Source of the DNA: Erythrobacter sp. 3-20A1M | Lineage (GTDB): Bacteria > Pseudomonadota > Alphaproteobacteria > Sphingomonadales > Sphingomonadaceae | Assembly: GCF_018636735.1 (NCBI RefSeq) | Contig: NZ_CP045200.1 | Coordinates: 2,634,001 to 2,698,000, forward strand | Reading direction: 5' to 3' | Length of the DNA: 64,000 bases | Shown here: positions 1-64,000 of the stretch, one piece after another | Numbering within the stretch: position 1 is the first letter of the stretch | Layout of the letters: the number at the start of each line of letters is the position of its first letter | The notes under the pieces: model-generated | The model's database searches: none | What the model saw: only the letters and a program-made list of their open reading frames with translations | Told to the model about the DNA's origin: nothing | Made by a program: the position numbers and the translations under genes

Positions 1-432
1 GGCGAGCTTGATGTTCCCACGACATCTCGTCTCCCCGGATTGAATGTCCAATTAGGTCCGGCCCTCGCAAGGTTAGCCAAAGATTTCGAGCTAGAGCGTT
101 GCGCGGAATTGGCAATTTTCGATTCGCTGTTGCTGCGGCGCACGGCGAGGTGGTGCCGCGACCGCGCGACAAGGGGGTTGGCAAAACCAGTCCAGTCATG
201 CCCCAGAATGTTCAGCCATGGCCGCAGTCAAACATCGGCGTCTCATTCCTCCGCTTGCCGGGCTCAGGAGAGCAGGATGATCGGTGGCCGGGGTGCGATC
301 CTGGCGCCGAGAAGCTTCGGTAAGCTGGCGCGGACCGGCCACGAATCACAGCTAAGACCGGAACCGGAAGCCGCCTGGGACCATTCACACGTGGAGTGCA
401 ATTTGCGCCGCAACCCAAATTGGAGACGAACC
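1..432. other. No recognisable gene
   Basis: No convincing coding region is seen in these 432 bases. The frame of the downstream CBS gene stays open through most of the stretch, but the peptide it would add is rich in Arg, Ser and Pro and resembles no domain. I therefore read this as non-coding DNA upstream of that gene, or possibly the degraded end of something outside the window. Confidence 0.5.
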
Positions 433-876
433 ATGGAAGCTCGAAATCTCATGACTGCCGATCCGGCGTGCTGCAGCCCTTCCGACACCGTCAAGGACGC
501 CGCCGGCCTGATGGTTGACAACGATTGCGGCGAGATCCCCGTCGTCGACGAATCCGGCGGGCTGGTCGGGGTCGTGACCGATCGCGACATCGCATGCCGC
601 TGTGTTGCGAAAGGCAAATCCGCCGATACACCTGTCGAGGAGGTGATGTCGTCTTCGCTCGTTACTGTCACTCCGGACACGAGCATCGAGGAATGCTGCA
701 AGAAGATGGAGGACAATCAGGTCCGCCGCCTCCCGGTTGTGGACGACGAAGGCAAGTGCTGCGGCATCGTTTCCCAAGCCGACATCGCCCTGCATGCCGA
801 CAAGAAGGAAACCGGAGATCTCGTGCGCGAGGTGTCTGAATCGACGGAGGAGCCAGCAGCGGTCGGGTGTTGCTGA
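433..876 (+). CDS. Cysteine-rich tandem CBS-domain protein
   Basis: This 147-residue cytoplasmic protein consists of two CBS motifs (about residues 5-60 and 70-130), with the typical 'EIPVVDE..GLVGVVTDRDI' and 'RRLPVVDDEGKCCGIVSQADI' strands. CBS pairs usually bind adenosyl nucleotides and regulate a partner, but no partner domain is fused here. The ATG at 433 is chosen because the protein aligns as a CBS module from MEARNLMTADP; longer in-frame starts add low-complexity sequence. The protein has 11 cysteines, including CC pairs near residues 14, 95 and 115 and at the very C-terminus. Given the metal-resistance genes that follow, thiol-based metal sensing is possible, but that is inference. 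Confidence 0.85.
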   Translation: MEARNLMTADPACCSPSDTVKDAAGLMVDNDCGEIPVVDESGGLVGVVTDRDIACRCVAKGKSADTPVEEVMSSSLVTVTPDTSIEECCKKMEDNQVRRLPVVDDEGKCCGIVSQADIALHADKKETGDLVREVSESTEEPAAVGCC

Positions 877-986
877 AAAATATTCGTCGCCCTTGACCTT
901 CCAATGATGGGAAGACGCGTCGGGATGGGTTGCACCGCCGCTGTGGCCCAGCACGCCGACGCGCCGGCGCAGGCGGAGAGCCGCCA

Positions 987-1157
987 ATGATGCAACACGG
1001 CGAGATGGCCAAGGGCAGCATGACGACGATAATTAGCGACCCGGAGATGCGGGGCGAGATGAAGGCCATGATGAAGAGCTGCAACCAAATGATGGCCCGC
1101 ATCGACGCGATGTCCAGCCCGAAGAAAGCGCTCCGGCCAACGCATGAGAAAAGATGA
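987..1157 (+). CDS. Small Met-rich hypothetical protein
   Basis: A 56-residue frame starts MMQHGEMAKGSM and contains Met-rich stretches such as MRGEMKAMMKSCNQMM, which look like a periplasmic metal-binding helix without a signal peptide. Just upstream (904-990), another frame encodes a short hydrophobic peptide ending AAVAQHADAPAQAESRQ that could be a signal peptide, overlapping the start by a few bases. The two may be pieces of one frameshifted exported protein. I do not recognise the family. The location between the CBS gene and the copper pump suits a metal-binding role, but whether it is translated is uncertain. Confidence 0.35.
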   Translation: MMQHGEMAKGSMTTIISDPEMRGEMKAMMKSCNQMMARIDAMSSPKKALRPTHEKR

Positions 1158-1472
1158 CAGTACCCCGATGGGGTCTGTAGGCGGCTGCGTCGGCTATCGA
1201 GCTCGACGTCCCTTTCCTGGCCTCTTCGGACGGCGAGTGGGCGACGCGGCATTGTCTCCACTGGGCTGTTTTCGATCAATCGAAGCTGTAGCGAAACCGC
1301 AGTTCGCTTTGGAACCGCAGACGGCAGAATTCACTGAGTGGAGCGGACCTGTGATGTCTGGCGTATCGGCATGAATCAATGGTCGGCGTTTCTGAGGACC
1401 GACGTTGTTTCGCACGCAAGCGGTTTGCAGTTCGGTTTTGCATTGCCGAAGGGGCCCCACTATCGCGGCGGA

Positions 1473-1844
1473 GTGTCCCTCGTCCGCGCCTTTGCTCTTG
1501 TCTGCGTTTGCCTTGCGCTTTTCGTGCAGAGCGCCGCGCAAGCTGCTGCACCTCCGCCGCTGGAGACGACCCAGTCCGTCGATTGCTCGGAGATGGACGA
1601 CGGCATGGCGGAAAGCATGGCGACTGAGCGGTCGTCCGACAAGAAGCCCTGCGATCGCATGACGCTCGGCTGTCTTTTGGCCATGGGCTGCATCGCGCCG
1701 ATGGCGATCCCCGATGCTGCGTCAGGGGGAGCTACTGTGCTCCTACTCCAGCATGCCCCCCACATTGCGGGCACTTCGGCAGGGCTCCACAGCAGACCTC
1801 TCCCGCCGGAATCGCCGCCTCCACAAGCTGACCGCATCGTCTAG
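1473..1844 (+). CDS. Exported hypothetical protein before RND pump
   Basis: From the GTG at 1473 the protein begins MSLVRAFALVCVCLALFVQSAAQA, a clear signal peptide with cleavage near AQA. The rest is about 100 residues with acidic/Met segments and four cysteines around VDCSEMDDG and KKPCDRMTLGCLLAMGC. An in-frame ATG at 1371 would add an N-terminal extension that hides the signal peptide, so I prefer the GTG, preceded by a close GGCGGAG. Small Cys- and Met-containing exported proteins often precede heavy-metal RND operons in sphingomonads. The function is unknown; periplasmic metal handling is an inference from its position upstream of the CusC-like gene. Confidence 0.55.
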   Translation: MSLVRAFALVCVCLALFVQSAAQAAAPPPLETTQSVDCSEMDDGMAESMATERSSDKKPCDRMTLGCLLAMGCIAPMAIPDAASGGATVLLLQHAPHIAGTSAGLHSRPLPPESPPPQADRIV

Positions 1845-1959
1845 TTTCCCGCAAACGGCGCACAGCAGCCGTAGGTGAGGTTACGATGCGCCCGCGTCGC
1901 CTTTTGCGAGGCGCGGCGGCATCATCGGCTTGGCATCAGATTACGTGCGAGGTTATACC

Positions 1960-3195
1960 ATGGTTTGGCGAAGTGGCTGCGCGTCAGCGGCACTCATAGT
2001 TTTTGCCCAGGCGGCGCAGGCACGGCCGGTGGGCTATGAAGAGGCCTTGCGCGCGGCCCGCGTCGAACAGCCCGTCCTGCAGGCGCGTGAACTCGAGGTG
2101 GAAGCCCTGCGGAGCACGGCGGAGGCGGCGGACGAACTGCCCGATCCGAGGCTACGAGCGGGCATCGTCAATCTGCCGGTCACCGGCCCGGCGGCCTTCG
2201 ATCTCGACCGGCAGCTTCCGACCCAAGTCCAAGTGGGTGTCGAGCAAGAGATTCCCAATCTAGCCAAGCGACGCGCGAGGGCCGGGCTCGCGGGATCGGA
2301 TATCCGCTTGGCCGAAGCGCGCCTCGGCGTTGTTGGCCGGGACGTCGAAGTCGCCGCTGGCCGCGCGTGGATATCTCTGGCTTATGCGCAGCAGCGACTG
2401 GCGCTGGCCGTCGAAGCCCAGGATGAATTACGCAAGCTGGTGCCGGTTGCTCACAGCGCAGTCGCATCGGGTTCGGCGCGACCTGCGGAAAGTCTCGAGA
2501 TCCGCCGGGCACTGCTCGAGATAGACGATGCCCGGACGCGAATCGAAGCCGATCGGGAAACGGCCCAGGCGCGGCTGACGCGATATATCGCTCGGGACGA
2601 GCCCGTTGCGCAAGGTGCGGCGCCGCCCGTCGATGTCGATCTGATCGAGCTGCGCAGGACTTTGGAGAGCAACCCCGGGATCATTCTGGCGGACACCGCC
2701 GAGCAACGAGCCCGGGCAGCCATCGATCTTGCCCGGGCGGAAAAGAGGCCCGACTTCGGCGTCAATGTGAGCTTCGGCCGGCGAAACCCCGATTTCGGGA
2801 GTGTCGTCTCGGTTATGGGTTCGGTGACCTTGCCGATCTTTGCCGGTCGGCGGCAGGAGCCGCGCATCGCTGCGGCCGAAGCGCAGGCGGCAGCGGCGCT
2901 CGCTGAGCGAGCAGACGCACTGCGCGCACTCGAAGCCCAGTTCGAGGCCGACCTCGCGTCCTGGCGCAGCGCTGCACGGCAGTGGCAGCGCGCGCGCGAG
3001 GAGCTGTTGCCCCTGGCCCGCGACAGGGCGGACCTGGAAATCGCGAGTTTTGCCGCTGGCCGTGCCGAACTGATCGACGTGATCGAGGCCAAGACCGCGC
3101 TGGCGTTGCTCGAACTGGAAATTCTCGAACGCGAAGAGGCGACGGTCGAAGCCGCCGCCAAACTGCGACTTACCTACCAGGAGCATATGCAATGA
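1960..3195 (+). CDS. cusC: TolC-family outer-membrane efflux protein (CusC/CzcC-like)
   Basis: This 411-residue protein has an N-terminal signal sequence (ending near AQAAQARP) followed by two outer-membrane-efflux repeats. They are Ala/Glu/Arg-rich helices separated by beta-strand motifs such as 'ADELPDPRLRAGIVNLP' and 'EKRPDFGVNVSFGRRNP', the pattern of heavy-metal CusC/CzcC channels. It should form the outer-membrane duct of the tripartite RND pump encoded next. The ATG at 1960 is preceded by GCGAGG at good spacing; a TTG at 1930 is in frame but has no signal-peptide logic. The stop overlaps the next start (ATGA). The copper/silver assignment comes from the permease. Confidence 0.9.
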   Translation: MVWRSGCASAALIVFAQAAQARPVGYEEALRAARVEQPVLQARELEVEALRSTAEAADELPDPRLRAGIVNLPVTGPAAFDLDRQLPTQVQVGVEQEIPNLAKRRARAGLAGSDIRLAEARLGVVGRDVEVAAGRAWISLAYAQQRLALAVEAQDELRKLVPVAHSAVASGSARPAESLEIRRALLEIDDARTRIEADRETAQARLTRYIARDEPVAQGAAPPVDVDLIELRRTLESNPGIILADTAEQRARAAIDLARAEKRPDFGVNVSFGRRNPDFGSVVSVMGSVTLPIFAGRRQEPRIAAAEAQAAAALAERADALRALEAQFEADLASWRSAARQWQRAREELLPLARDRADLEIASFAAGRAELIDVIEAKTALALLELEILEREEATVEAAAKLRLTYQEHMQ

Positions 3196-4712
3196 AAGCC
3201 GCCTGGCAAAGACTGACCCCGCGCCAGAAGTCCTACACGCTCGCGGCCGGGATAGTGCTCGTAAGCCTCGGAGCCGGCTATGGCCTCGCCCAGCTTGGCG
3301 ATAGCTCCCCCGGCAATTCGGGCGGAGCTGCAGCGGAGGCAGGCTGCGAGGAGGTGCTCTACTGGTACGATCCGATGGTGCCCGACCAGCGCTTCGACGA
3401 GCCCGGCAAGTCTCCCTTCATGGATATGCAGCTGGTGCCCAAATGCGCCGGCGGGGATGGGGCGAGCGCCGGCGGAGTCAGCATCGATCCGGCGCTCGTG
3501 CAGAACTTCGGCATCCGCACAGCCGCGGCGGAGATCGGCGTGCTCGAGCCCGAGACCAATGTCACCGGCACGCTTGCTTACAATGCGCGCGAGGTTTCGA
3601 TCGTGCAACCGCGGGCGAGCGGCTTCGTGCAGCGCACCTATGGCCTGGCACCCGATGACATCGTCCGGCAGGGAACGCCGCTGGTCGATCTGCTGATCCC
3701 CGAGTGGGGCGGTGCCCAGCGCGAGTACCTCGCCGTGGCCGCGACAGGTGACGAAGCGCTGACCCGCGCGGCGCGGGAGAGGATGCGGCTGCTCGGCATG
3801 CCAGAGGGCGTGATTTCATCTGTCGCGCGCAGCGGCAGTCCGCGATCGACGATCACCATCACCGCACCGTCCTCCGGCGCTGTCACGAACCTGAGCGTCA
3901 GGCCGGGAATGAGCGTGTCCACGGGCCAGACGCTGGCCGAGATCACCGGGCTCAACCCGATCTGGCTGGAGGCGGCCGTCCCGGAAATCCTTGCCGGCGA
4001 CGTGAGGGTCGGACAGCCCGTAAGCGCAACCCTGACGGCCTTCCCGGGCGAGCGCTTCGCTGGCCGGATCACCGCGATCCTGCCCAGCGCGCAGGCCGAC
4101 AGCCGCACGCTGACCGTGCGAGCCGAAATGCGTAATCCCAATCTCAGGCTGCGGCCCGGCATGTTTGCGCAAGTTTCGCTTTCGCCCGCCCGGCGCGAGG
4201 CGGTGCTGATCCCGTCCGAAGCGGTGATCCGTACAGGCGAACGCACGATCGTGATGCTGGCTCAGGAACAGGGCGGCTATCGCCCCGCCGAGGTGCGGAT
4301 AGGGCGCGAGGCAAACGGGCGGACCGAGGTCCTGGCCGGGCTCGCACCTGGCGAGGAAGTGATCACTTCGGGCCAGTTCCTGCTTGATTCCGAAGCCAGC
4401 CTCGCGGGCCTTGATATCCGCGGGATCGATGAGGCGCCTGCGCGCGCCAGTGGCGGCAACGAAAAGCAGCAGCGGCAGCAGCCCGATAGCTATAGCGCCA
4501 GCGGAACGATCGAGGAAATCTCCGCACGCAGCATCACCTTGCGCCATGGTCCGGTCGCCGCGCTGGACTGGCCGGCGATGACGATGACGTTCGCGACCGC
4601 GGGACCCGCCCAACTGCGCGGCTTCAAGCGCGGCGACAAGGTCAGCTTCCGCTTCGTACAGAGCGACAAGGGTCCGCGCCTTACCGCCATCAGGCAGGCG
4701 AGCGGCCAATGA
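3192..4712 (+). CDS. cusB: RND periplasmic adaptor CusB with C-terminal CusF-like domain
   Basis: A 506-residue membrane-fusion protein. An N-terminal anchor (about residues 15-38) is followed by a heavy-metal-binding segment '[18 protein letters not shown]' with the Met-rich '[11 protein letters not shown]' typical of CusB. Barrel-sandwich/lipoyl and beta-barrel regions follow. The last 80 or so residues (from SGTIEEIS) repeat the CusF fold, with '[18 protein letters not shown]' carrying the His/Trp/Met copper ligands. It links permease to channel and delivers Cu(I)/Ag(I). It overlaps cusC and cusA by 4 bp on either side, so the three genes are translationally coupled. The CusF fusion beside a free-standing CusF gene is notable. 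Confidence 0.93.
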
Positions 4713-7700
4713 TCGCTCGCATCATCGAAGGCTCGATCGCCAATCGTATGTTCATCGTATTGGCTTCGATCGCCATCGCGCTCGCGGGGTTCTGGGCCGT
4801 GCGAACAACGCCTGTGGATGCCCTGCCAGACTTATCAGACGTTCAGGTGGTTATCCGTTCAAATTACCCCGGGCAAGCGCCGCGGCTGGTCGAGGATCAG
4901 GTGACCTATCCCCTGGCCACAACGATGCTATCGGTTCCCGGCGCGAAGACGGTGCGCGGCTATTCGTTTTTCGGCGACAGCTATGTCTACGTGATCTTCG
5001 AGGACGGGACCGATCTGTACTGGGCGCGTTCGCGCGTGCTCGAATATCTCAATCAGGTGCAGGGCCGGCTGCCGGAAGGCGTGTCGAGTTCTCTCGGCCC
5101 CGACGCCACAGGTGTCGGCTGGATCTACGAATACGCGCTCGTCGACCGAACCGGGGGCAACGATCTGGCGGGTCTACGAAGTCTGCAGGACTGGTTCCTG
5201 CGTTACGAGCTCAAGACCATCCCCGGCATAGCCGAGGTCGCCAGCATCGGCGGGATGGTCAAGCAGTACCAGGTCGTGCTCCAGCCTTATCGAATGGCGT
5301 CGCTCGGCGTGACGCATGCCGACGTCGTGCAGGCGATCCGGGCGTCCAATCAGGAAGCCGGTGGCTCGATCGTCGAGATGGGCGAGGCCGAGTACATGGT
5401 GCGCTCGTCTGGCTATCTCGGCAGCCTCGACGACTTCAGGGCCATCCCGTTGCGCGTGGCGGGAGGCGGAGTCCCAGTCACATTGGGTGATGTAGCGACG
5501 ATCCAGATCGGTCCCGAACTCCGGCGCGGGATAGCGGAGCTCAACGGCCAGGGCGAAGTCGCGGGCGGCGTCGTCATTCTCCGACAGGGAGCCGACGCAC
5601 GCTCCGCGATCACGGCGGTCGAGGCGAAGCTCGAGCAGCTCAAGCAGAGCCTTCCCGAAGGCGTCGAGATCGTCACGACCTACGATCGTTCGCAGCTGAT
5701 CGACGCCTCGATCGAGAACCTCACTCACAAGCTCGCCGAGGAGTTCATCGTCGTCGCGGTAATTTGCGCCTTGTTCCTGTGGCATGTGCGGTCTGCGCTC
5801 GTCGCGATCGTGACCTTGCCGCTTGGCGTGCTCGCCGCCTTTGTGGTCATGCGCTTCCAAGGAGTGAACGCCAACATCATGTCATTGGGCGGTATCGCCA
5901 TCGCGATCGGCGCGATGGTCGATGCGGCGATTGTCATGATCGAGAACGCGCACAAGCATATCGAGCGCTGGACGCACGAGAACCCCGGCGGCGTGCTCGC
6001 CGGCAAGGAGCGTTGGGGCGTCATCGGCGATGCAGCCAAGGAAGTGGGGCCGGCGCTGTTCTACAGCTTGCTGATCATTACCTTGTCCTTCATCCCGGTG
6101 TTCACCCTGCAGGCGCAGGAAGGGCGGCTGTTCGCGCCGCTTGCGTTCACTAAGACCTATGCGATGGCGGGCGCGGCGATTCTGTCGATCACATTGGTCC
6201 CTGTGTTGATGGGCTGGATGATCCGCGGCAAGATTCCGCCCGAGGACAAGAATATCCTGAACCGGGGGCTGACCCGCGCCTATCGGCCCGGTCTCGACTG
6301 GGTGATGCGCCGTCCGAAGGCGACGCTGGTCATTGCCGCGCTGGTCTTCGCGACGACGCTGGTTCCCTTTACCCGGCTCGGTGGCGAGTTTCTCCCGCCG
6401 CTAGACGAGGGCGATCTGCTCTACATGCCGAGCGCGCTGCCCGGTCTTTCGCCCGGCCAGGCCTCCGCGCTTCTCCAGCGGACCGACCGGCTGATCAAGA
6501 CGGTGCCCGAAGTCGACACGGTGTTCGGCAAGGCGGGCCGCGCCGATACCGCGACCGATCCGGCGCCGCTGACGATGTTCGAGACTACGATCCAGTTCAA
6601 GCCGCGTGAAGAATGGCGCGAACGGATGACGCCCGATAAGCTGGTCGAGGAGCTGGATCGCGTAGTGCAGGTGCCGGGCCTCGCCAATGTCTGGGTGCCG
6701 CCGATCCGCAACCGGATCGACATGCTGGCGACCGGGATCAAGAGCCCGATCGGGGTCAAGGTCTCCGGTGAAGACCTGAGCGATATCGATCAGGTGGCTC
6801 AGGCCGTCGAACAGGTGGCCAAGGAAATACCTGGCGTGAGTTCTGCGCTCGCCGAGCGATTGTCGGGTGGCCGGTACGTCGATGTCGAAATAGACCGCCT
6901 CGCCGCGGCGCGATACGGCCTCAACATCGACGACGTGCAGATGATCGTCTCGGGCGCAATCGGAGGCGCCAATGTCGCGCGCACGGTCGAAGGGCTTGCC
7001 CGGTATCCGATCAACGTTCGCTACCCGCGCGAAATTCGCGATAGCGTCGGCGAACTCAGGGCGCTTCCGCTCCTGACGCCGGCGGGCCAGCAGATCACCT
7101 TAGGCAGCGTCGCCCAGATCGGCGTCAGCAGCGGGCCACCTATGCTCAAGAGCGAGCAGGGACGTCCGACAAGCTACATCTACGTCGATGTGCGCGGGCG
7201 CGACCTGACCTCGGTGGTGAGCGATCTGCAGGAGAAGATCGGCGCGGAAGTCGATCTGCCCGCAGGCGTGAGCATCGCCTACGCCGGGCAGTTCGAATAT
7301 CTCACGCGTGCGGCCGAGCGGATGAAGATCGTGATACCGGCCACGCTCGCGATCATCTTCCTGCTGCTCTACCTGATCTTCCGCCGTTTCGACGAGGCGC
7401 TGCTGATCATGGGCACATTGCCTTTCGCGCTGACCGGCGGCTTCTGGCTGCTCTACCTCCTCGGCTACAACCAGTCGGTCGCGACCGCAGTGGGCTTCAT
7501 CGCGCTCGCCGGGGTCTCGGCGGAGTTCGGGGTGGTCATGCTTATCTACCTAAAAGGTGCGCTGCAGGAGCAGCCGGCGGACCCTTCCGCCGATCAGGTC
7601 GATCAGGCGATCCGCGAAGGCGCGCTGCTGCGCGTGCGGCCCAAGGCCATGACCGTCGCGGTCATCCTTGCCGGCCTGTTTCCGATTCTGATCGGCACCG

Positions 7701-7876
7701 GCGCTGGCTCGGAAGTGATGAGCCGCATCGCCGCTCCGATGATCGGCGGCATGATAACCGCACCCCTGCTGTCGATGTTCGTGCTTCCCGCCGCCTATCT
7801 GTTGATGCGGCGTCCCCGGACCAAGCGGTCCACACCATCCGAAGGAGAAGAAGAATGCGTATTACAACCTTCATGA
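4709..7876 (+). CDS. cusA: Heavy-metal RND permease, CusA type (Cu/Ag)
   Basis: This 1055-residue inner-membrane proton antiporter has the HME-RND layout of 12 TM helices with two large periplasmic loops. The TM4 motif '[16 protein letters not shown]' places Asp405 and Glu412 as in E. coli CusA. The three periplasmic methionines of the CusA metal site are recognisable in '[10 protein letters not shown]', '[12 protein letters not shown]' and '[15 protein letters not shown]'. These features favour Cu(I)/Ag(I) over the divalent ions moved by CzcA/CnrA. It is the third gene of cusCBA, and its last 22 bases overlap the start of the CusF-like gene. Substrate is by homology only. Confidence 0.95.
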
Positions 7877-8247
7877 CGTTGCTGGCCGCGCCGCTGGCGC
7901 TCGCCGCGTGCGATAATGGCAACGACAGCGTGGAAACCGCCGACCAGCCAATGGCGGATAACCAGATGGCGGATGATCAGATGGCCATGGGCGGCGAGGA
8001 CATGCCAATGATGCAATCCGGCGAAGGCGAGCAGATGGGCAGCGGCGAAGGGACCGTCACGGCGGTGGATGCCGAGAAGATCACCATCAATCATGGACCG
8101 ATCCCCGAAGTTAACTGGCCTGCAATGACTATGTCCTTCACCGCTGATGAAGCATTGCGCCAGACTGTGGCCGAGGGTGATGCCGTTACATTCGAATTCC
8201 GCAAAACCGATAGCGGCGGTGAAATCACCTCCATCGTGAAGAAGTAG
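7855..8247 (+). CDS. cusF: CusF-like periplasmic copper-binding lipoprotein
   Basis: A 130-residue protein with lipobox LAAC (Cys at about residue 19). A Met/Asp-rich linker ([21 protein letters not shown]) leads to a C-terminal CusF domain. The ligand pattern '[18 protein letters not shown]' gives the His, Trp and two Met residues that hold Cu(I)/Ag(I) in CusF. It probably passes metal to the CusB/CusA pump from the periplasmic face of the membrane. It overlaps the cusA 3' end. The domain is clearly related to the C-terminal part of the CusB protein, suggesting duplication. Confidence 0.93.
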
Positions 8248-8257
8248 CCCTTGAAGA

Positions 8258-8287
8258 CCCGAGCGGCGGCCTTGTCCGCCGTTCGGG
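8258..8287. terminator. Hairpin between convergent cus and cop operons
   Basis: A 12-bp inverted repeat (CCCGAGCGGCGG and CCGCCGTTCGGG, one G/T pair, six-base loop) lies 10 bp after the cusF stop and before the convergent copD end. No long T-run follows, so it is a plausible bidirectional terminator rather than a textbook one. Confidence 0.6.
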
Positions 8288-8335
8288 CCTTCATCCTGCC
8301 TAGGAGATGAATAACCCCGTTAAGATCGCCAGCTG

Positions 8336-9265
8336 CTACATGGCGGCAGGAGGCTCCATCGTACCGAACCACGCGACCAGGAAGAGCACCGCTATCCCGA
8401 GCACCATCTCCAGCGCAATGCTACGGCGAAGCGAAGATATCATCTGGCGAGTCGGTTCTTCATCGCACAAGGCGTCGCCAAGTGCGGGCGTCAGCCGGAA
8501 GCGGTTGGCGGTGGCGAGCCCAATCATAACACCAAAGAAGACGATCTTCACAATCAGTAGCTGGCCGTAGCGCGTGGTCCACAGGCCGGGGATATTGTCG
8601 GGTCCGACCAATACCCAGCTATTGATGAGACCGGTCAGCAGCAGGATCGCAACCATTGCCGAGCCGATGCCGGAAAACCCGTGCAAGGCCGCATAAACCT
8701 CCTGACCGTCATCTTCGCTTCGCGGACAAGCGAGGAGAAGCTGTAGGAATCCGAAAAGCGCACCGATCCAGACTGCTGCCGCGGTGACGTGAAGAATATC
8801 GCTGGCCAAATGGACGGAAGCGAGAGGGCCCTCGCTGGCTGCCGCGTGACCCAGCCAAGCCAGACTCACCGTGGCCACTGTGCCAAGGGCAGCTATGGCC
8901 ATCCAGCTGACGCGGCCAACCGGCAAGATTATGAGCAGCGCCAGCGCTATGATTGCCGCCGCCGCTCGGACCAGCGCCGCCTTGCCGAGATCCATTCCAA
9001 ACCCGACTGCGCGCAGAGCGTCCGCATCGAGTCCGCCGGCAAGCGAGCCGGCAAAGAGGCTGGACTGGGCCACAACAGCCGAGAGGCTCGCCACCGCGAG
9101 GACAGCAGCGGTGACAATCAGCAGAAGGCGTCGCGATCTCGTCAGCATACCCGTCCAGGGAGCCGCGGGACCACCGGAATAAAGGAAAAAGAGCGATGCT
9201 CCCATCAGAAGCATCGCTCCGAGATATTGCAAGAGCCTGAGGCCGACGACCACCGGCTCGATCAT
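8336..9265 (-). CDS. copD: Copper-resistance membrane protein CopD
   Basis: This 309-residue protein has about eight hydrophobic helices starting at MIEPVVVGLRLLQYLG. It contains the conserved 'HLASDILHVTAAAVWIGALFGF' segment, whose His residues are characteristic of CopD/PcoD, proposed to import or handle copper across the inner membrane. It is the last gene of the minus-strand cop block, starting one base after the copC stop. CopC-CopD pairs act together in the families studied; the direction of transport here cannot be read from sequence. Confidence 0.92.
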   Translation of the reverse strand: MIEPVVVGLRLLQYLGAMLLMGASLFFLYSGGPAAPWTGMLTRSRRLLLIVTAAVLAVASLSAVVAQSSLFAGSLAGGLDADALRAVGFGMDLGKAALVRAAAAIIALALLIILPVGRVSWMAIAALGTVATVSLAWLGHAAASEGPLASVHLASDILHVTAAAVWIGALFGFLQLLLACPRSEDDGQEVYAALHGFSGIGSAMVAILLLTGLINSWVLVGPDNIPGLWTTRYGQLLIVKIVFFGVMIGLATANRFRLTPALGDALCDEEPTRQMISSLRRSIALEMVLGIAVLFLVAWFGTMEPPAAM

Positions 9266-9266
9266 G

Positions 9267-9635
9267 TCAGCCGACCTTGAAGCTCAGCTCGCCATTCATC
9301 TTGTGGCCATCGGCAGTCGCCGCGCTCCACACGATCTTGTAGCTACCCTTAGGCAGCGCCCGTGCAGGAGTGCCGACGATCGTCTTGCCGTCCTGTGCAA
9401 CCGACGTCTTAACCGGAACCGCCATTCGATGTTCGGGCATCGTCACCTCGAACTTCGAGAAGGCCGGCACGAGTTCTTCGTTGAAAGTCAGCGAAATGAC
9501 CTTCGGCGCCGCCGACACAGTGGCGCGGTCGGCGGGGTTGGACGATGTGAGCTTGGCGTGCGCAAAAGCGGGGCCGGCGATCAAGAGCGATGCAGCGCCA
9601 ATGGCGCCGAGAATGGCAGAAGAAACCTTTTTCAT
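9267..9635 (-). CDS. copC: Periplasmic copper-binding protein CopC
   Basis: A 122-residue protein with a signal peptide ending AGPAFA, followed directly by the mature start HAKLTSSNPAD, whose N-terminal His is the classic CopC Cu(II) ligand. The rest is the seven-strand CopC beta-sandwich, including 'MPEHRM' and the C-terminal 'SAATADGHKMNGELSFKV' with further His/Met ligands. The ATG at 9635 is preceded by GGAG at good spacing; a longer frame upstream adds nothing recognisable. It sits just upstream of copD, the expected CopC-CopD arrangement. Confidence 0.95.
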   Translation of the reverse strand: MKKVSSAILGAIGAASLLIAGPAFAHAKLTSSNPADRATVSAAPKVISLTFNEELVPAFSKFEVTMPEHRMAVPVKTSVAQDGKTIVGTPARALPKGSYKIVWSAATADGHKMNGELSFKVG

Positions 9636-9739
9636 GAATATCTCCGTTGGCAAGGATTGTCTATTGAACAATACCGGGCGTGAAGCAGGGCTTAATCCGA
9701 GACCTTCTTCCAAACCTCCGGATCGCGGCAGATTTTTTG

Positions 9740-10255
9740 TCAGTTCCGCGGTGCACGCGAGGAAGAGTGATACTGAACAATCTTCCATCCTCCAGCATCG
9801 TGCACTAACACCGATGTCGCGACTCCTTCGCGCTCGACCACCCGCCCGTCGGCGAGTTCGATCCGGTAGGTGTATGTCTCGCGGCCGTAAGCCATGTGCC
9901 CCATTCTGGCGACCGCCACGGTCGGCTCGCCAAAAGTGAAGCTGGTGATCGCATCGAGCTCGGGGCCCAAGTGGTGCTCCATGTAGTTGCTGAAGGTGCC
10001 CTCAGCCTTTCCGTTCTCGAAGATCGCCGAATCCTGGATGAACAAGGCCGCCATAGCCTGCGCATCGCGCGCGGTCAGAGCCGTCCGATAGGCAACCAGC
10101 ACGGCTTCGGCGCCGGAAACATCTTCGTCCATTGTAGCTGAGTGGTCCGCGTCGGACATGGCATGAGCCGAATGGTCCATAGTTTGCGCAAGGGTGGGCG
10201 CCGCCAGCATGGCAAAGCCGAGCGTCATCGAGGCTGCGAGAATGTGCTTCGTCAT
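9740..10255 (-). CDS. Exported NTF2/SnoaL-like protein
   Basis: A 171-residue protein with a signal peptide (MTKHILAASMTLGFAMLAAPTLAQ). A short His/Met/Asp-rich stretch (MDHSAHAMSDADHSATMDED) resembles the metal-binding stretches of CopA and CopB. It is followed by a nuclear-transport-factor-2-like domain of about 120 residues ('AVLVAYRTALTARDAQAMAALFIQDSAIFENG' to 'WKIVQYHSSSR'). NTF2-like folds are small cones that may be enzymatic or simply bind ligands. The location between copB (19 bp) and copC (about 100 bp) puts it in the copper operon. A periplasmic copper-related function is inferred; no catalytic residues are assigned. Confidence 0.85.
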   Translation of the reverse strand: MTKHILAASMTLGFAMLAAPTLAQTMDHSAHAMSDADHSATMDEDVSGAEAVLVAYRTALTARDAQAMAALFIQDSAIFENGKAEGTFSNYMEHHLGPELDAITSFTFGEPTVAVARMGHMAYGRETYTYRIELADGRVVEREGVATSVLVHDAGGWKIVQYHSSSRAPRN

Positions 10256-10274
10256 CGATTATTCCTTTGGGAGC

Positions 10275-11339
10275 TCAGAACCAGAATCGGATCCCGACAA
10301 CGTAATTGGTGACACTGGGATCTTCGCCTGCTGCGCGGGCGAAATCGGCACTGTTCCCGATCTTCCATTCCTGCTCGATCCCTACATAGGGTGCGAATTC
10401 GCGCGCGAATTCATAGCGCAGGCGTAGACCTATTTCGAGCGTATCGAGACCGGCTCCGATGCCCAGCTCAGGAATGTCCTGCGCCGCCAGGTTTACTTCG
10501 GCCCTAGGCTGCAGGATCAGGCGCTGGGTGATGCGTTGATCGATTTCGCCTTCAAGGCGTGCGGTGAGATCTCCCTGATCGGAGAGGAACGCCGCCGCAT
10601 CGACTTCGAAGCGATAAGGCACCAGTCCCTGAATACCCACAACCCCGTAGGTCCGATCGCGCGGTGCAAAATCCTGACGCAAGCCGGTCTGCAGATAGAA
10701 CCACGGGCTTATTGCCCGGCTGTAGAGCGCTTGGACCTCAGCGCTTTCAATTTTCTCGCCAAAGCTCCCTTCACCCTCGGATTTGAACCAGAACTTGTTG
10801 ATGTCGCCACCATAGTAGCCCTGGACGTCCCACAGATATCCATTTTTGTCCTCGCGAACCTGGTACTCCGCGCGGTCTGCCAGGAACCAGAGGAACGTTT
10901 GCCCGCCCTGTTCGCGACGCAGCGCCTCGCGGGACCCGCGCATGGCCTCCGCGCCCCAAATGTCATCGGCCGCACGCGGCGGTCCCGATCCGGCATCCGC
11001 CGGCGGAGGACCCTCGGGGATCGGCATCGCCATCGCGCCCATATTCATCTGGGAATGATCCATTTCGCCCATGTCCATCTGCGAATGGTCCATGGGCATC
11101 ACCGGGTCCGCAGTCGTCGCAGCGCCTTGTTCCATCGTTCCATGATCCATCGCACCTTCGGCGGGCGCAGGGTCAACGGCGGGCTTTGCCGGGGATGTGG
11201 CTGGCTTCTGCGCCGGCGCAGGCGTGGGTTCGGGGGTTGGCGTCGGCGTGGGCGCCGGCGTCGGCATTGTGTGACCGGCATGCTGCGCCATCGCGGGCGT
11301 CGCAACGCCTAGCATGAGGAGTGCGAACAGCGTCTTCAT
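10275..11339 (-). CDS. copB: Outer-membrane copper-resistance protein CopB
   Basis: A 354-residue protein with a signal peptide (ending PAMAQ). A Thr-Pro repeat and a Met/His-rich segment (repeats of MDHSQM.MGEM, roughly residues 75-110) bind copper in the family. The C-terminal CopB/PcoB barrel runs from 'DDIWGAEAMRGSREALRREQGG' to a terminal 'VVGIRFWF', the aromatic ending of outer-membrane proteins. CopB works with the multicopper oxidase CopA, whose stop overlaps this start by 4 bp, so the two are translationally coupled. Confidence 0.95.
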   Translation of the reverse strand: MKTLFALLMLGVATPAMAQHAGHTMPTPAPTPTPTPEPTPAPAQKPATSPAKPAVDPAPAEGAMDHGTMEQGAATTADPVMPMDHSQMDMGEMDHSQMNMGAMAMPIPEGPPPADAGSGPPRAADDIWGAEAMRGSREALRREQGGQTFLWFLADRAEYQVREDKNGYLWDVQGYYGGDINKFWFKSEGEGSFGEKIESAEVQALYSRAISPWFYLQTGLRQDFAPRDRTYGVVGIQGLVPYRFEVDAAAFLSDQGDLTARLEGEIDQRITQRLILQPRAEVNLAAQDIPELGIGAGLDTLEIGLRLRYEFAREFAPYVGIEQEWKIGNSADFARAAGEDPSVTNYVVGIRFWF

Positions 11340-13198
11340 TCGCTTTCTCCCACGCGCTTGAGATCGGGCGCGCCATCTCGCGCTGCCACCGTGACAATCT
11401 GAAACATCCCAGCGTGCATGTGATAGAGCAGGTGGCAGTGGAACGCCCAGTCGCCAGGCTCGTCAGGGGTCAGGTCGAACATGGCGCTCCCGCCGGGCTG
11501 GACGATCACGGTGTGCTTCTGCGGCTGTCGGTCGGGCGGCGCACCGTTGACCAGTTCGAAGAAGTGCCCGTGGAGATGGATCGGGTGCGCCATCATGCTG
11601 TTGTTAACGAGCTTCACCCGCACCCGCTCGTTGTAGGCGAAGCGTATCGGCTCTTCGCTGACCGAGGAGAACTTCTTCCCATCGAACGACCACATGAACC
11701 GCTCCATGTTGCCAGTCAGGTGGATCTCCATCTGCCGCGATGGGGTACGCAGATCGTCATTGGGCGCAAGCGCGACGAGATCCTTGTAGGTGAGCACCTT
11801 GTGCCGCAGCCCGTCGAGCCCAATGCCCGGGTCGCCCATCCGGTCGACGGGATTCATCGCCACCATGTCGAGCCCCGGCCCCACCTTAACGTCGGGCGGG
11901 AGTTTGGAGGTATCGCGCATGTTCATGCCGCCCATGTCCATGCCGCCCATCGGCTCGGGCGCGGTGGTCATGGCTGGATTTGCTCCACCTCCCATCGTTC
12001 CATGTCCCATGGCGGAATGATCCATCCCCTCCATGGCGCCGCCGCTACCTGCCATGCCGGCCATGCCTCCTGCGCCATGGTCCATCCCGCTCATCCCCAT
12101 GTCGGCCATGGTTAGCAGCGGCGGGTCGCGCAGCGCCGGGACCGCTGCACGCGCGCCGGGACGGCTGGCGAGCGTGGCCACCGCCATGCCGGATCTATCC
12201 ATCGATTCGGCGACGATGGTCATCGCCTCGCCGGTTGGCTCGACGACGAAGTCGTAGGTTTCGGCGGTGCCGATCTGGAACTCCTCAACCGGCACCGGGC
12301 GCACGTTCTGGCCATCGGCCGCCACAATATGCATCCGCGCGCCCGGGATGCGGACGTTGAAGAAGCTCATCGCGCTGCCGTTGATCACCCGGATGCGCAC
12401 CCGCTCGCCGGGGTTGAACAGGAACTCCATCCCCTCTTTTGGACCGTGTCCATTGGCAAGGTAGGTGTATGTCGAACCGGTCACGTCAAGGATGTCGGTC
12501 GGCATCATGCGCATCTTCGCCCACATCCGCCGGTCAGCGCCGCTCAGCGGATAGTCGTCGGTCCAGGTCGTCTTCTGGTAATTGAAGTAGCCTTCGCCCT
12601 TCTTGAGCTTGTCCATGATCGCATGCGGCATCATCGAGGTGAACTCGCTCAGCAGCAGCACATAATCGCGGTCGGCCTGCACCGGGTCGGTTCCGGCGGG
12701 ATCGATCACGATCGGCCCATAGTGCCCCGCCTGCTCCTGGAGGTCCGAGTGACTGTGCCACCAATATGTGCCGCTCTGGCGGATCGCGGGGAGATCGTAG
12801 GTGAAAGTCTGTCCGGGCTTGATACCTGGAAAGCTGACCCCCGGAACCCCGTCGAACTGGAACGGTACCAGCAGGCCGTGCCAGTGGATCGAGCTGTCGG
12901 CATCAAGCGTGTTGGTGACGTTGATCCGGACCGGCTCGCCTTCGCGAAGGCGCACAAGCGGTCCGGGCACGCTGCCGTTGACCGCTATTCCGTGACCGCG
13001 GCGGCCCTGCACGAGGCGCGGCCCTTCACCGATGGTCAGGTCGATGCTGGCGCCGGACACTTCGTCGAACCCTTGCCGGATAAGGCCTCCGTTTAGATCA
13101 GCGCCCCGCGCCCAGGCCGGGGTCAGCGCTGTCAGTCCGATGACGCTGGCAGCACCCGCGCCCGCGCCCAGAAAACCTCGTCGATTGATCGTCTGCAT
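11336..13198 (-). CDS. copA: Tat-exported multicopper oxidase CopA
   Basis: A 620-residue PcoA/CopA-type multicopper oxidase. The ATG at 13198 gives a twin-arginine signal (NRRGFLGAGAGAASVIGL). Copper-centre motifs are HWHGLL, HSHSDLQEQ, HPIHLHGHFFEL and HCHLLYHMHAGMF. A long Met/His/Gly insertion (about residues 375-430) should bind extra copper. It probably oxidises Cu(I) in the periplasm. A conserved ECF-type promoter (TGAGGGGA-N13-GCGTA) ends about 33 bp upstream and overlaps the end of the sigma gene, so copAB can be transcribed directly by that sigma. Confidence 0.96.
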   Translation of the reverse strand: MQTINRRGFLGAGAGAASVIGLTALTPAWARGADLNGGLIRQGFDEVSGASIDLTIGEGPRLVQGRRGHGIAVNGSVPGPLVRLREGEPVRINVTNTLDADSSIHWHGLLVPFQFDGVPGVSFPGIKPGQTFTYDLPAIRQSGTYWWHSHSDLQEQAGHYGPIVIDPAGTDPVQADRDYVLLLSEFTSMMPHAIMDKLKKGEGYFNYQKTTWTDDYPLSGADRRMWAKMRMMPTDILDVTGSTYTYLANGHGPKEGMEFLFNPGERVRIRVINGSAMSFFNVRIPGARMHIVAADGQNVRPVPVEEFQIGTAETYDFVVEPTGEAMTIVAESMDRSGMAVATLASRPGARAAVPALRDPPLLTMADMGMSGMDHGAGGMAGMAGSGGAMEGMDHSAMGHGTMGGGANPAMTTAPEPMGGMDMGGMNMRDTSKLPPDVKVGPGLDMVAMNPVDRMGDPGIGLDGLRHKVLTYKDLVALAPNDDLRTPSRQMEIHLTGNMERFMWSFDGKKFSSVSEEPIRFAYNERVRVKLVNNSMMAHPIHLHGHFFELVNGAPPDRQPQKHTVIVQPGGSAMFDLTPDEPGDWAFHCHLLYHMHAGMFQIVTVAARDGAPDLKRVGESE

Positions 13199-13230
13199 TG
13201 GATGTCCCAAAAGCCCGTGATAATTCGGGT

Positions 13231-13256
13231 TACGCACTAGGCCGCTTGTCCCCTCA
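13231..13256 (-). promoter_or_regulatory. ECF-type promoter for copAB
   Basis: On the minus strand the -35-like TGAGGGGA (13249-13256) is separated by exactly 13 bases from GCGTA (13231-13235). The same two boxes with the same spacing occur at 14578-14603 and 14614-14639. It overlaps the last codon of the sigma-factor gene and gives a predicted leader of about 25 bases before copA. Confidence 0.75.
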
Positions 13257-13814
13257 TTCAAAATCAAGTTTTTTTCTGAGTGTGCGGCGCGCACGATAGA
13301 CAAGCGCCTCGGCCGCCTTCTCGGTAATCCCTAGAAACGCGGCCGCTTCGGCGTGGCTTCGTCCGTCTATCGCCACGAGGACCAGCGCTTCGCGAAGTCT
13401 CACCGGCAGCCTGTCGATCTCGGCGAACGTCTGGAGAAGCGCCTGCCTGTCCGAGGCCTCGGTTTCAGGCGAGGGTGCCGAATCGGGTGCGAGTTCGGGC
13501 TCCTGCGCACCTCCAAAGCCTAGAAATTGCGCGGCCTTTCGCCGGCGCAACCGATCGCGACACTTGTTCAAAGTCATGGTGGTAAGCAGCGGGAGTACGG
13601 GGCGCCCCGGATCGAACTGCGCGCGGGAAATCCACGCCGAGGCAAGTGCGTTCTGGACAGCGTCTTCGGCCTCACCATGTGCGCCGAGCATTCGCACGGA
13701 AGTCGCAAGCAGCCGCGGAAGATGGGGTTTCACCAGCTGGGTGAACGCAAGACGGTCCCCGGCGACAACCTTAGAGACCAGTTCCTGCTCATCGGTTTTG
13801 CCATGCCCCGGCAC
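13254..13814 (-). CDS. ECF sigma factor (CnrH-like)
   Basis: A 186-residue sigma-70 family protein. Region 2 ('AFTQLVKPHLPRLLATSVRMLGAHGEAEDAVQNAL..AW') melts and binds the -10. A Pro/Glu linker leads to region 4 ('RLPVRLREALVLVAIDGRSHAEAAAFLGITEKAAEALVYRARRTLRKKL'), which binds the -35. The start is GTG at 13814, six bases after the X gene stop. With the two upstream genes it reproduces the order of cnrYXH of Cupriavidus (anti-sigma, periplasmic sensor, sigma), which there controls Ni/Co efflux. Here the adjacent targets are copper genes. Confidence 0.9.
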   Translation of the reverse strand: MPGHGKTDEQELVSKVVAGDRLAFTQLVKPHLPRLLATSVRMLGAHGEAEDAVQNALASAWISRAQFDPGRPVLPLLTTMTLNKCRDRLRRRKAAQFLGFGGAQEPELAPDSAPSPETEASDRQALLQTFAEIDRLPVRLREALVLVAIDGRSHAEAAAFLGITEKAAEALVYRARRTLRKKLDFE

Positions 13815-13820
13815 CCGGCA

Positions 13821-14261
13821 TCATTCCGGCGGCGAACCGGTCAGCGACCGGGCAACCTGCCGGTCGAATTCGCGCTGCTGGTTCTCGTCCAGGATCTCGC
13901 GCATCCCAAAAACATGGCGCACCGTCGACTTCTGCAGCTCGCCCAGGCTGATATGAACCTGGTCAATAGCGGCGCTGACCTCTGGGCCGTATTCATGCTC
14001 GCGATCCATGGCAGCAGCCAACCCTGCATTCGCACGGCGTACGGCCAGCTCGAGCTGTGCGTTCTCGATCGCGTAGCGTTCTTCCAGGCGGTCCAGTCGA
14101 TCGTCCTGATCCGCCGTCAGCTCGAGCTGTTCGTGAACGAAATCGTGAAGACCGCTCGGCCCGGGCGATGCAAACCACCGGTCGGCTGCCAGCGCGCCGA
14201 GAATCCCGGCCAGAGCAGCCAGCAGAATGGCGGCAAGGATCTGATATCTGGAGAATCTCAT
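13821..14261 (-). CDS. Periplasmic heavy-metal sensor (CnrX-like)
   Basis: A 146-residue protein with one N-terminal membrane anchor (residues about 8-26) and an all-helical periplasmic domain. 'HDFVHEQLELTADQDDRLDRLEERYAIENAQLE' and 'VHISLGELQKSTVRHVFGMREILDENQQREF' resemble CnrX/Spy-like hairpins, with His and Glu residues that could bind metal. In the known CnrYXH system, metal binding by X weakens Y's hold on the sigma factor. It overlaps the Y gene by 4 bp. The metal it senses cannot be decided from sequence; copper is likely from context. Confidence 0.85.
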   Translation of the reverse strand: MRFSRYQILAAILLAALAGILGALAADRWFASPGPSGLHDFVHEQLELTADQDDRLDRLEERYAIENAQLELAVRRANAGLAAAMDREHEYGPEVSAAIDQVHISLGELQKSTVRHVFGMREILDENQQREFDRQVARSLTGSPPE

Positions 14262-14542
14262 GGTGCGGCGTGGAGCAGTGCGGAAGGCGACAGCCGGGCG
14301 TCGTTGCTCAGCAAATAGGTCGGGCTCTGAGCATAGACCGGTGCCTGGACCGTACCGGCTCCCGCACCGAGCCCGACTGCGAACAGGCCTGCGAAAAGCG
14401 CTGCACGGAATGTCCTTTCCCGCCGGGCGTTCATCTCACCCACGCGTTCCCAGACTTTCTCCATGAAATCGTCGGGCATGCACGGCGGGACTTCGTGAGC
14501 AAGGGCTTCCAGGATTGAATCCAGCTGATGTTTGACGGGCAT
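14258..14542 (-). CDS. Short transmembrane anti-sigma factor (CnrY-like)
   Basis: A 94-residue protein with a cytoplasmic N-terminal part (MPVKHQLDSILEALAHEVPPCMPDDFMEKVWERVGEMN), one TM helix near residues 45-65, and a short periplasmic tail. Size, topology and gene order match CnrY, which sequesters the sigma factor through its short cytosolic helices. The ATG at 14542 has AAGGA at good spacing. Recognition rests on context and topology because these proteins are poorly conserved. It is first in the Y-X-H operon, behind its own copy of the ECF promoter motif. Confidence 0.75.
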   Translation of the reverse strand: MPVKHQLDSILEALAHEVPPCMPDDFMEKVWERVGEMNARRERTFRAALFAGLFAVGLGAGAGTVQAPVYAQSPTYLLSNDARLSPSALLHAAP

Positions 14543-14577
14543 CTCGCGATCCTTCGCTAACTGTCTGCCTCAATACA

Positions 14578-14603
14578 TACGCGTGGCTTGCGCTCTCCCC
14601 TCA
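14578..14603 (-). promoter_or_regulatory. ECF-type promoter for the Y-X-H operon
   Basis: Minus-strand TGAGGGGA (14596-14603), a 13-base spacer, then GCGTA (14578-14582). The predicted transcript starts about 30 bases before the anti-sigma ATG. Identical boxes occur before copA and before the divergent operon, so the sigma factor probably activates its own operon. Confidence 0.78.
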
Positions 14604-14622
14604 CCAAATTTTTTGAGGGGAG
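14595..14622. repeat. Palindrome formed by back-to-back -35 boxes
   Basis: A perfect 9-bp inverted repeat (CTCCCCTCA and TGAGGGGAG) with a ten-base AT-rich centre. Each arm contains one -35-like TGAGGGGA, so the palindrome is explained by two divergent sigma-dependent promoters facing outwards. A terminator is unlikely because it lies at the 5' ends of both operons. Confidence 0.8.
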
Positions 14623-14639
14623 GCCGCTTGGCATGCGTA
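14614..14639 (+). promoter_or_regulatory. ECF-type promoter for the divergent metal operon
   Basis: Plus-strand TGAGGGGA (14614-14621), 13 bases, GCGTA (14635-14639), matching the other two sites in boxes and spacing. It lies about 50 bases before the first gene of the 14.7-20.7 kb operon. Confidence 0.78.
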
Positions 14640-14687
14640 GGTGGCTGTACAGGCATTGTTAACGCGCCGTGAAAGGACACCGCCGAT

Positions 14688-15344
14688 ATGAAACCAGTCC
14701 ATCTTCTGACGCTCCTTTGTGCGGCAATGCTGTCCGTCAGCCCGGCTCAAGCGCATGGTGATGAAGATCATGGCAATGCAGCGAGCACCCCGGCGGCCTC
14801 CGCACCCAAGCAAGACAATCATGATGTGATGGAAGCGCAGCCCGCGTCGGGGCAAGCTGAAGAGGGCCATGGCGCTGCCGGTCACGACGAGGCCGCGGGA
14901 GGGCACGACGAAGCCGGCGAAGGCGGTTTCGTCGCCGTACTCAAGAAGCTACACCCCGCAACGATACACTTTCCGATCGCCCTGTTTCTGATGGCGGCGT
15001 TGACCGAGCTGTTCGTCATCGCGCGACGCGGCGCTGGTCTCGAACCCGCGGTTCGGGTCATGATCTATGGCGGCGCGGCCGGCGCCGTGGTCGCAGCTCT
15101 CTTCGGGTGGATCCACACCGGCATCTGGTTCGGCGGTGACACCGTGATGCAGGTCCATCGCTGGAACGGGACTCTGCTTGCCGCACTCGGCCTGGTACTT
15201 GCCGTGCTCGCGAGCGGCCAACGGGACAGCCGGGCGCCGCTGCGTGTTCTGCTGTTCACCATGGCGATTCTGCTTCTAGGCCAAGGCTTCCTCGGCGGGG
15301 AACTCGCCCATGGGCCCGATCACCTTGGACTCTCCTGGATTTGA
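14688..15344 (+). CDS. His-rich DUF2231 membrane protein
   Basis: A 218-residue protein with a signal peptide (ending AQA) and a His/Glu/Gly-rich periplasmic stretch (HGDEDHG to GGHDEAGEGG). The C-terminal membrane domain has about four helices and the DUF2231 signature 'HPATIHFPIALFLMAALTELF'. Conserved His residues and 'MQVHRWNG' in the helices suggest haem or metal coordination, as proposed for this poorly characterised family. It is the first gene of the operon driven by the ECF-type promoter. A second DUF2231 protein closes the same operon at 20.2 kb. Confidence 0.88.
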   Translation: MKPVHLLTLLCAAMLSVSPAQAHGDEDHGNAASTPAASAPKQDNHDVMEAQPASGQAEEGHGAAGHDEAAGGHDEAGEGGFVAVLKKLHPATIHFPIALFLMAALTELFVIARRGAGLEPAVRVMIYGGAAGAVVAALFGWIHTGIWFGGDTVMQVHRWNGTLLAALGLVLAVLASGQRDSRAPLRVLLFTMAILLLGQGFLGGELAHGPDHLGLSWI

Positions 15345-15355
15345 AGGAACGTAAT

Positions 15356-15781
15356 ATGCGAAGCTTAAAACGGTACAGATTGCCCGGGCTGGTTATGACC
15401 GGCGCGGCACTTCTTGGGTTGTCGGCGTGTGATCGCCAGCCTTCCGCTATTCCGGAAGGTGAAGCGGTACCCGCCGACAGCTCTACACCCACGACCGAGG
15501 TAGCTCGACCGGTCCCCGCCCCCGCTCTGACAGCGAATGATCGGTCGAACACGACCCAGGCCGACACTTCACCGGATCAGGCCAGTAATCGCGTTTCACC
15601 GACACGCGCGGGGGACGACCCCGCCTCAGTCAAGCCGGCAGCCAAGCCAGCGGCTGCGTCTTCGAGCCCGAAGCCTGTATTGAAGCCCACGGCCAGCCCC
15701 ACGGCACAGCCGGAAATGGTCGATCCGCACGCAGGACACGACATGCAGCCCATGCCCGACCACGACATGAGCGACATGTGA
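15356..15781 (+). CDS. Pro/Ala-rich lipoprotein with His/Met tail
   Basis: A 141-residue protein. The lipobox LGLSAC follows a short hydrophobic segment, then about 100 residues of low-complexity Ala/Pro/Ser/Thr sequence. The C-terminal 'HAGHDMQPMPDHDMSDM' looks like a copper-binding tail on a flexible tether. The ATG at 15356 has GAAGGA at good spacing; the TTG at 15341 overlaps the previous stop and is less likely. No known family is recognised. The position between DUF2231 and DUF411 genes and the Met/His tail suggest a membrane-tethered copper scavenger (inference). Confidence 0.75.
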   Translation: MRSLKRYRLPGLVMTGAALLGLSACDRQPSAIPEGEAVPADSSTPTTEVARPVPAPALTANDRSNTTQADTSPDQASNRVSPTRAGDDPASVKPAAKPAAASSSPKPVLKPTASPTAQPEMVDPHAGHDMQPMPDHDMSDM

Positions 15782-15792
15782 AAGGAGTGAAG

Positions 15793-16269
15793 ATGACAAC
15801 CAAAGATCTGCATCAGCCCGTTCGCCGATTTCGCGCAGGATTCTCCGCGTTGTCCCTGACGATCCTTGCGGCATGTACCAGCGCGGCGCAGGCCGCGCCC
15901 TATGTGATGTTCCGCGATCCGCAATGCGGATGCTGCGAGGAGTGGGCCAAGCACGTGCGCGGTGGGCTCGATCATGACGTTACGGTTCGCGAGGATCGGC
16001 CGATGACCGAGGTAAAAGATCAAGCCGGCGTGCCCGACGCTTTGCGCTCGTGCCACACGATGGAAATTGAGGGCTATGTGATTGAAGGGCATGTGCCCGC
16101 CCGCGAGATTGCCCGATTACTTAGGGAGCGGCCGGAGGGCGTGCGCGGCCTGGCCGTCGCCGGAATGCCGCTCGGGTCCCCCGGCATGGAAGCCGGCGGG
16201 AGAACGCAGCCCTATCAAGTCGTTTCCTTCGGATCTGGCAGCGAAACGGTTTACGCTACCTATCCCTGA
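15793..16269 (+). CDS. DUF411 metal-binding protein
   Basis: A 158-residue exported protein with hydrophobic leader '[17 protein letters not shown]' and the DUF411 thioredoxin-like domain. The domain contains '[17 protein letters not shown]', a redox-type CxCC motif, and the conserved '[20 protein letters not shown]' and '[10 protein letters not shown]' blocks. Family members occur in copper and silver resistance loci and are thought to bind metal in the periplasm. The leader contains AAC, so it could also be a lipoprotein. The ATG at 15793 is preceded by AAAGGAG. Confidence 0.9.
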
Positions 16270-16289
16270 CAAGCCGCAAGGAGATCAGA

Positions 16290-18658
<2,369 letters not shown>

Positions 18659-18662
<4 letters not shown>

Positions 18663-19075
18663 TCACCGCGCTTCTCATCGGCGTTGTGTTGTTCATTCTG
18701 GGTCTTTCGCTCCACCTGGGGATGCTTCGTCTGGCCAAGCGGGTCTCGCCCCCCGGGCGAGCTCCACGCGGACCCCGCCTGGTCGGCGGCTCGCTGATAG
18801 TCCTTGTCAGCCATTTGGCTGTGGCTGCCTTGTTTGCGCTCGGCTTTGCCTTCGCCGCCAGTCTCGGGCTGGGGGGGTTCGCCAAGGAACCGTCGATGAC
18901 TTGGATGGATTACTATTACTTCTCGCTGATCACGGTCACCACCGTCGGTTTGGGAGACATTTATCCTACGCAGCATTTGCGGGTGATCACCGGAATTGCA
19001 TCGCTCACCGGTTTTCTCCTGATCAGCTGCTCCGCCCAGTACGTCTATCAAACCATGAGCAAACAGGAGGAATGA
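18659..19075 (+). CDS. Two-TM ion channel with TVGLGD filter
   Basis: A 138-residue protein with an N-terminal helix, a second TM helix around residues 43-68, a re-entrant pore loop '[19 protein letters not shown]', and a C-terminal helix. The filter TVGLGD differs from the canonical TVGYGD by Leu for Tyr but is still channel-like. It is translationally coupled (4-bp overlap) to the copper ATPase and abuts the DUF305 gene, an unusual place for a potassium channel. It may supply counter-ion flow for ATPase-driven Cu export; that is only inference. Confidence 0.85.
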
Positions 19076-19650
19076 ATGGCCGAAAATCAACAATCACATC
19101 CATCGGGAGGGGGGGGCGGTTACGTACGCTTCATGTCGATGATCGCGACGTCCACCGTCGTCATGTTCTTGCTGATGTATGCGAACACCTACAGCGCCGA
19201 TCACATGTTCTGGAGCGAGACCCGTTTCTGGATGGCCTTCGTCATGGGCGCGGCGATGATGGTGATCATGCTGCTGTTCATGTGGTCGATGCACAAGAAC
19301 AAGACCAAGAATTTCATCATTCTGGGCACCGCAGTGGTGGTCTTCAGCCTGGCGTTGTGGCTGGTGCGCAGCCAGTCAACGGTCACCGATACCGAGTACA
19401 TGAAGGCGATGATCCCTCACCACTCGATCGCGATCATGACCAGCGAACGGGCCCACATCCGCGATCCGCGGGTGCGCGACTCGCCAAGGACATCATCGTC
19501 GCGCAGCGCCGCGAGATCGCCGAAATGAAATATCTGATCGAAGATATCGAGAGAAACGGAGTGCGCACCGCAGAACGGCAGCCGCGGCCCGCCGAAATGG
19601 CTCCCAAGGCCGCGCCCCTGGCCACTCCGGTAGAGGAGAATGCACAGTGA
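19076..19650 (+). pseudogene. DUF305 protein gene with single-base frameshift
   Basis: The first frame encodes about 130 residues: three TM helices and then the DUF305 signature 'YMKAMIPHHSIAIMTSERAHIRDPRVR'. At about 19474-19479 the frame shifts. The continuation 'LAKDIIVAQRREIAEMKYLIEDIERNG' is the normal end of the family but lies in a different frame, reaching a stop at 19648-19650 that overlaps the next gene. One missing base (CGCCGA to CGCGA, for example) explains it. The shifted first frame ends at 19528. DUF305 proteins are ferritin-like and common in metal loci. It could be a true pseudogene or a sequencing error. Confidence 0.85.
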
Positions 19651-20144
19651 TCCGCCTAGCACCGATTGCCGCACTTGGTTTGCTGGCGCTGACCGCCTGC
19701 AACCAGAACACCGATCCGGGGAACGACCGGGAGGCTCAACTCGAGCCTGCGCCGACACCGGCGCCCAAGATGGGCGCCGCCGAGGCACTGTCCGGCGTCG
19801 CGACCGGAGCAATCCAGCCGGAGACCATGAGCGATGCCGATATCGCGAGTCTGGGGGGAATGAGCGGCAAGTGTTCGCTCCGTCTGACCGCGGTCGGCTT
19901 CCCGTCGTTCGTCTACGACGATCCGCAGGGCACGGGCGTCATCAAGCTCAACGGCAAGCTGATCCCGCTGGCCTCGCGCGGCCAAGGCAAGTTTGCGGAT
20001 GGAGGCCTGCGGGTCGAGCTGCGCCCGGTCGATCAGGAGTTTGGCGACGATGGCAGGCGCGAAGCCGAGATGATCATCTGGCTCCCAGAAGCGAAGGATG
20101 AGCTGGGCTTCCGTGGGTACGAGGTGTGCCCCCAGAAGCGATGA
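19647..20144 (+). CDS. Hypothetical lipoprotein in copper operon
   Basis: A 165-residue protein with lipobox LTAC after a short leader. An acidic/Pro linker is followed by about 110 residues starting at 'MSDADIASLGGMSGKCSLRLTAVGFPSFVYDD' and ending 'LGFRGYEVCPQKR'. Two Cys (about residues 76 and 161) could form a disulphide. I do not recognise the domain with certainty. The start is a GTG that overlaps the stop of the DUF305 gene by 4 bp (GTGA), so it is translated with its upstream neighbours even if those are frameshifted. Confidence 0.8.
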   Translation: MIRLAPIAALGLLALTACNQNTDPGNDREAQLEPAPTPAPKMGAAEALSGVATGAIQPETMSDADIASLGGMSGKCSLRLTAVGFPSFVYDDPQGTGVIKLNGKLIPLASRGQGKFADGGLRVELRPVDQEFGDDGRREAEMIIWLPEAKDELGFRGYEVCPQKR

Positions 20145-20193
20145 AGGAAGCAAACAACGCTTAATCGAAGGAAGGTTTCAAGGAGTACAGCCC

Positions 20194-20703
20194 ATGCCGC
20201 CGGTTCATCCCGCCCTTGTCCATTACCCCGTAGCACTGGGAGTCGCCTCAGTCATCGCCGACACCGTCGCCGCGGTTGCAGGGTTTCCGCAGCTGTTCGT
20301 CCTTGGCCAATGGTCGATGGCGATTGCAGCGGCAGGTGCGGCCGTGGCCGCGCCGGCCGGGTATTGGGACATGAAGCGGGATGACCTGGCGCATGAGACG
20401 CACGAACTCGTCCACCTGCACATGAAGTCCGGTCTGACACTCGTTGTTGCGCTAGTGATCGCCGCGATCTGGCGCTGGTCGCTCGATAGCCCGGGACTGA
20501 TTTATCTGGTGTTTGCCTGGATCATCCTGTTCGGCTTGGCCCTGCAGGCCTGGATGGGCGGCGAAATCGTCTACGCCCATGGGGGCGGGGTTGCCGCCGC
20601 TGGGCAAGGAACTGCGCCTGAAGAAGAAGCCAAGAGGCCGTCGCGAAGGTTCTACCGCGTCGTGATGGGAACGGGTAGTGCTCCCCGAAAGAACGACCAG
20701 TGA
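20194..20703 (+). CDS. DUF2231 membrane protein
   Basis: A 169-residue protein with four TM helices. It opens with 'MPPVHPALVHYPVALGVASVIAD', the DUF2231 signature with paired His, and contains 'THELVHLHMKSGL', further conserved His. It has no His-rich N-terminal extension, unlike the DUF2231 protein at 14.7 kb. The ATG at 20194 follows AGGAG at good spacing; an upstream in-frame start overlaps the previous gene and adds unrelated residues. It ends the 14.7-20.7 kb operon. Function is unknown; membrane haem/metal electron transfer is often suggested. Confidence 0.88.
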   Translation: MPPVHPALVHYPVALGVASVIADTVAAVAGFPQLFVLGQWSMAIAAAGAAVAAPAGYWDMKRDDLAHETHELVHLHMKSGLTLVVALVIAAIWRWSLDSPGLIYLVFAWIILFGLALQAWMGGEIVYAHGGGVAAAGQGTAPEEEAKRPSRRFYRVVMGTGSAPRKNDQ

Positions 20704-21050
20704 TCGGCCCGGGTGCGAGATCCAGCTTGATCTCACCGGGCACCGCCCGGTTACAGGTCGGGGTCCTCGTTCTGAAACCAAGGCTGTTCTCGGTCTGGAG
20801 CGCGGCCCTCTGGGGCAGCAGCAGAACGTAGATAGTCTATGGTCCGACGGGGGAAAGTAAATCAGAGGATGGGGTGACGGTGAGAAGTCGCGCGAAGGCG
20901 CTCACACCCACTGACCGGCGTGCCTTCATCGTTACGCAGCGCTCTCGAGAGCCGTTGCAACAACAATCGAGCGAGGAGAGCTAGGCTCAAAAGGATGTAG
21001 CTAGATGACGGAAGGAAAGTTGGATCCAGAACAAGACTGGATCGAATGGC
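20704..21050 (+). other. Intergenic region before PQQ dehydrogenase
   Basis: No gene is seen. A short hairpin (ACCGGGC-ACC-GCCCGGT, 20735-20751) follows the operon end and may terminate it, though no T-run follows. The rest presumably holds the promoter of the dehydrogenase gene; I see no clear -35/-10 and no copy of the ECF motif. Confidence 0.4.
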
Positions 21051-23519
21051 ATGGCTGAAGTCGAACAAGGCGGCGCAACCCGTAGCGCCGGAATTCCTGC
21101 GCGACTTGTAGGCGGTCTCCTTGCGGTCGTCGGACTAGCCCTCTTGGCAGGTGGTGTCTGGCTCTTTCTTCTCGGCGGTTCGGCTTACTATGCACTGGCG
21201 GGTGCTGGACTTCTGGCTTCGGCCATCTATCTTTTCCGACTGAAAGTTGTCGGCGCGTGGATTTATGTCGGGGTCTTTGCCCTGACGGTTCCGTGGGCTC
21301 TTTGGGAAACCGGTGCCGATGCCTGGGCTCTCGTCCCCCGTCTGGTGGGCCCAGCCATCCTGTTGGCTCTCGTTGCGCTCGCATCGCCATGGCTTGATCG
21401 CGGACCGCGATGGCCCACGGCTTTGATGGGCGCAGGGGTCGCAATCGCTTCCCTCGGCATCGTTCTATGGGGAGCGGCGGAAGCCGGCCCGCATTCGACC
21501 AGCGCGGTGCGCCCGGCATCTCTGGCGCTTGTGGAGGGAGATAGCGTTGGCGACGACTGGCCAGCCTGGGGAGGGACCTATGCGGGTCAGCGTTTTTCAC
21601 CTCTAAACCAGATCACGCGCGTGAACGTCGACCGTCTGGAAAAGACCTGGGTCGCGCACACCGGCGATCTTCCGCAGGGTGCAGCAAAGGGCAAGTACGC
21701 CGCAGAGACCACGCCGCTGAAGATTGGCAACCGGCTCTACCTGTGCTCGGCCATGAATATTCTGATCGCTCTCGATGCGCGGTCAGGCGCCGAGATATGG
21801 CGGTTCGATCCGAAGGTATCGGCCGCCGCCATTCCCTATTCCGCATCTTGTCGCGGCGTCACCGCGTACAGGCGGGAAAGCAGCAACCCAAGGCTCGCGA
21901 TCGATGCCGCCGACCGAGGCCGTGGGCGGCCGAGTGATGAGCCGTCGCTCGGTGCAACGCGTTCTGAGGCCGCCTGCAGCCTGCGCATCATCGAAGGTAC
22001 CCTCGACGGCAGGCTCATTGCGGTCGATGCTGAAACGGGCCAGCCTTGCGCTGAATTCGGGCGCAACGGTCAGGTCGATATCAAGCAGGGCATGGGCGAG
22101 GTGTATCCCGGAATGGCTGCAATCACCGCCCCGCCGGTGGTGGTCCGTGGCAGGATCGTCACCGGCCACCAGGTCATGGACGGACAGAGTAACAGCGCCC
22201 CCTCGGGAGTGATCCAGGCGTTCGATGCGGTCACCGGTGAAGCAGCGTGGGCTTGGGATATGGGCCGGCCTGGACAGACCGGACAGCCGGCACGGGGTGA
22301 AGAATTCACCCGCGGTACGCCCAACATGTGGACCACCGCATCGGCCGACGAGGAACTGGGGTTGGTATTCCTTCCGCTGGGCAACAGCGCGGTGGATTAC
22401 TGGAGCTCGGACCGCAGCCCGCAGGAGAATGCGTTCTCGACATCGCTTGTTGCCCTCGATGCCGAAACGGGCCAGCCACGCTGGAGCTTCCAGACCGTCC
22501 ACAAGGATGTGTGGGACTACGATCTTGGCAGCCAGGCGACTACCGTCGATCTCCCCGACGGAACGCCTGCGATCATCCTTCCCTCCAAGCAGGGTGAGAT
22601 TTATCTCCTCGATCGTCGAACTGGGAAGCCGCTCCATCCGGTCGCCGAGAAGCCGGTTCCGCAGGGCGGCCTCGAACCCTCAGAGCGCGCGGCGACGCAA
22701 CCCTATTCGGGATTTGCCACGCTTCGTAAGCCCTCTTTGGCGGAGCACGACATGTGGGGCATGACGCCGATCGATCAGATGATCTGCCGGATCCAGTATC
22801 GCCAGTCAGCCTATGACGGCTACTATACCCCGCCCACATCCGATCGACGCTGGATTCAGTATCCGGGATACAATGGCGGCTCGGACTGGGGGTCGGTCGC
22901 GATCGATCCCCGCCGCGGTGTGATCTATGCCAACTACAACGACATGCCCAATCACAACCGGCTTGTTCCCCGAGCGGAAGCCAACCGGAAGGGCTGGAAG
23001 CCGCGGGGGCCGAAGGGCAATCTGGGTAAAGGCGGGCCAGAAGGGGCGGGCGATGCGCAGGCAGGGTCGCCCTATGCCATCGACGTGAACGCCGGTTGGC
23101 GCTTGGGACTTACCGGACTCCTCTGCAAGGAGCCGCCCTACGGCGGCCTCCGAGCGATCGATATGCGATCCGGCAAAACGCTTTGGGACCGCCCATTCGG
23201 ATCGGCTCGTTCGAACGGTCCTTGGGGACTGGCTCTGGGACTTCCCTTCACGATCGGCACGCCCAACAACGGGGGCGGCGTGGTGACGGCAGGTGGCCTG
23301 CTGTTCATCGCCGCGACCACCGACAACCTCATTCGTGCCATCGATTTGGAGACAGGCGAAACCGTCTGGTCGGACGTTTTACCTGGCGGAGGGCAGGCCA
23401 ACGTGATGACCTATGCTGTCGATGGGCGCCAGTATGTCGCTGTCATGGCAGGCGGTCATCATTTCATGGAAACTCCGATCAGCGATGCGTTGGTCACCTA
23501 TGCCCTTCCTGTGGAGTAG
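21051..23519 (+). CDS. gcd: Membrane PQQ-dependent dehydrogenase (glucose dehydrogenase type)
   Basis: An 822-residue quinoprotein. Four to five N-terminal TM helices (residues about 15-150) are followed by a large periplasmic beta-propeller starting 'GDDWPAWGGTYAGQRFSPLNQIT'. It has propeller repeats such as 'SGAEIWRFDPKV' and 'TGEAAWAWDMG', and 'HKDVWDYDLGSQ' and 'GTPNNGGGVVTAGGL' typical of mGDH. It oxidises a sugar or polyol in the periplasm and feeds electrons to ubiquinone. Substrate could be glucose, quinate or shikimate; sequence alone does not decide. No PQQ-biosynthesis genes are in the window. Confidence 0.9.
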   Translation: MAEVEQGGATRSAGIPARLVGGLLAVVGLALLAGGVWLFLLGGSAYYALAGAGLLASAIYLFRLKVVGAWIYVGVFALTVPWALWETGADAWALVPRLVGPAILLALVALASPWLDRGPRWPTALMGAGVAIASLGIVLWGAAEAGPHSTSAVRPASLALVEGDSVGDDWPAWGGTYAGQRFSPLNQITRVNVDRLEKTWVAHTGDLPQGAAKGKYAAETTPLKIGNRLYLCSAMNILIALDARSGAEIWRFDPKVSAAAIPYSASCRGVTAYRRESSNPRLAIDAADRGRGRPSDEPSLGATRSEAACSLRIIEGTLDGRLIAVDAETGQPCAEFGRNGQVDIKQGMGEVYPGMAAITAPPVVVRGRIVTGHQVMDGQSNSAPSGVIQAFDAVTGEAAWAWDMGRPGQTGQPARGEEFTRGTPNMWTTASADEELGLVFLPLGNSAVDYWSSDRSPQENAFSTSLVALDAETGQPRWSFQTVHKDVWDYDLGSQATTVDLPDGTPAIILPSKQGEIYLLDRRTGKPLHPVAEKPVPQGGLEPSERAATQPYSGFATLRKPSLAEHDMWGMTPIDQMICRIQYRQSAYDGYYTPPTSDRRWIQYPGYNGGSDWGSVAIDPRRGVIYANYNDMPNHNRLVPRAEANRKGWKPRGPKGNLGKGGPEGAGDAQAGSPYAIDVNAGWRLGLTGLLCKEPPYGGLRAIDMRSGKTLWDRPFGSARSNGPWGLALGLPFTIGTPNNGGGVVTAGGLLFIAATTDNLIRAIDLETGETVWSDVLPGGGQANVMTYAVDGRQYVAVMAGGHHFMETPISDALVTYALPVE

Positions 23520-23637
23520 CGCGGGCAGAGTTTGAATGCGTTCGTTGGTCAAGTCGGCGGTTTCGCGACCGTGGCTGGTCTTCTAGGCCGTTTGCGATAT
23601 TTGCTGAGACTCGAAGTTGATGGGGAAGGGGCAAGAC

Positions 23638-24345
23638 ATGGCCTCGCAACGCATGATGCAGCGCTTCGCTCGCTGGCACATCTGGCTCGGATGGGCGGTC
23701 GGGTTGCCTTTGCTGATGTGGACAGTCACTGGCCTGTGGATGGTCGCGCGCCCCATTGAGGAAGTGCGCGGCACTCATCTTCGCGCCGACCCCGCGGCCA
23801 TCAATCCAGCCGGACTGCAATTCCCGGCAACCATCGGCAAACCAATCCGCGAGGCGCGACTGATCTCGCAACCTGGCGGGCCGGCGTGGATCATAACTTC
23901 CTCCAACGGGTCCCGGTTGCGTTACTCTGCCAAGCTGGGAACGGTTACGCCGCCGGTCGTGACGGAGGAGGCGCAGCAGATCGCACGGGCGGCGTACAGT
24001 GGCCCAGCGAAAGTCGACAATGTAACCTACTTCCCATCGGGAAGGGCCCCGCTAGACTCCCGTTCTGAAGGCTCGGTCTGGCAGGTGCGCTTTGCCGATG
24101 GCGCCCGCGTGTATGTGGACGCGACTACCGGCGAGGTTCAGTCGGTACGTACCAACCAGTGGCGGCTCTACGATTTCATGTGGGGCCTGCACATCATGGA
24201 TCCGGTTACGCGCGAGGACACACACAATCCCTTCGTGATAGCATTCGCCCTTGCCGCTATCGCGGGCACATTGCTCGGATGCATCCTGCTGTTTCGGCGG
24301 CGTAAGGCGCGAGTTCGTGTGCCGGTGCCTGCTGCAAAAGAATGA
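23638..24345 (+). CDS. PepSY-domain membrane protein
   Basis: A 235-residue protein with an N-terminal TM helix in 'FARWHIWLGWAVGLPLLMWTVTGLWM', the usual opening of PepSY-TM proteins. A periplasmic part contains a PepSY-like region ('VWQVRFADGARVYVDATTGEVQSVRTNQWRLYDFMWGLHIMDPVTREDTHN') and there is a C-terminal TM helix with a basic tail. Related proteins act with periplasmic redox and siderophore systems. The ATG at 23638 follows GGGGAAGGGG. It lies 118 bp after the PQQ dehydrogenase in the same direction and may be co-transcribed. Confidence 0.85.
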   Translation: MASQRMMQRFARWHIWLGWAVGLPLLMWTVTGLWMVARPIEEVRGTHLRADPAAINPAGLQFPATIGKPIREARLISQPGGPAWIITSSNGSRLRYSAKLGTVTPPVVTEEAQQIARAAYSGPAKVDNVTYFPSGRAPLDSRSEGSVWQVRFADGARVYVDATTGEVQSVRTNQWRLYDFMWGLHIMDPVTREDTHNPFVIAFALAAIAGTLLGCILLFRRRKARVRVPVPAAKE

Positions 24346-24541
24346 TGGGAGCTTGGCTGGATCCAGCACTCACATGGTCGAAATTATGCGGCAACCGATC
24401 ATCGACAAAAGACGAGATCGGCCACCCGCCTTCGGAGCCTGCCGGAGGCGCCGACTGAAACTGGAAGCACCTGCACTCAGCCCCTGAATCCGAGACCCAG
24501 CGGCTTTTCTGCCGCGTCGCCTGGAACCAATCTCTTTATAA

Positions 24542-24946
24542 TCAGCGTATGGAGCCAATTGCCTCTTCGCAGGTCTGCGCACATCGCCGACAGTGCTCAG
24601 CACAAATCCCACAATGCTCATGCTTACTCGCGTGCTTCTCGCACTCTTCCGCGCATATGGTGCAGGCGGTTTGGCACGCTCTAATCGCCGCAATGATGAC
24701 CTCTTCGTTGCTGCCACTGCGGCGAGTTCCAACAGAGCCCGCAGCGAAGCACAAATCGGCGCAGTCGAGGTTCAGGCGAATGCACTGCCGCAGCATCTCA
24801 ACCTGGTCTTCGGCAGTACATGCATCGGCACACGAGATGCACATCTGCGCACAAGAATAGAACTCCTGAGTGGCGCGAATGAGTACCTCGTTGGTGCTCC
24901 CTTGAACTGACGGGTGGGCGGCAATCATGGTGTTCATCTGCGACAT
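24542..24946 (-). CDS. Four-helix-bundle copper-storage-like protein (Csp/DUF326)
   Basis: A 134-residue cytosolic protein with 16 cysteines spaced along four predicted helices: 'CAQMCISCADAC', 'CIRLNLDCADLC', 'CQTACTICAEEC' and 'CGICAEHCRRCAQTC'. This matches Csp-type proteins that hold many Cu(I) ions inside a helix bundle. No export signal is seen, so it should store or buffer cytosolic copper, like Csp3. The ATG at 24946 has a strong AAAGGAGG. It is transcribed alone, divergent from the ferritin-like gene. Confidence 0.93.
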   Translation of the reverse strand: MSQMNTMIAAHPSVQGSTNEVLIRATQEFYSCAQMCISCADACTAEDQVEMLRQCIRLNLDCADLCFAAGSVGTRRSGSNEEVIIAAIRACQTACTICAEECEKHASKHEHCGICAEHCRRCAQTCEEAIGSIR

Positions 24947-25211
24947 GTCGATCCTCCTTTGAGTGCGAGTGGTTCCAGCTGGAATGCTCGATTCAGGTCC
25001 GAAGGCCGGGATTTGTTCCCATCAGGGGAGAAGTTTCAGTCGTCTGCAAGGCGTAAGATTGTCGAGCGGCGACGAGGGTCTCTCGCAAGAGTAAACCTAT
25101 GATATAGAGCATGAAATTGCCGCATCCATTGCACGGCTCGTCGCACGTATTGGACATCTTTCCTCGAGTACCAATTTGACTCTCGTCAGGCACAATTCTG
25201 GGAGAGTTTTT

Positions 25212-26489
25212 GTGAGCTTCAATCCCCTTAAAGAGCGGGGCATCCCACTCGACGCGCAATTGCGTAACTGGTCCGAACTGAACACTGCCCCCTACGACAG
25301 TCGGGCTGTGCATCCCTACACCCGCTGCCGCGTCATCGCCATGAACGGCATCGAGGTGGAGGCGATCATTAACTCCCACCAATTCGCACGCCACACCGCT
25401 GACGTCGGAATCAAACAGAAGCTGGCGATGGTCCGCCGCATCGAGCAACAGCAGCAGAAGGCCGTCAACTGGCTGATTCCCGGCAATGAAAGCACGATCG
25501 AACGGACGATCGGCTACGAGCAGGTGGCGGTCGACCTGACCTCATGGCTGGCTCGACATGAGCCGGACCCGTACCTCAAGAAGGTGTACGAGTTCGCACT
25601 GCTCGAGGACTTCGATCACCTCTATCGTTACGCCAATCTGATGGACATGATGGGCGACCATCGCAAGGCGGAGGAGATCACCGGTGACTTGACCGAAATC
25701 CTCCCCGGCCGGCCCACGATCTTCGAGCACCGCCACCCGCACGACGAGTTGCGCCGTCCCATGACGCTCAAGGCTGCCGACACGCAATCGGTGATGAACG
25801 CGATCACCATCGTCGCCGCCGAGCAGCAGACGATGAACTTCTACATGAACGACGGCAACGTCCCCGAGGACCCACTGGCGCGCGGCCTCTACCTCGAAAT
25901 CGCGCAGATCGAGGAAGAGCACGTCACTCACTACGAATCGATTCTCGATCCGACGCTGAGTTGGCTCACCAACCTGGTGCTGCACGAATACAACGAGTGC
26001 TGGCTGTACTGGTCCTGCATGCAGACCGAAGACGACAACCGCATCAAGGCGCTGTGGGAGCTTCACCTCAACATGGAGATCGAGCACCTGCGAACCGCCT
26101 GCGAGATGCTCAAGGACGTGGAGGGCGTGGAGGCCGAAAGCTTCCTGCCCGCACAAGGTATGCCCGAGCCGATGCGGTTCGAGCCGAACAAGGAGTACGT
26201 GCGCGAGGTGCTGCGCAATCAGGTGGAATGGACGGCCTACGACGCGAAATTCTTGCCCATCAACGACCTACCGCCTGACCATCGATACTTCGACTACCAG
26301 CGCAAGGTCAACGAAGGCGGCGTGCCAAGCGAGCAGGTCATCGAGCGGCACCGCGAGCAGTTGGGCGGTGAGTATCGTTTCACGACCGAGGGTGAGCATC
26401 CGGTCGAGCCGCTGCGTGAAAATGGCGACCACGACCGCTATGCCTATCACCAGGCAATCAATCGCAGCCCCGCACTCGAGGAGGCCTGA
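25212..26489 (+). CDS. Ferritin-like helical protein of unknown function
   Basis: A 425-residue soluble protein, without signal peptide. It is mostly helical and rich in Glu, His and Tyr. Potential diiron ligands occur in order: 'EDFDHLYRYANLMD', 'VAAEQQTMNFYMND', 'EIAQIEEEHVTHYESIL' and 'HLNMEIEHLRTACEML'. The ExxH spacing is like rubrerythrin/ferritin-type carboxylate sites. I do not recognise a named family. The GTG at 25212 follows GGGAGAG; the TTG at 25176 lacks a ribosome-binding site. One base separates its stop from the DUF4142 gene, itself ferritin-like, so they probably act together. Confidence 0.7.
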   Translation: MSFNPLKERGIPLDAQLRNWSELNTAPYDSRAVHPYTRCRVIAMNGIEVEAIINSHQFARHTADVGIKQKLAMVRRIEQQQQKAVNWLIPGNESTIERTIGYEQVAVDLTSWLARHEPDPYLKKVYEFALLEDFDHLYRYANLMDMMGDHRKAEEITGDLTEILPGRPTIFEHRHPHDELRRPMTLKAADTQSVMNAITIVAAEQQTMNFYMNDGNVPEDPLARGLYLEIAQIEEEHVTHYESILDPTLSWLTNLVLHEYNECWLYWSCMQTEDDNRIKALWELHLNMEIEHLRTACEMLKDVEGVEAESFLPAQGMPEPMRFEPNKEYVREVLRNQVEWTAYDAKFLPINDLPPDHRYFDYQRKVNEGGVPSEQVIERHREQLGGEYRFTTEGEHPVEPLRENGDHDRYAYHQAINRSPALEEA

Positions 26490-26490
26490 G

Positions 26491-27009
26491 ATGGGTGAGA
26501 TCAAGAACACGATGAAAGAGGCGCTTGACACCGTCGCCGGGATGGCTGGCAAGATGAGCGCCGCGGCCACCACGAGCGCCGACAGCTTCGTCGAGAGCGC
26601 GGCAATCGGCGACATCTACGAGCGGACTGCTGCGCAAATTGCAATGGAGCGCGCCAGCAATTTCGAGGTGAAGGCATTCGCCGCCAAGATGCTGGCCGAT
26701 CACACCACCAGCACGCACCAGCTAGAGGCCGGGCTGGAGATGAACGAGACGCGCGGCGTTGCCGCACCGCCGATGGAACCCGATGCGCGGCGGACCAGGA
26801 TGCTCGACCATCTGGCACAGGCGCCAGAGGAATCACTGGACGCAACTTACCTCGACCAGCAAGTGCTGGCGCACGAGGAGACCGCGACGCTGATGCGCAA
26901 TTACGCACGGAGCGGCGACAATCCGCAGCTCGTGTCGTTTGCCGAGGGCACTCTTCCGGTCGTCGAGCGGCACTTGGCCGCAGCGAAAGATCTCCGCGCC
27001 CGAATCTAG
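26491..27009 (+). CDS. DUF4142 ferritin-like protein
   Basis: A 172-residue helical protein with the DUF4142 pattern ('FVESAAIGDIYERTAAQIAMERASNFEVKAFAAKMLADHTTSTHQLE' and 'DATYLDQQVLAHEETATLMRNYARSGDNPQLVSFAEGTLPVVERHL'). These carry the Glu/His repeats of the family. Unlike many members it shows no clear signal peptide. It immediately follows the ferritin-like gene (1-bp gap) and is probably co-translated. Oxidative or metal stress roles are proposed for the family, none proven. Confidence 0.9.
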   Translation: MGEIKNTMKEALDTVAGMAGKMSAAATTSADSFVESAAIGDIYERTAAQIAMERASNFEVKAFAAKMLADHTTSTHQLEAGLEMNETRGVAAPPMEPDARRTRMLDHLAQAPEESLDATYLDQQVLAHEETATLMRNYARSGDNPQLVSFAEGTLPVVERHLAAAKDLRARI

Positions 27010-27208
27010 CACATTCAGCAGGTTCCAATTAGGCGGTGAGGTCGCTTGAAATCCCGGCATACCCTCGTCGTCCGTGCTCTCGTCGAGGTGATTGCTCTCG
27101 ATACAGGTAGCTTAGCAAAGCATGCTGCTCGCTCTCTGAGCAATGAGTCGAGATCCGAAATCTACGCTGGAAAAGGTCTCCGTCAGGGCTGTGGATAACT
27201 CCGAGGCC

Positions 27209-27304
27209 GGGGGTATCCTTGGGGGTATTCTAAGTTCCGTAAGAGAAGAATCGTTTAGATGTCAGTTCTTTACAGACAGGCTCTTGATCCCTCCTCCGCT
27301 ACCA
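27209..27304 (+). repeat. att-like segment, left copy
   Basis: Starts with two GGGGGTATx units and ends with CCTCCTCCGCTACCA, which reads like the acceptor end of a tRNA. The segment at 40103-40198 has the same start, the same ATGTCAG at offset 50 and the same 15-mer at offset 81. The two copies are therefore colinear and homologous, in direct orientation, about 12.9 kb apart. Confidence 0.7.
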
Positions 27305-27452
27305 GGTTCGAGTCCCACTTTTGTGCGCTTGCGTCCGTATGCGTCCGGATTTTTCGACGCAAATCACTGACTGCAATGGCAGAGGTGCCATTACGCGAGT
27401 TCGCTTGAGGCCGTATGCGTCCGCATGGGTTCACCTGAAGCGGGGGCTTCTT

Positions 27453-27476
27453 GGGGGTATCGGTGGGGGTATTTTC
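27453..27476 (+). repeat. Extra copy of the GGGGGTATC repeat
   Basis: These 24 bases are identical to 40103-40126 but are not followed by the tRNA-like 15-mer at the expected distance. It is probably part of a second, nested or older integration end. Confidence 0.65.
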
Positions 27477-27811
27477 GGCAGCATTTGAACCTGGCGATAC
27501 CCCAGCTGCGATATCGAGGCGAACACCAGATTTCCATCAAAGCGCAAGGGCTTGGCGAAGACTATCCAAGCTCGGATTCTTCGCAAGGTCCCAATTCCTC
27601 ATTGGAGTTCGAGTCCCGCGTGGGGGATCCTAACAGAAACGACCGAGTTGGGGCTGGGGAGGGGACGTCCGTCTCACTTCCTAATGTCCGCAATGCGCCT
27701 CAATCCCGGTCGTTGAAGCTTTGCTGTCGATCTCCTGGAAGCGGACGCAGAGCAACTAACAGCGAAGCCGGGAAGCCGTTTATTTATTCACACACTCACG
27801 ACCCACGGCAG

Positions 27812-28816
27812 TCATGAGACCACGCTCAGACCCAGCTTTTCGATTTCCCAGCCATCGCCCCTGCGTCGAAGGCGGTAGGCGCCATGCTCCGCGCCGAGAT
27901 TGCCGTATGTGGCACCGCCAAACCCTGCACAGAAACCGCGATTGCCTGAACAATCGATCCGCGCATCGATGAACATGGCTTTCTCGCCATTCCGGGCAAG
28001 GATTACGCCACCGTCGTTCCATGAACAATCGGCGTCAGAGAAGAGTTGTCCGAACCTGCGTGAAAGATTTGCGCGCGTAGTGTCACTGGACTCGCGCAGA
28101 CAGAAATGCGCGTGCATGTCGCCTTCGCGCCTTTCGTAATCCTGCAGCACATAGGTGAACATCGCTTCCCGTGGATCAGCAGTTCCCTCGATGGTTCGCT
28201 TGGGCCAGCGCCTCCCGTCCCAATGCTCGTCGAATGCCTGTGAGAGCAGCATGTCGTCCGTGGATGGACCAGGCGGTGGAGGTGCTGGCGGATCGGGGAT
28301 GCCGTTGGGTTTGGCCGGATCGTATTTCGCGATTTCATAGATCTGTACAGCAGGCCCGGCGCAATCGGCAGGTAGTTCGTCGCCGGTCAAAGCCACCAGG
28401 TCGGCATCGCGAGGATAGAACCCACCGCTGCCGCGAACCATCTCGCCTTCGCGGATACGCAGACCAGAGGTGTAGTTGTTCACCAGCCAGTCGCTCTCGT
28501 CGAGGGTCGCGACCTGCACGTCCTTGTCCGCCCACAGGATGAGCGAGCGTTGTCCAGGCGAATGTTCCAGATAAATGCATGACCCGGCGCGGGTGATCCG
28601 CCCGGAAACAAGCGCCTCCATGCGACTGGTGCCACGATCCTTCAAGATCACCGGCAGCGGAGATTCTACCGAGCCGGGCTGTTCGCCAATGTCAGGTGCA
28701 TCCACCGGAGCGCATGCGGGGGATGCCACTGCAAGCAGCATACATGCCAATAGAGGACTGCGTCTTTGACGGGTGTGCCTCACCGTGTAATTTACCAAGG
28801 TGGGTTGCAATCTCAT
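27812..28816 (-). CDS. Exported protein with two-Cys domain, last gene of island operon
   Basis: A 334-residue protein. The n-region RHTRQRR and hydrophobic LLACMLLAVASPAC suggest a (lipo)protein signal. Residues about 70-160 carry the shared two-Cys domain ('GRITRAGSCIYLE' with the second Cys in 'ELPADCAGPAVQIYEI', 71 residues apart). A Pro-rich linker leads to a separate C-terminal domain with five Cys ('HAHFCLRESSDTTR', 'SDADCSWNDGGVI', 'IDCSGNRGFCAGF'). No known family is recognised. It lies 18 bp after its upstream neighbour, the loosest junction in this operon. Confidence 0.75.
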   Translation of the reverse strand: MRLQPTLVNYTVRHTRQRRSPLLACMLLAVASPACAPVDAPDIGEQPGSVESPLPVILKDRGTSRMEALVSGRITRAGSCIYLEHSPGQRSLILWADKDVQVATLDESDWLVNNYTSGLRIREGEMVRGSGGFYPRDADLVALTGDELPADCAGPAVQIYEIAKYDPAKPNGIPDPPAPPPPGPSTDDMLLSQAFDEHWDGRRWPKRTIEGTADPREAMFTYVLQDYERREGDMHAHFCLRESSDTTRANLSRRFGQLFSDADCSWNDGGVILARNGEKAMFIDARIDCSGNRGFCAGFGGATYGNLGAEHGAYRLRRRGDGWEIEKLGLSVVS

Positions 28817-28834
28817 CCTGTCACAACCTCTCCG

Positions 28835-29668
28835 TCAAAATCCCCAAAATCGATTGCAATCGATCGGATCGAGCGCGGGATTGCGCAGGCGGCGGTCCGC
28901 TTCGCGCTTCGCCTGCTCGACTGCGCATTTGTTGGCGCGTTCCACTATCTGCTTTTCAGTCGCACCGCTACGTTCGCCGTAACGCCGAAGGGCGGATGTA
29001 AATCGATCCGGCGGATTGAATGGATTGCTGACGGTCGTGACACTCACAACTTTGTGGTTCCCGCAGGCTTCAGCCAAAGCCGGATCGGGTTCGGACGGTT
29101 CGCCAAACCAGCCTGTTTCGGCGGTCAGCCCGACACGCACGCTGCCCATCCTATTTGGCTCGTAGCGCGAACCGAACGCAAGGTATCCTTCCTCGTCCAT
29201 GACAAGCGCGGTGGAGTATGGAAAAAAGACCAGCGGATCATCCGCACCTTCACGGTCTAGGAAAAAGCATCCGTCGCGAAGCACGATCGTGTGCTGGCTA
29301 CCGAGATCAAGGACCGCACCGCGAGGCTCCGCGGCCTGCGGAAATGCACGGATATAATAGGACAGTTCGGGCGGAACGGCGAATCGTTCAAGCACAGGTT
29401 TGCTGTTGACCGGATCGGGCGGCAATTTCTCACCGAGATCGGAAAACGGCGGCGGAAGTGGTGCTTCGAGGATCGTGAGGCGGCCGCTTTGCTCCTGCGT
29501 GGCACCCGTCGGGATCGGCGCAGGCTCGACGCAGGCCGCCTCAGCATTGCCGGATTGCGTGACGATCCGTCCTTTATCGTCAAAGGTGCAAAGCAGTTGC
29601 TCCGGCCCGGATGGCGAACATGCCGCGATCAGCGCGGCGACAGGCAGTAACAGGACAACCCGTATCAT
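28835..29668 (-). CDS. Lipoprotein with two-Cys domain
   Basis: A 277-residue lipoprotein (lipobox IAAC). A variable Pro-rich region precedes the shared domain: 'HTIVLRDGCFFLDREGADDPLVFFPYSTALVMDEEGYLAFGSRYE', with its partner in 'DPALAEACGNHKVVSVTTV'. The two Cys are 67 residues apart and presumably form a disulphide. The charged C-terminal helix ('ERANKCAVEQAKREADRRLRNPALDPIDCNRF') is matched by the decayed remnant at 39.1 kb. Family unknown to me. It overlaps its upstream neighbour by 4 bp. Confidence 0.75.
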   Translation of the reverse strand: MIRVVLLLPVAALIAACSPSGPEQLLCTFDDKGRIVTQSGNAEAACVEPAPIPTGATQEQSGRLTILEAPLPPPFSDLGEKLPPDPVNSKPVLERFAVPPELSYYIRAFPQAAEPRGAVLDLGSQHTIVLRDGCFFLDREGADDPLVFFPYSTALVMDEEGYLAFGSRYEPNRMGSVRVGLTAETGWFGEPSEPDPALAEACGNHKVVSVTTVSNPFNPPDRFTSALRRYGERSGATEKQIVERANKCAVEQAKREADRRLRNPALDPIDCNRFWGF

Positions 29669-30501
29669 CGCGCCCTGTCCCCCGTCAGAACATGCTCGCC
29701 GCCCGCGATAATCAGTTCGCCATTGGGCCCGATTAGATAGTGCGGATCATCGCGCATCAATTCGGCAAAGGCGGTATCCAGCGCGGCATGGTCTTCGCGG
29801 CAGTTTTGCTCCGTGGTGGCAATCTCGTCGTCCACCGACAAGCGATTAGCATCGGCCCGATGGGTTCCGAACAATGTCGCGCAAGACGCCAAACCCTGCC
29901 ACGTCTCCGCCGCGAACTGCACATGCCGGTCACCGGGGCTGGAGCTAGCTGTTTGGCCGTTGATTGCGCGGATGGTCCATTTCGTGCCGACAAGGTCCTG
30001 GGGAACCACGCCGGAAACGGGGATACGCATCGGATCGGGGGAACGATCCTGCCCGTTTGCCGTGTCGCTACGCACCAGTTCGATAACATGATCGCGCGAG
30101 CGCAAGCGTAAATTTTCGCCGGATAGCCGGACTTGCGGATAGGCTCGGAACAGCTCTGCCACGGCGTTCTCCCATCTGCCGACAGGGTCGAGGCACGCCA
30201 TCGCATCGCCGCCCCAGCTATGCACCGCGATGCGCCCCTGAGCATAGAGAGCCGGACCGCCAAAGCTGTTGCAGCCCACCGATCCACCTGCCGCGTCCGT
30301 GGAGAGAGCAAGGTAGGGTTCGCTGCCCGAAACCGGCAGGGTTTCGCCATCGATGCTGGTAATGCGCCACCTGCCGGTGATATCCTCCAGCGTAGGAACT
30401 GTTTCCCCGGCAGTTTCTGCAGCGACATTACCGGTCTGCTGGTCAGCCTGCGGGTTGCAGGCGGCGAGCGCCATGAACAGCAGAATGACGGGAAGTCTCA
30501 T
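29665..30501 (-). CDS. Lipoprotein with two META-like domains
   Basis: A 278-residue lipoprotein (MALAAC). The first META/HslJ-like domain starts 'EDITGRWRITSIDGETLPVSGSEPYLALS' and includes 'GSVGCNSFGG' and 'AMACLDPVGRWENAVAELF', both typical of META folds. The second starts 'DLVGTKWTIRAINGQTA' with 'GLASCATLFG' and 'TEQNCREDHAALDTAFAELM'. Each has the usual pair of Cys. META domains are small beta-rich modules in secreted and outer-membrane proteins, with unclear function. It overlaps both neighbours by 4 bp. Confidence 0.8.
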   Translation of the reverse strand: MRLPVILLFMALAACNPQADQQTGNVAAETAGETVPTLEDITGRWRITSIDGETLPVSGSEPYLALSTDAAGGSVGCNSFGGPALYAQGRIAVHSWGGDAMACLDPVGRWENAVAELFRAYPQVRLSGENLRLRSRDHVIELVRSDTANGQDRSPDPMRIPVSGVVPQDLVGTKWTIRAINGQTASSSPGDRHVQFAAETWQGLASCATLFGTHRADANRLSVDDEIATTEQNCREDHAALDTAFAELMRDDPHYLIGPNGELIIAGGEHVLTGDRAR

Positions 30502-32444
30502 CGCAGAATATCCCTCAGGGTCACATCGCCTTCAGGGAGCGGCACAGTGTATTCGACGTCGGTCGGGCAGCTGCTGGTGCAGATGACATAGGGGAATGTA
30601 TTCGCGTCGATCCATTGCGCGACCTCGGCAACCGCAGGTTCGGTGATCGGCGAGTCGTCCGGCAGGGGGTTGGGGCATGCAATTGCCGCGCTGCCCCAGA
30701 CATTGTTTCCCGCATCCGGCTGCCTGCTCATCGGTGTGCAGCCATCGAAATATGCCACGACTCCGCCATAACCGTTCGGATTGCCGAAATTCGTGCTGCT
30801 ATCATATTCGATCCAGAGCCGGGTGGGATCGGTAAGTTCCCTGTCCCCGATGCGAGTTACGAAATAGCGGCGAACGTCAGGCTGTCGGGCAAGCTCGAAT
30901 GGCTGCCATTGGCCGAACTCCGCCATTTGCTGATCGACACGAAATGTCATCGCTCGCGCATCTTCCACTGTCATGCCAGCGAAACTCGCCGAGCCTAGCA
31001 CATTCGCGCCTTCGACCGCTTCGGCAAGCCTGCCATCAACGATCCGCATCAGTGGCAAAGTCATCTGCAAAACGCGCGTGTCGAAGGACGGCGGATCGCC
31101 TTCCGTCAGGCGCCCCGCCAGATAGCCCGTGCGGCTTGCCAGCAGCAGTATTTCCTCATCCGGCTCGGGCGTGATGACGCTGGAGCGGCTCTTGCCCTCC
31201 AGCGGTGGCATCCGCACGATCAACAGGTCGCCGGTCTGATTACCGCCTCGCCAGCCCTCGCGCACGCGGTATAGGTAATCGAGCGACAAGCCATCGCCGC
31301 GATCGACGGGGCGGATACCTTCGTGCACCGCGCGCACGACGATGGGCGCAATGGCGAGGTTCTCGGCAAGACCGCGTGCCTCTGTGCCCGGAGCAGGCAC
31401 CAGCCCCGCCTCCTGTGCCTGTGCGTAGTGCCACGCGGTCATTCCGGCGAAAGCAAGCGCGCGTGGATTGGCGGTGCTCTCCACGCCGGGCATTCCCTCG
31501 CCGCCGAGCCCGATGGCCCTCAGCGCCAGCCCGACGCGCTGTTCGGCAGGCATCGCTGCCGCCTTTGCGGCAAGCTCTACAGCCCAGGGATACGGCGCGA
31601 TGGCCTCGGCATCGACGCCAAGTTCCGGGTAACGCGCGGCAGGCAGGAGCGTCGCCCGCTCTCTGCCGATCCTAACCGTCATGCGGGTCTCGACCGGATC
31701 GGCGCGGTAGCTGGCTTCGGCACCGAGCTTCGCCAGCTCGTCGCCCAGCGTCTGGACACGGCAGCGCTCACTCATCCGGTAGTATGAGCCACCCGTGCGC
31801 ACTTCCCCGTCGCGGTCGGTGAACCAGCCATTGGCCGCAAAATCGCAGTTTTCCGCATCGACTTTGTATTCTGGCCCAAAGGTGACGCGGGTCATCTCCT
31901 CGCCGCGATAGGGTCTGCCGCGCCTGTCCGCGAGCAACCATTCACCGCGCACGAATTCGTCGCGCGGGACGGTCGCCGCCACATCGACTTTGGCGAACAC
32001 CCATGTCTCGCCGCCTCGCTCGATCCGGATGGTGTCGCCATCGACCGGTACGATGCGCAATTCGCCTGCATCGAAGGGGGCGAGCCGCGCCTGCGGTTGG
32101 CAATGCTCCGCAAGGCTCGTGTAATCGTCCAATGCGTAACGCCCGTCGCCCAGATCGCGCAACTGGCCCTGTGTCAGTTCGCAACCGCTGCCAAAGGAGA
32201 ACATCGGGCTCCAGATGGTGAGCCGGTCTTTCGGCGAGACGCCCGGGCCGGACACCGGCCGCCACTCGCCATAGAGCGCCTTTACGGCATCGGTCATCGG
32301 TGCGCGCGCCTCCGGTCCGGGAGGAGGTGGCGCAGGAGGCAAAGGCATATCTGCCGGTTCGCGCGAAGGGGCGGAAGTGGCGCAACCGGTCAGCAGCAAT
32401 CCGCTAGCCAGAACTGCACCGAGGGCAGCAAGGTCGATCTTCAC
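30498..32444 (-). CDS. Large lipoprotein with tandem META-like N-terminal regions
   Basis: A 648-residue lipoprotein (lipobox LLTGC) with a Pro-rich linker. Two beta-rich regions begin 'YGEWRPVSGPG' (about residues 58-155) and 'RGEWLLADRRGRPYRG' (about 167-260), each with conserved Cys/Gly spacing like META domains ('FGSGCELTQG', 'DAENCDFAANGWF'). The C-terminal 350 residues are unrecognised, with late Cys in 'YFDGCTPMSRQ' and 'AIACPNPLPDD' and a cluster 'VICTSSCPTDVEY'. The start is GTG at 32444, overlapping the previous stop (GTGA). Exported to a membrane surface; role unknown. Confidence 0.72.
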   Translation of the reverse strand: MKIDLAALGAVLASGLLLTGCATSAPSREPADMPLPPAPPPPGPEARAPMTDAVKALYGEWRPVSGPGVSPKDRLTIWSPMFSFGSGCELTQGQLRDLGDGRYALDDYTSLAEHCQPQARLAPFDAGELRIVPVDGDTIRIERGGETWVFAKVDVAATVPRDEFVRGEWLLADRRGRPYRGEEMTRVTFGPEYKVDAENCDFAANGWFTDRDGEVRTGGSYYRMSERCRVQTLGDELAKLGAEASYRADPVETRMTVRIGRERATLLPAARYPELGVDAEAIAPYPWAVELAAKAAAMPAEQRVGLALRAIGLGGEGMPGVESTANPRALAFAGMTAWHYAQAQEAGLVPAPGTEARGLAENLAIAPIVVRAVHEGIRPVDRGDGLSLDYLYRVREGWRGGNQTGDLLIVRMPPLEGKSRSSVITPEPDEEILLLASRTGYLAGRLTEGDPPSFDTRVLQMTLPLMRIVDGRLAEAVEGANVLGSASFAGMTVEDARAMTFRVDQQMAEFGQWQPFELARQPDVRRYFVTRIGDRELTDPTRLWIEYDSSTNFGNPNGYGGVVAYFDGCTPMSRQPDAGNNVWGSAAIACPNPLPDDSPITEPAVAEVAQWIDANTFPYVICTSSCPTDVEYTVPLPEGDVTLRDILR

Positions 32445-33664
32445 GGCAAGGTGCCCTGACGGTTGCCAGCGCCGCCGTTGAGCAGCCAGATGTCACGCTC
32501 GATCCGCTGCATGGTGGCGAAGACGGCGGCTTCGTCGGTCCCATCCACCTGCGGCAGCCGATCGGCAGTGCGATCGAGCGGGGCGACGCGCGACACGAAG
32601 GACTGGCTGGCCAGGGCGTGTGGATCGCCCGCTACTTCGACCGCAATGAGGCGCGGAGTGCCCGTCGCCTGCTGCACATCGCGCACCGAGCGAGTGAATG
32701 CCTGCGCGACTTCATAGCCGAGCCCGGTACCATAGCGCTGCATCGGGGAGAGCTTTGCGCGCAGGAATTCCGCTGCGCCGTGATGCGGATCGCCGATCCG
32801 GTCACGCAGGCTCTGGGCTAGATAGTCATCTGCTTTTTCGAGCCACGGCAAGGTCTGCTCATGCGGTGACGGTCGCACCTCTTCGATGAAATTACCGCGC
32901 GCATAATAAGCCGCGCGGATCGTCGCCCCGGCGGCACGCAGATCGCGCTCGACCCGCACAGGATCGCTGCCCGGTGTGAGGTAGAGCACATCCTGAGCCT
33001 GTGCCGCTTCTGGCGCAGCAGCGGCCATGCGCACCGACCAGAGCCAGAAATCATCGTCTGACAAGGTCACCGGCACAAAGCCGAAGGCGGGATGGTTGGG
33101 CGCGGTGGTTTTGCCATCGCTCATCGTGAGCCTGTTGAGCACCCGCCCTTCCGCATCGCGCAAGACGAGGTAGAAGCGCCCGGTGTCGGCCATGAGCGCA
33201 GGCGGGCTGCAACTGGTCATGGGCGGCGATGGTGGCGGGGGACTGCCGGGAGCGGTCGCCTGCGGAAAAAGTAAAGTGGGCCGTTCCTCCGTATAGCTGA
33301 ACGGCGCGACCTGCCCGGTTTCGCTGGTAAAGTGCTGCAAGGGGGCGTTGAAAATCCGCTCCTTGTCCGGCGAAAAGGTCAGCGGACTACCAAACACGGT
33401 AAAGCGGTCGGCGCTGTTGCCTTTGAAGCGGGCGATCGCGCGCAAGGTAATGATGCCGGTGGGCCGCGCATCCATTGCCCGGGTTCCGTCATCTTCGACC
33501 AGCACCAGATCGGCATAGGTCGCAGCGGCCAGCATCTCTTTCGCGAAATACTGGCCACTGGCATAGCCGACCTCTTCAGGGCGCTGCGCGTAAACGCAGG
33601 CCAGCGCAGTTTGCGGCAACGCCAGACCGGCAAGTGCGACGGACGCCAGAACTGAGCGCATCAT
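32441..33664 (-). CDS. Exported protein with NTR/TIMP-like N-terminal region
   Basis: A 407-residue protein with a signal peptide ending ALPQTALA and a mature start at CVYAQRPEE. 'ATYADLVLVEDDGT', 'GIITLRAIARFKGNSADRFTVFGSPLTF', a paired Cys region 'PMTSCSPPALM' and 'GRFYLVLRDAEG' follow the order seen in netrin/TIMP-like domains (N-terminal Cys, 'A-D-V' strand, 'LKG' strand, Cys, 'YLV' strand). The match is by eye and tentative. The remaining 200 residues are Ala-rich and helical. It overlaps both neighbours by 4 bp. A protease-inhibitor or surface-binding role is speculation supported only by the nearby serpin. Confidence 0.65.
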   Translation of the reverse strand: MMRSVLASVALAGLALPQTALACVYAQRPEEVGYASGQYFAKEMLAAATYADLVLVEDDGTRAMDARPTGIITLRAIARFKGNSADRFTVFGSPLTFSPDKERIFNAPLQHFTSETGQVAPFSYTEERPTLLFPQATAPGSPPPPSPPMTSCSPPALMADTGRFYLVLRDAEGRVLNRLTMSDGKTTAPNHPAFGFVPVTLSDDDFWLWSVRMAAAAPEAAQAQDVLYLTPGSDPVRVERDLRAAGATIRAAYYARGNFIEEVRPSPHEQTLPWLEKADDYLAQSLRDRIGDPHHGAAEFLRAKLSPMQRYGTGLGYEVAQAFTRSVRDVQQATGTPRLIAVEVAGDPHALASQSFVSRVAPLDRTADRLPQVDGTDEAAVFATMQRIERDIWLLNGGAGNRQGTLP

Positions 33665-36027
33665 TGCTTTTCTCCTGATTGTTCGAGGCCCAATGCGCGC
33701 TGGATCGGGGCGATCCTTTCCCGCAATTCGTCGAGCGGGATCGGTTCCGGATAATTCGTGACGGGAAGCGCCATCCCGTCGACGTCGATCTGCGACGGGG
33801 CCATCCAGCTGACCGCAACATACCAGTCCCCGTCGCTGCGCGCCGCGCCTTCGCCGCCCTGAACATAGGCGGCATGGGTGTAGAGCGCGTCGCTCAGATG
33901 CAGAATCCAGCGCGATCCCGGTTCCAGCGAAGTCGGCAAGCCGGGCAGCAACGACGGTTCATCATTGCTTTGCCCATAGCGGGTCACGCCCGCCTCATCG
34001 GTCCGTTCGCCCGAAGCAAGCCGCTGTCGCAATTCCTCGCCCGGCCTGGCATCGCCCTTCAAGACCTCTACCACACGCCAGCGCACCGTGGAGGCAAAGC
34101 CGTCGCCGCCCGCATCGGCGAGGTCGATGGCAACCGGTTCGGCCACGACGATATCGGTGGCGGTGAGAGCGCGCTTCTCGATCGTCTGGCGCCCGTTCAT
34201 GTCTTCCAGTGCTTCGATGGGATCGAAGCCGGCGGCGCGCAATGTCTGGATTTCCTGTAGGGTATAGCCGCTGGCGATCAGCCAGTGCGTCTGCTGGAGC
34301 GAGCCGGCCCTGGACGGTTTGCGTGCCACCCAGATGCTGGAGTTGTGATCGGTCGGCGAAGGCTCGGGCCGCATGATAGGCGTTTCTTCCACCAGCGCGC
34401 GGATAGTGGCGAAGTCAGGATGCGCTTCCAGCGGATACCAGATCGCTTCGGGATCGCGGCGCAGCGGAATATCCTGCCGGTAGATCGCGCTCTGATTGTC
34501 CGCCATGATCCGCACCAATGGCGGAAAGGTGATCTTGCCCGCCACCGCTGCTTGCGAGAGCGCGGCAAGGTCTGCGGGATAGAGGTCAACAAAGCCGCCG
34601 ATTTCCTCGATACTTACCCGCGCGTCCAGCCCGGCCGCCGCGATCTGCGCGGCAATGTCCGCTCGCGCGGCTTCCAGCGCTGTTCCGCCTTGCGGCACGA
34701 CCTGCCCGGTGACGAAGGGGCGCAGTGTCTCCGGCACCAGTTCGTCTCTGGTCAGCACATCGGTGTGGAACATATGCGCGGCGCCCTGATCCTCGTTGAC
34801 GTAGATGCTGGCGATCACATCGCCATGTTCGGCGAGCGCGTGCGCCCGCCACGCCTTCAGTTCGGCCACCCGTGCCATATCGGCGGCATAGTCTGCTTCG
34901 GCAGCCGCGCGGCTGCCGAGTTCCTGCGTGCGGCCAGCGATGGCGGCATCGCGTCGTTGCTTGTCCCACACTTCGCGCGGGACGATGCCGCGCACGACGC
35001 GATAGGGGCCGGGACAGCTATCCGCGCCCACAACATCATTCGGCGGCGCAACTTCGCCAGGTTGCAGGCCCATCAGCACCACATCGCTGTCAGCATAGAC
35101 CTTTGCGCCGGAAAAACGGTTCATCACTGCTACCTTGCCGGAATCGGTCAGGTCGAGCGCCATGCTCTGTTCCCAGACCGCAATCCTCGGCTCCTCACCT
35201 TCGGGCGAGAGCCACAGGCAACCATCGCGCAATTCGAGGCGTGCAGGCACGTCTGGAACGCCGACCAATGTGCGCGCCATCCCGTCAGTGCGGTAGGCGA
35301 ACTGAGGGAAACCCTTAACCCGCGCATCGCCGGGTGGAACGGGCGGCGCAGCGATCGGAAACGGATCGGGTTCCTCGAACACCACGAAGTCGGGCAGTTC
35401 AATCTCGCCGCGTGCCGCCGCCTGCCGGATCGGGTCGGCACTCTGGCCCAGCCTGACCTCGATCTTGCCGGTGGCTTCGTTCCCGCCCATGCCGAACCAG
35501 TTCACGCTCAGCGCTTGAAGATCGCGCATCAGCTGGTCCTGTGCCGCGCGCAGTTCGGTGAGGCTCGGTCCGGGGCGATCGACCGGGACATAAAGCGGAT
35601 CGCTGGTGTATTTCGCCAGTGTCGACGCCGCATCGCGGGTGAAGGCGACCATCACGCCATAGGTCGGGCGATGCTGGATCCAGAGCCCTGCAAAGGTGTC
35701 GCCTTCCTTTTCGTGAAGCGTTTGCGCCAGCAGACCGAGGGAATCGTCCGGCGCGGGTGGCGGAGGCGGTGGCCCCGGCTCGGTGCGCGGGCCGATGGCG
35801 CCGCGGTTCTGGATTTCCATCCGCCGCTCTGCCTCTTCCACGCTGACGCAATAAGCGCGCGCATACCAGGCGTTCTCGGAGAACTCGCCTTTGTAATTCT
35901 CGATGGCCTCGATCTCTTCCGCCGTCAGGTTAGGGCAGGTTTCGGTGAGCGGTTTTTGCTCTTGCGCGAAGGCGGGCGATGACAGGGCCAGCGCCATCGC
36001 GCTCGCGCCAAAGAGATTTCGGATCAT
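33661..36027 (-). CDS. Large multidomain exported protein of island operon
   Basis: A 788-residue protein with a standard signal peptide (SSPAFAQ). In order: a short Cys pair (TCPNLTAEE..AYCVSVEE); an alpha/beta region with 'SLTELRAAQDQLMRDLQAL' and 'IELPDFVVFEE'; the shared two-Cys domain ('RLELRDGCLWL' to 'GADSCPGPYRVV', 67 residues between Cys); a second copy of the alpha/beta region ('GGTALEAARADIAAQIAAAGL', 'GKITFPPLVRIM'); and a C-terminal NTR/TIMP-like stretch ('ATDIVVAEPVAIDL', 'VRWRVVEVLKGDARPGEEL', 'GSRWILHLSD'). No enzyme motif is seen. It seems to combine modules found singly in neighbouring genes. Confidence 0.72.
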   Translation of the reverse strand: MIRNLFGASAMALALSSPAFAQEQKPLTETCPNLTAEEIEAIENYKGEFSENAWYARAYCVSVEEAERRMEIQNRGAIGPRTEPGPPPPPPAPDDSLGLLAQTLHEKEGDTFAGLWIQHRPTYGVMVAFTRDAASTLAKYTSDPLYVPVDRPGPSLTELRAAQDQLMRDLQALSVNWFGMGGNEATGKIEVRLGQSADPIRQAAARGEIELPDFVVFEEPDPFPIAAPPVPPGDARVKGFPQFAYRTDGMARTLVGVPDVPARLELRDGCLWLSPEGEEPRIAVWEQSMALDLTDSGKVAVMNRFSGAKVYADSDVVLMGLQPGEVAPPNDVVGADSCPGPYRVVRGIVPREVWDKQRRDAAIAGRTQELGSRAAAEADYAADMARVAELKAWRAHALAEHGDVIASIYVNEDQGAAHMFHTDVLTRDELVPETLRPFVTGQVVPQGGTALEAARADIAAQIAAAGLDARVSIEEIGGFVDLYPADLAALSQAAVAGKITFPPLVRIMADNQSAIYRQDIPLRRDPEAIWYPLEAHPDFATIRALVEETPIMRPEPSPTDHNSSIWVARKPSRAGSLQQTHWLIASGYTLQEIQTLRAAGFDPIEALEDMNGRQTIEKRALTATDIVVAEPVAIDLADAGGDGFASTVRWRVVEVLKGDARPGEELRQRLASGERTDEAGVTRYGQSNDEPSLLPGLPTSLEPGSRWILHLSDALYTHAAYVQGGEGAARSDGDWYVAVSWMAPSQIDVDGMALPVTNYPEPIPLDELRERIAPIQRALGLEQSGEKQ

Positions 36028-37298
36028 TCGGATTTCTCCACGGGTGTCGGGTCGGATATGCGGCCGAAGAAGATCAGTGCGCCGCTCGCACGGTCGCGGA
36101 TGGTCAGGAGGAAGGGCCGGTCGACGATCATGCGCGGCAGATCGTCTGGCAGGCGGCGGGAGCCGGTAACGACGATCTTTACCGTTGTTACCGCCGCCGC
36201 TTCGGTACCTTTCTCGTCCACCCGCAGGAAAGTGGCGTGGGCCACATCGTCGATCGCGAGCGGAGCATTGGCCATCGCGCTAAAATCGGCGCAGCTTCCG
36301 TCAAAGACGCAGGTCATTCCCGCCGCAATCAGCGCGGTCTTTACGCTGCCATCGAAGCGCGCCTCGAAACGCGGCAAGCGCAGCAGAATATTGCGTTCTT
36401 CAATCGAGCCGAGATCGAACTTGCCGTCGCTGCCCTGCATCGAAAGATCAAACGATCCGGCATTCAGATCCCGTTCCCACCGGCGCAGGGTAGCCCCGTC
36501 CTTCGGCAGGAACACCTCCATCGTGAAGCGCCCGTCCTTGCCATAGGGCAATTGCACCGCCTGCCCGTCGCGCGTTTCGCGATAGGCCATCGGCGCGATC
36601 CGCTCCATCATGTAGATCGGCATTTTGGTGCCATCGCCGCGCGTGAATTCGCCCGTGGAGCCATCCTCGAACGGCACCGACCAGTCGGCCTTGAACCACA
36701 CCGCATTGGTGAGCACGGCAGCGGTCAGATCGTTGAACCCGCTCGCATCGACAATCTTCGTGATCCGCTCGCGGGTCTGTTCGCTTACCCAGCCATTGAT
36801 CGTGTCGGCAGAGCCTGCCGGATCGCCGCCGAAATCGACCTGCCGCGCAGTAGCCCCGAAACCTTTTTTCGCCGCGTGCAGATAATCCGGCGCGAAGGAG
36901 AGGTTGTTCGAGAGCCACAGCGCATTGGCGACCGACAGCGCCACCTTGTTATCGCCCGTGCGCGTCAGGAAACGGTCGTAATCCTTCACCAGCAGTTCGG
37001 CCCGGCCTGCCGCGTTCCAGCCCAGCAGATCGCGCATCTCCGCCTCGGTCTGCCCGCGCGCGCCGGGAAGCGCCATGCCCAGGCCCTCGCTCAGCGAGAG
37101 CGGCGAGATGAAGAGATTGTCGTTCGGCTCTGCAGCCTCGGCCAGTTTCGGATAAAGCCGCGCGGCAAGCCGTGCCTGCCCTGCCGTGATATCGTGCGGG
37201 ATGGCCTCGGAAGATGCCATTGTCCCAATCTGCGTTGGCAACGTCGCACAGCCGGCTGCAAGCCCCAGCGTTGCCAGCGAGAGGAAAATGCGTTTCAT
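36024..37298 (-). CDS. Lipoprotein serpin (serine-protease inhibitor)
   Basis: A 424-residue serpin. The ATG at 37298 gives a lipobox LAAGC (Cys17), so it should be membrane-tethered. Serpin landmarks: 'NDNLFISPLSLSEGLGMALPGARGQT' (helix B shutter), 'LTNAVWFKADWSVPF', and the hinge 'DEKGTEAAAVTTV' (from residue 361). C-terminal 'DRPFLLTIRDRASGALIFFGRISDPT' is the serpin signature. The hinge has Gly-Thr and small residues at P15-P9, as required for inhibition. Aligned with antitrypsin, P1 is about Thr378, but a longer P' side (GSRRLPDD) leaves Arg possible. Bacterial serpins are uncommon; the target is unknown. Confidence 0.92.
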   Translation of the reverse strand: MKRIFLSLATLGLAAGCATLPTQIGTMASSEAIPHDITAGQARLAARLYPKLAEAAEPNDNLFISPLSLSEGLGMALPGARGQTEAEMRDLLGWNAAGRAELLVKDYDRFLTRTGDNKVALSVANALWLSNNLSFAPDYLHAAKKGFGATARQVDFGGDPAGSADTINGWVSEQTRERITKIVDASGFNDLTAAVLTNAVWFKADWSVPFEDGSTGEFTRGDGTKMPIYMMERIAPMAYRETRDGQAVQLPYGKDGRFTMEVFLPKDGATLRRWERDLNAGSFDLSMQGSDGKFDLGSIEERNILLRLPRFEARFDGSVKTALIAAGMTCVFDGSCADFSAMANAPLAIDDVAHATFLRVDEKGTEAAAVTTVKIVVTGSRRLPDDLPRMIVDRPFLLTIRDRASGALIFFGRISDPTPVEKSE

Positions 37299-38662
37299 CG
37301 ATCCTGCTCCAGAAATTCGACCAGCCATTCGGGCAAGGGGCGCAAATGGCCTTCAGGCGTTCGGCACAGTCCAAAGCTGAGACTGCTGCCGGGCGGACAT
37401 TCGGATGGGTCCATCACCGGACGCGGCGGCATTTCAACCATCATCGCGCCTGTTATCGGCGGTAAGAGGATGCCGTCCGGGCTGGTCTGCCGATTGGCCT
37501 CGCCTCGCGCGTCGAGCCAATCGAGCGCACGCTCTGCCTGCCGGGCATCGAGGCCGTAACTGTTCTCCAGACTGCGGATCGCATTTGCGCGATCAGTCAC
37601 CTTATCCTGTGCCGCGCGTGCGGCGGCGCTTTCCATGCCTTCGACCTTGATGACCTTGCCCGGCCCGCAGGCGTCGTGGATGGGATCGACCAGCTCGGGT
37701 ATCGTCACCTCGTTGATGGAACCCTGAAACTCGACCTCCTCGCCCACGCGCGCATAGCCGGGTTGCTCGCCGCTGCCATAGGCAAGATACCCTGCGCTAT
37801 CGACGAACAGCTTCGCGCCGAACGGGAACAATACCAGCGCATCGTCCCTGTCCGCGGCGCGGAAGCAGCCGTCCTTCAGCACAATCGTTGCCCGGCTATT
37901 GATGGCGTTGAGCGCGCCTGCAGGGCGATCGTGCCGGGGGAAGACACGCAGGTAGGGCGCGACTTCGTCCTGAACAGCCTGATCCTGCGCAGCCGGGCGT
38001 GGCGGATTGACCAGAGGCACCATCGGCGTCGCGTGAAAGATCAGCTCAACCGGTTCGGGAATGGTCACGCCTTTGCGTTTCACCAGCGCCCGGAATTCGG
38101 CTTCCGAGACGCTGATCTGGGCGGTGACGACCTGTGTGGCAACACCGGTCGACTGGATCACGCGATCATCGCGAAACGTATCCCAAATGAATTCGGCGGC
38201 CGCCATCAGCTCTTGCTGCGACCAGCGCACGGTTTCCCCGCGGAAGGTGGAATTCTTGCTGTACTTGCGCAGCGTGGCAGGGCCATCGCGCAGAAATTCG
38301 AAGACGACGCCAAGTTCGCCTTCATTGTCATAATGCAGGGTCTGAAAGTTCCCACGTTCTTCCCGGCGCAGTCGTTCAGCCAGTGCCTGCACTTCGTCGC
38401 TCACGCTGTTCTGGTAATCGGCAACGCGCATGAATTCCGCATCGGCAGCATCCTGCTCCGCCGTGCGGGGCGCGGGCGGAGACGGCTCTACGGGATCGAA
38501 AGAGGCAGGAGGCGCGGACAGGATTGTCGCAAAGCCGCTTTCGCTGACTTCAGCGCGAAACGGCAACCCGTTGGATGATGGTGGCGCTTCCTTCTCCGGC
38601 GATGCACACGCGGCGGGGCAGGCCAGAGCGATTGCCGCCAGCGGTAAAACTAGGTGCTTCAT
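37295..38662 (-). CDS. Exported protein with two-Cys domain
   Basis: A 455-residue probable lipoprotein (LACPAAC). A Pro-rich linker is followed by an alpha/beta region related to the one in the 788-residue protein ('WSQQELMAAAEFIWDTF', 'AQISVSEAEFRALVKRKGVTIPEPVELIF'). The shared domain 'RATIVLKDGCFRA' to 'PIHDACGPGKVIKV' follows, with 65 residues between Cys. The C-terminal helical tail ends in a Cys pair ('PSECPPGSSLSFGLCRTPEG'). Family not recognised. It overlaps the serpin gene downstream and the small lipoprotein gene upstream by 4 bp each. Confidence 0.75.
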   Translation of the reverse strand: MKHLVLPLAAIALACPAACASPEKEAPPSSNGLPFRAEVSESGFATILSAPPASFDPVEPSPPAPRTAEQDAADAEFMRVADYQNSVSDEVQALAERLRREERGNFQTLHYDNEGELGVVFEFLRDGPATLRKYSKNSTFRGETVRWSQQELMAAAEFIWDTFRDDRVIQSTGVATQVVTAQISVSEAEFRALVKRKGVTIPEPVELIFHATPMVPLVNPPRPAAQDQAVQDEVAPYLRVFPRHDRPAGALNAINSRATIVLKDGCFRAADRDDALVLFPFGAKLFVDSAGYLAYGSGEQPGYARVGEEVEFQGSINEVTIPELVDPIHDACGPGKVIKVEGMESAAARAAQDKVTDRANAIRSLENSYGLDARQAERALDWLDARGEANRQTSPDGILLPPITGAMMVEMPPRPVMDPSECPPGSSLSFGLCRTPEGHLRPLPEWLVEFLEQDR

Positions 38663-39081
38663 TCCGATATCGGCTCCATATGGTGCAGCCGCATAACATC
38701 GCGTTTTGGGCAGGCTGCGGGGATCGTAACTCCATAGAAACGCTCGATATCATGAATCGGCCACCCTCGCCCGGCGTCACGCAGGACCGCCGCGCCTCCG
38801 CTAATGCGCTCACCGAAGCGAATGCTGTTGCCGGTCGCCGGATCGAACACGCCATCGCCGGTAGGCAATAGGGTGACTCCCTGGTCGAACAGAACAGTGC
38901 TGTTGCTGCGGCCGGTAACGATGCAGCCGTCGATACTTTCGATCGAGCCGCCAAACAGCGCCTGACCGCCAAAGGCATCGCGGTCGATAGTGATTGGCTG
39001 CGCTTCGATCGCGGCCGTTGCACAGCCAGAAAGCGCAACGCCAATGGCCAGCATAACAGCCGGTTTCCCTGTCCTGTTCAC
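38659..39081 (-). CDS. Small two-Cys-domain lipoprotein
   Basis: A 140-residue lipoprotein consisting of little more than the shared domain. Lipobox ALSGC is followed by 'GSIESIDGCIVTGRSNSTVLFDQGV' and 'FGERISGG', with the second Cys in 'TIPAACPKRDVMRL', 70 residues after the first. This short form shows that the domain can stand alone. GTG at 39081 is preferred because GGAGAG lies at correct spacing and the start overlaps the preceding stop (GTGA), as at the other junctions; a longer frame from 39144 would bury the signal peptide. Confidence 0.75.
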   Translation of the reverse strand: MNRTGKPAVMLAIGVALSGCATAAIEAQPITIDRDAFGGQALFGGSIESIDGCIVTGRSNSTVLFDQGVTLLPTGDGVFDPATGNSIRFGERISGGAAVLRDAGRGWPIHDIERFYGVTIPAACPKRDVMRLHHMEPISE

Positions 39082-39421
39082 GACTGGCTCTCCGATCTTG
39101 GAGCTACCGGCTGTCGAGGCATGATCGGCATGACCTGCGCGCAAAGCCGGGGTTCGGCCGCGCTGCCCCGCAGGCGCTGATCCGCCATGATCCGCTCTTG
39201 ATCAACGAGGCAGGCGTTCGCCTGTTCATTGCCTCTGCATCGATGAGGCCGTGTTGCCGCGCATATTGCTTCACCGCGAACCAGTCGCCGCCATATCCTG
39301 CCGCTTGATCGAGCGATTTGACGAGAATGACGCGGTGATTGCCGCAAGCCTCGATCAATTCGGCAGGCGGATCGGCCACTACGCTGCGGTAGCGGACACG
39401 CAACGACCATGTTGTTTGCAC
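39078..39421 (-). pseudogene. Decayed C-terminal remnant of a two-Cys-domain paralogue
   Basis: Two adjacent frames together match the end of the 277-residue protein at 28.8 kb. Frame 39421-39104 gives 'DPPAELIEACGNHRVILVKSLD' (compare DPALAEACGNHKVVSVTTV). After a shift near 39230, the frame ending at 39078 gives 'EQANACLVDQERIMADQRLR' (compare ERANKCAVEQAKREADRRLR). The first half of the domain with its DGC motif is missing, so this is a truncated and frameshifted copy. Its stop still overlaps the next GTG by 4 bp, preserving the original operon junction. Confidence 0.55.
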
Positions 39422-39837
39422 AAGCGCTCCAGCTCATTCACCCATGCCCGGCTCTCAAGGTAGGTGCTCGTACCGATGTCTGCATCGGTAGGAACGACAT
39501 CATCGGTCAAACTAAGGTTACGCGAGGACAATTCGAGGTTATCTTCTCCAGAGAACCATTGAATGAGCCGATTGCCTCCGCGCCAGATGACCCATACCAT
39601 ATCTGTGTCTCTGCTTCCGCGCGTCATGCCGATCACACAGGCTTGAGAGTCCCCCCCTAGCGCTTCTCGGCGCAGGTAGGAGCCAACAACTTCTTGGTAG
39701 CGGGAGAATTGCGGCCGCGTCTTGAGATCGAATGGCGTATAATGCGCAAGACGCGACGCTACAGGTGGGTTTTCTTCAACACATCCGGTCAAGAAGATTA
39801 TCGATGCTGCCACGATATAAGACCCAATTTGGCGCAT
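39379..39837 (-). CDS. Small lipoprotein, divergent two-Cys domain, first gene of island operon
   Basis: A 152-residue lipoprotein (lipobox FLTGC). 'GGDSQACVIGMTRGSRDTDMVWVIWRGG' corresponds to the DGC half of the shared domain and 'ELERLCKQHGRCVSATAA' to the second half, with 72 residues between the two Cys. Similarity to the other members is weaker, but the Cys spacing and order are kept. It is the promoter-proximal gene of the minus-strand operon. About 40 bases of its 3' end overlap the decayed remnant. Confidence 0.65.
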   Translation of the reverse strand: MRQIGSYIVAASIIFLTGCVEENPPVASRLAHYTPFDLKTRPQFSRYQEVVGSYLRREALGGDSQACVIGMTRGSRDTDMVWVIWRGGNRLIQWFSGEDNLELSSRNLSLTDDVVPTDADIGTSTYLESRAWVNELERLCKQHGRCVSATAA

Positions 39838-40102
39838 GAATTACTGCTCCAGTGTCGGCGTAAGAGGCCTAACTCGCATCCTCAGCATTAACGTCCGCTT
39901 TCGCAAATGCGGATGGGGACTCACCATTTCCGAAACTGGGGTCGTGAACCGAATGCCCGCTTCGTGCTGTTCTCCCGCCAATATCGGACGGTCTGTTCCC
40001 GGCCCAACTTCCGCCGTTCAATGAGGCGGTTGAACTGCCAATTTTCGAACATTAGTCGGCCGATCGCACCTTTGTAACGGTTTGGCGCAAATTCGGGAGT
40101 CT

Positions 40103-40198
40103 GGGGGTATCGGTGGGGGTATTTTCCAAGAGTTGGGCGGAAAAAACGAGCAATGTCAGAACGTTATATGTTCGCTATATGTTCCTCCTCCGCTACCA
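40103..40198 (+). repeat. att-like segment, right copy
   Basis: Homologous and colinear with 27209-27304: the same GGGGGTATC and GGGGGTATT units, ATGTCAG at offset 50, and CCTCCTCCGCTACCA at 40184-40198. It lies beyond the 5' end of the island operon and before the TonB-receptor operon, so the two copies bracket the 27-40 kb block. Confidence 0.7.
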
Positions 40199-40276
40199 TT
40201 CTCGATACCTCTACGAATTCGACGGCTCGGCTTTCGCTAGGCTGCCTGGCCGGTGTCGCTGCGTTCACGGCTTTCT

Positions 40277-40359
40277 GCGCTCTATCACGCTCCGGCGTGG
40301 GTTGGAGCGTCCCTCCATCGTGCCCCTCCAACCCGGTGTTACCCTGGGTTATAGAGCGC
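40277..40359 (+). other. 83-nt nested inverted-repeat structure (possible structured RNA)
   Basis: Outer stem GCGCTCTAT (40277-40285) pairs with ATAGAGCGC (40351-40359). Immediately inside is CACGC-TCCG-GCGTG (40286-40299), a five-pair stem with a UNCG-type loop. Then GGTTGGAG (40300-40307) pairs with CTCCAACC (40326-40333). The whole reads as a three-way junction. It lies upstream of the TonB-receptor operon, about 70 bases before its start, and could be a small RNA, a leader element or a palindromic repeat unit. Confidence 0.5.
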
Positions 40360-40393
40360 TTGCTCCAGCGTGCTTGCGCGCCGCGCCCTAAAA

Positions 40394-40411
40394 AGATAGT
40401 TTACACTATCT
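40394..40411. promoter_or_regulatory. TetR-like operator before TonB-receptor operon
   Basis: Perfect inverted repeat AGATAGT-TTAC-ACTATCT, 20 bases before the TonB-receptor ATG. Size and symmetry suit a TetR-family dimer; the TetR gene at the other end of this cluster is the obvious candidate. No similar site is seen upstream of the TetR gene itself. Confidence 0.55.
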
Positions 40412-40430
40412 AACTTTGGGGGCGGAGAAT

Positions 40431-42845
40431 ATGAGAAACCTGGCCAGGCTGTCGCTTCTCTTGGGCACCCAAGCGATCTGGGTGGCCCCCGCAAGCGCGC
40501 AGACGGCCGCGCCGGTCGACGAGCGACAGCCTGAGGAAGCACGGCGGGTCGAGCTCAATGAGATCGTCGTCACCGCCCAGCGCCGCGAGCAGTCATTACA
40601 GGACGTGCCGATCAGCGTGCGCGCCTTCGATGCCGAGGCGATCGCGGCGCTGAATGCGCAGACGGTGGGCGATCTGGATGCGTTCACGCCGGGGCTCGAG
40701 ATCAACGATACCTCCGTCACGCAGCCGCGCTTTTCCATTCGCGGCGTCGTGACGGACGATTTCGGCATCGGTACCGAGCCATCGGTCGGTATCTTCATCG
40801 ACAACGTCTATTCCGCGCGCACCGGTGCCTCGCTGATCTTTTTCAACGATGTCGAGCGGGTCGAGGTGCTGAAGGGGCCGCAGGGCACGCTGTTCGGTCG
40901 CAACACCTCGGCCGGCGCGATCTCCATCACCACCAACAAGCCGAGCCAGCGCTTCGAGGCGTTCGGCACGGTGCAGTACGGCAACTACGATCAGGTGCGC
41001 ATCGATGCGACCGGCAATCTGCCCCTGACCGATACGCTGGCGGTGCGTCTCAACGGCTCCTACAACCACCGCGACGGCTATCTGACCGACGCGCTGACGG
41101 GCGAGGACCGCGAGCGGGAGGGGAATATCTCGGGCCGGATCGCGTTCGGCTGGACGCCCACGGTCGATACCGACGTCTATCTCACCTATGATCACGACGA
41201 CACCGACAAGGACGGGCCGACCGCGGTCGGGATCAGCCCCTACGCGCTCAGCCAGGATCCCTTCGGGCCGTTCTCCAACGATGTCATAAACGATCGCGAA
41301 ACCCGCAATCTGGATGGCGTCACCCTGACCGCCAATCACCGGCTGGGCGATCTGACGCTGACCAGCATCAGCGCCTACAAGACCTTCGAGACGCACAATC
41401 GCGAGGACGAGGACGGCACCTCCGATCCCACACGCTATTTCGATACCGAGAATATCGAGCACAATGAGAGCTTCTACCAGGAATTCCGGGGTTCCTACGA
41501 GGGCGAGCGACTGACCTTGCTGCTCGGCGCGAGCTATTTCTGGGAGGACGCGGAGCAGACCAGCGCGGTCACGTTCCTGACCGATTCCGTCGACAACGTC
41601 CTCAATCGCCTCGCCGGCCTGCCGCTGTTCACGATCCTGCAGGGACAGGGCCTGCCGGTGCTCGGGCTGACCTTCGAAGAGGACATGAACAATTTCGCGC
41701 GCAACAACAGCTACGCGGTCTATGGGGATGCGACCTACAGCCTTACCGACGATCTGCGGCTGACCGCGGGCATCCGCTATACCCATGACGACAAGCGCTT
41801 CACCTGGCTCAACGGACGATTCATCTCGCCTGGCCTGGAGGCGATCACGGCACCCGGCGCGCTCTACAACGGCGTTCTGGCCGCGATCGGAAGCGATCCC
41901 GTTTTCCCCGACGGAGCCGACATCAGCGTTGCGACCTTCTACGATGCATTGATCGGCGACATCATCTTCGACGAGGGCGCGCTGGAGGGGAAGCGGGTCA
42001 CGCGCGACGAAAGCTTCGACGATGTCAGCCCGCGTTTCGTGATCGAATACGAGCCGCGCGAGGACCTGCTCGTCTATGCGTCCGCCGCGCGCGGGTACAA
42101 GGCGGGGGGCTTCAACAGCACCGAGATCAATTCCTTCTTCGAGCCGGAGAACGTCTGGAACTACGAGGCCGGGTTCAAATCCGAACTGCTCGGTCGCCGC
42201 CTGCGGTTCAATGGCTCGGCTTTCTACTTCAAGTACAAGAACCGCCAGTCAATCAGTCTGGAGGACGACAACACCTGCACCGAAGGCCTGTGCCTGCCCA
42301 CGTACGTTACCCGTTCGGGTGATTCCGATGCCTGGGGCATCGATCTGGAGACGCAGTTCCGGGTCAGCACCGATCTCACCCTCTCGGCGATCGCGAGCTA
42401 TCTCGATTCGCGCTGGGTCACGCGCATCGAACGCGGAATAGACATTTCCGGCCAGCCGACCGGCGCGCCGGAACTCACCGCGGTGCTGGGCGCGCATTAC
42501 GACCACGAACTCGCGAACACCTCCGCCATCTTCGCCGATGCCAGCTACAGCTATACGGGAAGGGGCCGACTGAACGATGCGACGCGCGACAAATATGCGT
42601 CGATCAGCACTCTGGTGCGGCCCGGCGTGTTCGACGAACTCGACGAACCGCGCAACCTCATCAACGCGCGCGTCGGCTGGCGTTCGCCCGGCGATCGTTA
42701 CCGGATCGCCCTGTTCGTCGAGAACCTGCTGGACGACCAGAAGGTCCGCACGCTCGGCACGCTAAGTGCGGGGACGTTCGAAACGCCCTATGTTCGCCTG
42801 GACAAGCCCAGGTTCTACGCCATTTCCCTCAGCGCATCGTATTGA
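40431..42845 (+). CDS. TonB-dependent receptor
   Basis: An 804-residue outer-membrane receptor with a signal peptide ending APASAQ and a TonB box in 'ELNEIVVTAQRREQSLQDVPISV'. A plug domain ('FTPGLEINDTSVTQPRFSIRG', 'VERVEVLKGPQGTLFGRNTSAGAISITTNKP') leads to a 22-strand barrel ending with aromatic 'FYAISLSASY'. This subtype takes up organic substrates rather than only siderophores. The ATG at 40431 has GGCGGAG. It leads an operon with the beta-helix and dihaem-cytochrome genes, so its ligand is probably the compound they process. Confidence 0.92.
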   Translation: MRNLARLSLLLGTQAIWVAPASAQTAAPVDERQPEEARRVELNEIVVTAQRREQSLQDVPISVRAFDAEAIAALNAQTVGDLDAFTPGLEINDTSVTQPRFSIRGVVTDDFGIGTEPSVGIFIDNVYSARTGASLIFFNDVERVEVLKGPQGTLFGRNTSAGAISITTNKPSQRFEAFGTVQYGNYDQVRIDATGNLPLTDTLAVRLNGSYNHRDGYLTDALTGEDREREGNISGRIAFGWTPTVDTDVYLTYDHDDTDKDGPTAVGISPYALSQDPFGPFSNDVINDRETRNLDGVTLTANHRLGDLTLTSISAYKTFETHNREDEDGTSDPTRYFDTENIEHNESFYQEFRGSYEGERLTLLLGASYFWEDAEQTSAVTFLTDSVDNVLNRLAGLPLFTILQGQGLPVLGLTFEEDMNNFARNNSYAVYGDATYSLTDDLRLTAGIRYTHDDKRFTWLNGRFISPGLEAITAPGALYNGVLAAIGSDPVFPDGADISVATFYDALIGDIIFDEGALEGKRVTRDESFDDVSPRFVIEYEPREDLLVYASAARGYKAGGFNSTEINSFFEPENVWNYEAGFKSELLGRRLRFNGSAFYFKYKNRQSISLEDDNTCTEGLCLPTYVTRSGDSDAWGIDLETQFRVSTDLTLSAIASYLDSRWVTRIERGIDISGQPTGAPELTAVLGAHYDHELANTSAIFADASYSYTGRGRLNDATRDKYASISTLVRPGVFDELDEPRNLINARVGWRSPGDRYRIALFVENLLDDQKVRTLGTLSAGTFETPYVRLDKPRFYAISLSASY

Positions 42846-42874
42846 TGGCATCGCTCAACCGGAGAGAGATCAGC

Positions 42875-44095
42875 ATGCAACTGAAACATCTTGTCGTGGC
42901 CGCGCTGGCGGCGCTCAGCCTGGCGGCCTGCAATTCCAGCCCGCCGACGGACGCGGACGGCTTCGTCGACGATCCCGAGTTCGAGCAGCGGCTGCAGGAA
43001 CAGCTTTTGGACGCGAAGGCGGGCGATGTGATCGAGATTCCCGCCGGCAAGTATCGGCTGAAACGCAGTCTGAGCCTGAGCGGCAACGACGTGACCTTGC
43101 GGGGCGAGGGGATGGACAAGACGATCCTTTCCTTTGCCGACCAGACGTCGGGCGCGGAAGGGCTGACCGTCACCGGTGACGACTTCACGCTGGAAGACCT
43201 GGCGATCGAGGACACCAAGGGCGACGCGCTGAAGATCAACGGGACGAAGAACGCTGTGATCCGCCGGGTTCGCGCCGAGTGGACCGGGGAACCGTCGGCG
43301 AAGAACGGTGCCTACGGGCTCTATCCCGTGCAGGTCGAAAACGTGCTGATCGAGAATTCGGTCGTGCGCGGTGCCTCCGACGCGGGGATCTATGTCGGCC
43401 AGTCTAACAACGTCATCGTGCGCAACAACATCGCCGAGGGCAATGTCGCCGGGATCGAGATCGAGAACACCAGCAACGCCGATGTTTACGGTAACAAGAC
43501 CACCAACAATTCCGGCGGCATCCTGGTCTTCAACATGCCCGATCTTCCGGTGCCTGGTGCCAAGACGCGCGTTCACGACAACGAAGTGGTGGCGAACAAC
43601 CACGCTAATTTCGCGGCCCCCGGAAGCGCGGTCAGCTCCGTTCCGCCCGGATCGGGCGTGATCGTGAACTCGAACGACGAGGTCGAAATCTTCGACAACC
43701 GCATCGCCGACAACAACACCGCGAACGTCATCATCTCCAGCTATTATTCGACCGGCTTCGCCGATCGGGGGCTGGCCAAGGCCTACGATCCCTATCCGGA
43801 GAACATCTACGTCACCGGCAACACCTTCTCCGGCGGCGGTACCAATCCGGGCAAGGCCTATGCGGGTCTGAAGCAGGCCGTCGGCGGCTCGCTGCCAGCG
43901 GTGATCTGGGACGGGTTCGCCAATCCGGATAAAGCGAGCACCGGTATCTGCGTCGACAACGCAGATGCGCAACTGCTCGATGCCGACGGCCCGAACAAGC
44001 TCGCCAATCCCCATATCGTGAAGACCACGAACTGCGCCCCGGCGAGCCGACTGCCGAAAATCACCCTGCCATCGAAAATGACCACCTCAGGCTAA
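42875..44095 (+). CDS. Parallel beta-helix lipoprotein (TIGR03805-like)
   Basis: A 406-residue lipoprotein (lipobox SLAAC). 'LQEQLLDAKAGDVIEIPAGKYRLKRSLSLSGNDVTLRGEG' opens a right-handed parallel beta-helix, with repeats such as 'NVLIENSVVRGASDAGIYVGQSNNVIVRNNIAEGNVAGIEIENT'. In the family this protein sits next to an HNE_0200/SO2930-type cytochrome, as here (11 bp downstream). Beta-helices of this kind bind or cleave polysaccharides, but no catalytic set is evident. The ATG at 42875 follows GGAGAG. Confidence 0.88.
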   Translation: MQLKHLVVAALAALSLAACNSSPPTDADGFVDDPEFEQRLQEQLLDAKAGDVIEIPAGKYRLKRSLSLSGNDVTLRGEGMDKTILSFADQTSGAEGLTVTGDDFTLEDLAIEDTKGDALKINGTKNAVIRRVRAEWTGEPSAKNGAYGLYPVQVENVLIENSVVRGASDAGIYVGQSNNVIVRNNIAEGNVAGIEIENTSNADVYGNKTTNNSGGILVFNMPDLPVPGAKTRVHDNEVVANNHANFAAPGSAVSSVPPGSGVIVNSNDEVEIFDNRIADNNTANVIISSYYSTGFADRGLAKAYDPYPENIYVTGNTFSGGGTNPGKAYAGLKQAVGGSLPAVIWDGFANPDKASTGICVDNADAQLLDADGPNKLANPHIVKTTNCAPASRLPKITLPSKMTTSG

Positions 44096-44106
44096 AGACC
44101 ACGCCC

Positions 44107-45285
44107 ATGATCAGACCCGTCCTCCTTGCCCTTGTCGTTCTGCTCCTGAGCGCCTGCTCGTCCGCGGCGCCGAAGGAGGTGACGTTCCACGCGACCGACA
44201 ATCCCGAGAAGCTGTCGGAGTGGGGATTGTTCACGGTGGCGGACGGGAAGATCACGCCGCACGAAGGCATGGTCACCTACGAGCTGAACTCGCCGCTGTT
44301 CAGCGATTATGCGCAGAAATGGCGCACCATCTGGATGCCCGCGAACGTCGCCGCGCAATACGAGCCGCAAAAGGCATTCGACTTTCCCGTCGGTACCATC
44401 ATTACCAAGACGTTCTACTATACGGTGCCCGCCAGCGATCGGCCCGGCGAAAGCGACACCGTGCTCAAGATGACGCCCGCGATGTACCAGTCCGGCACCG
44501 ACGGGCTCGACATCGGCCATGTCCGGATGATCGAGACCCGGCTGCTGGTCCGCCGGGCCGATGGCTGGGCCGCGCTGCCCTATGTCTGGAACGCGGACCA
44601 GACGGAGGCGACGCTGCAACGCGCGGGGGCCGACGTTCCGCTCACCATCAAGAGCGATAGCGACAGCAAGCGCTTCACCTATTCGGTGCCCAACGCGAAC
44701 CAGTGCGCCGGGTGCCACGCCAGCAATTATGAGGATCGCGCGATCCATCCGATCGGGCTGAAGGCGCGGCATCTCAATCGCGATTTCGAGGGGCCCGGCG
44801 GGGAGATCAACCAGCTCCGGCGACTGGTGAAGCTGGGTTATCTGAAGGGCGTGCCGGGCATGGAGAACGTGCCGCACAATGCGAAGTGGGACGATAGCTC
44901 GCTGCCGATCGGCGATCGCGCGCGGTCCTATCTCGATATCAACTGCAGCCATTGTCACAGCGAGACCGGCCCGGCGCGGGTTTCCGGGCTGTGGCTGGCG
45001 AGCGAGGTGACCGATCTGCGCAAATGGGGCGTGTGCAAGCCCTCGGTGGCCGCCGGGCGTGGGACCGGGGGGCGCGATTTCGACATCCTCCCCGGACAAC
45101 CGCATCAGTCCATCCTGACCTATCGCCTCGAAAGCACCGATCCGGGCGAGATGATGCCCGAGGTCGGTCGCAGCCTGGAGCACAAGGAGGGGGTCGATCT
45201 CGTCACCCAGTGGATCTCGCAGCTTACCGATAGCTGCGACGTGGCCCGCGCCGCCCGATCGGGCCGGGAGCCGGCAGCCGGCTAG
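44107..45285 (+). CDS. SO2930-family dihaem c-type cytochrome lipoprotein
   Basis: A 392-residue lipoprotein (LLLSAC) with two haem-binding motifs, CAGCH at residues 200-204 and CSHCH at 280-284. Family blocks 'YELNSPLFSDYAQKWRTIWMP', 'FPVGTIITKTFYY' and 'PGEMMPEVGRS' mark it as the SO2930/HNE_0200 family that accompanies the parallel beta-helix protein. It likely transfers electrons in the periplasm from oxidation of a substrate delivered by the TonB receptor; the substrate is unknown. It is the last gene of the operon, convergent with TetR. Confidence 0.9.
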   Translation: MIRPVLLALVVLLLSACSSAAPKEVTFHATDNPEKLSEWGLFTVADGKITPHEGMVTYELNSPLFSDYAQKWRTIWMPANVAAQYEPQKAFDFPVGTIITKTFYYTVPASDRPGESDTVLKMTPAMYQSGTDGLDIGHVRMIETRLLVRRADGWAALPYVWNADQTEATLQRAGADVPLTIKSDSDSKRFTYSVPNANQCAGCHASNYEDRAIHPIGLKARHLNRDFEGPGGEINQLRRLVKLGYLKGVPGMENVPHNAKWDDSSLPIGDRARSYLDINCSHCHSETGPARVSGLWLASEVTDLRKWGVCKPSVAAGRGTGGRDFDILPGQPHQSILTYRLESTDPGEMMPEVGRSLEHKEGVDLVTQWISQLTDSCDVARAARSGREPAAG

Positions 45286-45297
45286 CAAGGGCCGGAG

Positions 45298-45903
45298 TCA
45301 GCGGCCTATCAGCTTGGCGGTCTGCTCGAACACCTCGCCGGGTATCACGCTGTCGTCTTCCGCGACCAACTCATCGACCGCGAAGCCGATCTCGACCGTC
45401 AGGCGCAGTCGCCGCCAGAGTTCCTCGCGCGGCAGGGTAGAGCCCGCGCGGATATAGGCATCGGTCAGCAGATCGGTGACGTAATGATGCGATTCGAGCC
45501 GGATATGCGCCAGCCGCGGCGAGGCCCGCAAGGCGCGCAGGATCCACATCGCACCCGGTTCGCTGCGCGTCACCTCGTGCGTTGCGCGCAGCAGCTCCTC
45601 GGTATTGCCGCGAAACGATGCGATGCCGTCGGGCTCGTGGCGCGCAACCCACGCCTTCAGCGCGTCGTTCTGTCGCTCCATCAGCCGCCGTCCCAGCGCC
45701 TCGAGCACCGCGTCCTTGTCGCGGAAATATCGGTACAGCGCGGGCGGCGTCACGTCGGCGCGCGCGCAGATCATGTTGGTCGTGATACGGTCCACGCCGA
45801 CCTCGGCCAACAGCTCGCCCGCAGCCTGAAGCAGCGCATCGTAGGTGGCCCGCGCGCGCTTCTGCTTGGGCGTGGCCGGTCCGAAGGAATTCTTCTGTCG
45901 CAT
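45298..45903 (-). CDS. TetR/AcrR-family regulator
   Basis: A 201-residue repressor with an N-terminal helix-turn-helix ('ARATYDALLQAAGELLAEVGVDRITTNMICARADVTPPALYRYFRDKDAVLEALG'). A ligand-binding domain containing 'TEELLRATHEVTRSEPGAMWILRALRASPRLAHIR' follows. It is convergent with the cytochrome gene (12 bp). The best candidate operator is the 18-bp palindrome before the TonB-receptor gene. The inducer is not known. Confidence 0.9.
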   Translation of the reverse strand: MRQKNSFGPATPKQKRARATYDALLQAAGELLAEVGVDRITTNMICARADVTPPALYRYFRDKDAVLEALGRRLMERQNDALKAWVARHEPDGIASFRGNTEELLRATHEVTRSEPGAMWILRALRASPRLAHIRLESHHYVTDLLTDAYIRAGSTLPREELWRRLRLTVEIGFAVDELVAEDDSVIPGEVFEQTAKLIGR

Positions 45904-46120
45904 GATCGCCGCCCCCTTTGCGATAAGGCGGTGGGTGGTTCAACTCGCTTTGAAAGTAATCTGAAATTCCGCGAGCAAACCTGCCCCGAGCCCCATTCGG
46001 CCTGTGGTTCGCACTGGTCTGAGAGCGCACGGCGGGCGGAGTTTCCCTCGATCCCGGCATGGTTTATGCGATCATGACAAGGGGGGCGGCAACACCGCGC
46101 TCGAATGGGGGAGAGAGACA

Positions 46121-47752
46121 GTGCGTGGGATCAGGGCAATATCCGCGTGGATCGCGGCGGCGGTCATGGCGGTGCCGCTCTCCGCGCAAACCGACGAAGC
46201 CTTGCCGCATCTGGAGAACCGCGACGGTCGGCACGCGCTGATCGTGGATGGCCGGCCTTTCACTATCCTCGGCGGCCAGGTGAACAATTCGAGCAATTAC
46301 GCGGCCGCCTTGCCGCAGGTCTGGCCGGTGCTCGATCGCATTCACGCCAACACGGTCGCCGTCCCCATCGCATGGGAGCAGATCGAGCCGGAGGAGGGGC
46401 GGTTCGACTTCTCGTTCCTGCAAACCCTGCTGGAAGAGGCGCGCACGCACGACAAACGCATCGTGCTGTTGTGGTTCGCGACCTGGAAGAACACCTCGCC
46501 CGGCTATACCCCGGCCTGGGTCAAGCTCGACAATGCGCGCTTCCCACGGATGAAGACCCGCGACGGGGGCGATAACTATGCCCTCTCGCCGATGTTCGAG
46601 ACGACGCGCGAAGCGGACAAGCGGGCATTCGTGCGGCTGATGACCTATCTACGTGATCACGATCCGCAAAACACGGTCATCATGGTCCAACCCGAGAACG
46701 AAGTGGGCAGCTATCGCAACCCGCGCGACTTCGGAGCGCGGGCGCAGGCGCTGTTCGAGGGGGCGGTGCCAGCCGAACTGGTTACCGGTTTGGGGAAAGT
46801 GCGCGGAACGTGGGCAGAAGTGTTCGGCGACCGGGCGGACCGCGCCTTCAACACCTGGTACACCGCGCGCTATATCGGCGACATCGCGGCGGCGGGGAAG
46901 GCGGTGAAGCCGCTGCCGATGTACGTCAACGCCGCGCTTTCCGATCCCTTCAACCCGCCCGATCCGATGGGCGTCGCGAGTGGCGGGCCGCAGCAGGACG
47001 TGCTCGATATCTGGAAGATCGCCGCGCCCGCGATCGATTTTGCCGCGCCCGATATTTACGACCGGAGCAGCCGGAACGTGGTCGCCTATCTCGATGCCTA
47101 TGCGCGGCCCGACAACGCTCTGTTCATCCCGGAGATCGGCAATGCGCGCGAATATGCGCGGTACTTCTACACCGCGATGGGGAAGGGGGCGATCGGCTTC
47201 ACCCCGTTCGGTATGGATGCGACCGGCTATTCCAACTTCCCGCTGGGGGCGAAGGCGCTGGACGAGCAGACGCTGTACGCCTTCGCGCGCAAATACGCCG
47301 CGATCGAGGCGCTGGGCGGCGCGTGGGCGCGGCTGGCCTTCACCCGGCCCACCTGGGGTGTCGCCAAGCCCGACGACGGCTCGGCGCAGTCGAAGACGTT
47401 CGGCAAATGGCAGGTGACGGCCAGCTACGGCGAATGGCAATTCGGGTTGAAGGAATGGACCTGGTTGAAGGCGGAACCGCCCGCCTGGGCCGATGAACCG
47501 GTCGGCGGCGCGCTGGTCGTGCAGCTTTCGCAGGACGAGTTCCTGGTTACCGGCGACCATGTGCGGATCACCTTCGACCGGGCCGAAAGCGGGCCGGAGA
47601 ACGGCATGGTGGTGCGGGTGGAGGAGGGGCGGTTCGACGCCGCCGGCGATTGGGTGATGGACCGGGTCTGGAACGGCGACCAGACCGATTACGGCCTCAA
47701 TTTCACCGATCGGCCGGTGTGGCTGAAGGTGACGATGGGCGCGTGGAAATGA
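46121..47752 (+). CDS. Secreted glycoside hydrolase (beta-galactosidase type, GH35/42-like with DUF5597 region)
   Basis: A 543-residue secreted enzyme. GTG at 46121 with GGGAGAG gives a signal peptide ending PLSAQ. The TIM-barrel opens '[23 protein letters not shown]' and '[23 protein letters not shown]', typical of GH35/GH42 beta-galactosidases. The likely acid/base Glu is in '[10 protein letters not shown]' and the nucleophile Glu in '[11 protein letters not shown]'. The C-terminal beta domain (DUF5597-like) includes '[12 protein letters not shown]'-like sequence near the end. It probably removes galactosyl or related sugars from plant polysaccharide. Its 3' end overlaps the convergent SGNH gene by 50 bp. 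Confidence 0.85.
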
Positions 47753-48572
47753 GCGCCGGTCGATCGGCTAGCGCGCGCTCGATCGCGGCGAGAGCGAGCG
47801 GTTTCATCACGGCATAGCCCGCCGCGTTGGGGTGCACCCCGTCGCTCGACAGGCCCGGCCGCATCGCGCCCGCCGGGGTCGCCATCGCCGCGAAATAATC
47901 GACATAGGTGAAGCCGTTGTCGGCGGCGTAGGATTTCAGCCAGGCGTTCATCTCGCGAATGACCGGCACCGGCTGCTTGGTTCGAGCCCACGGGAACGCA
48001 CCGGCTGGCGGGATCGAGGCCAGGATGACGGCGATACCGTGCGCCCGCGCCAGTTCCGCCATGGAGCGGATATTGCCCTGCACGGTCTCGATCGTCGCCG
48101 CGCCGGTGTTGCCCGCGATGTCGTTCGTCCCCGCCATGATATGTACCGCCTGGGGATGGAGATCGATCACGTCCTGGCGGAAGCGGACCAGCATTTGCGG
48201 CGTGGTCTGCCCGCTGATGCCGCGATCCACGCGGCCATCCTCGAACAGGGCGGGTGCCAGGTTGATCCAGTTATCGGTGATCGAATCGCCCATGAAGACG
48301 ACGCGGACCGGCGCGCCGCTCTCTCTCAGCTGCGCATTGGCAGCGCGATAGCGGCACAGCTGGCCGAAATCGCGGGTCAGCATGTGCAGGTTCCACATCT
48401 GCCATTCTGCACCCTGTGGCACAGGATGACGGGGGCAGGGGTCGGCCACGATCCCCGCCGGATCATCGGCGTAAGGATCGCCCGGGATAGTCGTCTGGGC
48501 GGCTGCGGACGTAGCGGCGAAAAGGGTGAGGCCCGCGACGATCGCCATGCGCCATGTCCAGTGCCCGCTCAT
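47703..48572 (-). CDS. Secreted SGNH/GDSL hydrolase
   Basis: A 289-residue protein with a signal peptide ending TSAAAQ. SGNH motifs: block I '[13 protein letters not shown]' (Ser nucleophile), block II 'RGISGQTT' (Gly), block III '[12 protein letters not shown]' (Asn), block V '[12 protein letters not shown]' (Asp/His). Such enzymes deacetylate carbohydrates or cleave lipid esters. Placed against a glycoside hydrolase, it may act as a carbohydrate esterase. The C-terminal 17 residues overlap the opposite gene. Confidence 0.92.
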
Positions 48573-48688
48573 CTTCCCTCCCGCGTGGACGCGCCGAAGC
48601 GGACCATGCCCCGCGCCTTGACCGTAGCGATAGGATTTCGGGGGACGAATGCCTACCCGAATGCGCGCTTTCTACACCGGAGAGGATA

Positions 48689-49213
48689 TTACAGCGGACG
48701 CCGGCCCAGCACGTTGCCGGGCGAGCTGTAGCGGCACACCATGATCTCCTCGCGCTCGCCGCGCGCCATGCCGCATCCGACCTTGCGGGTCTGCTGCCAG
48801 ACGAGCTGCGTGTAATGGCTCACATCCTGGACCCGGCCCGTCCTGCTGTTGGCCGGGAAGACGCCTTTGACGAATGCCTGCTTCTCCGCGATCCACAGGC
48901 CGACCATCGACTCCGGCGCATAGGCACCCACGGTCCCGCCCCAGATATTCTCGCCTTCCAGCGGCTCTCCGGGGCGATTGGGCGAGTGTTCGAAACGGCC
49001 GGTCCGGGCCAGATGTTCGGCCCATTCTTGCGCATTGTCGGCCAGGTCGGGGTCCCAGGCCAAGGGCGAGACGCCCATCTGCGCGCGCTCTTCGTTATGC
49101 ACGGCGAGCACGCGCTGATCGAAATCGCCGAGCCGAGTCTGTACGCCCGTTGAAAGTGTGAGGACCGCACCCAGAAGTGCGGACTTTGCCAGAAGCTTGC
49201 CGAACTGTCGCAT
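48689..49213 (-). CDS. CAP-domain (SCP/PR-1-like) secreted protein
   Basis: A 174-residue protein with a signal peptide and CAP domain. 'VLAVHNEERAQMGVSPLAWDPDLADNAQEWAEHLARTGRFEHSP' supplies the His/Glu pair, 'GENIW' is the CAP signature, and 'VSHYTQLVWQQTRKVGCGMA' and 'MVCRYSSPGNVLGRRP' complete the fold. Bacterial CAP proteins are of uncertain function, some linked to lipid or polysaccharide binding. It is monocistronic, about 115 bp from either neighbour. Confidence 0.92.
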   Translation of the reverse strand: MRQFGKLLAKSALLGAVLTLSTGVQTRLGDFDQRVLAVHNEERAQMGVSPLAWDPDLADNAQEWAEHLARTGRFEHSPNRPGEPLEGENIWGGTVGAYAPESMVGLWIAEKQAFVKGVFPANSRTGRVQDVSHYTQLVWQQTRKVGCGMARGEREEIMVCRYSSPGNVLGRRPL

Positions 49214-49328
49214 GGTCTTTCCCCGCTACTTGCGAGGAATTCTGCCAGTCGGCCCTGAAGTGAGGGTTCAGAGGAACGCTTAAGGGGATTTAACCATTCC
49301 GCCCTGTCGCGGTTCTCTGGATGGTCCG

Positions 49329-49958
49329 TCAGGTGGAGCGGACGATCACGACCCGGTCGCCCTTTTGGGCGATCGCGAACAGCTTGGCTGCGAAGCCGGG
49401 GGGCAAGCCTATACAGCCATGGGTCGCATGGTCGGCGGCCATCGGGCTTGCATGCAGAGCCACGCCATCGTCGGTGATGAACATGGCGTATGGCATGGCG
49501 GCATCGTAGGATCGCGACCGATAATCGCGATGCTTCGACAAGATGTGAAAGGTTCCCTCCGGCGTGGGCATTCCCGGTCCGCCGTAAACGACCACCGCGG
49601 TGCCGATTTCGTGGCCTGCGCGGAAGACCGAGGCCATCTGGCGGCGAAGATCGACCCACACGGTCAGCGGGCCATCGGGCGCGTCGCCTTCTTCCCAGCG
49701 GAAATCCCCATGGTGCAAGGACCCGCGGACTTTCAGCAGCGATACGGTATCGGCCGGCATCAGCTTGCGCTGGTTCGCCCGTTCGACCTGCTGCGGAGTA
49801 GGGAAATCATGCGTGATGTCTTGCACGCTGGCAGGCTCGATCGGCGTCGTAGCTGCGGAAGCCGTCGGGGGATCGGCAGCGCGTTCGCCGCTGATGGCCG
49901 CATAAGCCGCCACCGCCACGAACAGCGCAATCCCGGCCGCGACGAGAAAACGGATCAC
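49329..49958 (-). CDS. L,D-transpeptidase (YkuD family)
   Basis: A 209-residue protein with an N-terminal anchor or signal (MIRFLVAAGIALFVAVAAYAA). The YkuD domain includes 'TVWVDLRRQMASVFRAGHEIGTAVVVYGGPGMPTPEGTFHIL' and the catalytic 'HASPMAADHATHGCIGLPPGFA', with His, His and Cys of the HxxxxxxxxxHGC motif. It makes or remodels peptidoglycan cross-links or attaches proteins. The start is GTG at 49958 and overlaps the stop of the PEP-CTERM gene upstream by 4 bp. Confidence 0.92.
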   Translation of the reverse strand: MIRFLVAAGIALFVAVAAYAAISGERAADPPTASAATTPIEPASVQDITHDFPTPQQVERANQRKLMPADTVSLLKVRGSLHHGDFRWEEGDAPDGPLTVWVDLRRQMASVFRAGHEIGTAVVVYGGPGMPTPEGTFHILSKHRDYRSRSYDAAMPYAMFITDDGVALHASPMAADHATHGCIGLPPGFAAKLFAIAQKGDRVVIVRST

Positions 49959-50623
49959 GAGAACGCGGTGGAACGGCCCTGCGGCGCGGCCGCCCTGATG
50001 CGACGGCGCAGCGTTCCTCCGGTCAGGAAAAAGCCGAGGATGAGCAGCATCCAGGTCGACGGTTCGGGAACGGCGCTGGGCGGAGGCGGGGGCGGGGGAG
50101 TGGGCGTTTCGCCACCACCGCCGGGGGTGCCGCCGCCACCGCCACCGGTTCCGCCGCCGCTCGGGGGCGGCGCGGGGAAATAGCCGCCGGTGCCGGGTCC
50201 GCCGGGAAAGCCACCGTTCGGCGTCCCCGGGGGGGTGACGATGGTGGGCGGACCAGCGGAGTCGGGAATGATGACCGATGTCGGCCCGTTCTCCGCCGGG
50301 AGGTCGGGTATCTCGGGGAAAATCTTACCCAGAGCGCGCTGTTCGGGAGTGCCGGCGGACGCCGGGCCTGGACCCGCGGCCGCAACGGCCGGCCCCAATG
50401 CCCGATTACCCTTTACCTTCAGCGGAGTGGTGCCCGACCGTTCGCCAGGCGAGCGATCGAGGAAATCGTTTATCGCATCCTCGGTCTGCTGCATCAGTCG
50501 CGCTGAATTCCCCTCCTGCGCGACCCAGATCGCGGCGGGCGCAGCGACAAGCAAGGCGAGCGCGGCGGCAAGGCCCGCGCGGCGTTTCCGGTTGAGAGAA
50601 GTCAATCTACGCATAATTGCCAT
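49955..50623 (-). CDS. PEP-CTERM-sorted exported protein
   Basis: A 222-residue protein with an N-terminal TM/signal segment and a helical region (RLMQQTEDAINDFLDR). A long Pro/Gly-rich stretch (mostly PPG and GGG, residues about 115-185) precedes the C-terminal sorting signal 'VPEPSTWMLLILGFFLTGGTLRRR'. This PEPxxW variant with a basic end is common in sphingomonads and is processed by exosortase-type systems. The function is unknown; such proteins are often surface or matrix components. ATG at 50623 or 50614 are both possible. Confidence 0.82.
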   Translation of the reverse strand: MAIMRRLTSLNRKRRAGLAAALALLVAAPAAIWVAQEGNSARLMQQTEDAINDFLDRSPGERSGTTPLKVKGNRALGPAVAAAGPGPASAGTPEQRALGKIFPEIPDLPAENGPTSVIIPDSAGPPTIVTPPGTPNGGFPGGPGTGGYFPAPPPSGGGTGGGGGGTPGGGGETPTPPPPPPPSAVPEPSTWMLLILGFFLTGGTLRRRIRAAAPQGRSTAFS

Positions 50624-51106
50624 CGCTGGACGCCTGCGACCGATCGCACGCGCCTTTCCAACTCTCGGTAGCAGACAGGGCTGCCACGCGCGAATGGGAC
50701 GCGCCGTCTGTCGCGTAGCAGGACATACCGGTCGGAAGATGATTAACGGGCGATCCATCGCAGCCAAGCATCGGCCGGTTGCCCGTCGCGTCCTCCCTGC
50801 TCGCCATGATGATCATTGGTTTATTCCCCGTTAACCACTCATTACTCGTAAGCCATGCTAAGGTTCCCGGCCAGCGGAAACTTTCCGCAATATTACATAG
50901 GGTTCCAATCGCGCCACGCCCGGGCGCCGAGATGGCAGGCAGGGCTGAACCCGCTGCGGCGAATGGGACGCGTGGACCGCGTTCCGCCATTCCGCGTGCA
51001 CTGGACCCGAAATCGCTTTAATCCCCTTGCGCGACACCGGGATATGGCGAATAAGGTAGCGCTACCATAACACGGCGGCGAAGACCGCGGTACGGGAGGG
51101 AAATTA
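50624..51106. other. Intergenic region upstream of sugar-transporter gene
   Basis: Nearly 500 bases without a convincing gene between the PEP-CTERM gene and the MFS gene (divergent). Other than the LacI-type operator at its right end I see no feature. Short frames here are Arg/Pro-rich and unsupported. Confidence 0.5.
51055..51066. promoter_or_regulatory. LacI-type operator before MFS gene
   Basis: Perfect 12-bp palindrome GGTAGCGCTACC, 41 bases before the MFS start. GGTAGCGCTA also occurs before the TonB receptor at 59.82 kb. The central CG and arms match LacI/GalR-family operators used for sugar clusters in alphaproteobacteria. No LacI gene is in the window. Confidence 0.7.
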
Positions 51107-52560
51107 ATGGAATCGAGCCGGAACAGCGTCAATATGGCGCTTATCTCCGCCATCGTGGCGGTCGCTACGATCGGCGGATTGCTGTTCGGGTATGACAGCG
51201 GCGCGGTCAATGGGACCGAAGACGGCCTCAAAAACGCCTTCCAACTGAACGATTTCTGGTTCGGCCTCACGGTCGGATCGCTTCTGATCGGCTGTGCGGC
51301 GGGCGCGTTCTTCGCGGGCCGTCTGGCGGACGTGTTCGGGCGGCGGCGCGTCATGCTGATCGCTGCGACCCTGTTCGTGGTCGGGGCGCTGGTTCAGGGC
51401 TTCATCCAGATACATCCGATCTTCGTGCTGGCGCGGTTCGCCGGCGGCATGGCGGTCGGCGCTGCCAGCGTGCTGTCACCCCTGTATATTTCCGAAGTCG
51501 CCCCGGCGAAAATCCGTGGCCGACTCACGACCGTGCAGCAGGTGATGATCATCACGGGCCTCACTGCCGCCTTCGTCGTCAATTATTTCCTCGCGCAGGC
51601 GGCGGGCAACTCGCTGGGTATCGTCGGCGGTCTGCCCGCCTGGCGCTGGATGTATCTGGCGCAGGCGGTCCCCGCGGTTGTGTTTCTCGTGTCGCTTCTG
51701 TTCATTCCGGAAAGCCCTCGCTTTTTGGTGGCGAAGGGTCGGGATGAGGAGGCGCATGCCGTGCTGACCCGCCTGTTCGGTCCGACGGAGGCGACGCGCA
51801 AGGTCGCCGACATTCGCCGCACATTCAGCGATGATCATCGCCCGCGCCTGTCCGACGTGACGCAGAAGGGCACCATCTTCCGCCCGATCGTCTGGGCCGG
51901 CATCCTGATCGCCACGTTCCAGCAATTCGTCGGCATCAACGTGATCTTCTACTACGGGTCCACCCTGTGGAAGCTGGCGGGGGTCTCCGAAGAGGTGGCG
52001 CTGGAGCGCAACATCCTGTCCGGCGTCGTCTCGATCGCCGCCGTGTTCGCCGCCCTGCTTCTGATCGACCGGATCGGGCGCAAGCCGCTGCTGATGATCG
52101 GATCGGTCGGGATGGCGATTTCGCTCGGCGCGATGACGTATATCTTCAGCCAGGGTGCGCTCGACGCTAGCGGCAATCTGTCGCTGTCCCCGGACCTCGG
52201 CCTGGGGGCGGTGGTCGCGGCGAACATTTACGTGATCTCTTCAACTTCAGTTGGGGCCCGGTGATGTGGGTGATGCTGGGGGAGATGTTCCCCAACCAGA
52301 TCCGCGGTTCGGCGCTCGCGGTGGCGGGGCTTGCCCAATGGGTCGCAAACTACCTGGTGGTACAGACCTTCCCCGCGATGGCCAGCGGGCTCGGCCTTTC
52401 GACCACCTACGCATTCTACACCGTGGGCGCGGCGGTCAGCTTCTTCCTGGTCAAGCGGTTCATCAACGAGACCAAGGGCAAGGAGCTGGAAGAGATGGAA
52501 GGCTGGGACGCACCCTCGGCCGCCGGCGATGCCATCGCGCCCAAGACGCGCATCGATTGA
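51107..52560 (+). pseudogene. MFS sugar transporter gene with single-base frameshift
   Basis: The first frame (51107-52264) gives about 378 residues of a sugar-porter MFS protein: 'LLFGYDSGAVNGTEDGL', 'GRLADVFGRRRVML' (motif A), 'PESPRFLVAKGRDEEA' and 'FQQFVGINVIFYYGS'. At about 52239-52242 the frame is lost. The normal continuation 'FNFSWGPVMWVMLGEMFPN' and 'ETKGKELEEMEGW' is intact in the next frame to 52560. One missing T in a TTT run explains it. It is either a real inactivation or an assembly/sequencing error; an intact gene would fit sugar import for this cluster. Confidence 0.87.
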
Positions 52561-52612
52561 AGGACGCGCCGCCGGGCTGGTACGTACCCGCCCGGCGGCC
52601 TAGCCTGACCCG

Positions 52613-54139
52613 ATGACGCAAAAGCCCCGCGAGCCCGTTCGCGTCGTCGTACTCGGCGGCGGCACTGCCGGCTGGATGACGGCGGCCGGTATCGCGGCGC
52701 TGTTGCCCGACCTCGCGACAGTCGAGCTGGTCGAAAGCGACGATATCGGTATCATCGGCGTCGGAGAGGCGACCTTGCCGCATATTCGCGGCTTCGTGGA
52801 ACGGCTCGGCATCGACGAAGCTGCGTTCATGAAGGCGACCCATGCGACCTACAAGCTCGGGATCGATTTCCGCGATTTCGGGCGCATCGGCGAAAGCTAT
52901 ATCCACCCCTTCGGCACGTTCGGAGAGAAGGTCGCCGATGTCGGCTTCCACCATTATTGGCTGGAAATGCAGCGGCGGGGCATGGCCGGGTCGCTGGGCG
53001 ACTATTCCTTCGCCGTGGGCGCCGCGCGCGCCAACCGCTTCGCACCTCCCGAGATGGGCGAAGGGCTCGGTTCCACCTATGGCTATGCCTATCAGTTCGA
53101 CGCGACGCTGTTCGGCCCGTTCATGCGGCAGCATGGGCTGAAGCTTGGCGTCACCCGGCACGAAGGTCTGGTGACCGGCGTCGAACGCGATGGAGAGAAC
53201 GGGAACGTAACCGCGCTGGTCCTGCAGGACGGACGGCGGATCGAGGGCGACCTCTTCGTCGATTGCTCCGGCTTTCGCTCGCTGCTGCTGGGCGGCGAGA
53301 TGGCGGAAGAGTGGGAAGACTGGACCCACTGGCTGCCCTGCGACCGCGCCGCCGCCATGCCCTGCGCCCATGTCGATGGCGAGCCCTTGCGACCTTACAC
53401 CACGGCCACAGCGATGCCCGCGGGCTGGCGCTGGCAGATCCCGTTGCAGCACCGCATGGGCAATGGTTACGTATTCTCGAGCGCGCATCTGGACGAGGAT
53501 CGCGCCTGCGAGGCGATCCGCAACGCGGCGGAGGGCGAGCCACTGGCGGACCCGCGCGTGCTCCGCTTCCGCCCCGGCAGGCGGCGCAAGTCATGGTCGC
53601 ACAATGTCATCGGGGTCGGGCTGTCGAGCGGGTTCCTCGAACCGCTGGAATCGACCTCGATCTATCTCGCGCAGATGGCGATCACCTATCTGATCGAGCT
53701 GTTCCCGGATGGCCGCGCGATCGATCCGCGCGACCGGGCCGCGTTCAACCGGCTGGTCGACATGGAATACGACCGGGTGCGCGATTTCCTGATCCTGCAT
53801 TACCACGCGACCACGCGCGACGATTCCGAATTCTGGAATCACCTGCGAACCATGACCGTCCCCGACAGCCTGGCGGAGAAGATGGCGCTGTGGCGCGAGA
53901 CCGGCCGGGTCGAGCGCTACGAGGACGGGTTGTTCTACGATGCCAGCTGGATCGCGGTCTATGTCGGCCAGGGATTGCTGCCCGAACGCCACGATCCGCG
54001 CGCCGCTATCGCCGATCCCGAACGGGTGAAGGGCGCGCTCGACAGCCTGCGACATGCTATCACCGCCCAAGTTGACGCCATGCCGGACCACCGCGCGTAC
54101 CTGCGGCGCGAGGCCGGGCGACTGGCCGACGCCGCATGA
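52613..54139 (+). CDS. Tryptophan-halogenase-family flavoprotein
   Basis: A 508-residue FAD protein. 'VVVLGGGTAGWMTAAGIAALL' is the FAD-binding GxGxxG. Lys81 in 'THATYKLGIDF' corresponds to the halogenase catalytic Lys. 'GWRWQIPLQHR' (W272-P277) is the WxWxIP motif that keeps the enzyme from acting as a monooxygenase. 'FLEPLESTSIYL' carries the conserved Glu. Such genes in sphingomonad and Caulobacter sugar clusters have unproven substrates, so tryptophan should not be assumed. It is 53 bp after the MFS gene and overlaps the next gene by 4 bp. Confidence 0.88.
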   Translation: MTQKPREPVRVVVLGGGTAGWMTAAGIAALLPDLATVELVESDDIGIIGVGEATLPHIRGFVERLGIDEAAFMKATHATYKLGIDFRDFGRIGESYIHPFGTFGEKVADVGFHHYWLEMQRRGMAGSLGDYSFAVGAARANRFAPPEMGEGLGSTYGYAYQFDATLFGPFMRQHGLKLGVTRHEGLVTGVERDGENGNVTALVLQDGRRIEGDLFVDCSGFRSLLLGGEMAEEWEDWTHWLPCDRAAAMPCAHVDGEPLRPYTTATAMPAGWRWQIPLQHRMGNGYVFSSAHLDEDRACEAIRNAAEGEPLADPRVLRFRPGRRRKSWSHNVIGVGLSSGFLEPLESTSIYLAQMAITYLIELFPDGRAIDPRDRAAFNRLVDMEYDRVRDFLILHYHATTRDDSEFWNHLRTMTVPDSLAEKMALWRETGRVERYEDGLFYDASWIAVYVGQGLLPERHDPRAAIADPERVKGALDSLRHAITAQVDAMPDHRAYLRREAGRLADAA

Positions 54140-55614
54140 GCGAGGCGCGCGAACCGCTGCGCCATATCGCCATCGCCGGGGCGGGGCAGGTCGGCGTGCT
54201 CGCCGCCATCGCAATGAAGCGTGCGCTGCCGATGGCGGAAGTGACGGTGATCGGCATTCCGCTCGACCCGACTGCCTTCGCCGATCACGCCGCCACCGCG
54301 CTGCCGTTCACGCTCCGGATGCACGACCGGTTCGGTATCCCGGAGGAACTGCTGGTGACCCGCGCCGGGGGCAGTCACCGGCTCGTCACGCGCTATCTCG
54401 GCTGGAGCGGGGAGGGGCACCGAGGTTCCTTCGCCTATGGTGCCGCGATCGACCCCGCGCTGAAGACGGCGTTCGCCCGGGAGTGGGGCGGGGGGGCGGC
54501 GAGCGGCACGGGCGTCGATCGGCCTGCCGGGTCACTGGCGGAGGTGCTGGCCGATGCCGGTCGTTTCGCGTCCCCTGCGCCCGGCGATCCATCGCCGCTC
54601 GGCAAGGTGGAATACGCCCTGCGCTGGAATCCGCCCGCCTATCGCGATCTGCTGATCGCGGCGGCGCAGCAGATCGGCGTGCGCTACCTGCCCGACGATA
54701 TCGCGGGCGGGGAGCCCAACGGCCAGGGCGGCTTCGGCGCGCTTGCCTTGGCGAGCGGGGCGCGGCTGCCGACCGACCTGATCCTCGATTGCACCGGGCC
54801 TGCAACGCGGTTGCTGTCGGTCGTGCCCGGCTATCGGCGTGAGGACTGGTCGGATTTCCTGCCCCTGCGCACACTCATGGTCATGCCGCCGCGCGAACCG
54901 GTCGCGGCGCTGGAGGACCGCTTCTCGCTGCGCGCCGAAGGTTGGCTGAGTGAGATGGCCGGGCGCGATGGCGTGCGCGCCTCGCTTGGCGTCACGCACA
55001 CCGTGGCTGAGGATGCGGCGCAGCGCGCTCTGGGGGGCGAACCGCAGATCGTGCTGCCGGTCGCGCCGGGGTGCGCAGGGCAGGCGTGGCTCGGCAATGT
55101 GGTCGCGCTGGGCGATGCCGCCGCGACGTTCGAGCCGCTGGGCTTCCTCAATCTCGATCTCGCGCACCGGCAGCTCGACCTGCTGCTGGAACTGCTGCCG
55201 GGTCGCGATATCCGCCCCGGCGAGCGTCGCGAGTTCAACCGCCGCGCCGCGCTGATGGCAGTGGCGGTCCGCGATACGCTGGCCACACATTACGCCACGT
55301 CGCGCGCACGGGCGGTCTTCGGTCCGGCGCAATTGCCCGATGGCCTTGCGATCGCGCTCGATCAGTTCGCCCGGCGCGGTCGCCTGCCGTTTCAGGAGGA
55401 GGCACCGTTCCTTGGCGAGGAACGGCAGGCGCTGCTTGCCGCGCTGGGCCATCCGCAGGGGACTCCGCCGCAAAGCCGGGCAGGGCAGGATGGCGTCGCC
55501 CGCGCGGCGCGGAGAGAGTTCGCCGAGAAGGCGGAAGCCGCGCTCGCCGCCGCGCCGCCCTATCGCGAATGGCTGCTCCGGGTGCTCGAAGCTAACCGAG
55601 CGCCTGGCGGATGA
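54136..55614 (+). CDS. Divergent halogenase-like flavoprotein lacking catalytic motifs
   Basis: A 492-residue protein translationally coupled to the preceding halogenase (ATGA). A Rossmann start 'HIAIAGAGQVGVLAAIAMKRALP' and 'LILDCTGPATRLLSVVPGYRREDW' are related to the halogenase fold. 'GNVVALGDAAATFEPLGFLNLDLAHRQLDLLLELLP' matches the equivalent C-terminal FAD region. The catalytic-Lys motif and the WxWxIP motif are absent. It may be a partner subunit, a reductase or a repurposed oxidoreductase. Its 3' end overlaps the convergent cupin gene by 23 bp. Confidence 0.75.
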   Translation: MSEAREPLRHIAIAGAGQVGVLAAIAMKRALPMAEVTVIGIPLDPTAFADHAATALPFTLRMHDRFGIPEELLVTRAGGSHRLVTRYLGWSGEGHRGSFAYGAAIDPALKTAFAREWGGGAASGTGVDRPAGSLAEVLADAGRFASPAPGDPSPLGKVEYALRWNPPAYRDLLIAAAQQIGVRYLPDDIAGGEPNGQGGFGALALASGARLPTDLILDCTGPATRLLSVVPGYRREDWSDFLPLRTLMVMPPREPVAALEDRFSLRAEGWLSEMAGRDGVRASLGVTHTVAEDAAQRALGGEPQIVLPVAPGCAGQAWLGNVVALGDAAATFEPLGFLNLDLAHRQLDLLLELLPGRDIRPGERREFNRRAALMAVAVRDTLATHYATSRARAVFGPAQLPDGLAIALDQFARRGRLPFQEEAPFLGEERQALLAALGHPQGTPPQSRAGQDGVARAARREFAEKAEAALAAAPPYREWLLRVLEANRAPGG

Positions 55615-56608
55615 CCTGCCGCATCCGGGCGAACAGACCGGGGGAGGGCGGACCCAGTACCCCCTTCGCCGCCGCGGGAAGATGGGCGGCGGGGTCGCCC
55701 TCGCTTTCGAACACGTAGTAATCCAGCATGCCGCGCCACACCTCGCGCTGCTCGGGTGGCAGGTGCCGGAACGCCAGCATCGCGTGTAACAGGGCATCGT
55801 AGGCCGGACCGATCCCCTCCGGCAGCCGTTCGGTCCACCAGTAATTGACGAGCGCGCTGACCGGATCGAGCGATTCGACGCCGTGCCACCAGCAATAGGG
55901 AAGGTAGATCGCATCGCCGGGCTCCAGCGTGGCGGCGCGCGCGGTTTCCCACGCGCGGGCGAAGCGGGGATAGGCGTCGAGGTCGGGCTGATCCGGATCG
56001 ACCATGCTCACCGGCGTTCCGGCCGGCGTCAGTTCCAGCGGGCCGGGATAGAGGTTGGCGATCTGCTCGGGCGGGAAGACGGTGAAGCGCCGCCGCCCGG
56101 CCACGCAGCAGGCCACGTTTTCCTTGATATCGTAATGCGGGGCGACGCGGATGCGGTTGCCGATCCAGATGCGCGCGCGCACCTGTGGCAGCAGTTCGAG
56201 CCGGTTCTCGCGCGCCACATCGGGCAAGACGTCGAGCAGTTCGATCGACTGGACCGCCAGGGCCGGTGGATCGGGCATCCGGCTCGCTTTCAGCAGGTCG
56301 GCGAGGAATACCGCGAGGGCGCCTTGCGCGGCGTGGAAGTTGAAGCCACTGAGGTCGCGATTGTAGAAAAAGCGGCCCTTTTCCTCGGCAGGGGCGGCGA
56401 TGGCCCGGACCGGTCTGGTGGCGGGCCTTCGCGACAGGTACTCGACCACCGCGGCGTCCCCCTCGCGACCGGCGCGGACCAGCGGCCAATCCCGTACCAG
56501 CCCGCGCAGAACCAGCGGACGGGCGGCGGCGCGGATTTCCTCGAGGCGGGCGGCGTCGATCGGTCCGTCAATTTCTTCGATGGGCGGAGCGGGGGCAAGC
56601 ACGCTCAT
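55592..56608 (-). CDS. Cupin-like (JmjC-type) oxygenase
   Basis: A 338-residue cytosolic protein with the cupin-8/FIH-like fold. The iron-binding facial triad is likely His and Asp of 'RVAPHYDIKENVACCVAG' and a later His in 'YLPYCWWHGVESLD'. The family hydroxylates proteins or small molecules using 2-oxoglutarate. Cupin-8 genes regularly accompany halogenase-like genes and TonB receptors in Sphingomonadales and Caulobacterales. It overlaps the upstream halogenase stop by 4 bp, so it is the third gene of the minus-strand operon. Confidence 0.88.
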   Translation of the reverse strand: MSVLAPAPPIEEIDGPIDAARLEEIRAAARPLVLRGLVRDWPLVRAGREGDAAVVEYLSRRPATRPVRAIAAPAEEKGRFFYNRDLSGFNFHAAQGALAVFLADLLKASRMPDPPALAVQSIELLDVLPDVARENRLELLPQVRARIWIGNRIRVAPHYDIKENVACCVAGRRRFTVFPPEQIANLYPGPLELTPAGTPVSMVDPDQPDLDAYPRFARAWETARAATLEPGDAIYLPYCWWHGVESLDPVSALVNYWWTERLPEGIGPAYDALLHAMLAFRHLPPEQREVWRGMLDYYVFESEGDPAAHLPAAAKGVLGPPSPGLFARMRQVIRQALG

Positions 56609-58140
56609 GCCACCGCGCGCTCGGACCGGTCCATGCGGCTGCCATTGCGCTCCAGGAACTGGTCCTGCGTCGGCATGCGCGAGACGGTGTCGGCCACGAC
56701 CTGCCGGATATGGCCGAGGCGGCGGCGCGTCTCCTCGTCGTCCAGCAGCAGGGCGACGGGATGGAACCCTTGCGGTTTTACGCCCTGTCCCGCCATGACC
56801 GACAGCCAGCTGGTTTCGGTGAACAGCTCGTTATGCTCGCGGATGACGCGGCCCGAGCTTTCGAACATGGCAAGCTTGTCCGCGAGGCCGGCGGGCGGCT
56901 CCAGCGTCCGACAATAGCGCCAGAATTCGGAATCGTCGCGCTCCGTCGCCTTGTAGTGCAACACCAGAAAATCGCGAATGTCGACATAGTCGCGCACGCT
57001 TTCCCGGTTGAATCGGTCGCGTTCGGCATCGGCGAAGGCGTTGGTGGGAAACAGCGCCATGAGCCGGGCGATCCCCGACTGCACCAGATGGATCGCGGTC
57101 GATTCGAGAGGTTCGAGGAAGCCGCCCGCCAGGCCGAGGGCGACGACGTTCTTTTCCCACAGTTTCTCGCGATGGCCCGCCAGGAACCGCAGCCGGTTGG
57201 GCTCCGCCAGCGGCTCGCCGTCGAGATTGGCCAGCAGCAGGTCGAGCGCCTCCTGTTCCTCCATGTGCGACGAGGAATAGACATGGCCGTTGCCGATCCG
57301 GTGCTGCAGCGGAATGCGCCATTGCCAGCCCGCGGGCCGGGCGGTGGAGCGGGTCAGCGGCTCGTGATCGCCGCCGAGTGTGCAGGGGACAGCGATCGCG
57401 CGATCGCAGGGCAGCCATTTCGACCAGTCGGTGAAGCCGACGCCGAGCGTCTGGCCCAGCAATAGCGAACGGAAGCCCGAGCAATCGAGGAACAGCTCCC
57501 CCGCCAGGCGCTTCCCGTTCTCGAGCAGGACAGCGGCGACATGGCCGTTCTCGCCGTTGCGCTCGACATCGACCACGCGGCCTTCAACACGGACCACGCC
57601 CTGCGCCTCCGCCCGCCGGCGCAGGAAACGTGCGTAACGCGCCGCATCGAACTGGAAGGCATAGGACAGCTTCGACAGGGGCGAATTGGGCTGGTCGGGC
57701 CGGGGCCGTTCCATTCTGCCCGCTTTTCCCGCCATGGCGGAGATCGAATAGGCGTCGAGCGGTGCCGCCTCCCCCAGGCCGACCCCGCGCAGCCAGAAAT
57801 GCTGAAACTCGATTCCCAGCATGTCCAGCCCGTAGGTGCCGAAGGGATGGACGTAGGAATGGCCCAGCCGCAGCCAGTCGACGAACTCGATCCCCAGCTT
57901 GTAGGTCGCGTGCGTTTCGCGCACGAATTCGTTCTCGTCGATCCCCAGCAGGCGGTTGAAGCCGATAATCTGCGGGATGGTCGCTTCCCCGACCCCCACG
58001 GTGCCGATCGCCTCGCTTTCGACGAGCGTGATGGAAAGGTCCGGCAATTCGCCGATGATGCGCGACAGTGCGGCGGCGGCCATCCACCCCGCCGTCCCAC
58101 CACCAACGATCACGATCTTCCGGATCGGCGCAGCGCTCAT
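56605..58140 (-). CDS. Tryptophan-halogenase-family flavoprotein
   Basis: A 511-residue FAD protein: 'KIVIVGGGTAGWMAAAALSRI' (nucleotide-binding), Lys81 in 'THATYKLGIEF', 'DCSGFRSLLLGQTL', 'GWQWRIPLQHRIGNGHVYSS' (WxWxIP) and 'GGFLEPLESTAIHLVQ'. All expected halogenase residues are present, but the natural substrate is unknown. The ATG at 58140 overlaps the preceding halogenase stop by 4 bp; a longer upstream frame is Arg/Gly-rich noise. It forms an operon with the halogenase at 58.1-59.7 kb and the cupin-like gene. Confidence 0.9.
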   Translation of the reverse strand: MSAAPIRKIVIVGGGTAGWMAAAALSRIIGELPDLSITLVESEAIGTVGVGEATIPQIIGFNRLLGIDENEFVRETHATYKLGIEFVDWLRLGHSYVHPFGTYGLDMLGIEFQHFWLRGVGLGEAAPLDAYSISAMAGKAGRMERPRPDQPNSPLSKLSYAFQFDAARYARFLRRRAEAQGVVRVEGRVVDVERNGENGHVAAVLLENGKRLAGELFLDCSGFRSLLLGQTLGVGFTDWSKWLPCDRAIAVPCTLGGDHEPLTRSTARPAGWQWRIPLQHRIGNGHVYSSSHMEEQEALDLLLANLDGEPLAEPNRLRFLAGHREKLWEKNVVALGLAGGFLEPLESTAIHLVQSGIARLMALFPTNAFADAERDRFNRESVRDYVDIRDFLVLHYKATERDDSEFWRYCRTLEPPAGLADKLAMFESSGRVIREHNELFTETSWLSVMAGQGVKPQGFHPVALLLDDEETRRRLGHIRQVVADTVSRMPTQDQFLERNGSRMDRSERAVA

Positions 58141-59693
58141 GCGGGCGCGCCTGTCTGGACACGCGGTATCGCATCCTCCGCGTGCCATGCGCCCGCCTGG
58201 CGCAGGAACGCCTCCTGCGTCGGCAGCCGCTCGGCGGCGGCGCGATAGGACCGGCGCATCTGCGCCATCGCCCCCGCCACCTTGTCCGGGTCCAGCGTGT
58301 CGGCGATCGGGTCGTGACGGTCCGGCCAGACATTCTGGCCAAGCATTACCGCGACCCAGCTGGGCAGGGCGAACAGTTCCGCGTTCTCGCGAAACACGCG
58401 GCCGTGGAGCTGCCACAGCTTCATCTTGCGGACCAGCGTCTCGGGCACCTCCATATCGCGCACGTAGCGCCAGAACGCCGTGTCGTCACGCTGCGTCGCC
58501 TTGTAATGCAGGATCACGAAATCGCGCACGTCCTCGTACAGTTCGCGCATTCCGCGATTGTATTCGTCGCGCTCCAACGGATCGATCCGCTTGTCCGGAA
58601 ACAGCGCGAAGAGGCGCTGGATGCCGTTTTGCACGAGGTGGATCGCCGTCGATTCGAGAGGCTCGATGAAACCGGAGGACAGCCCCAGCGCCACTACGTT
58701 GTGGACCCAGGCGCGCTTGCGCATGCCGGTGGTGAACCGCAGCAGCCGGGGATCGGCCAGCGGCTCCCCCTCGACATGCTCGCGCAGGATACGTTCCGCC
58801 TCGTCGCGTTCCATGTAGCTGCTGCAGAAGACGTGCCCATTGCCGGTGCGATGTTGCAGCGGAATGCGCCACTGCCATCCCGCCCCATGCGCCGTGGCGC
58901 GCGTGTAGGGATTGAGAGAGCCGGTATCGGCGCTGGGCATCGCCAGCGCGCGGTCCATCGGCAGCCAGCGCGACCAATCCTCGTATCCGGTGCCAAGCTC
59001 CTCCTCGATCAGCAGTCCGCGAAAGCCCGAACAGTCGAGGAACAGGTCGCCCGCTATCCGGCTGCCGTCCTCGAGTTCGACGGACACGACATCGCCGCTC
59101 TCGCCGTCGCGATGGACGTGCACGACCCGCCCCTCGCGCCGCACCGTTCCCTGCCGTTCGGCGAGGCGGCGCAGATAGGCGGCATAGAGACCGGCATCGA
59201 ACTGGAAGGCATAGCGGATTTCGCCGAGCGGAGACTGGGCGTCGGGGCGGGGCCGGGCGAAGCGATCCGCGGCGGCGGCCGCGGTGCTCATCGAATAGTC
59301 CGCGATCGGTCCGCAATCGCCCCGCGCACGCTCGCGCAGGTAGAGCTGGTGGAAGGCGATGCCGTGCAGATCCTGCCCGTATTCGCCGAATGGGTGGAAG
59401 TAGCGATCGCCTTGCCTGCCCCAGTTGACGAACTCGATCCCCAGCTTGAACGTGCCGCACGTCTCGCGCAGAAAATCGTTCTCGGCGATGCCGAGCATGC
59501 CGTTGAAATTGCGCAGGGGAGGGATGGTCGCTTCCCCGACACCGACGGTACCGATCGCATCCGATTCGACCAGAGTGATGGTCCGTCGACCATCGGAAAA
59601 GAACCGAGAGAGTGCAGCTGCGGCCATCCATCCCGCAGTTCCGCCGCCCACGATCACTACCGCCGTGTTACCGGTATCATCCAAGCCCGACAC
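58137..59693 (-). CDS. Tryptophan-halogenase-family flavoprotein
   Basis: A 518-residue FAD protein, first of the minus-strand operon. 'VVIVGGGTAGWMAAAALSRFF', Lys83 in 'TCGTFKLGIEF', 'DCSGFRGLLIEEELGTGYEDW', 'GWQWRIPLQHRTGNGHVF' and 'SGFIEPLESTAIHLVQ' show a complete halogenase-type active site. The start is GTG at 59693, with GAGAGG upstream. It is transcribed divergently from the large TonB receptor, sharing a 157-bp control region with an inverted repeat and a LacI-type operator. Confidence 0.9.
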   Translation of the reverse strand: MSGLDDTGNTAVVIVGGGTAGWMAAAALSRFFSDGRRTITLVESDAIGTVGVGEATIPPLRNFNGMLGIAENDFLRETCGTFKLGIEFVNWGRQGDRYFHPFGEYGQDLHGIAFHQLYLRERARGDCGPIADYSMSTAAAAADRFARPRPDAQSPLGEIRYAFQFDAGLYAAYLRRLAERQGTVRREGRVVHVHRDGESGDVVSVELEDGSRIAGDLFLDCSGFRGLLIEEELGTGYEDWSRWLPMDRALAMPSADTGSLNPYTRATAHGAGWQWRIPLQHRTGNGHVFCSSYMERDEAERILREHVEGEPLADPRLLRFTTGMRKRAWVHNVVALGLSSGFIEPLESTAIHLVQNGIQRLFALFPDKRIDPLERDEYNRGMRELYEDVRDFVILHYKATQRDDTAFWRYVRDMEVPETLVRKMKLWQLHGRVFRENAELFALPSWVAVMLGQNVWPDRHDPIADTLDPDKVAGAMAQMRRSYRAAAERLPTQEAFLRQAGAWHAEDAIPRVQTGAPA

Positions 59694-59782
59694 GCCTCTC
59701 GCCCCCGCGACTGCATCCTTATTGCAACACCGTGGGTGTAACTATGGCGTAACGCTCTTGCAAACCAAACTTGGGGGGATTA

Positions 59783-59814
59783 GGCAGGTGCCGATAAAAC
59801 GATAGCGACCTGCC
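59783..59814. promoter_or_regulatory. Inverted repeat in divergent halogenase/TonB control region
   Basis: GGCAGGT (59783-59789) and ACCTGCC (59808-59814) form a 7-bp inverted repeat with an 18-base spacer. It sits between two divergent genes and just before the LacI-type operator. It may be a second regulator site; no protein is assigned. Confidence 0.4.
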
Positions 59815-59820
59815 AAATAA

Positions 59821-59834
59821 TGGTAGCGCTAACA
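59821..59834. promoter_or_regulatory. LacI-type operator before TonB receptor
   Basis: TGGTAGCGCTAACA is a near-perfect palindrome sharing GGTAGCGCTA with the operator before the MFS gene. It lies 17 bases before the receptor start, well placed to block transcription in the absence of the sugar inducer. Confidence 0.7.
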
Positions 59835-59850
59835 TGGGGAGGAGGACCTG

Positions 59851-62800
59851 GTGCCCAACGCGATCCGTAATCGAGCTGTATCCGGCTGCGATCTGAATCT
59901 ATTCCGCACATCTTTGAAAATCGGGGCCTCGGCGGCGACGCTGGGTGCTCTGCTCGTGTCGCAGGCGGCCTATGCGCAGGACGCTTCCGCACAGCCGGAG
60001 ACCGAGCAGGCGGCCGACCCGTCCGACCCGACGCAGAGCGGCGACGGCAACATCATCGTCGTCACCGGCATTCGCCAGCAGTTGGCGAACTCGCAGAATA
60101 TCAAGCGCAACGCCGACACCGTCGTGGATGCGATCACGGCCGAAGATATCGGCGCGCTGCCCGACCGTTCCGTGACAGAGGCTCTCCAGCGCGTTCCCGG
60201 CATCGCGATCAACCGCTTCGCCGGTTCGAGCGACCCCGATCACTTCTCGGTCGAGGGTTCGGGCGTGACCGTCCGCGGCCTCACTTTCGTGCGTTCGGAA
60301 TTCAACGGCCGCACGGCCTTCGCCACGGGTGTTGGCGGGCAGGCCCTGAACTTCGCAGACGTGCCGTCCGAACTGCTCGGCTCGGTCATCATCAGCAAGA
60401 ACCAGACCGCCGAGATGATCGAGGGCGGTCTCGCCGGTACCGTCAATCTAAACACGCGCAAGCCGTTCGACCGCGCCGGCTTCCATATCGCGGGAAGCGT
60501 TGAGGCGAATTACGGCGACTTCTCGGATAAGTGGTCGCCCACCATCTCCGGGCTCATCAGCAACACCTGGGATACAGATGCGGGCCGCTTCGGCGTCCTG
60601 GTTAGCGGGGCGTATTCGCGCATCCGCAGCCGTTCCGACGGTGTCCAGATCGCCAACTACCAGACCCGCGACGGCCAGCTGGCGCAGCTTTCCAATACCA
60701 GCGACCTGTTCATCTGCCGCAACCCGCTGCCAGCGCCGACGGACACCATGACGTTACCCGGTGCGAATGCCAACTGCGGCAATTTCGGCACCGAGGGCGC
60801 CGATGGCTTCGCCGATTATGCCGCGTTCCGCGTGGCACCGGCCGGACCGCAGTATCGAACCCAGCAATTCGACCGCAAGCGCGACGGCGTCACCGCAGCT
60901 CTGCAATGGGAAAGCGTTGACCAGCGAACGAAGGTCACCGCGGAATTCATCCGCTCGCACACCACCAACGACTGGGGCGAATACACCTACGAAGACGGTC
61001 CGGATCTGTCCGAATATTCGACCTATCCGATCGGCTGCCAGCAGAACGCGAACGGTCCCCAGATCGTCGACGCGAGCGGCGTGGTGCGCGATCCCGATGC
61101 GGAAACGCCCCCTCGCGCGCAGTGTCCGGTCGGCGGGTACACGGACTATGTCTATGACGAGAACAATGTGTTCCAGTCTGGATACATCGTCGACACCAGT
61201 AATGGCTGGCGCGGCGACCCCGCGCTGACGCCGTTCGTGCCGATCGGCGGCTCGCAATATTCGCTCGCTCGACGGCAGGTCGCAGACGAGACGACAAACG
61301 CCGACTACAGTCTCAACCTCCAGCACGAGCTGACGGAAAATCTGCACCTGTCGATGGACGCGCAATACGCGACATCGCACAAGCAGAACCTGGACGTCAG
61401 CGTGATGGGTTCGCTTTTCGCGGATAACGAACTGGACATCTCGGGCGACATTCCGGTCGGTATCGTACACAAGCCGCAGTTCCTTGGTTACACTTGGTCG
61501 ACGCCGGGCGACGCCCTTGGGAACGCGACCGAAGCCGAATATTTCACCGATCCGCGCTTCCAGTTCTGGCGTGCGGCGATGGATCATGCCGAGGATAGCA
61601 AGGGCGACCAGTTCGCATTCCGCGCCGACCTCGACTACGATTTCGGAGACGATGCCTTCATTCGCCGCGCGAAGGTCGGCGTCCGTTTCCAGGACCGCAA
61701 CCAGGACGTGCGGTATTCGACCTACAACTGGGGGATGCTCAGCGAAGTGTGGTCGGGTAGCCGCCCAGTCAATTTTGACGATACGGCCCCGGATGGTCAG
61801 CAGACGCGCTACGATTTCCCGGACTTCTTCCGTGGCGATACGCAGGGACCTCCCGGAGCCTATTACTACGGGGGCGATCTGACCGGCGATTATCAGGGAA
61901 CCATCGACTATCTGCGATCGGTGCAGGATCGCGCCCGCGCGCTGGGTGCCGACCCTACGTGGAACCCACTGGCCGGGCGACCGGGCGCGGTGCCCGGCTC
62001 GATGTATCTCCCGTCCGAGATTCAGTCGGTGAAGCAGGCGGACTACGCCGTTTACGGCATGGTGAACTTCGGCAGCGACGATCTGCTGGGCAACGTCCGC
62101 TTTGCCGGCAATGTCGGCCTGCGGTTCGTCTCGACCGATCTGCGGTCGGCCAGCTCGCGTGGTCCCGGCACGCCCGACTCCGTCGGGATCGCAGCGCCCT
62201 TCAACAGCGTCATCGACCCACAGACCGGCGACGTCATTACCGCTGGGCGGTGTAGTCCGCAGGCTCGCCCTCCTGAAGCAGGGGGCGGCACCGCAATTCC
62301 GGGCGGCGTCTGCAACATCGGGATCGATGCGTATAATGCGCTGCAGAATTTCCTCGACGGCAGTTACGAATACACCGCGGTCACGAACCACTACAGCTAT
62401 CTGCTTCCGAGCCTGAACCTGCGGTTCGGTCTTACGGACGACCTCGTTCTTCGTCTCGCCGCATCGAAAGTCCTGACCCGGCCCGAGAACGGCTATATTC
62501 GGAACTACTTCACGGCCAGCCTCGACACGTCGGGCAACTTCACCGGCACCGCCGGGGCTCCGACGTTGCTCCCAGCGACCGCGTGGCAGTTCGACGCCAG
62601 CCTCGAATGGTATTTCGCCCGCGTCGGCTCGCTAACGGTCAATGCGTTCTACAAGAGCATTCACAACTTCTTCTATCAATCGGTGCGCCAGGAAACGATC
62701 CGCAACGCATCGCTGGAAGAGCGTGAGGTGACCGTTCGTGGGCCGGCGAACTTCGACGGATACGGCAAGATCAAGGGTGTCGAGGTTGCATACCAGCAGA

Positions 62801-63285
62801 CGTTCGATTTCCTGCCAGCACCGCTCGACGGGTTCGGTGTGAATGCGAACTACACGTATCTCGAGAGTTCGGGGCTGCCCAATTCCTTCCTCAACGGCGG
62901 GAATGTGCCGACCAATTCGACCGTGCCGCCGGGCAATCTGCCGCTCGAGCAATTGTCGAAGCACAACTACAATATCGGCGGGTTCTACGAGAAGGGACCG
63001 ATCTCGGTCAGGGCGGCGTACAACTGGCGTTCCCGCTTCCTGCTTACGGCTTCGGACGCCATCTTCCCGTATTACTCGATCTACAACGAACCGACGGGGC
63101 AGCTCGACGCTTCGGCCTTCATCAACATCACACCCGACCTCAGGATCGGTGTGCAGGGCGTGAACCTTTTGAACGAAGTGACGCGGACGTCGCAGTCCTA
63201 CTCCGGCGATCCGGCGGATCTGGCGCCGCGATCCTACTTCATGAACGACCGACGGTTCTCGTTCATCCTGCGCGCGAATTTCTGA
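59851..63285 (+). CDS. Large TonB-dependent receptor of sugar cluster
   Basis: A 1144-residue receptor with a long signal peptide (ending AAYAQ) and TonB box 'IIVVTGIRQQL'. The plug starts 'AITAEDIGALPDRSVTEALQRVPGIAINR' and contains 'VTVRGLTFVRSEFNGR' and 'EMIEGGLAGTVNLNTRKPFD', all typical of CAZyme-linked receptors of Caulobacter/Sphingomonas type. The C-terminal barrel ends 'RRFSFILRANF'. GTG at 59851 follows GGAGGAGGACC. With the neighbouring xylanase it probably imports xylo-oligosaccharides or a related glycan. Confidence 0.93.
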   Translation: MPNAIRNRAVSGCDLNLFRTSLKIGASAATLGALLVSQAAYAQDASAQPETEQAADPSDPTQSGDGNIIVVTGIRQQLANSQNIKRNADTVVDAITAEDIGALPDRSVTEALQRVPGIAINRFAGSSDPDHFSVEGSGVTVRGLTFVRSEFNGRTAFATGVGGQALNFADVPSELLGSVIISKNQTAEMIEGGLAGTVNLNTRKPFDRAGFHIAGSVEANYGDFSDKWSPTISGLISNTWDTDAGRFGVLVSGAYSRIRSRSDGVQIANYQTRDGQLAQLSNTSDLFICRNPLPAPTDTMTLPGANANCGNFGTEGADGFADYAAFRVAPAGPQYRTQQFDRKRDGVTAALQWESVDQRTKVTAEFIRSHTTNDWGEYTYEDGPDLSEYSTYPIGCQQNANGPQIVDASGVVRDPDAETPPRAQCPVGGYTDYVYDENNVFQSGYIVDTSNGWRGDPALTPFVPIGGSQYSLARRQVADETTNADYSLNLQHELTENLHLSMDAQYATSHKQNLDVSVMGSLFADNELDISGDIPVGIVHKPQFLGYTWSTPGDALGNATEAEYFTDPRFQFWRAAMDHAEDSKGDQFAFRADLDYDFGDDAFIRRAKVGVRFQDRNQDVRYSTYNWGMLSEVWSGSRPVNFDDTAPDGQQTRYDFPDFFRGDTQGPPGAYYYGGDLTGDYQGTIDYLRSVQDRARALGADPTWNPLAGRPGAVPGSMYLPSEIQSVKQADYAVYGMVNFGSDDLLGNVRFAGNVGLRFVSTDLRSASSRGPGTPDSVGIAAPFNSVIDPQTGDVITAGRCSPQARPPEAGGGTAIPGGVCNIGIDAYNALQNFLDGSYEYTAVTNHYSYLLPSLNLRFGLTDDLVLRLAASKVLTRPENGYIRNYFTASLDTSGNFTGTAGAPTLLPATAWQFDASLEWYFARVGSLTVNAFYKSIHNFFYQSVRQETIRNASLEEREVTVRGPANFDGYGKIKGVEVAYQQTFDFLPAPLDGFGVNANYTYLESSGLPNSFLNGGNVPTNSTVPPGNLPLEQLSKHNYNIGGFYEKGPISVRAAYNWRSRFLLTASDAIFPYYSIYNEPTGQLDASAFINITPDLRIGVQGVNLLNEVTRTSQSYSGDPADLAPRSYFMNDRRFSFILRANF

Positions 63286-63309
63286 CGCGCTCGGTCTTCG
63301 GACGGGGAG

Positions 63310-63345
63310 GGGCCGCTACCTACGGGTGGCGGCCCTTTCCTTTTT
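63310..63345 (+). terminator. Rho-independent terminator after TonB receptor
   Basis: An 11-bp stem (GGGCCGCTACC with GGTGGCGGCCC, one G/T pair) and a short loop are followed by TTTCCTTTTT, 25 bases after the receptor stop. Confidence 0.85.
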
Positions 63346-63447
63346 AGGGACCGCATGCTCCTCGCGCGCCGCGGCTGCCGGGGGCAAAAAAAGAGCAGCG
63401 ACCCTATCCGGATTCGCTGCTCTCAAGTCGCACAGAAGATTGCGTTG

Positions 63448-64000
63448 TCAGCTTGCCGCGGCGAGCGCTCCCGCGATAGCGGCGCGCATCGGTTTTGGCC
63501 GGTATTCGGAATCGTAGGGCGCGCCGCGCACTTCCAGCCCGTCCTGACGCTTCGCCGGATCGAAATCCTGGAGCCAGTTGAACTTGTCCACCATGCCCCA
63601 CGCGAGAATGTCGTCGAGATAGTCGCCGTATTCGAGCATCACGTCGAAATAGCGCCGCGCGTAATCGGCGACCCGCGCGTCGCGGACCGTAGTATCCCCC
63701 GGTAAAGCGCGGTCCTTCACGTCGAACTCGGTAATCAGCAGACGATAGCCCATGCCCGTCACCTCATCCAGGAAGGCGCGCCATTCGCGTTCCATGTAGG
63801 GAGAAACGCCGGTGGCGGGATCGACGTCGAAGATCTCGATATGCGACTGGATGCCCAGCGCGTCGACCGGCGTCCCGCGCTTGCGGAACCCCTCCAGCAG
63901 GCGCAGCACGTCGGGCACGTGCCGGTTGCCCACGATGTGCGCCGGCTCCCAGCTCATGTAGTCGTTATAGACCAGTTGCGCGTCGGGCAGCTGCTCGCGC
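63448..64000 (-). CDS. GH10 endo-1,4-beta-xylanase, C-terminal part (cut by window end)
   Basis: The frame is open to the window edge; the gene begins beyond 64000. The visible 180 or so residues are the C-terminal half of a GH10 barrel. 'QLVYNDYMSWEPAH' lies just after the acid/base strand. 'DALGIQSHIEIFDVDPATGVSPY' and 'GYRLLITEFDVKDRALPGDT' follow, the latter carrying the nucleophile Glu of the ITEFDV motif. 'ILAWGMVDKFNWLQDF' and 'YRPKPMRAAI' complete the barrel. It is convergent with the TonB receptor, which suggests the whole cluster targets xylan-like substrates. Confidence 0.93.
   Translation of the reverse strand, partial: REQLPDAQLVYNDYMSWEPAHIVGNRHVPDVLRLLEGFRKRGTPVDALGIQSHIEIFDVDPATGVSPYMEREWRAFLDEVTGMGYRLLITEFDVKDRALPGDTTVRDARVADYARRYFDVMLEYGDYLDDILAWGMVDKFNWLQDFDPAKRQDGLEVRGAPYDSEYRPKPMRAAIAGALAAAS

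Follow-up and report, generated by a model that had tools for sequence, protein, structure and literature searches.

A mobile gene cluster of Erythrobacter sp. 3-20A1M encodes envelope proteins with protease propeptide-like modules and a serpin

Organization of the Cluster

Within the genome of Erythrobacter sp. 3-20A1M, a cluster of about ten genes for envelope proteins was distinguished, and in our opinion the locus is best explained (with a probability of roughly 0.57) as an operon that moves horizontally and encodes an array of putative protease inhibitors anchored in the envelope. The cluster occupies positions 27812-39837 of the window (i.e., the whole analyzed stretch of 64,000 nt, positions 2,634,001-2,698,000 of the forward strand of NZ_CP045200.1), and all its genes are localized on the minus strand. 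Its products are exported proteins, in agreement with the first-pass annotation. The genes and their modules are listed below; the layout of g5 (from the N- to the C-terminus: a pro-like helix, B1, A, a B2-like part, and a C-terminal domain) is taken from its AF2 model and Foldseek searches.

39379..39837, minus strand: g1, 152-aa lipoprotein (LTGC) with two Cys 73 apart; not a detectable domain A member
39104..39421, minus strand: remnant, C-terminal piece of a decayed B+A lipoprotein gene
38659..39081, minus strand: g2, 140-aa stand-alone domain A lipoprotein (GTG start; the ORF opens with TTG at 39144)
37295..38662, minus strand: g3, 455 aa, module B followed by domain A
38027..38395, minus strand: module B of g3 (residues 90-212), S1-protease propeptide-like
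37628..37915, minus strand: domain A of g3 (residues 250-345, Cys266/Cys332)
36024..37298, minus strand: serpin (PF00079), likely envelope-anchored
33661..36027, minus strand: g5, 788 aa, exported (SPase I type)
35806..35874, minus strand: helix of g5 (residues 52-74), corresponding to the N-terminal helix in propeptides of S1 proteases
35368..35736, minus strand: module B1 of g5 (residues 98-220)
34978..35265, minus strand: domain A of g5 (residues 255-350, Cys270/Cys338)
34498..34866, minus strand: B2 of g5 (residues 388-510)
33673..34170, minus strand: C-terminal domain of g5 (residues 620-785)
32441..33664, minus strand: g6, 407 aa, exported
30498..32444, minus strand: g7, 648-aa lipoprotein without a family match
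29665..30501, minus strand: g8, 278-aa lipoprotein with two META (HslJ-type) stretches
28835..29668, minus strand: g9, 277-aa lipoprotein with domain A
29024..29317, minus strand: domain A of g9 (residues 118-215, Cys134/Cys202)
27812..28816, minus strand: g10, 334 aa, divergent domain A and a C-terminal part
28322..28621, minus strand: domain A of g10 (residues 66-165, Cys80/Cys152)

An ortholog of g1 (78%) is present in L071, and the remnant shares 77% identity across 60 aa with an intact 402-aa protein in L026 and 64% across 61 aa with a protein of pYT40. Scans of the locus for sigma-70 promoters and terminators gave no match better than shuffles.

Module B and the Propeptides of S1 Proteases

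Module B, which precedes domain A in g3 and g5 and was missed in the first-pass annotation, was shown by profile comparisons to be homologous to the propeptides of secreted chymotrypsin-like (S1) proteases, and these propeptides were shown in the same way to be related, in turn, to the alpha-lytic pro region. An HMM constructed from 10 propeptides of secreted S1 proteases found g5 at E 8e-12; among 2850 shuffles, the best value was 0.27. L112, which entered this set through the module B search, and L107 are bridging proteins; the HMM found g5 at E 1.3e-9 when L112 was removed and at E 1e-10 (best shuffle 1) when both were removed. Profile-profile comparison of the S1 propeptides gave E 5.8e-10 with module B (1.1e-5 without L112 and L107) and E 2.9e-7 with 12 classical alpha-lytic pro regions (4e-6 without both bridging proteins). 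Reciprocally, the module B HMM matched the propeptide of L112 at E 5e-17; in this relative, a B-type domain is N-terminal to the S1 catalytic domain, and in a genome of the Luteimonas family an S1 protease has the module B domain as its propeptide. The helix of g5 (residues 52-74), taken alone, matched S1 propeptides weakly (i-E 0.17). At E 50, g3, L057, and L058 were not found with the S1-propeptide HMM, and the values for L055 (E 42), L062 (2.5), and L051 (0.14) were no or hardly better than those of shuffles; the case for all of these is based on their homology with g5, supplemented for g3 by its own structure model.

In that AF2 model, module B of g3 has a pLDDT of 84-98 (in blocks of ten, residues 91-210), and all of the top seven PDB matches (E 7e-5 to 4e-4, prob 1.0) were chains of the alpha-lytic pro region. 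Such chains also constituted seven of the top eight Foldseek matches of the g5 model, and for both models the fold match has prob 1.0 and a TM to target of 0.49-0.60. Module B is thus predicted to share the fold of the alpha-lytic protease pro region (PF02983, PDB 2pro/3pro/4pro), to which it is linked in profile homology via the S1-protease propeptides, although it lies below Pfam detection: PF02983 gave no hit for g3, g5, or any of eight members of A3, and searching PDB by sequence with the module B profile gave no convincing relative. PF02983 matched 15 of 60 genomes (nine over the cut-off) of the family to which Luteimonas sp. BDR2-5 belongs; it matched none of 190 class genomes and none of four carriers, a weak result, as the control matched nowhere. 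Unlike the alpha-lytic pro region, module B is not joined to a protease but fused to domain A in exported proteins, and among the window proteins there was no trypsin-family match and no S1 catalytic domain C-terminal to module B. B2 of g5, in which the AF2 model places strands and helices in nearly the same order as in B1, is a candidate second pro-like domain on model topology only, its sequence test being not significant (hhalign E 0.024 against B and 0.16 against S1 propeptides).

The Serpin

The serpin is full-length (PF00079, 287.5 bits against a cut-off of 27, E 2.3e-85), and its reactive-loop hinge, EKGTEAAAV, agrees at eight of nine positions with ExGTEAAAA, the motif of inhibitory serpins given in a passage of PMC8233489. 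It is predicted to be of the inhibitory type, as its hinge fits this published motif. The predicted P1 residue, counted by eye, is the Thr of VVT/GS, and the loop VKI[VI]V[TV][GA][SA]R is kept across the compared cluster serpins except ANT-B3C2. The protein resembles bacterial serpins (PF00079) in its length and inhibitory hinge, but differs from the known ones in recurring together with propeptide-like exported proteins in one operon; a title-level search of mostly open-access literature revealed no report either of serpin operons in bacteria or of alpha-lytic propeptides that stand alone. Serpins are present in only 13 of 249 family genomes. Of 15 serpin loci, five are accompanied by A/B genes at a distance of up to 1.5 kb and ten are not; for two of these ten, encoding a similar loop, there is still no A/B gene within about 7-9 kb. 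In Sphingomonas lenta, outside the operon, a serpin gene and a B+A lipoprotein gene are joined by a 4-bp overlap.

Domain A and the Remaining Proteins

The commonest module of the cluster, domain A, is without a known relative. At the level of sequence profiles, a single domain A family was shown to be common to g2, g3, g5, g9, g10, and the decayed remnant: the profile with the DGC...C pattern matches all five genes, and leave-one-out and shuffle controls hold. The earlier view of an unrecognised, locally expanded domain was therefore borne out, with five genes and the remnant in one cluster; of the six genes then counted, g1 has to be withdrawn, as it matches domain A in no profile test despite its similar look by eye. 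Scans of Pfam, NCBIfam, PADLOC, and PHROGs gave nothing near the cut-off for domain A or module B. No fold match for domain A was present among the best 50 PDB matches listed. The domain A profile matched only designed beta-trefoils in PDB (E 0.0056 at best, with no stretch significant by itself), and these matches were rejected as composition. A phylum-wide search with domain A matched two of 398 genomes, and it says little on absence, since at most 11 candidates were scored per genome.

The g5 model gave weak matches to agrin NtA and TIMP-1/2 (E 0.01-0.4, reported without aligned ranges), and NTR/TIMP matches were absent from the best 50 PDB matches for the g3 model; in terms of the models, the C-terminal domain of g5 is probably their source. 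TIMPs have conserved disulphides. These cysteines are missing in g5, whose residues 620-785 include no Cys, and this domain gave no sequence-profile match to NTR/TIMP. Profiles of the g5 C-terminus and g6 found no convincing relative by sequence in PDB. A test for a relationship of the g5 C-terminus to the g6 N-terminus gave no significant result. The only two Cys of g6 (23 and 152) are invariant in seven sequences, and its mature N-terminus is probably a Cys. No family match was found for g7 in profile scans. Two stretches of g8 match the META domain (PF03724, 105.7 bits against a cut-off of 24, E 1.6e-30), whereas the HslJ equivalog model was not reached (41 against 168 bits).

Distribution of the Cluster and of S1 Proteases

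Copies of the cluster, with the gene order mostly preserved, are present in several Erythrobacteraceae and also on a plasmid. Serpin-bearing clusters were found at 11 loci, one of them on a plasmid, with conserved gene content; in pYT40, the whole cluster lies between two tyrosine-recombinase genes. The cluster probably moves horizontally.

Thirteen carrier genomes, two of which are one genome (hence 12 distinct), were searched with an S1 catalytic profile. There was no match in eight of the 12, including the host of the window (at E 0.01). A matching S1 catalytic stretch is present in the other four carriers (partial in two), and some of the B proteins could thus serve a protease of their own cell. 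The S1 profile was also run over 32 cluster or B+A stretches and revealed no S1 protease gene.

Alternative Explanations

Since the alpha-lytic pro region speeds the folding of its enzyme (as stated in PMC2829044), module B might be a steric chaperone (foldase) for the cell's own exported proteins or proteases, and the array a folding or quality-control system. The four carriers with S1 catalytic stretches fit this; we nevertheless regard it as rather unlikely, given the eight carriers without a match, the absence of S1 protease genes from the scanned stretches, and the adjoining inhibitory-type serpin, which fits inhibition better. Protection of the cell against proteases that it secretes or keeps in the periplasm itself is also an unlikely role of the array. 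Proteases of the S1 class carrying propeptides of this kind do occur in the same family, where 11 of 119 genomes match the catalytic part of L112 and the propeptides of L119, L124, and L126 fit the second-round B HMM, but the host of the window gave no S1 catalytic match and the cluster genes occur on plasmids.

A role of the two-cysteine domains and the META lipoprotein in outer-membrane homeostasis, as an envelope-stress or metal/redox set with an incidental serpin, would agree with the META assignment of g8, with copper/heavy-metal genes as the chromosomal neighbors of the cluster, and with a B+A gene adjoining lptF/lptG-like and clpS-like genes (names by eye) in some genomes. It seems quite unlikely, as the serpin recurs at the 11 loci, the annotation of the 42 kb of pYT40 surveyed lists no metal genes, and module B is a protease-propeptide homologue. 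Very improbable is that domain A reflects mere secreted-protein composition and that the cluster combines ordinary, unrelated lipoproteins: g1, alike by eye yet failing every test, speaks for such a view, but the view is refuted for five genes by the leave-one-out and shuffle controls, and gene content is conserved among the clusters.

Putative Function of the Array

As the envelope proteins resemble several kinds of protease blocker, they may shield cells from attacking enzymes. The suggestion of protease control made in the first-pass annotation gains from the propeptide homology of module B, the inhibitory hinge of the serpin, and the NTR/TIMP-fold matches of g5; domain A, being without a known relative, is not itself evidence for it. 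On the best reading, the detached propeptides may represent a novel variant of inhibitor, directed against S1 proteases of foreign origin: module B, detached from a protease, would bind the mature S1 active site as the propeptide does, and the serpin may trap the same enzyme class (with a small residue at P1). A point against this is that a pro region inserts its C-terminus into the active site, whereas B+A proteins would have to be cleaved for this end to become free. Domain A could be a beta module, perhaps held by a disulphide, carrying or extending the inhibitor, and the NTR-like domain, g6, and the META lipoprotein would widen the range or anchor the array. As a guess, the targets might be foreign proteases secreted by bacterial predators or competitors, for example relatives of Lysobacter; the predators or host enzymes suggested in the first-pass annotation are a conjecture as well. 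More tentatively, the whole may form a mobile, envelope-bound shield, carried on plasmids and islands, of propeptides, serpin, and beta-domain proteins against small-residue-cutting proteases of predators or competitors, with domain A as a new inhibitor or display module.

The same principle is known from stand-alone inhibitors of the I9 (yeast proteinase B inhibitor, SUB1-ProM, TgMIC5) and I29 (CTLA-2, crammer) types. Propeptide mimics made as separate inhibitor genes are described in PMC6993865 and PMC4089206. The I9 and I29 inhibitors have other folds and target subtilisins or papain-like proteases; unlike them, the B proteins of the window are of the S1 (chymotrypsin) propeptide type, multidomain, and encoded in a bacterial operon.

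The functions of prokaryotic serpins are called relatively enigmatic in a passage of PMC8233489, and a mobile operon joining a serpin with protease-propeptide homologues would offer a testable setting for their role. It also suggests that chymotrypsin-type propeptides may have become free inhibitors, as did the subtilisin and papain-like ones.

Gene Cluster and Its Surroundings

The cluster lies on the single 3.12-Mb contig of the host genome, on the minus strand, and its genes follow one another from 39.8 to 27.8 kb in the order g1, remnant, g2, g3, serpin, g5, g6, g7, g8, g9, g10. Of the eight junctions between g2 and g10, seven overlap by 4 bp; the first-pass annotation had given this overlap for most junctions. 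From g1 to g8 (the extent of locus L069), the proteins share 99–100% identity with their counterparts in the MAG Erythrobacter sp. ECS31B5. The following features of the window were distinguished:

39837–27812, minus: cluster g1–g10, with the serpin between g3 and g5
39104–39421, minus: remnant, the C-terminal part of a decayed B+A lipoprotein gene
4709–24946: copper/heavy-metal island with an AcrB-type RND pump, CopB and a metal P-type ATPase (YHS and HMBD domains)
24542–24946, minus: Cys-rich DUF326 protein within that island
46004–63285: region with the two tryptophan-halogenase-like flavoproteins, which lie near a sugar transporter gene and a DUF5597-containing glycosidase
52613–54139, plus, and 56605–58416, minus: the two flavoproteins
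59851–63285: TonB receptor, following these genes

Domain A

A two-cysteine domain (domain A) had been ascribed to six genes and the remnant. Five copies (g2, g3, g5, g9, and g10) and the remnant do form one family, as revealed by leave-one-out HMM searches (each HMM trained without the tested window copy, on the others and homologues of other genomes, with 3300 shuffled decoys) and by profile-profile comparison, in which g2, g10, and g1 were retested alongside three unrelated controls; g1 was placed in the family by neither test. In the consensus, the first strand ends in DGC[FL]; it is followed by a hydrophobic LVLFP strand, a GYL hairpin, R[VI]GE and one helix, and, after [AS]CG, by the closing strand. 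In the g3 model, the domain is predicted to be an all-beta unit with one helix ahead of the second Cys (pLDDT 72–96 in blocks of ten, residues 251–350). The description of the domain as unrecognised still stands: no Pfam or NCBIfam family came near the cut-off, and no fold match was evident among the best 50 of 281 (g3 model) and the best 50 of 391 (g5 model) matches at E 10. Small lipoproteins consisting of domain A by itself are encoded by a 143-aa gene on plasmid pYT40 and, in two genomes from the Luteimonas sp. BDR2-5 family, by open frames 136 and 160 codons long (L114, E 1.2e-6; L115, E 4e-5); against the A profile, L114 gave E 9e-11.

Module B Is a Diverged Protease Propeptide

The region preceding A in g3 and g5 (module B) carries the motif F..L.....v.FxRDAAATLAKYT.DP.F....g.s..EL. 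Its predicted topology (strand-strand-helix-strand-helix-strand-strand-helix-strand) is identical in the models of g3 and g5 (B1), and close to it in the B2 stretch of g5. In Foldseek searches, pro-region chains of alpha-lytic protease occupied ranks 1–7 for the g3 model and seven of the eight top ranks for g5.

A B HMM whose training set contained no protease found L112 (E 5e-17), a 529-codon open frame from the Luteimonas family with a GDSGGP catalytic domain and B as its propeptide, as well as two stand-alone exported B proteins, L111 (213 codons) and L113 (199). The latter, at L111:1396-2034 and L113:1384-1980, are propeptide-like proteins from genomes in the Luteimonas sp. BDR2-5 family, and the L111 genome (G813) has nine PF02983 matches. 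S1 proteases resembling L112 in the catalytic part occur in 11 of 119 genomes of the window's own family. A second-round HMM (B with L111–L113 and L043) reached the propeptides of L126, L119, and L124 in that family, with E values of 3e-5 to 3e-4. It also reached the L107 propeptide from the Luteimonas family (1e-4) and, weakly, that of L120 (0.006); the propeptides of L121, L122, L123, L127, and L128 were absent from its matches at E 1.

Conversely, an HMM built from ten S1-protease propeptides matched g5 at E 8.4e-12 (best of 2850 shuffles, 0.27), L043 at 5e-11, L111 at 9e-24, and L113 at 4e-10; g3, L057, and L058 were not matched by it, and L055, L062, and L051 scored level with, or close to, the shuffles. 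Since it was B that had led to L112, the search was repeated without L112 (g5 at 1.3e-9) and without both L112 and L107 (1e-10), the best shuffle being 1 in both. Profile-profile comparison joined the S1-propeptide profile to B at 5.8e-10 (1.1e-5 without the bridges L112 and L107) and to the classical alpha-lytic pro regions at 2.9e-7 (4e-6 without both). Compared directly, B and the classical regions are more weakly linked, with a score of 23.5 as against 18.9 for the highest of 60 column shuffles and 12.6 for the reversed control. Homology of B to S1-protease propeptides is thus nearly certain, and the fold together with the bridging sequences identifies B as a diverged S1 propeptide that lacks its protease.

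Serpin and Other Cluster Proteins

The cluster serpin is full length, and its hinge, EKGTEAAAV, agrees at eight of nine positions with ExGTEAAAA, given as the inhibitory motif in a passage of PMC8233489. Its predicted P1 residue, counted by eye from the hinge, is Thr (VVT/GS). The loop VKI[VI]V[TV][GA][SA]R is common to the compared cluster serpins except that of ANT-B3C2 (L073/L075). Alpha-lytic protease likewise cleaves after small residues. A second host serpin (L088; G000:C1:1043917-1044972) has no A/B genes within 1.5 kb.

The NTR/TIMP fold matches of the g5 model likely stem from its C-terminus, because the g3 model, which lacks that part, gives none among the matches listed; this C-terminus contains no cysteine and is therefore not a TIMP. 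In g6, two Cys are invariant in seven sequences, and in six of the seven whose signal sequence could be read the first directly follows an AxA signal peptidase site (by eye). This putative N-terminal Cys resembles that of TIMPs, a likeness taken as a lead only. META stretches occur twice in g8.

Distribution of the Cluster

Of 149 genomes of the family, 19 were matched by the g9 query. At 11 distinct loci, a serpin is accompanied by two or more HMM-positive A/B genes; L133 is counted here with L070 and L134 with L073, and L069, from the window's own species, is included.

Distinct loci with a serpin and at least two A/B genes
L050, L062, L063, L064, L065, L068, L069, L070, L071, L132, L073

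At L073, the serpin is of another type and on the other strand. The fullest order, BA - g2 - g3 - A143 - serpin - g5 - g6 - g7 - g8 - g9 - g10, was found at L050 and L133; the remaining loci lack members or keep this order over the stretch covered. A serpin with one HMM-positive gene occurs at L072 and L131, and cluster parts without a serpin at L066, L074, and L026. At L026:8210-10569 (G036), the g5 homologue is split over three reading frames, and at L071:9130-10804 of Qipengyuania citrea the serpin homologue is split over two, perhaps through decay or through assembly error. Besides L071, Q. citrea CGMCC 1.8703 has on another contig a short version (L066) with only B+A, g2, and g3 homologues.

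Serpins are present in 13 of 249 genomes, and A/B genes lie within 1.5 kb of five of 15 serpin loci; near the serpins of L129 and L130, which have a similar loop, none was found within about 7–9 kb. The one serpin/B+A pair seen away from the operon is in Sphingomonas lenta (L058), where the two genes overlap by 4 bp. The linkage is not universal, but it is real.

On pYT40, a plasmid of Porphyrobacter sp. YT40, the cluster (88% DNA identity, 83% of the query covered) is flanked by one tyrosine-recombinase gene on each side. A lone B+A gene is carried by five other sphingomonad plasmids (LK11, gentR, YBL2, koreensis, and paucimobilis), close to a recombinase gene in all three inspected, and also by Luteimonas, of another class (L059). 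At L052 and L061, it stands between lptF/lptG-like and clpS-like genes, and at L051 and L056 next to one of these (names by eye); at these four loci, the single lipoprotein gene may be a core paralogue of the mobile cluster. A 209-aa lipoprotein gene at L057:998-1627 overlaps the B+A gene start, and its product is similar to g10 in the C-terminal part of the latter (36% over 56 aa). In Novosphingobium marinum (L053:8635-9987) a META-like ORF (g8-like, E 1.6e-5) immediately follows the lone B+A gene.

Possible Function

A pro-region junction spans the active site of its protease until cut, according to a section of PMC2829044, and a section of PMC6993865 describes free propeptide mimics as potent subtilisin inhibitors. 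By analogy, envelope-held B domains might likewise block mature S1 proteases reaching the cell, perhaps once cleavage of the B-A linker, which is modelled with low confidence, has left a C-terminus free; the serpin would trap enzyme that escapes.

Less probably, the B proteins could protect the cell from its own protease or act as foldases. Such roles would be in keeping with four of 12 distinct carrier genomes, in which an S1 catalytic domain was matched (partially in two). At a threshold of E 0.01, the catalytic domain found in B-propeptide proteases had no match in the other eight, host included (G561 and G798, among the 13 handles searched, are the same genome), nor was such a domain present in the 32 stretches scanned, and foreign targets are therefore favoured.

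The first-pass annotation was right for the most part. Protease control, which it suggested, has firmer grounds than could then be known; these lie in module B, which it had overlooked, and not in A. We consider the cluster somewhat more probably than not an inhibitor array (probability of about 0.57). In one survey (PMC2605481), trypsin-like proteases are tied to the lysis of cell walls, in the case of alpha-lytic protease, and a likely tie to predation is given for Bdellovibrio. That the array would be directed against proteases of predators or competitors is a tentative suggestion, with the odds against it.
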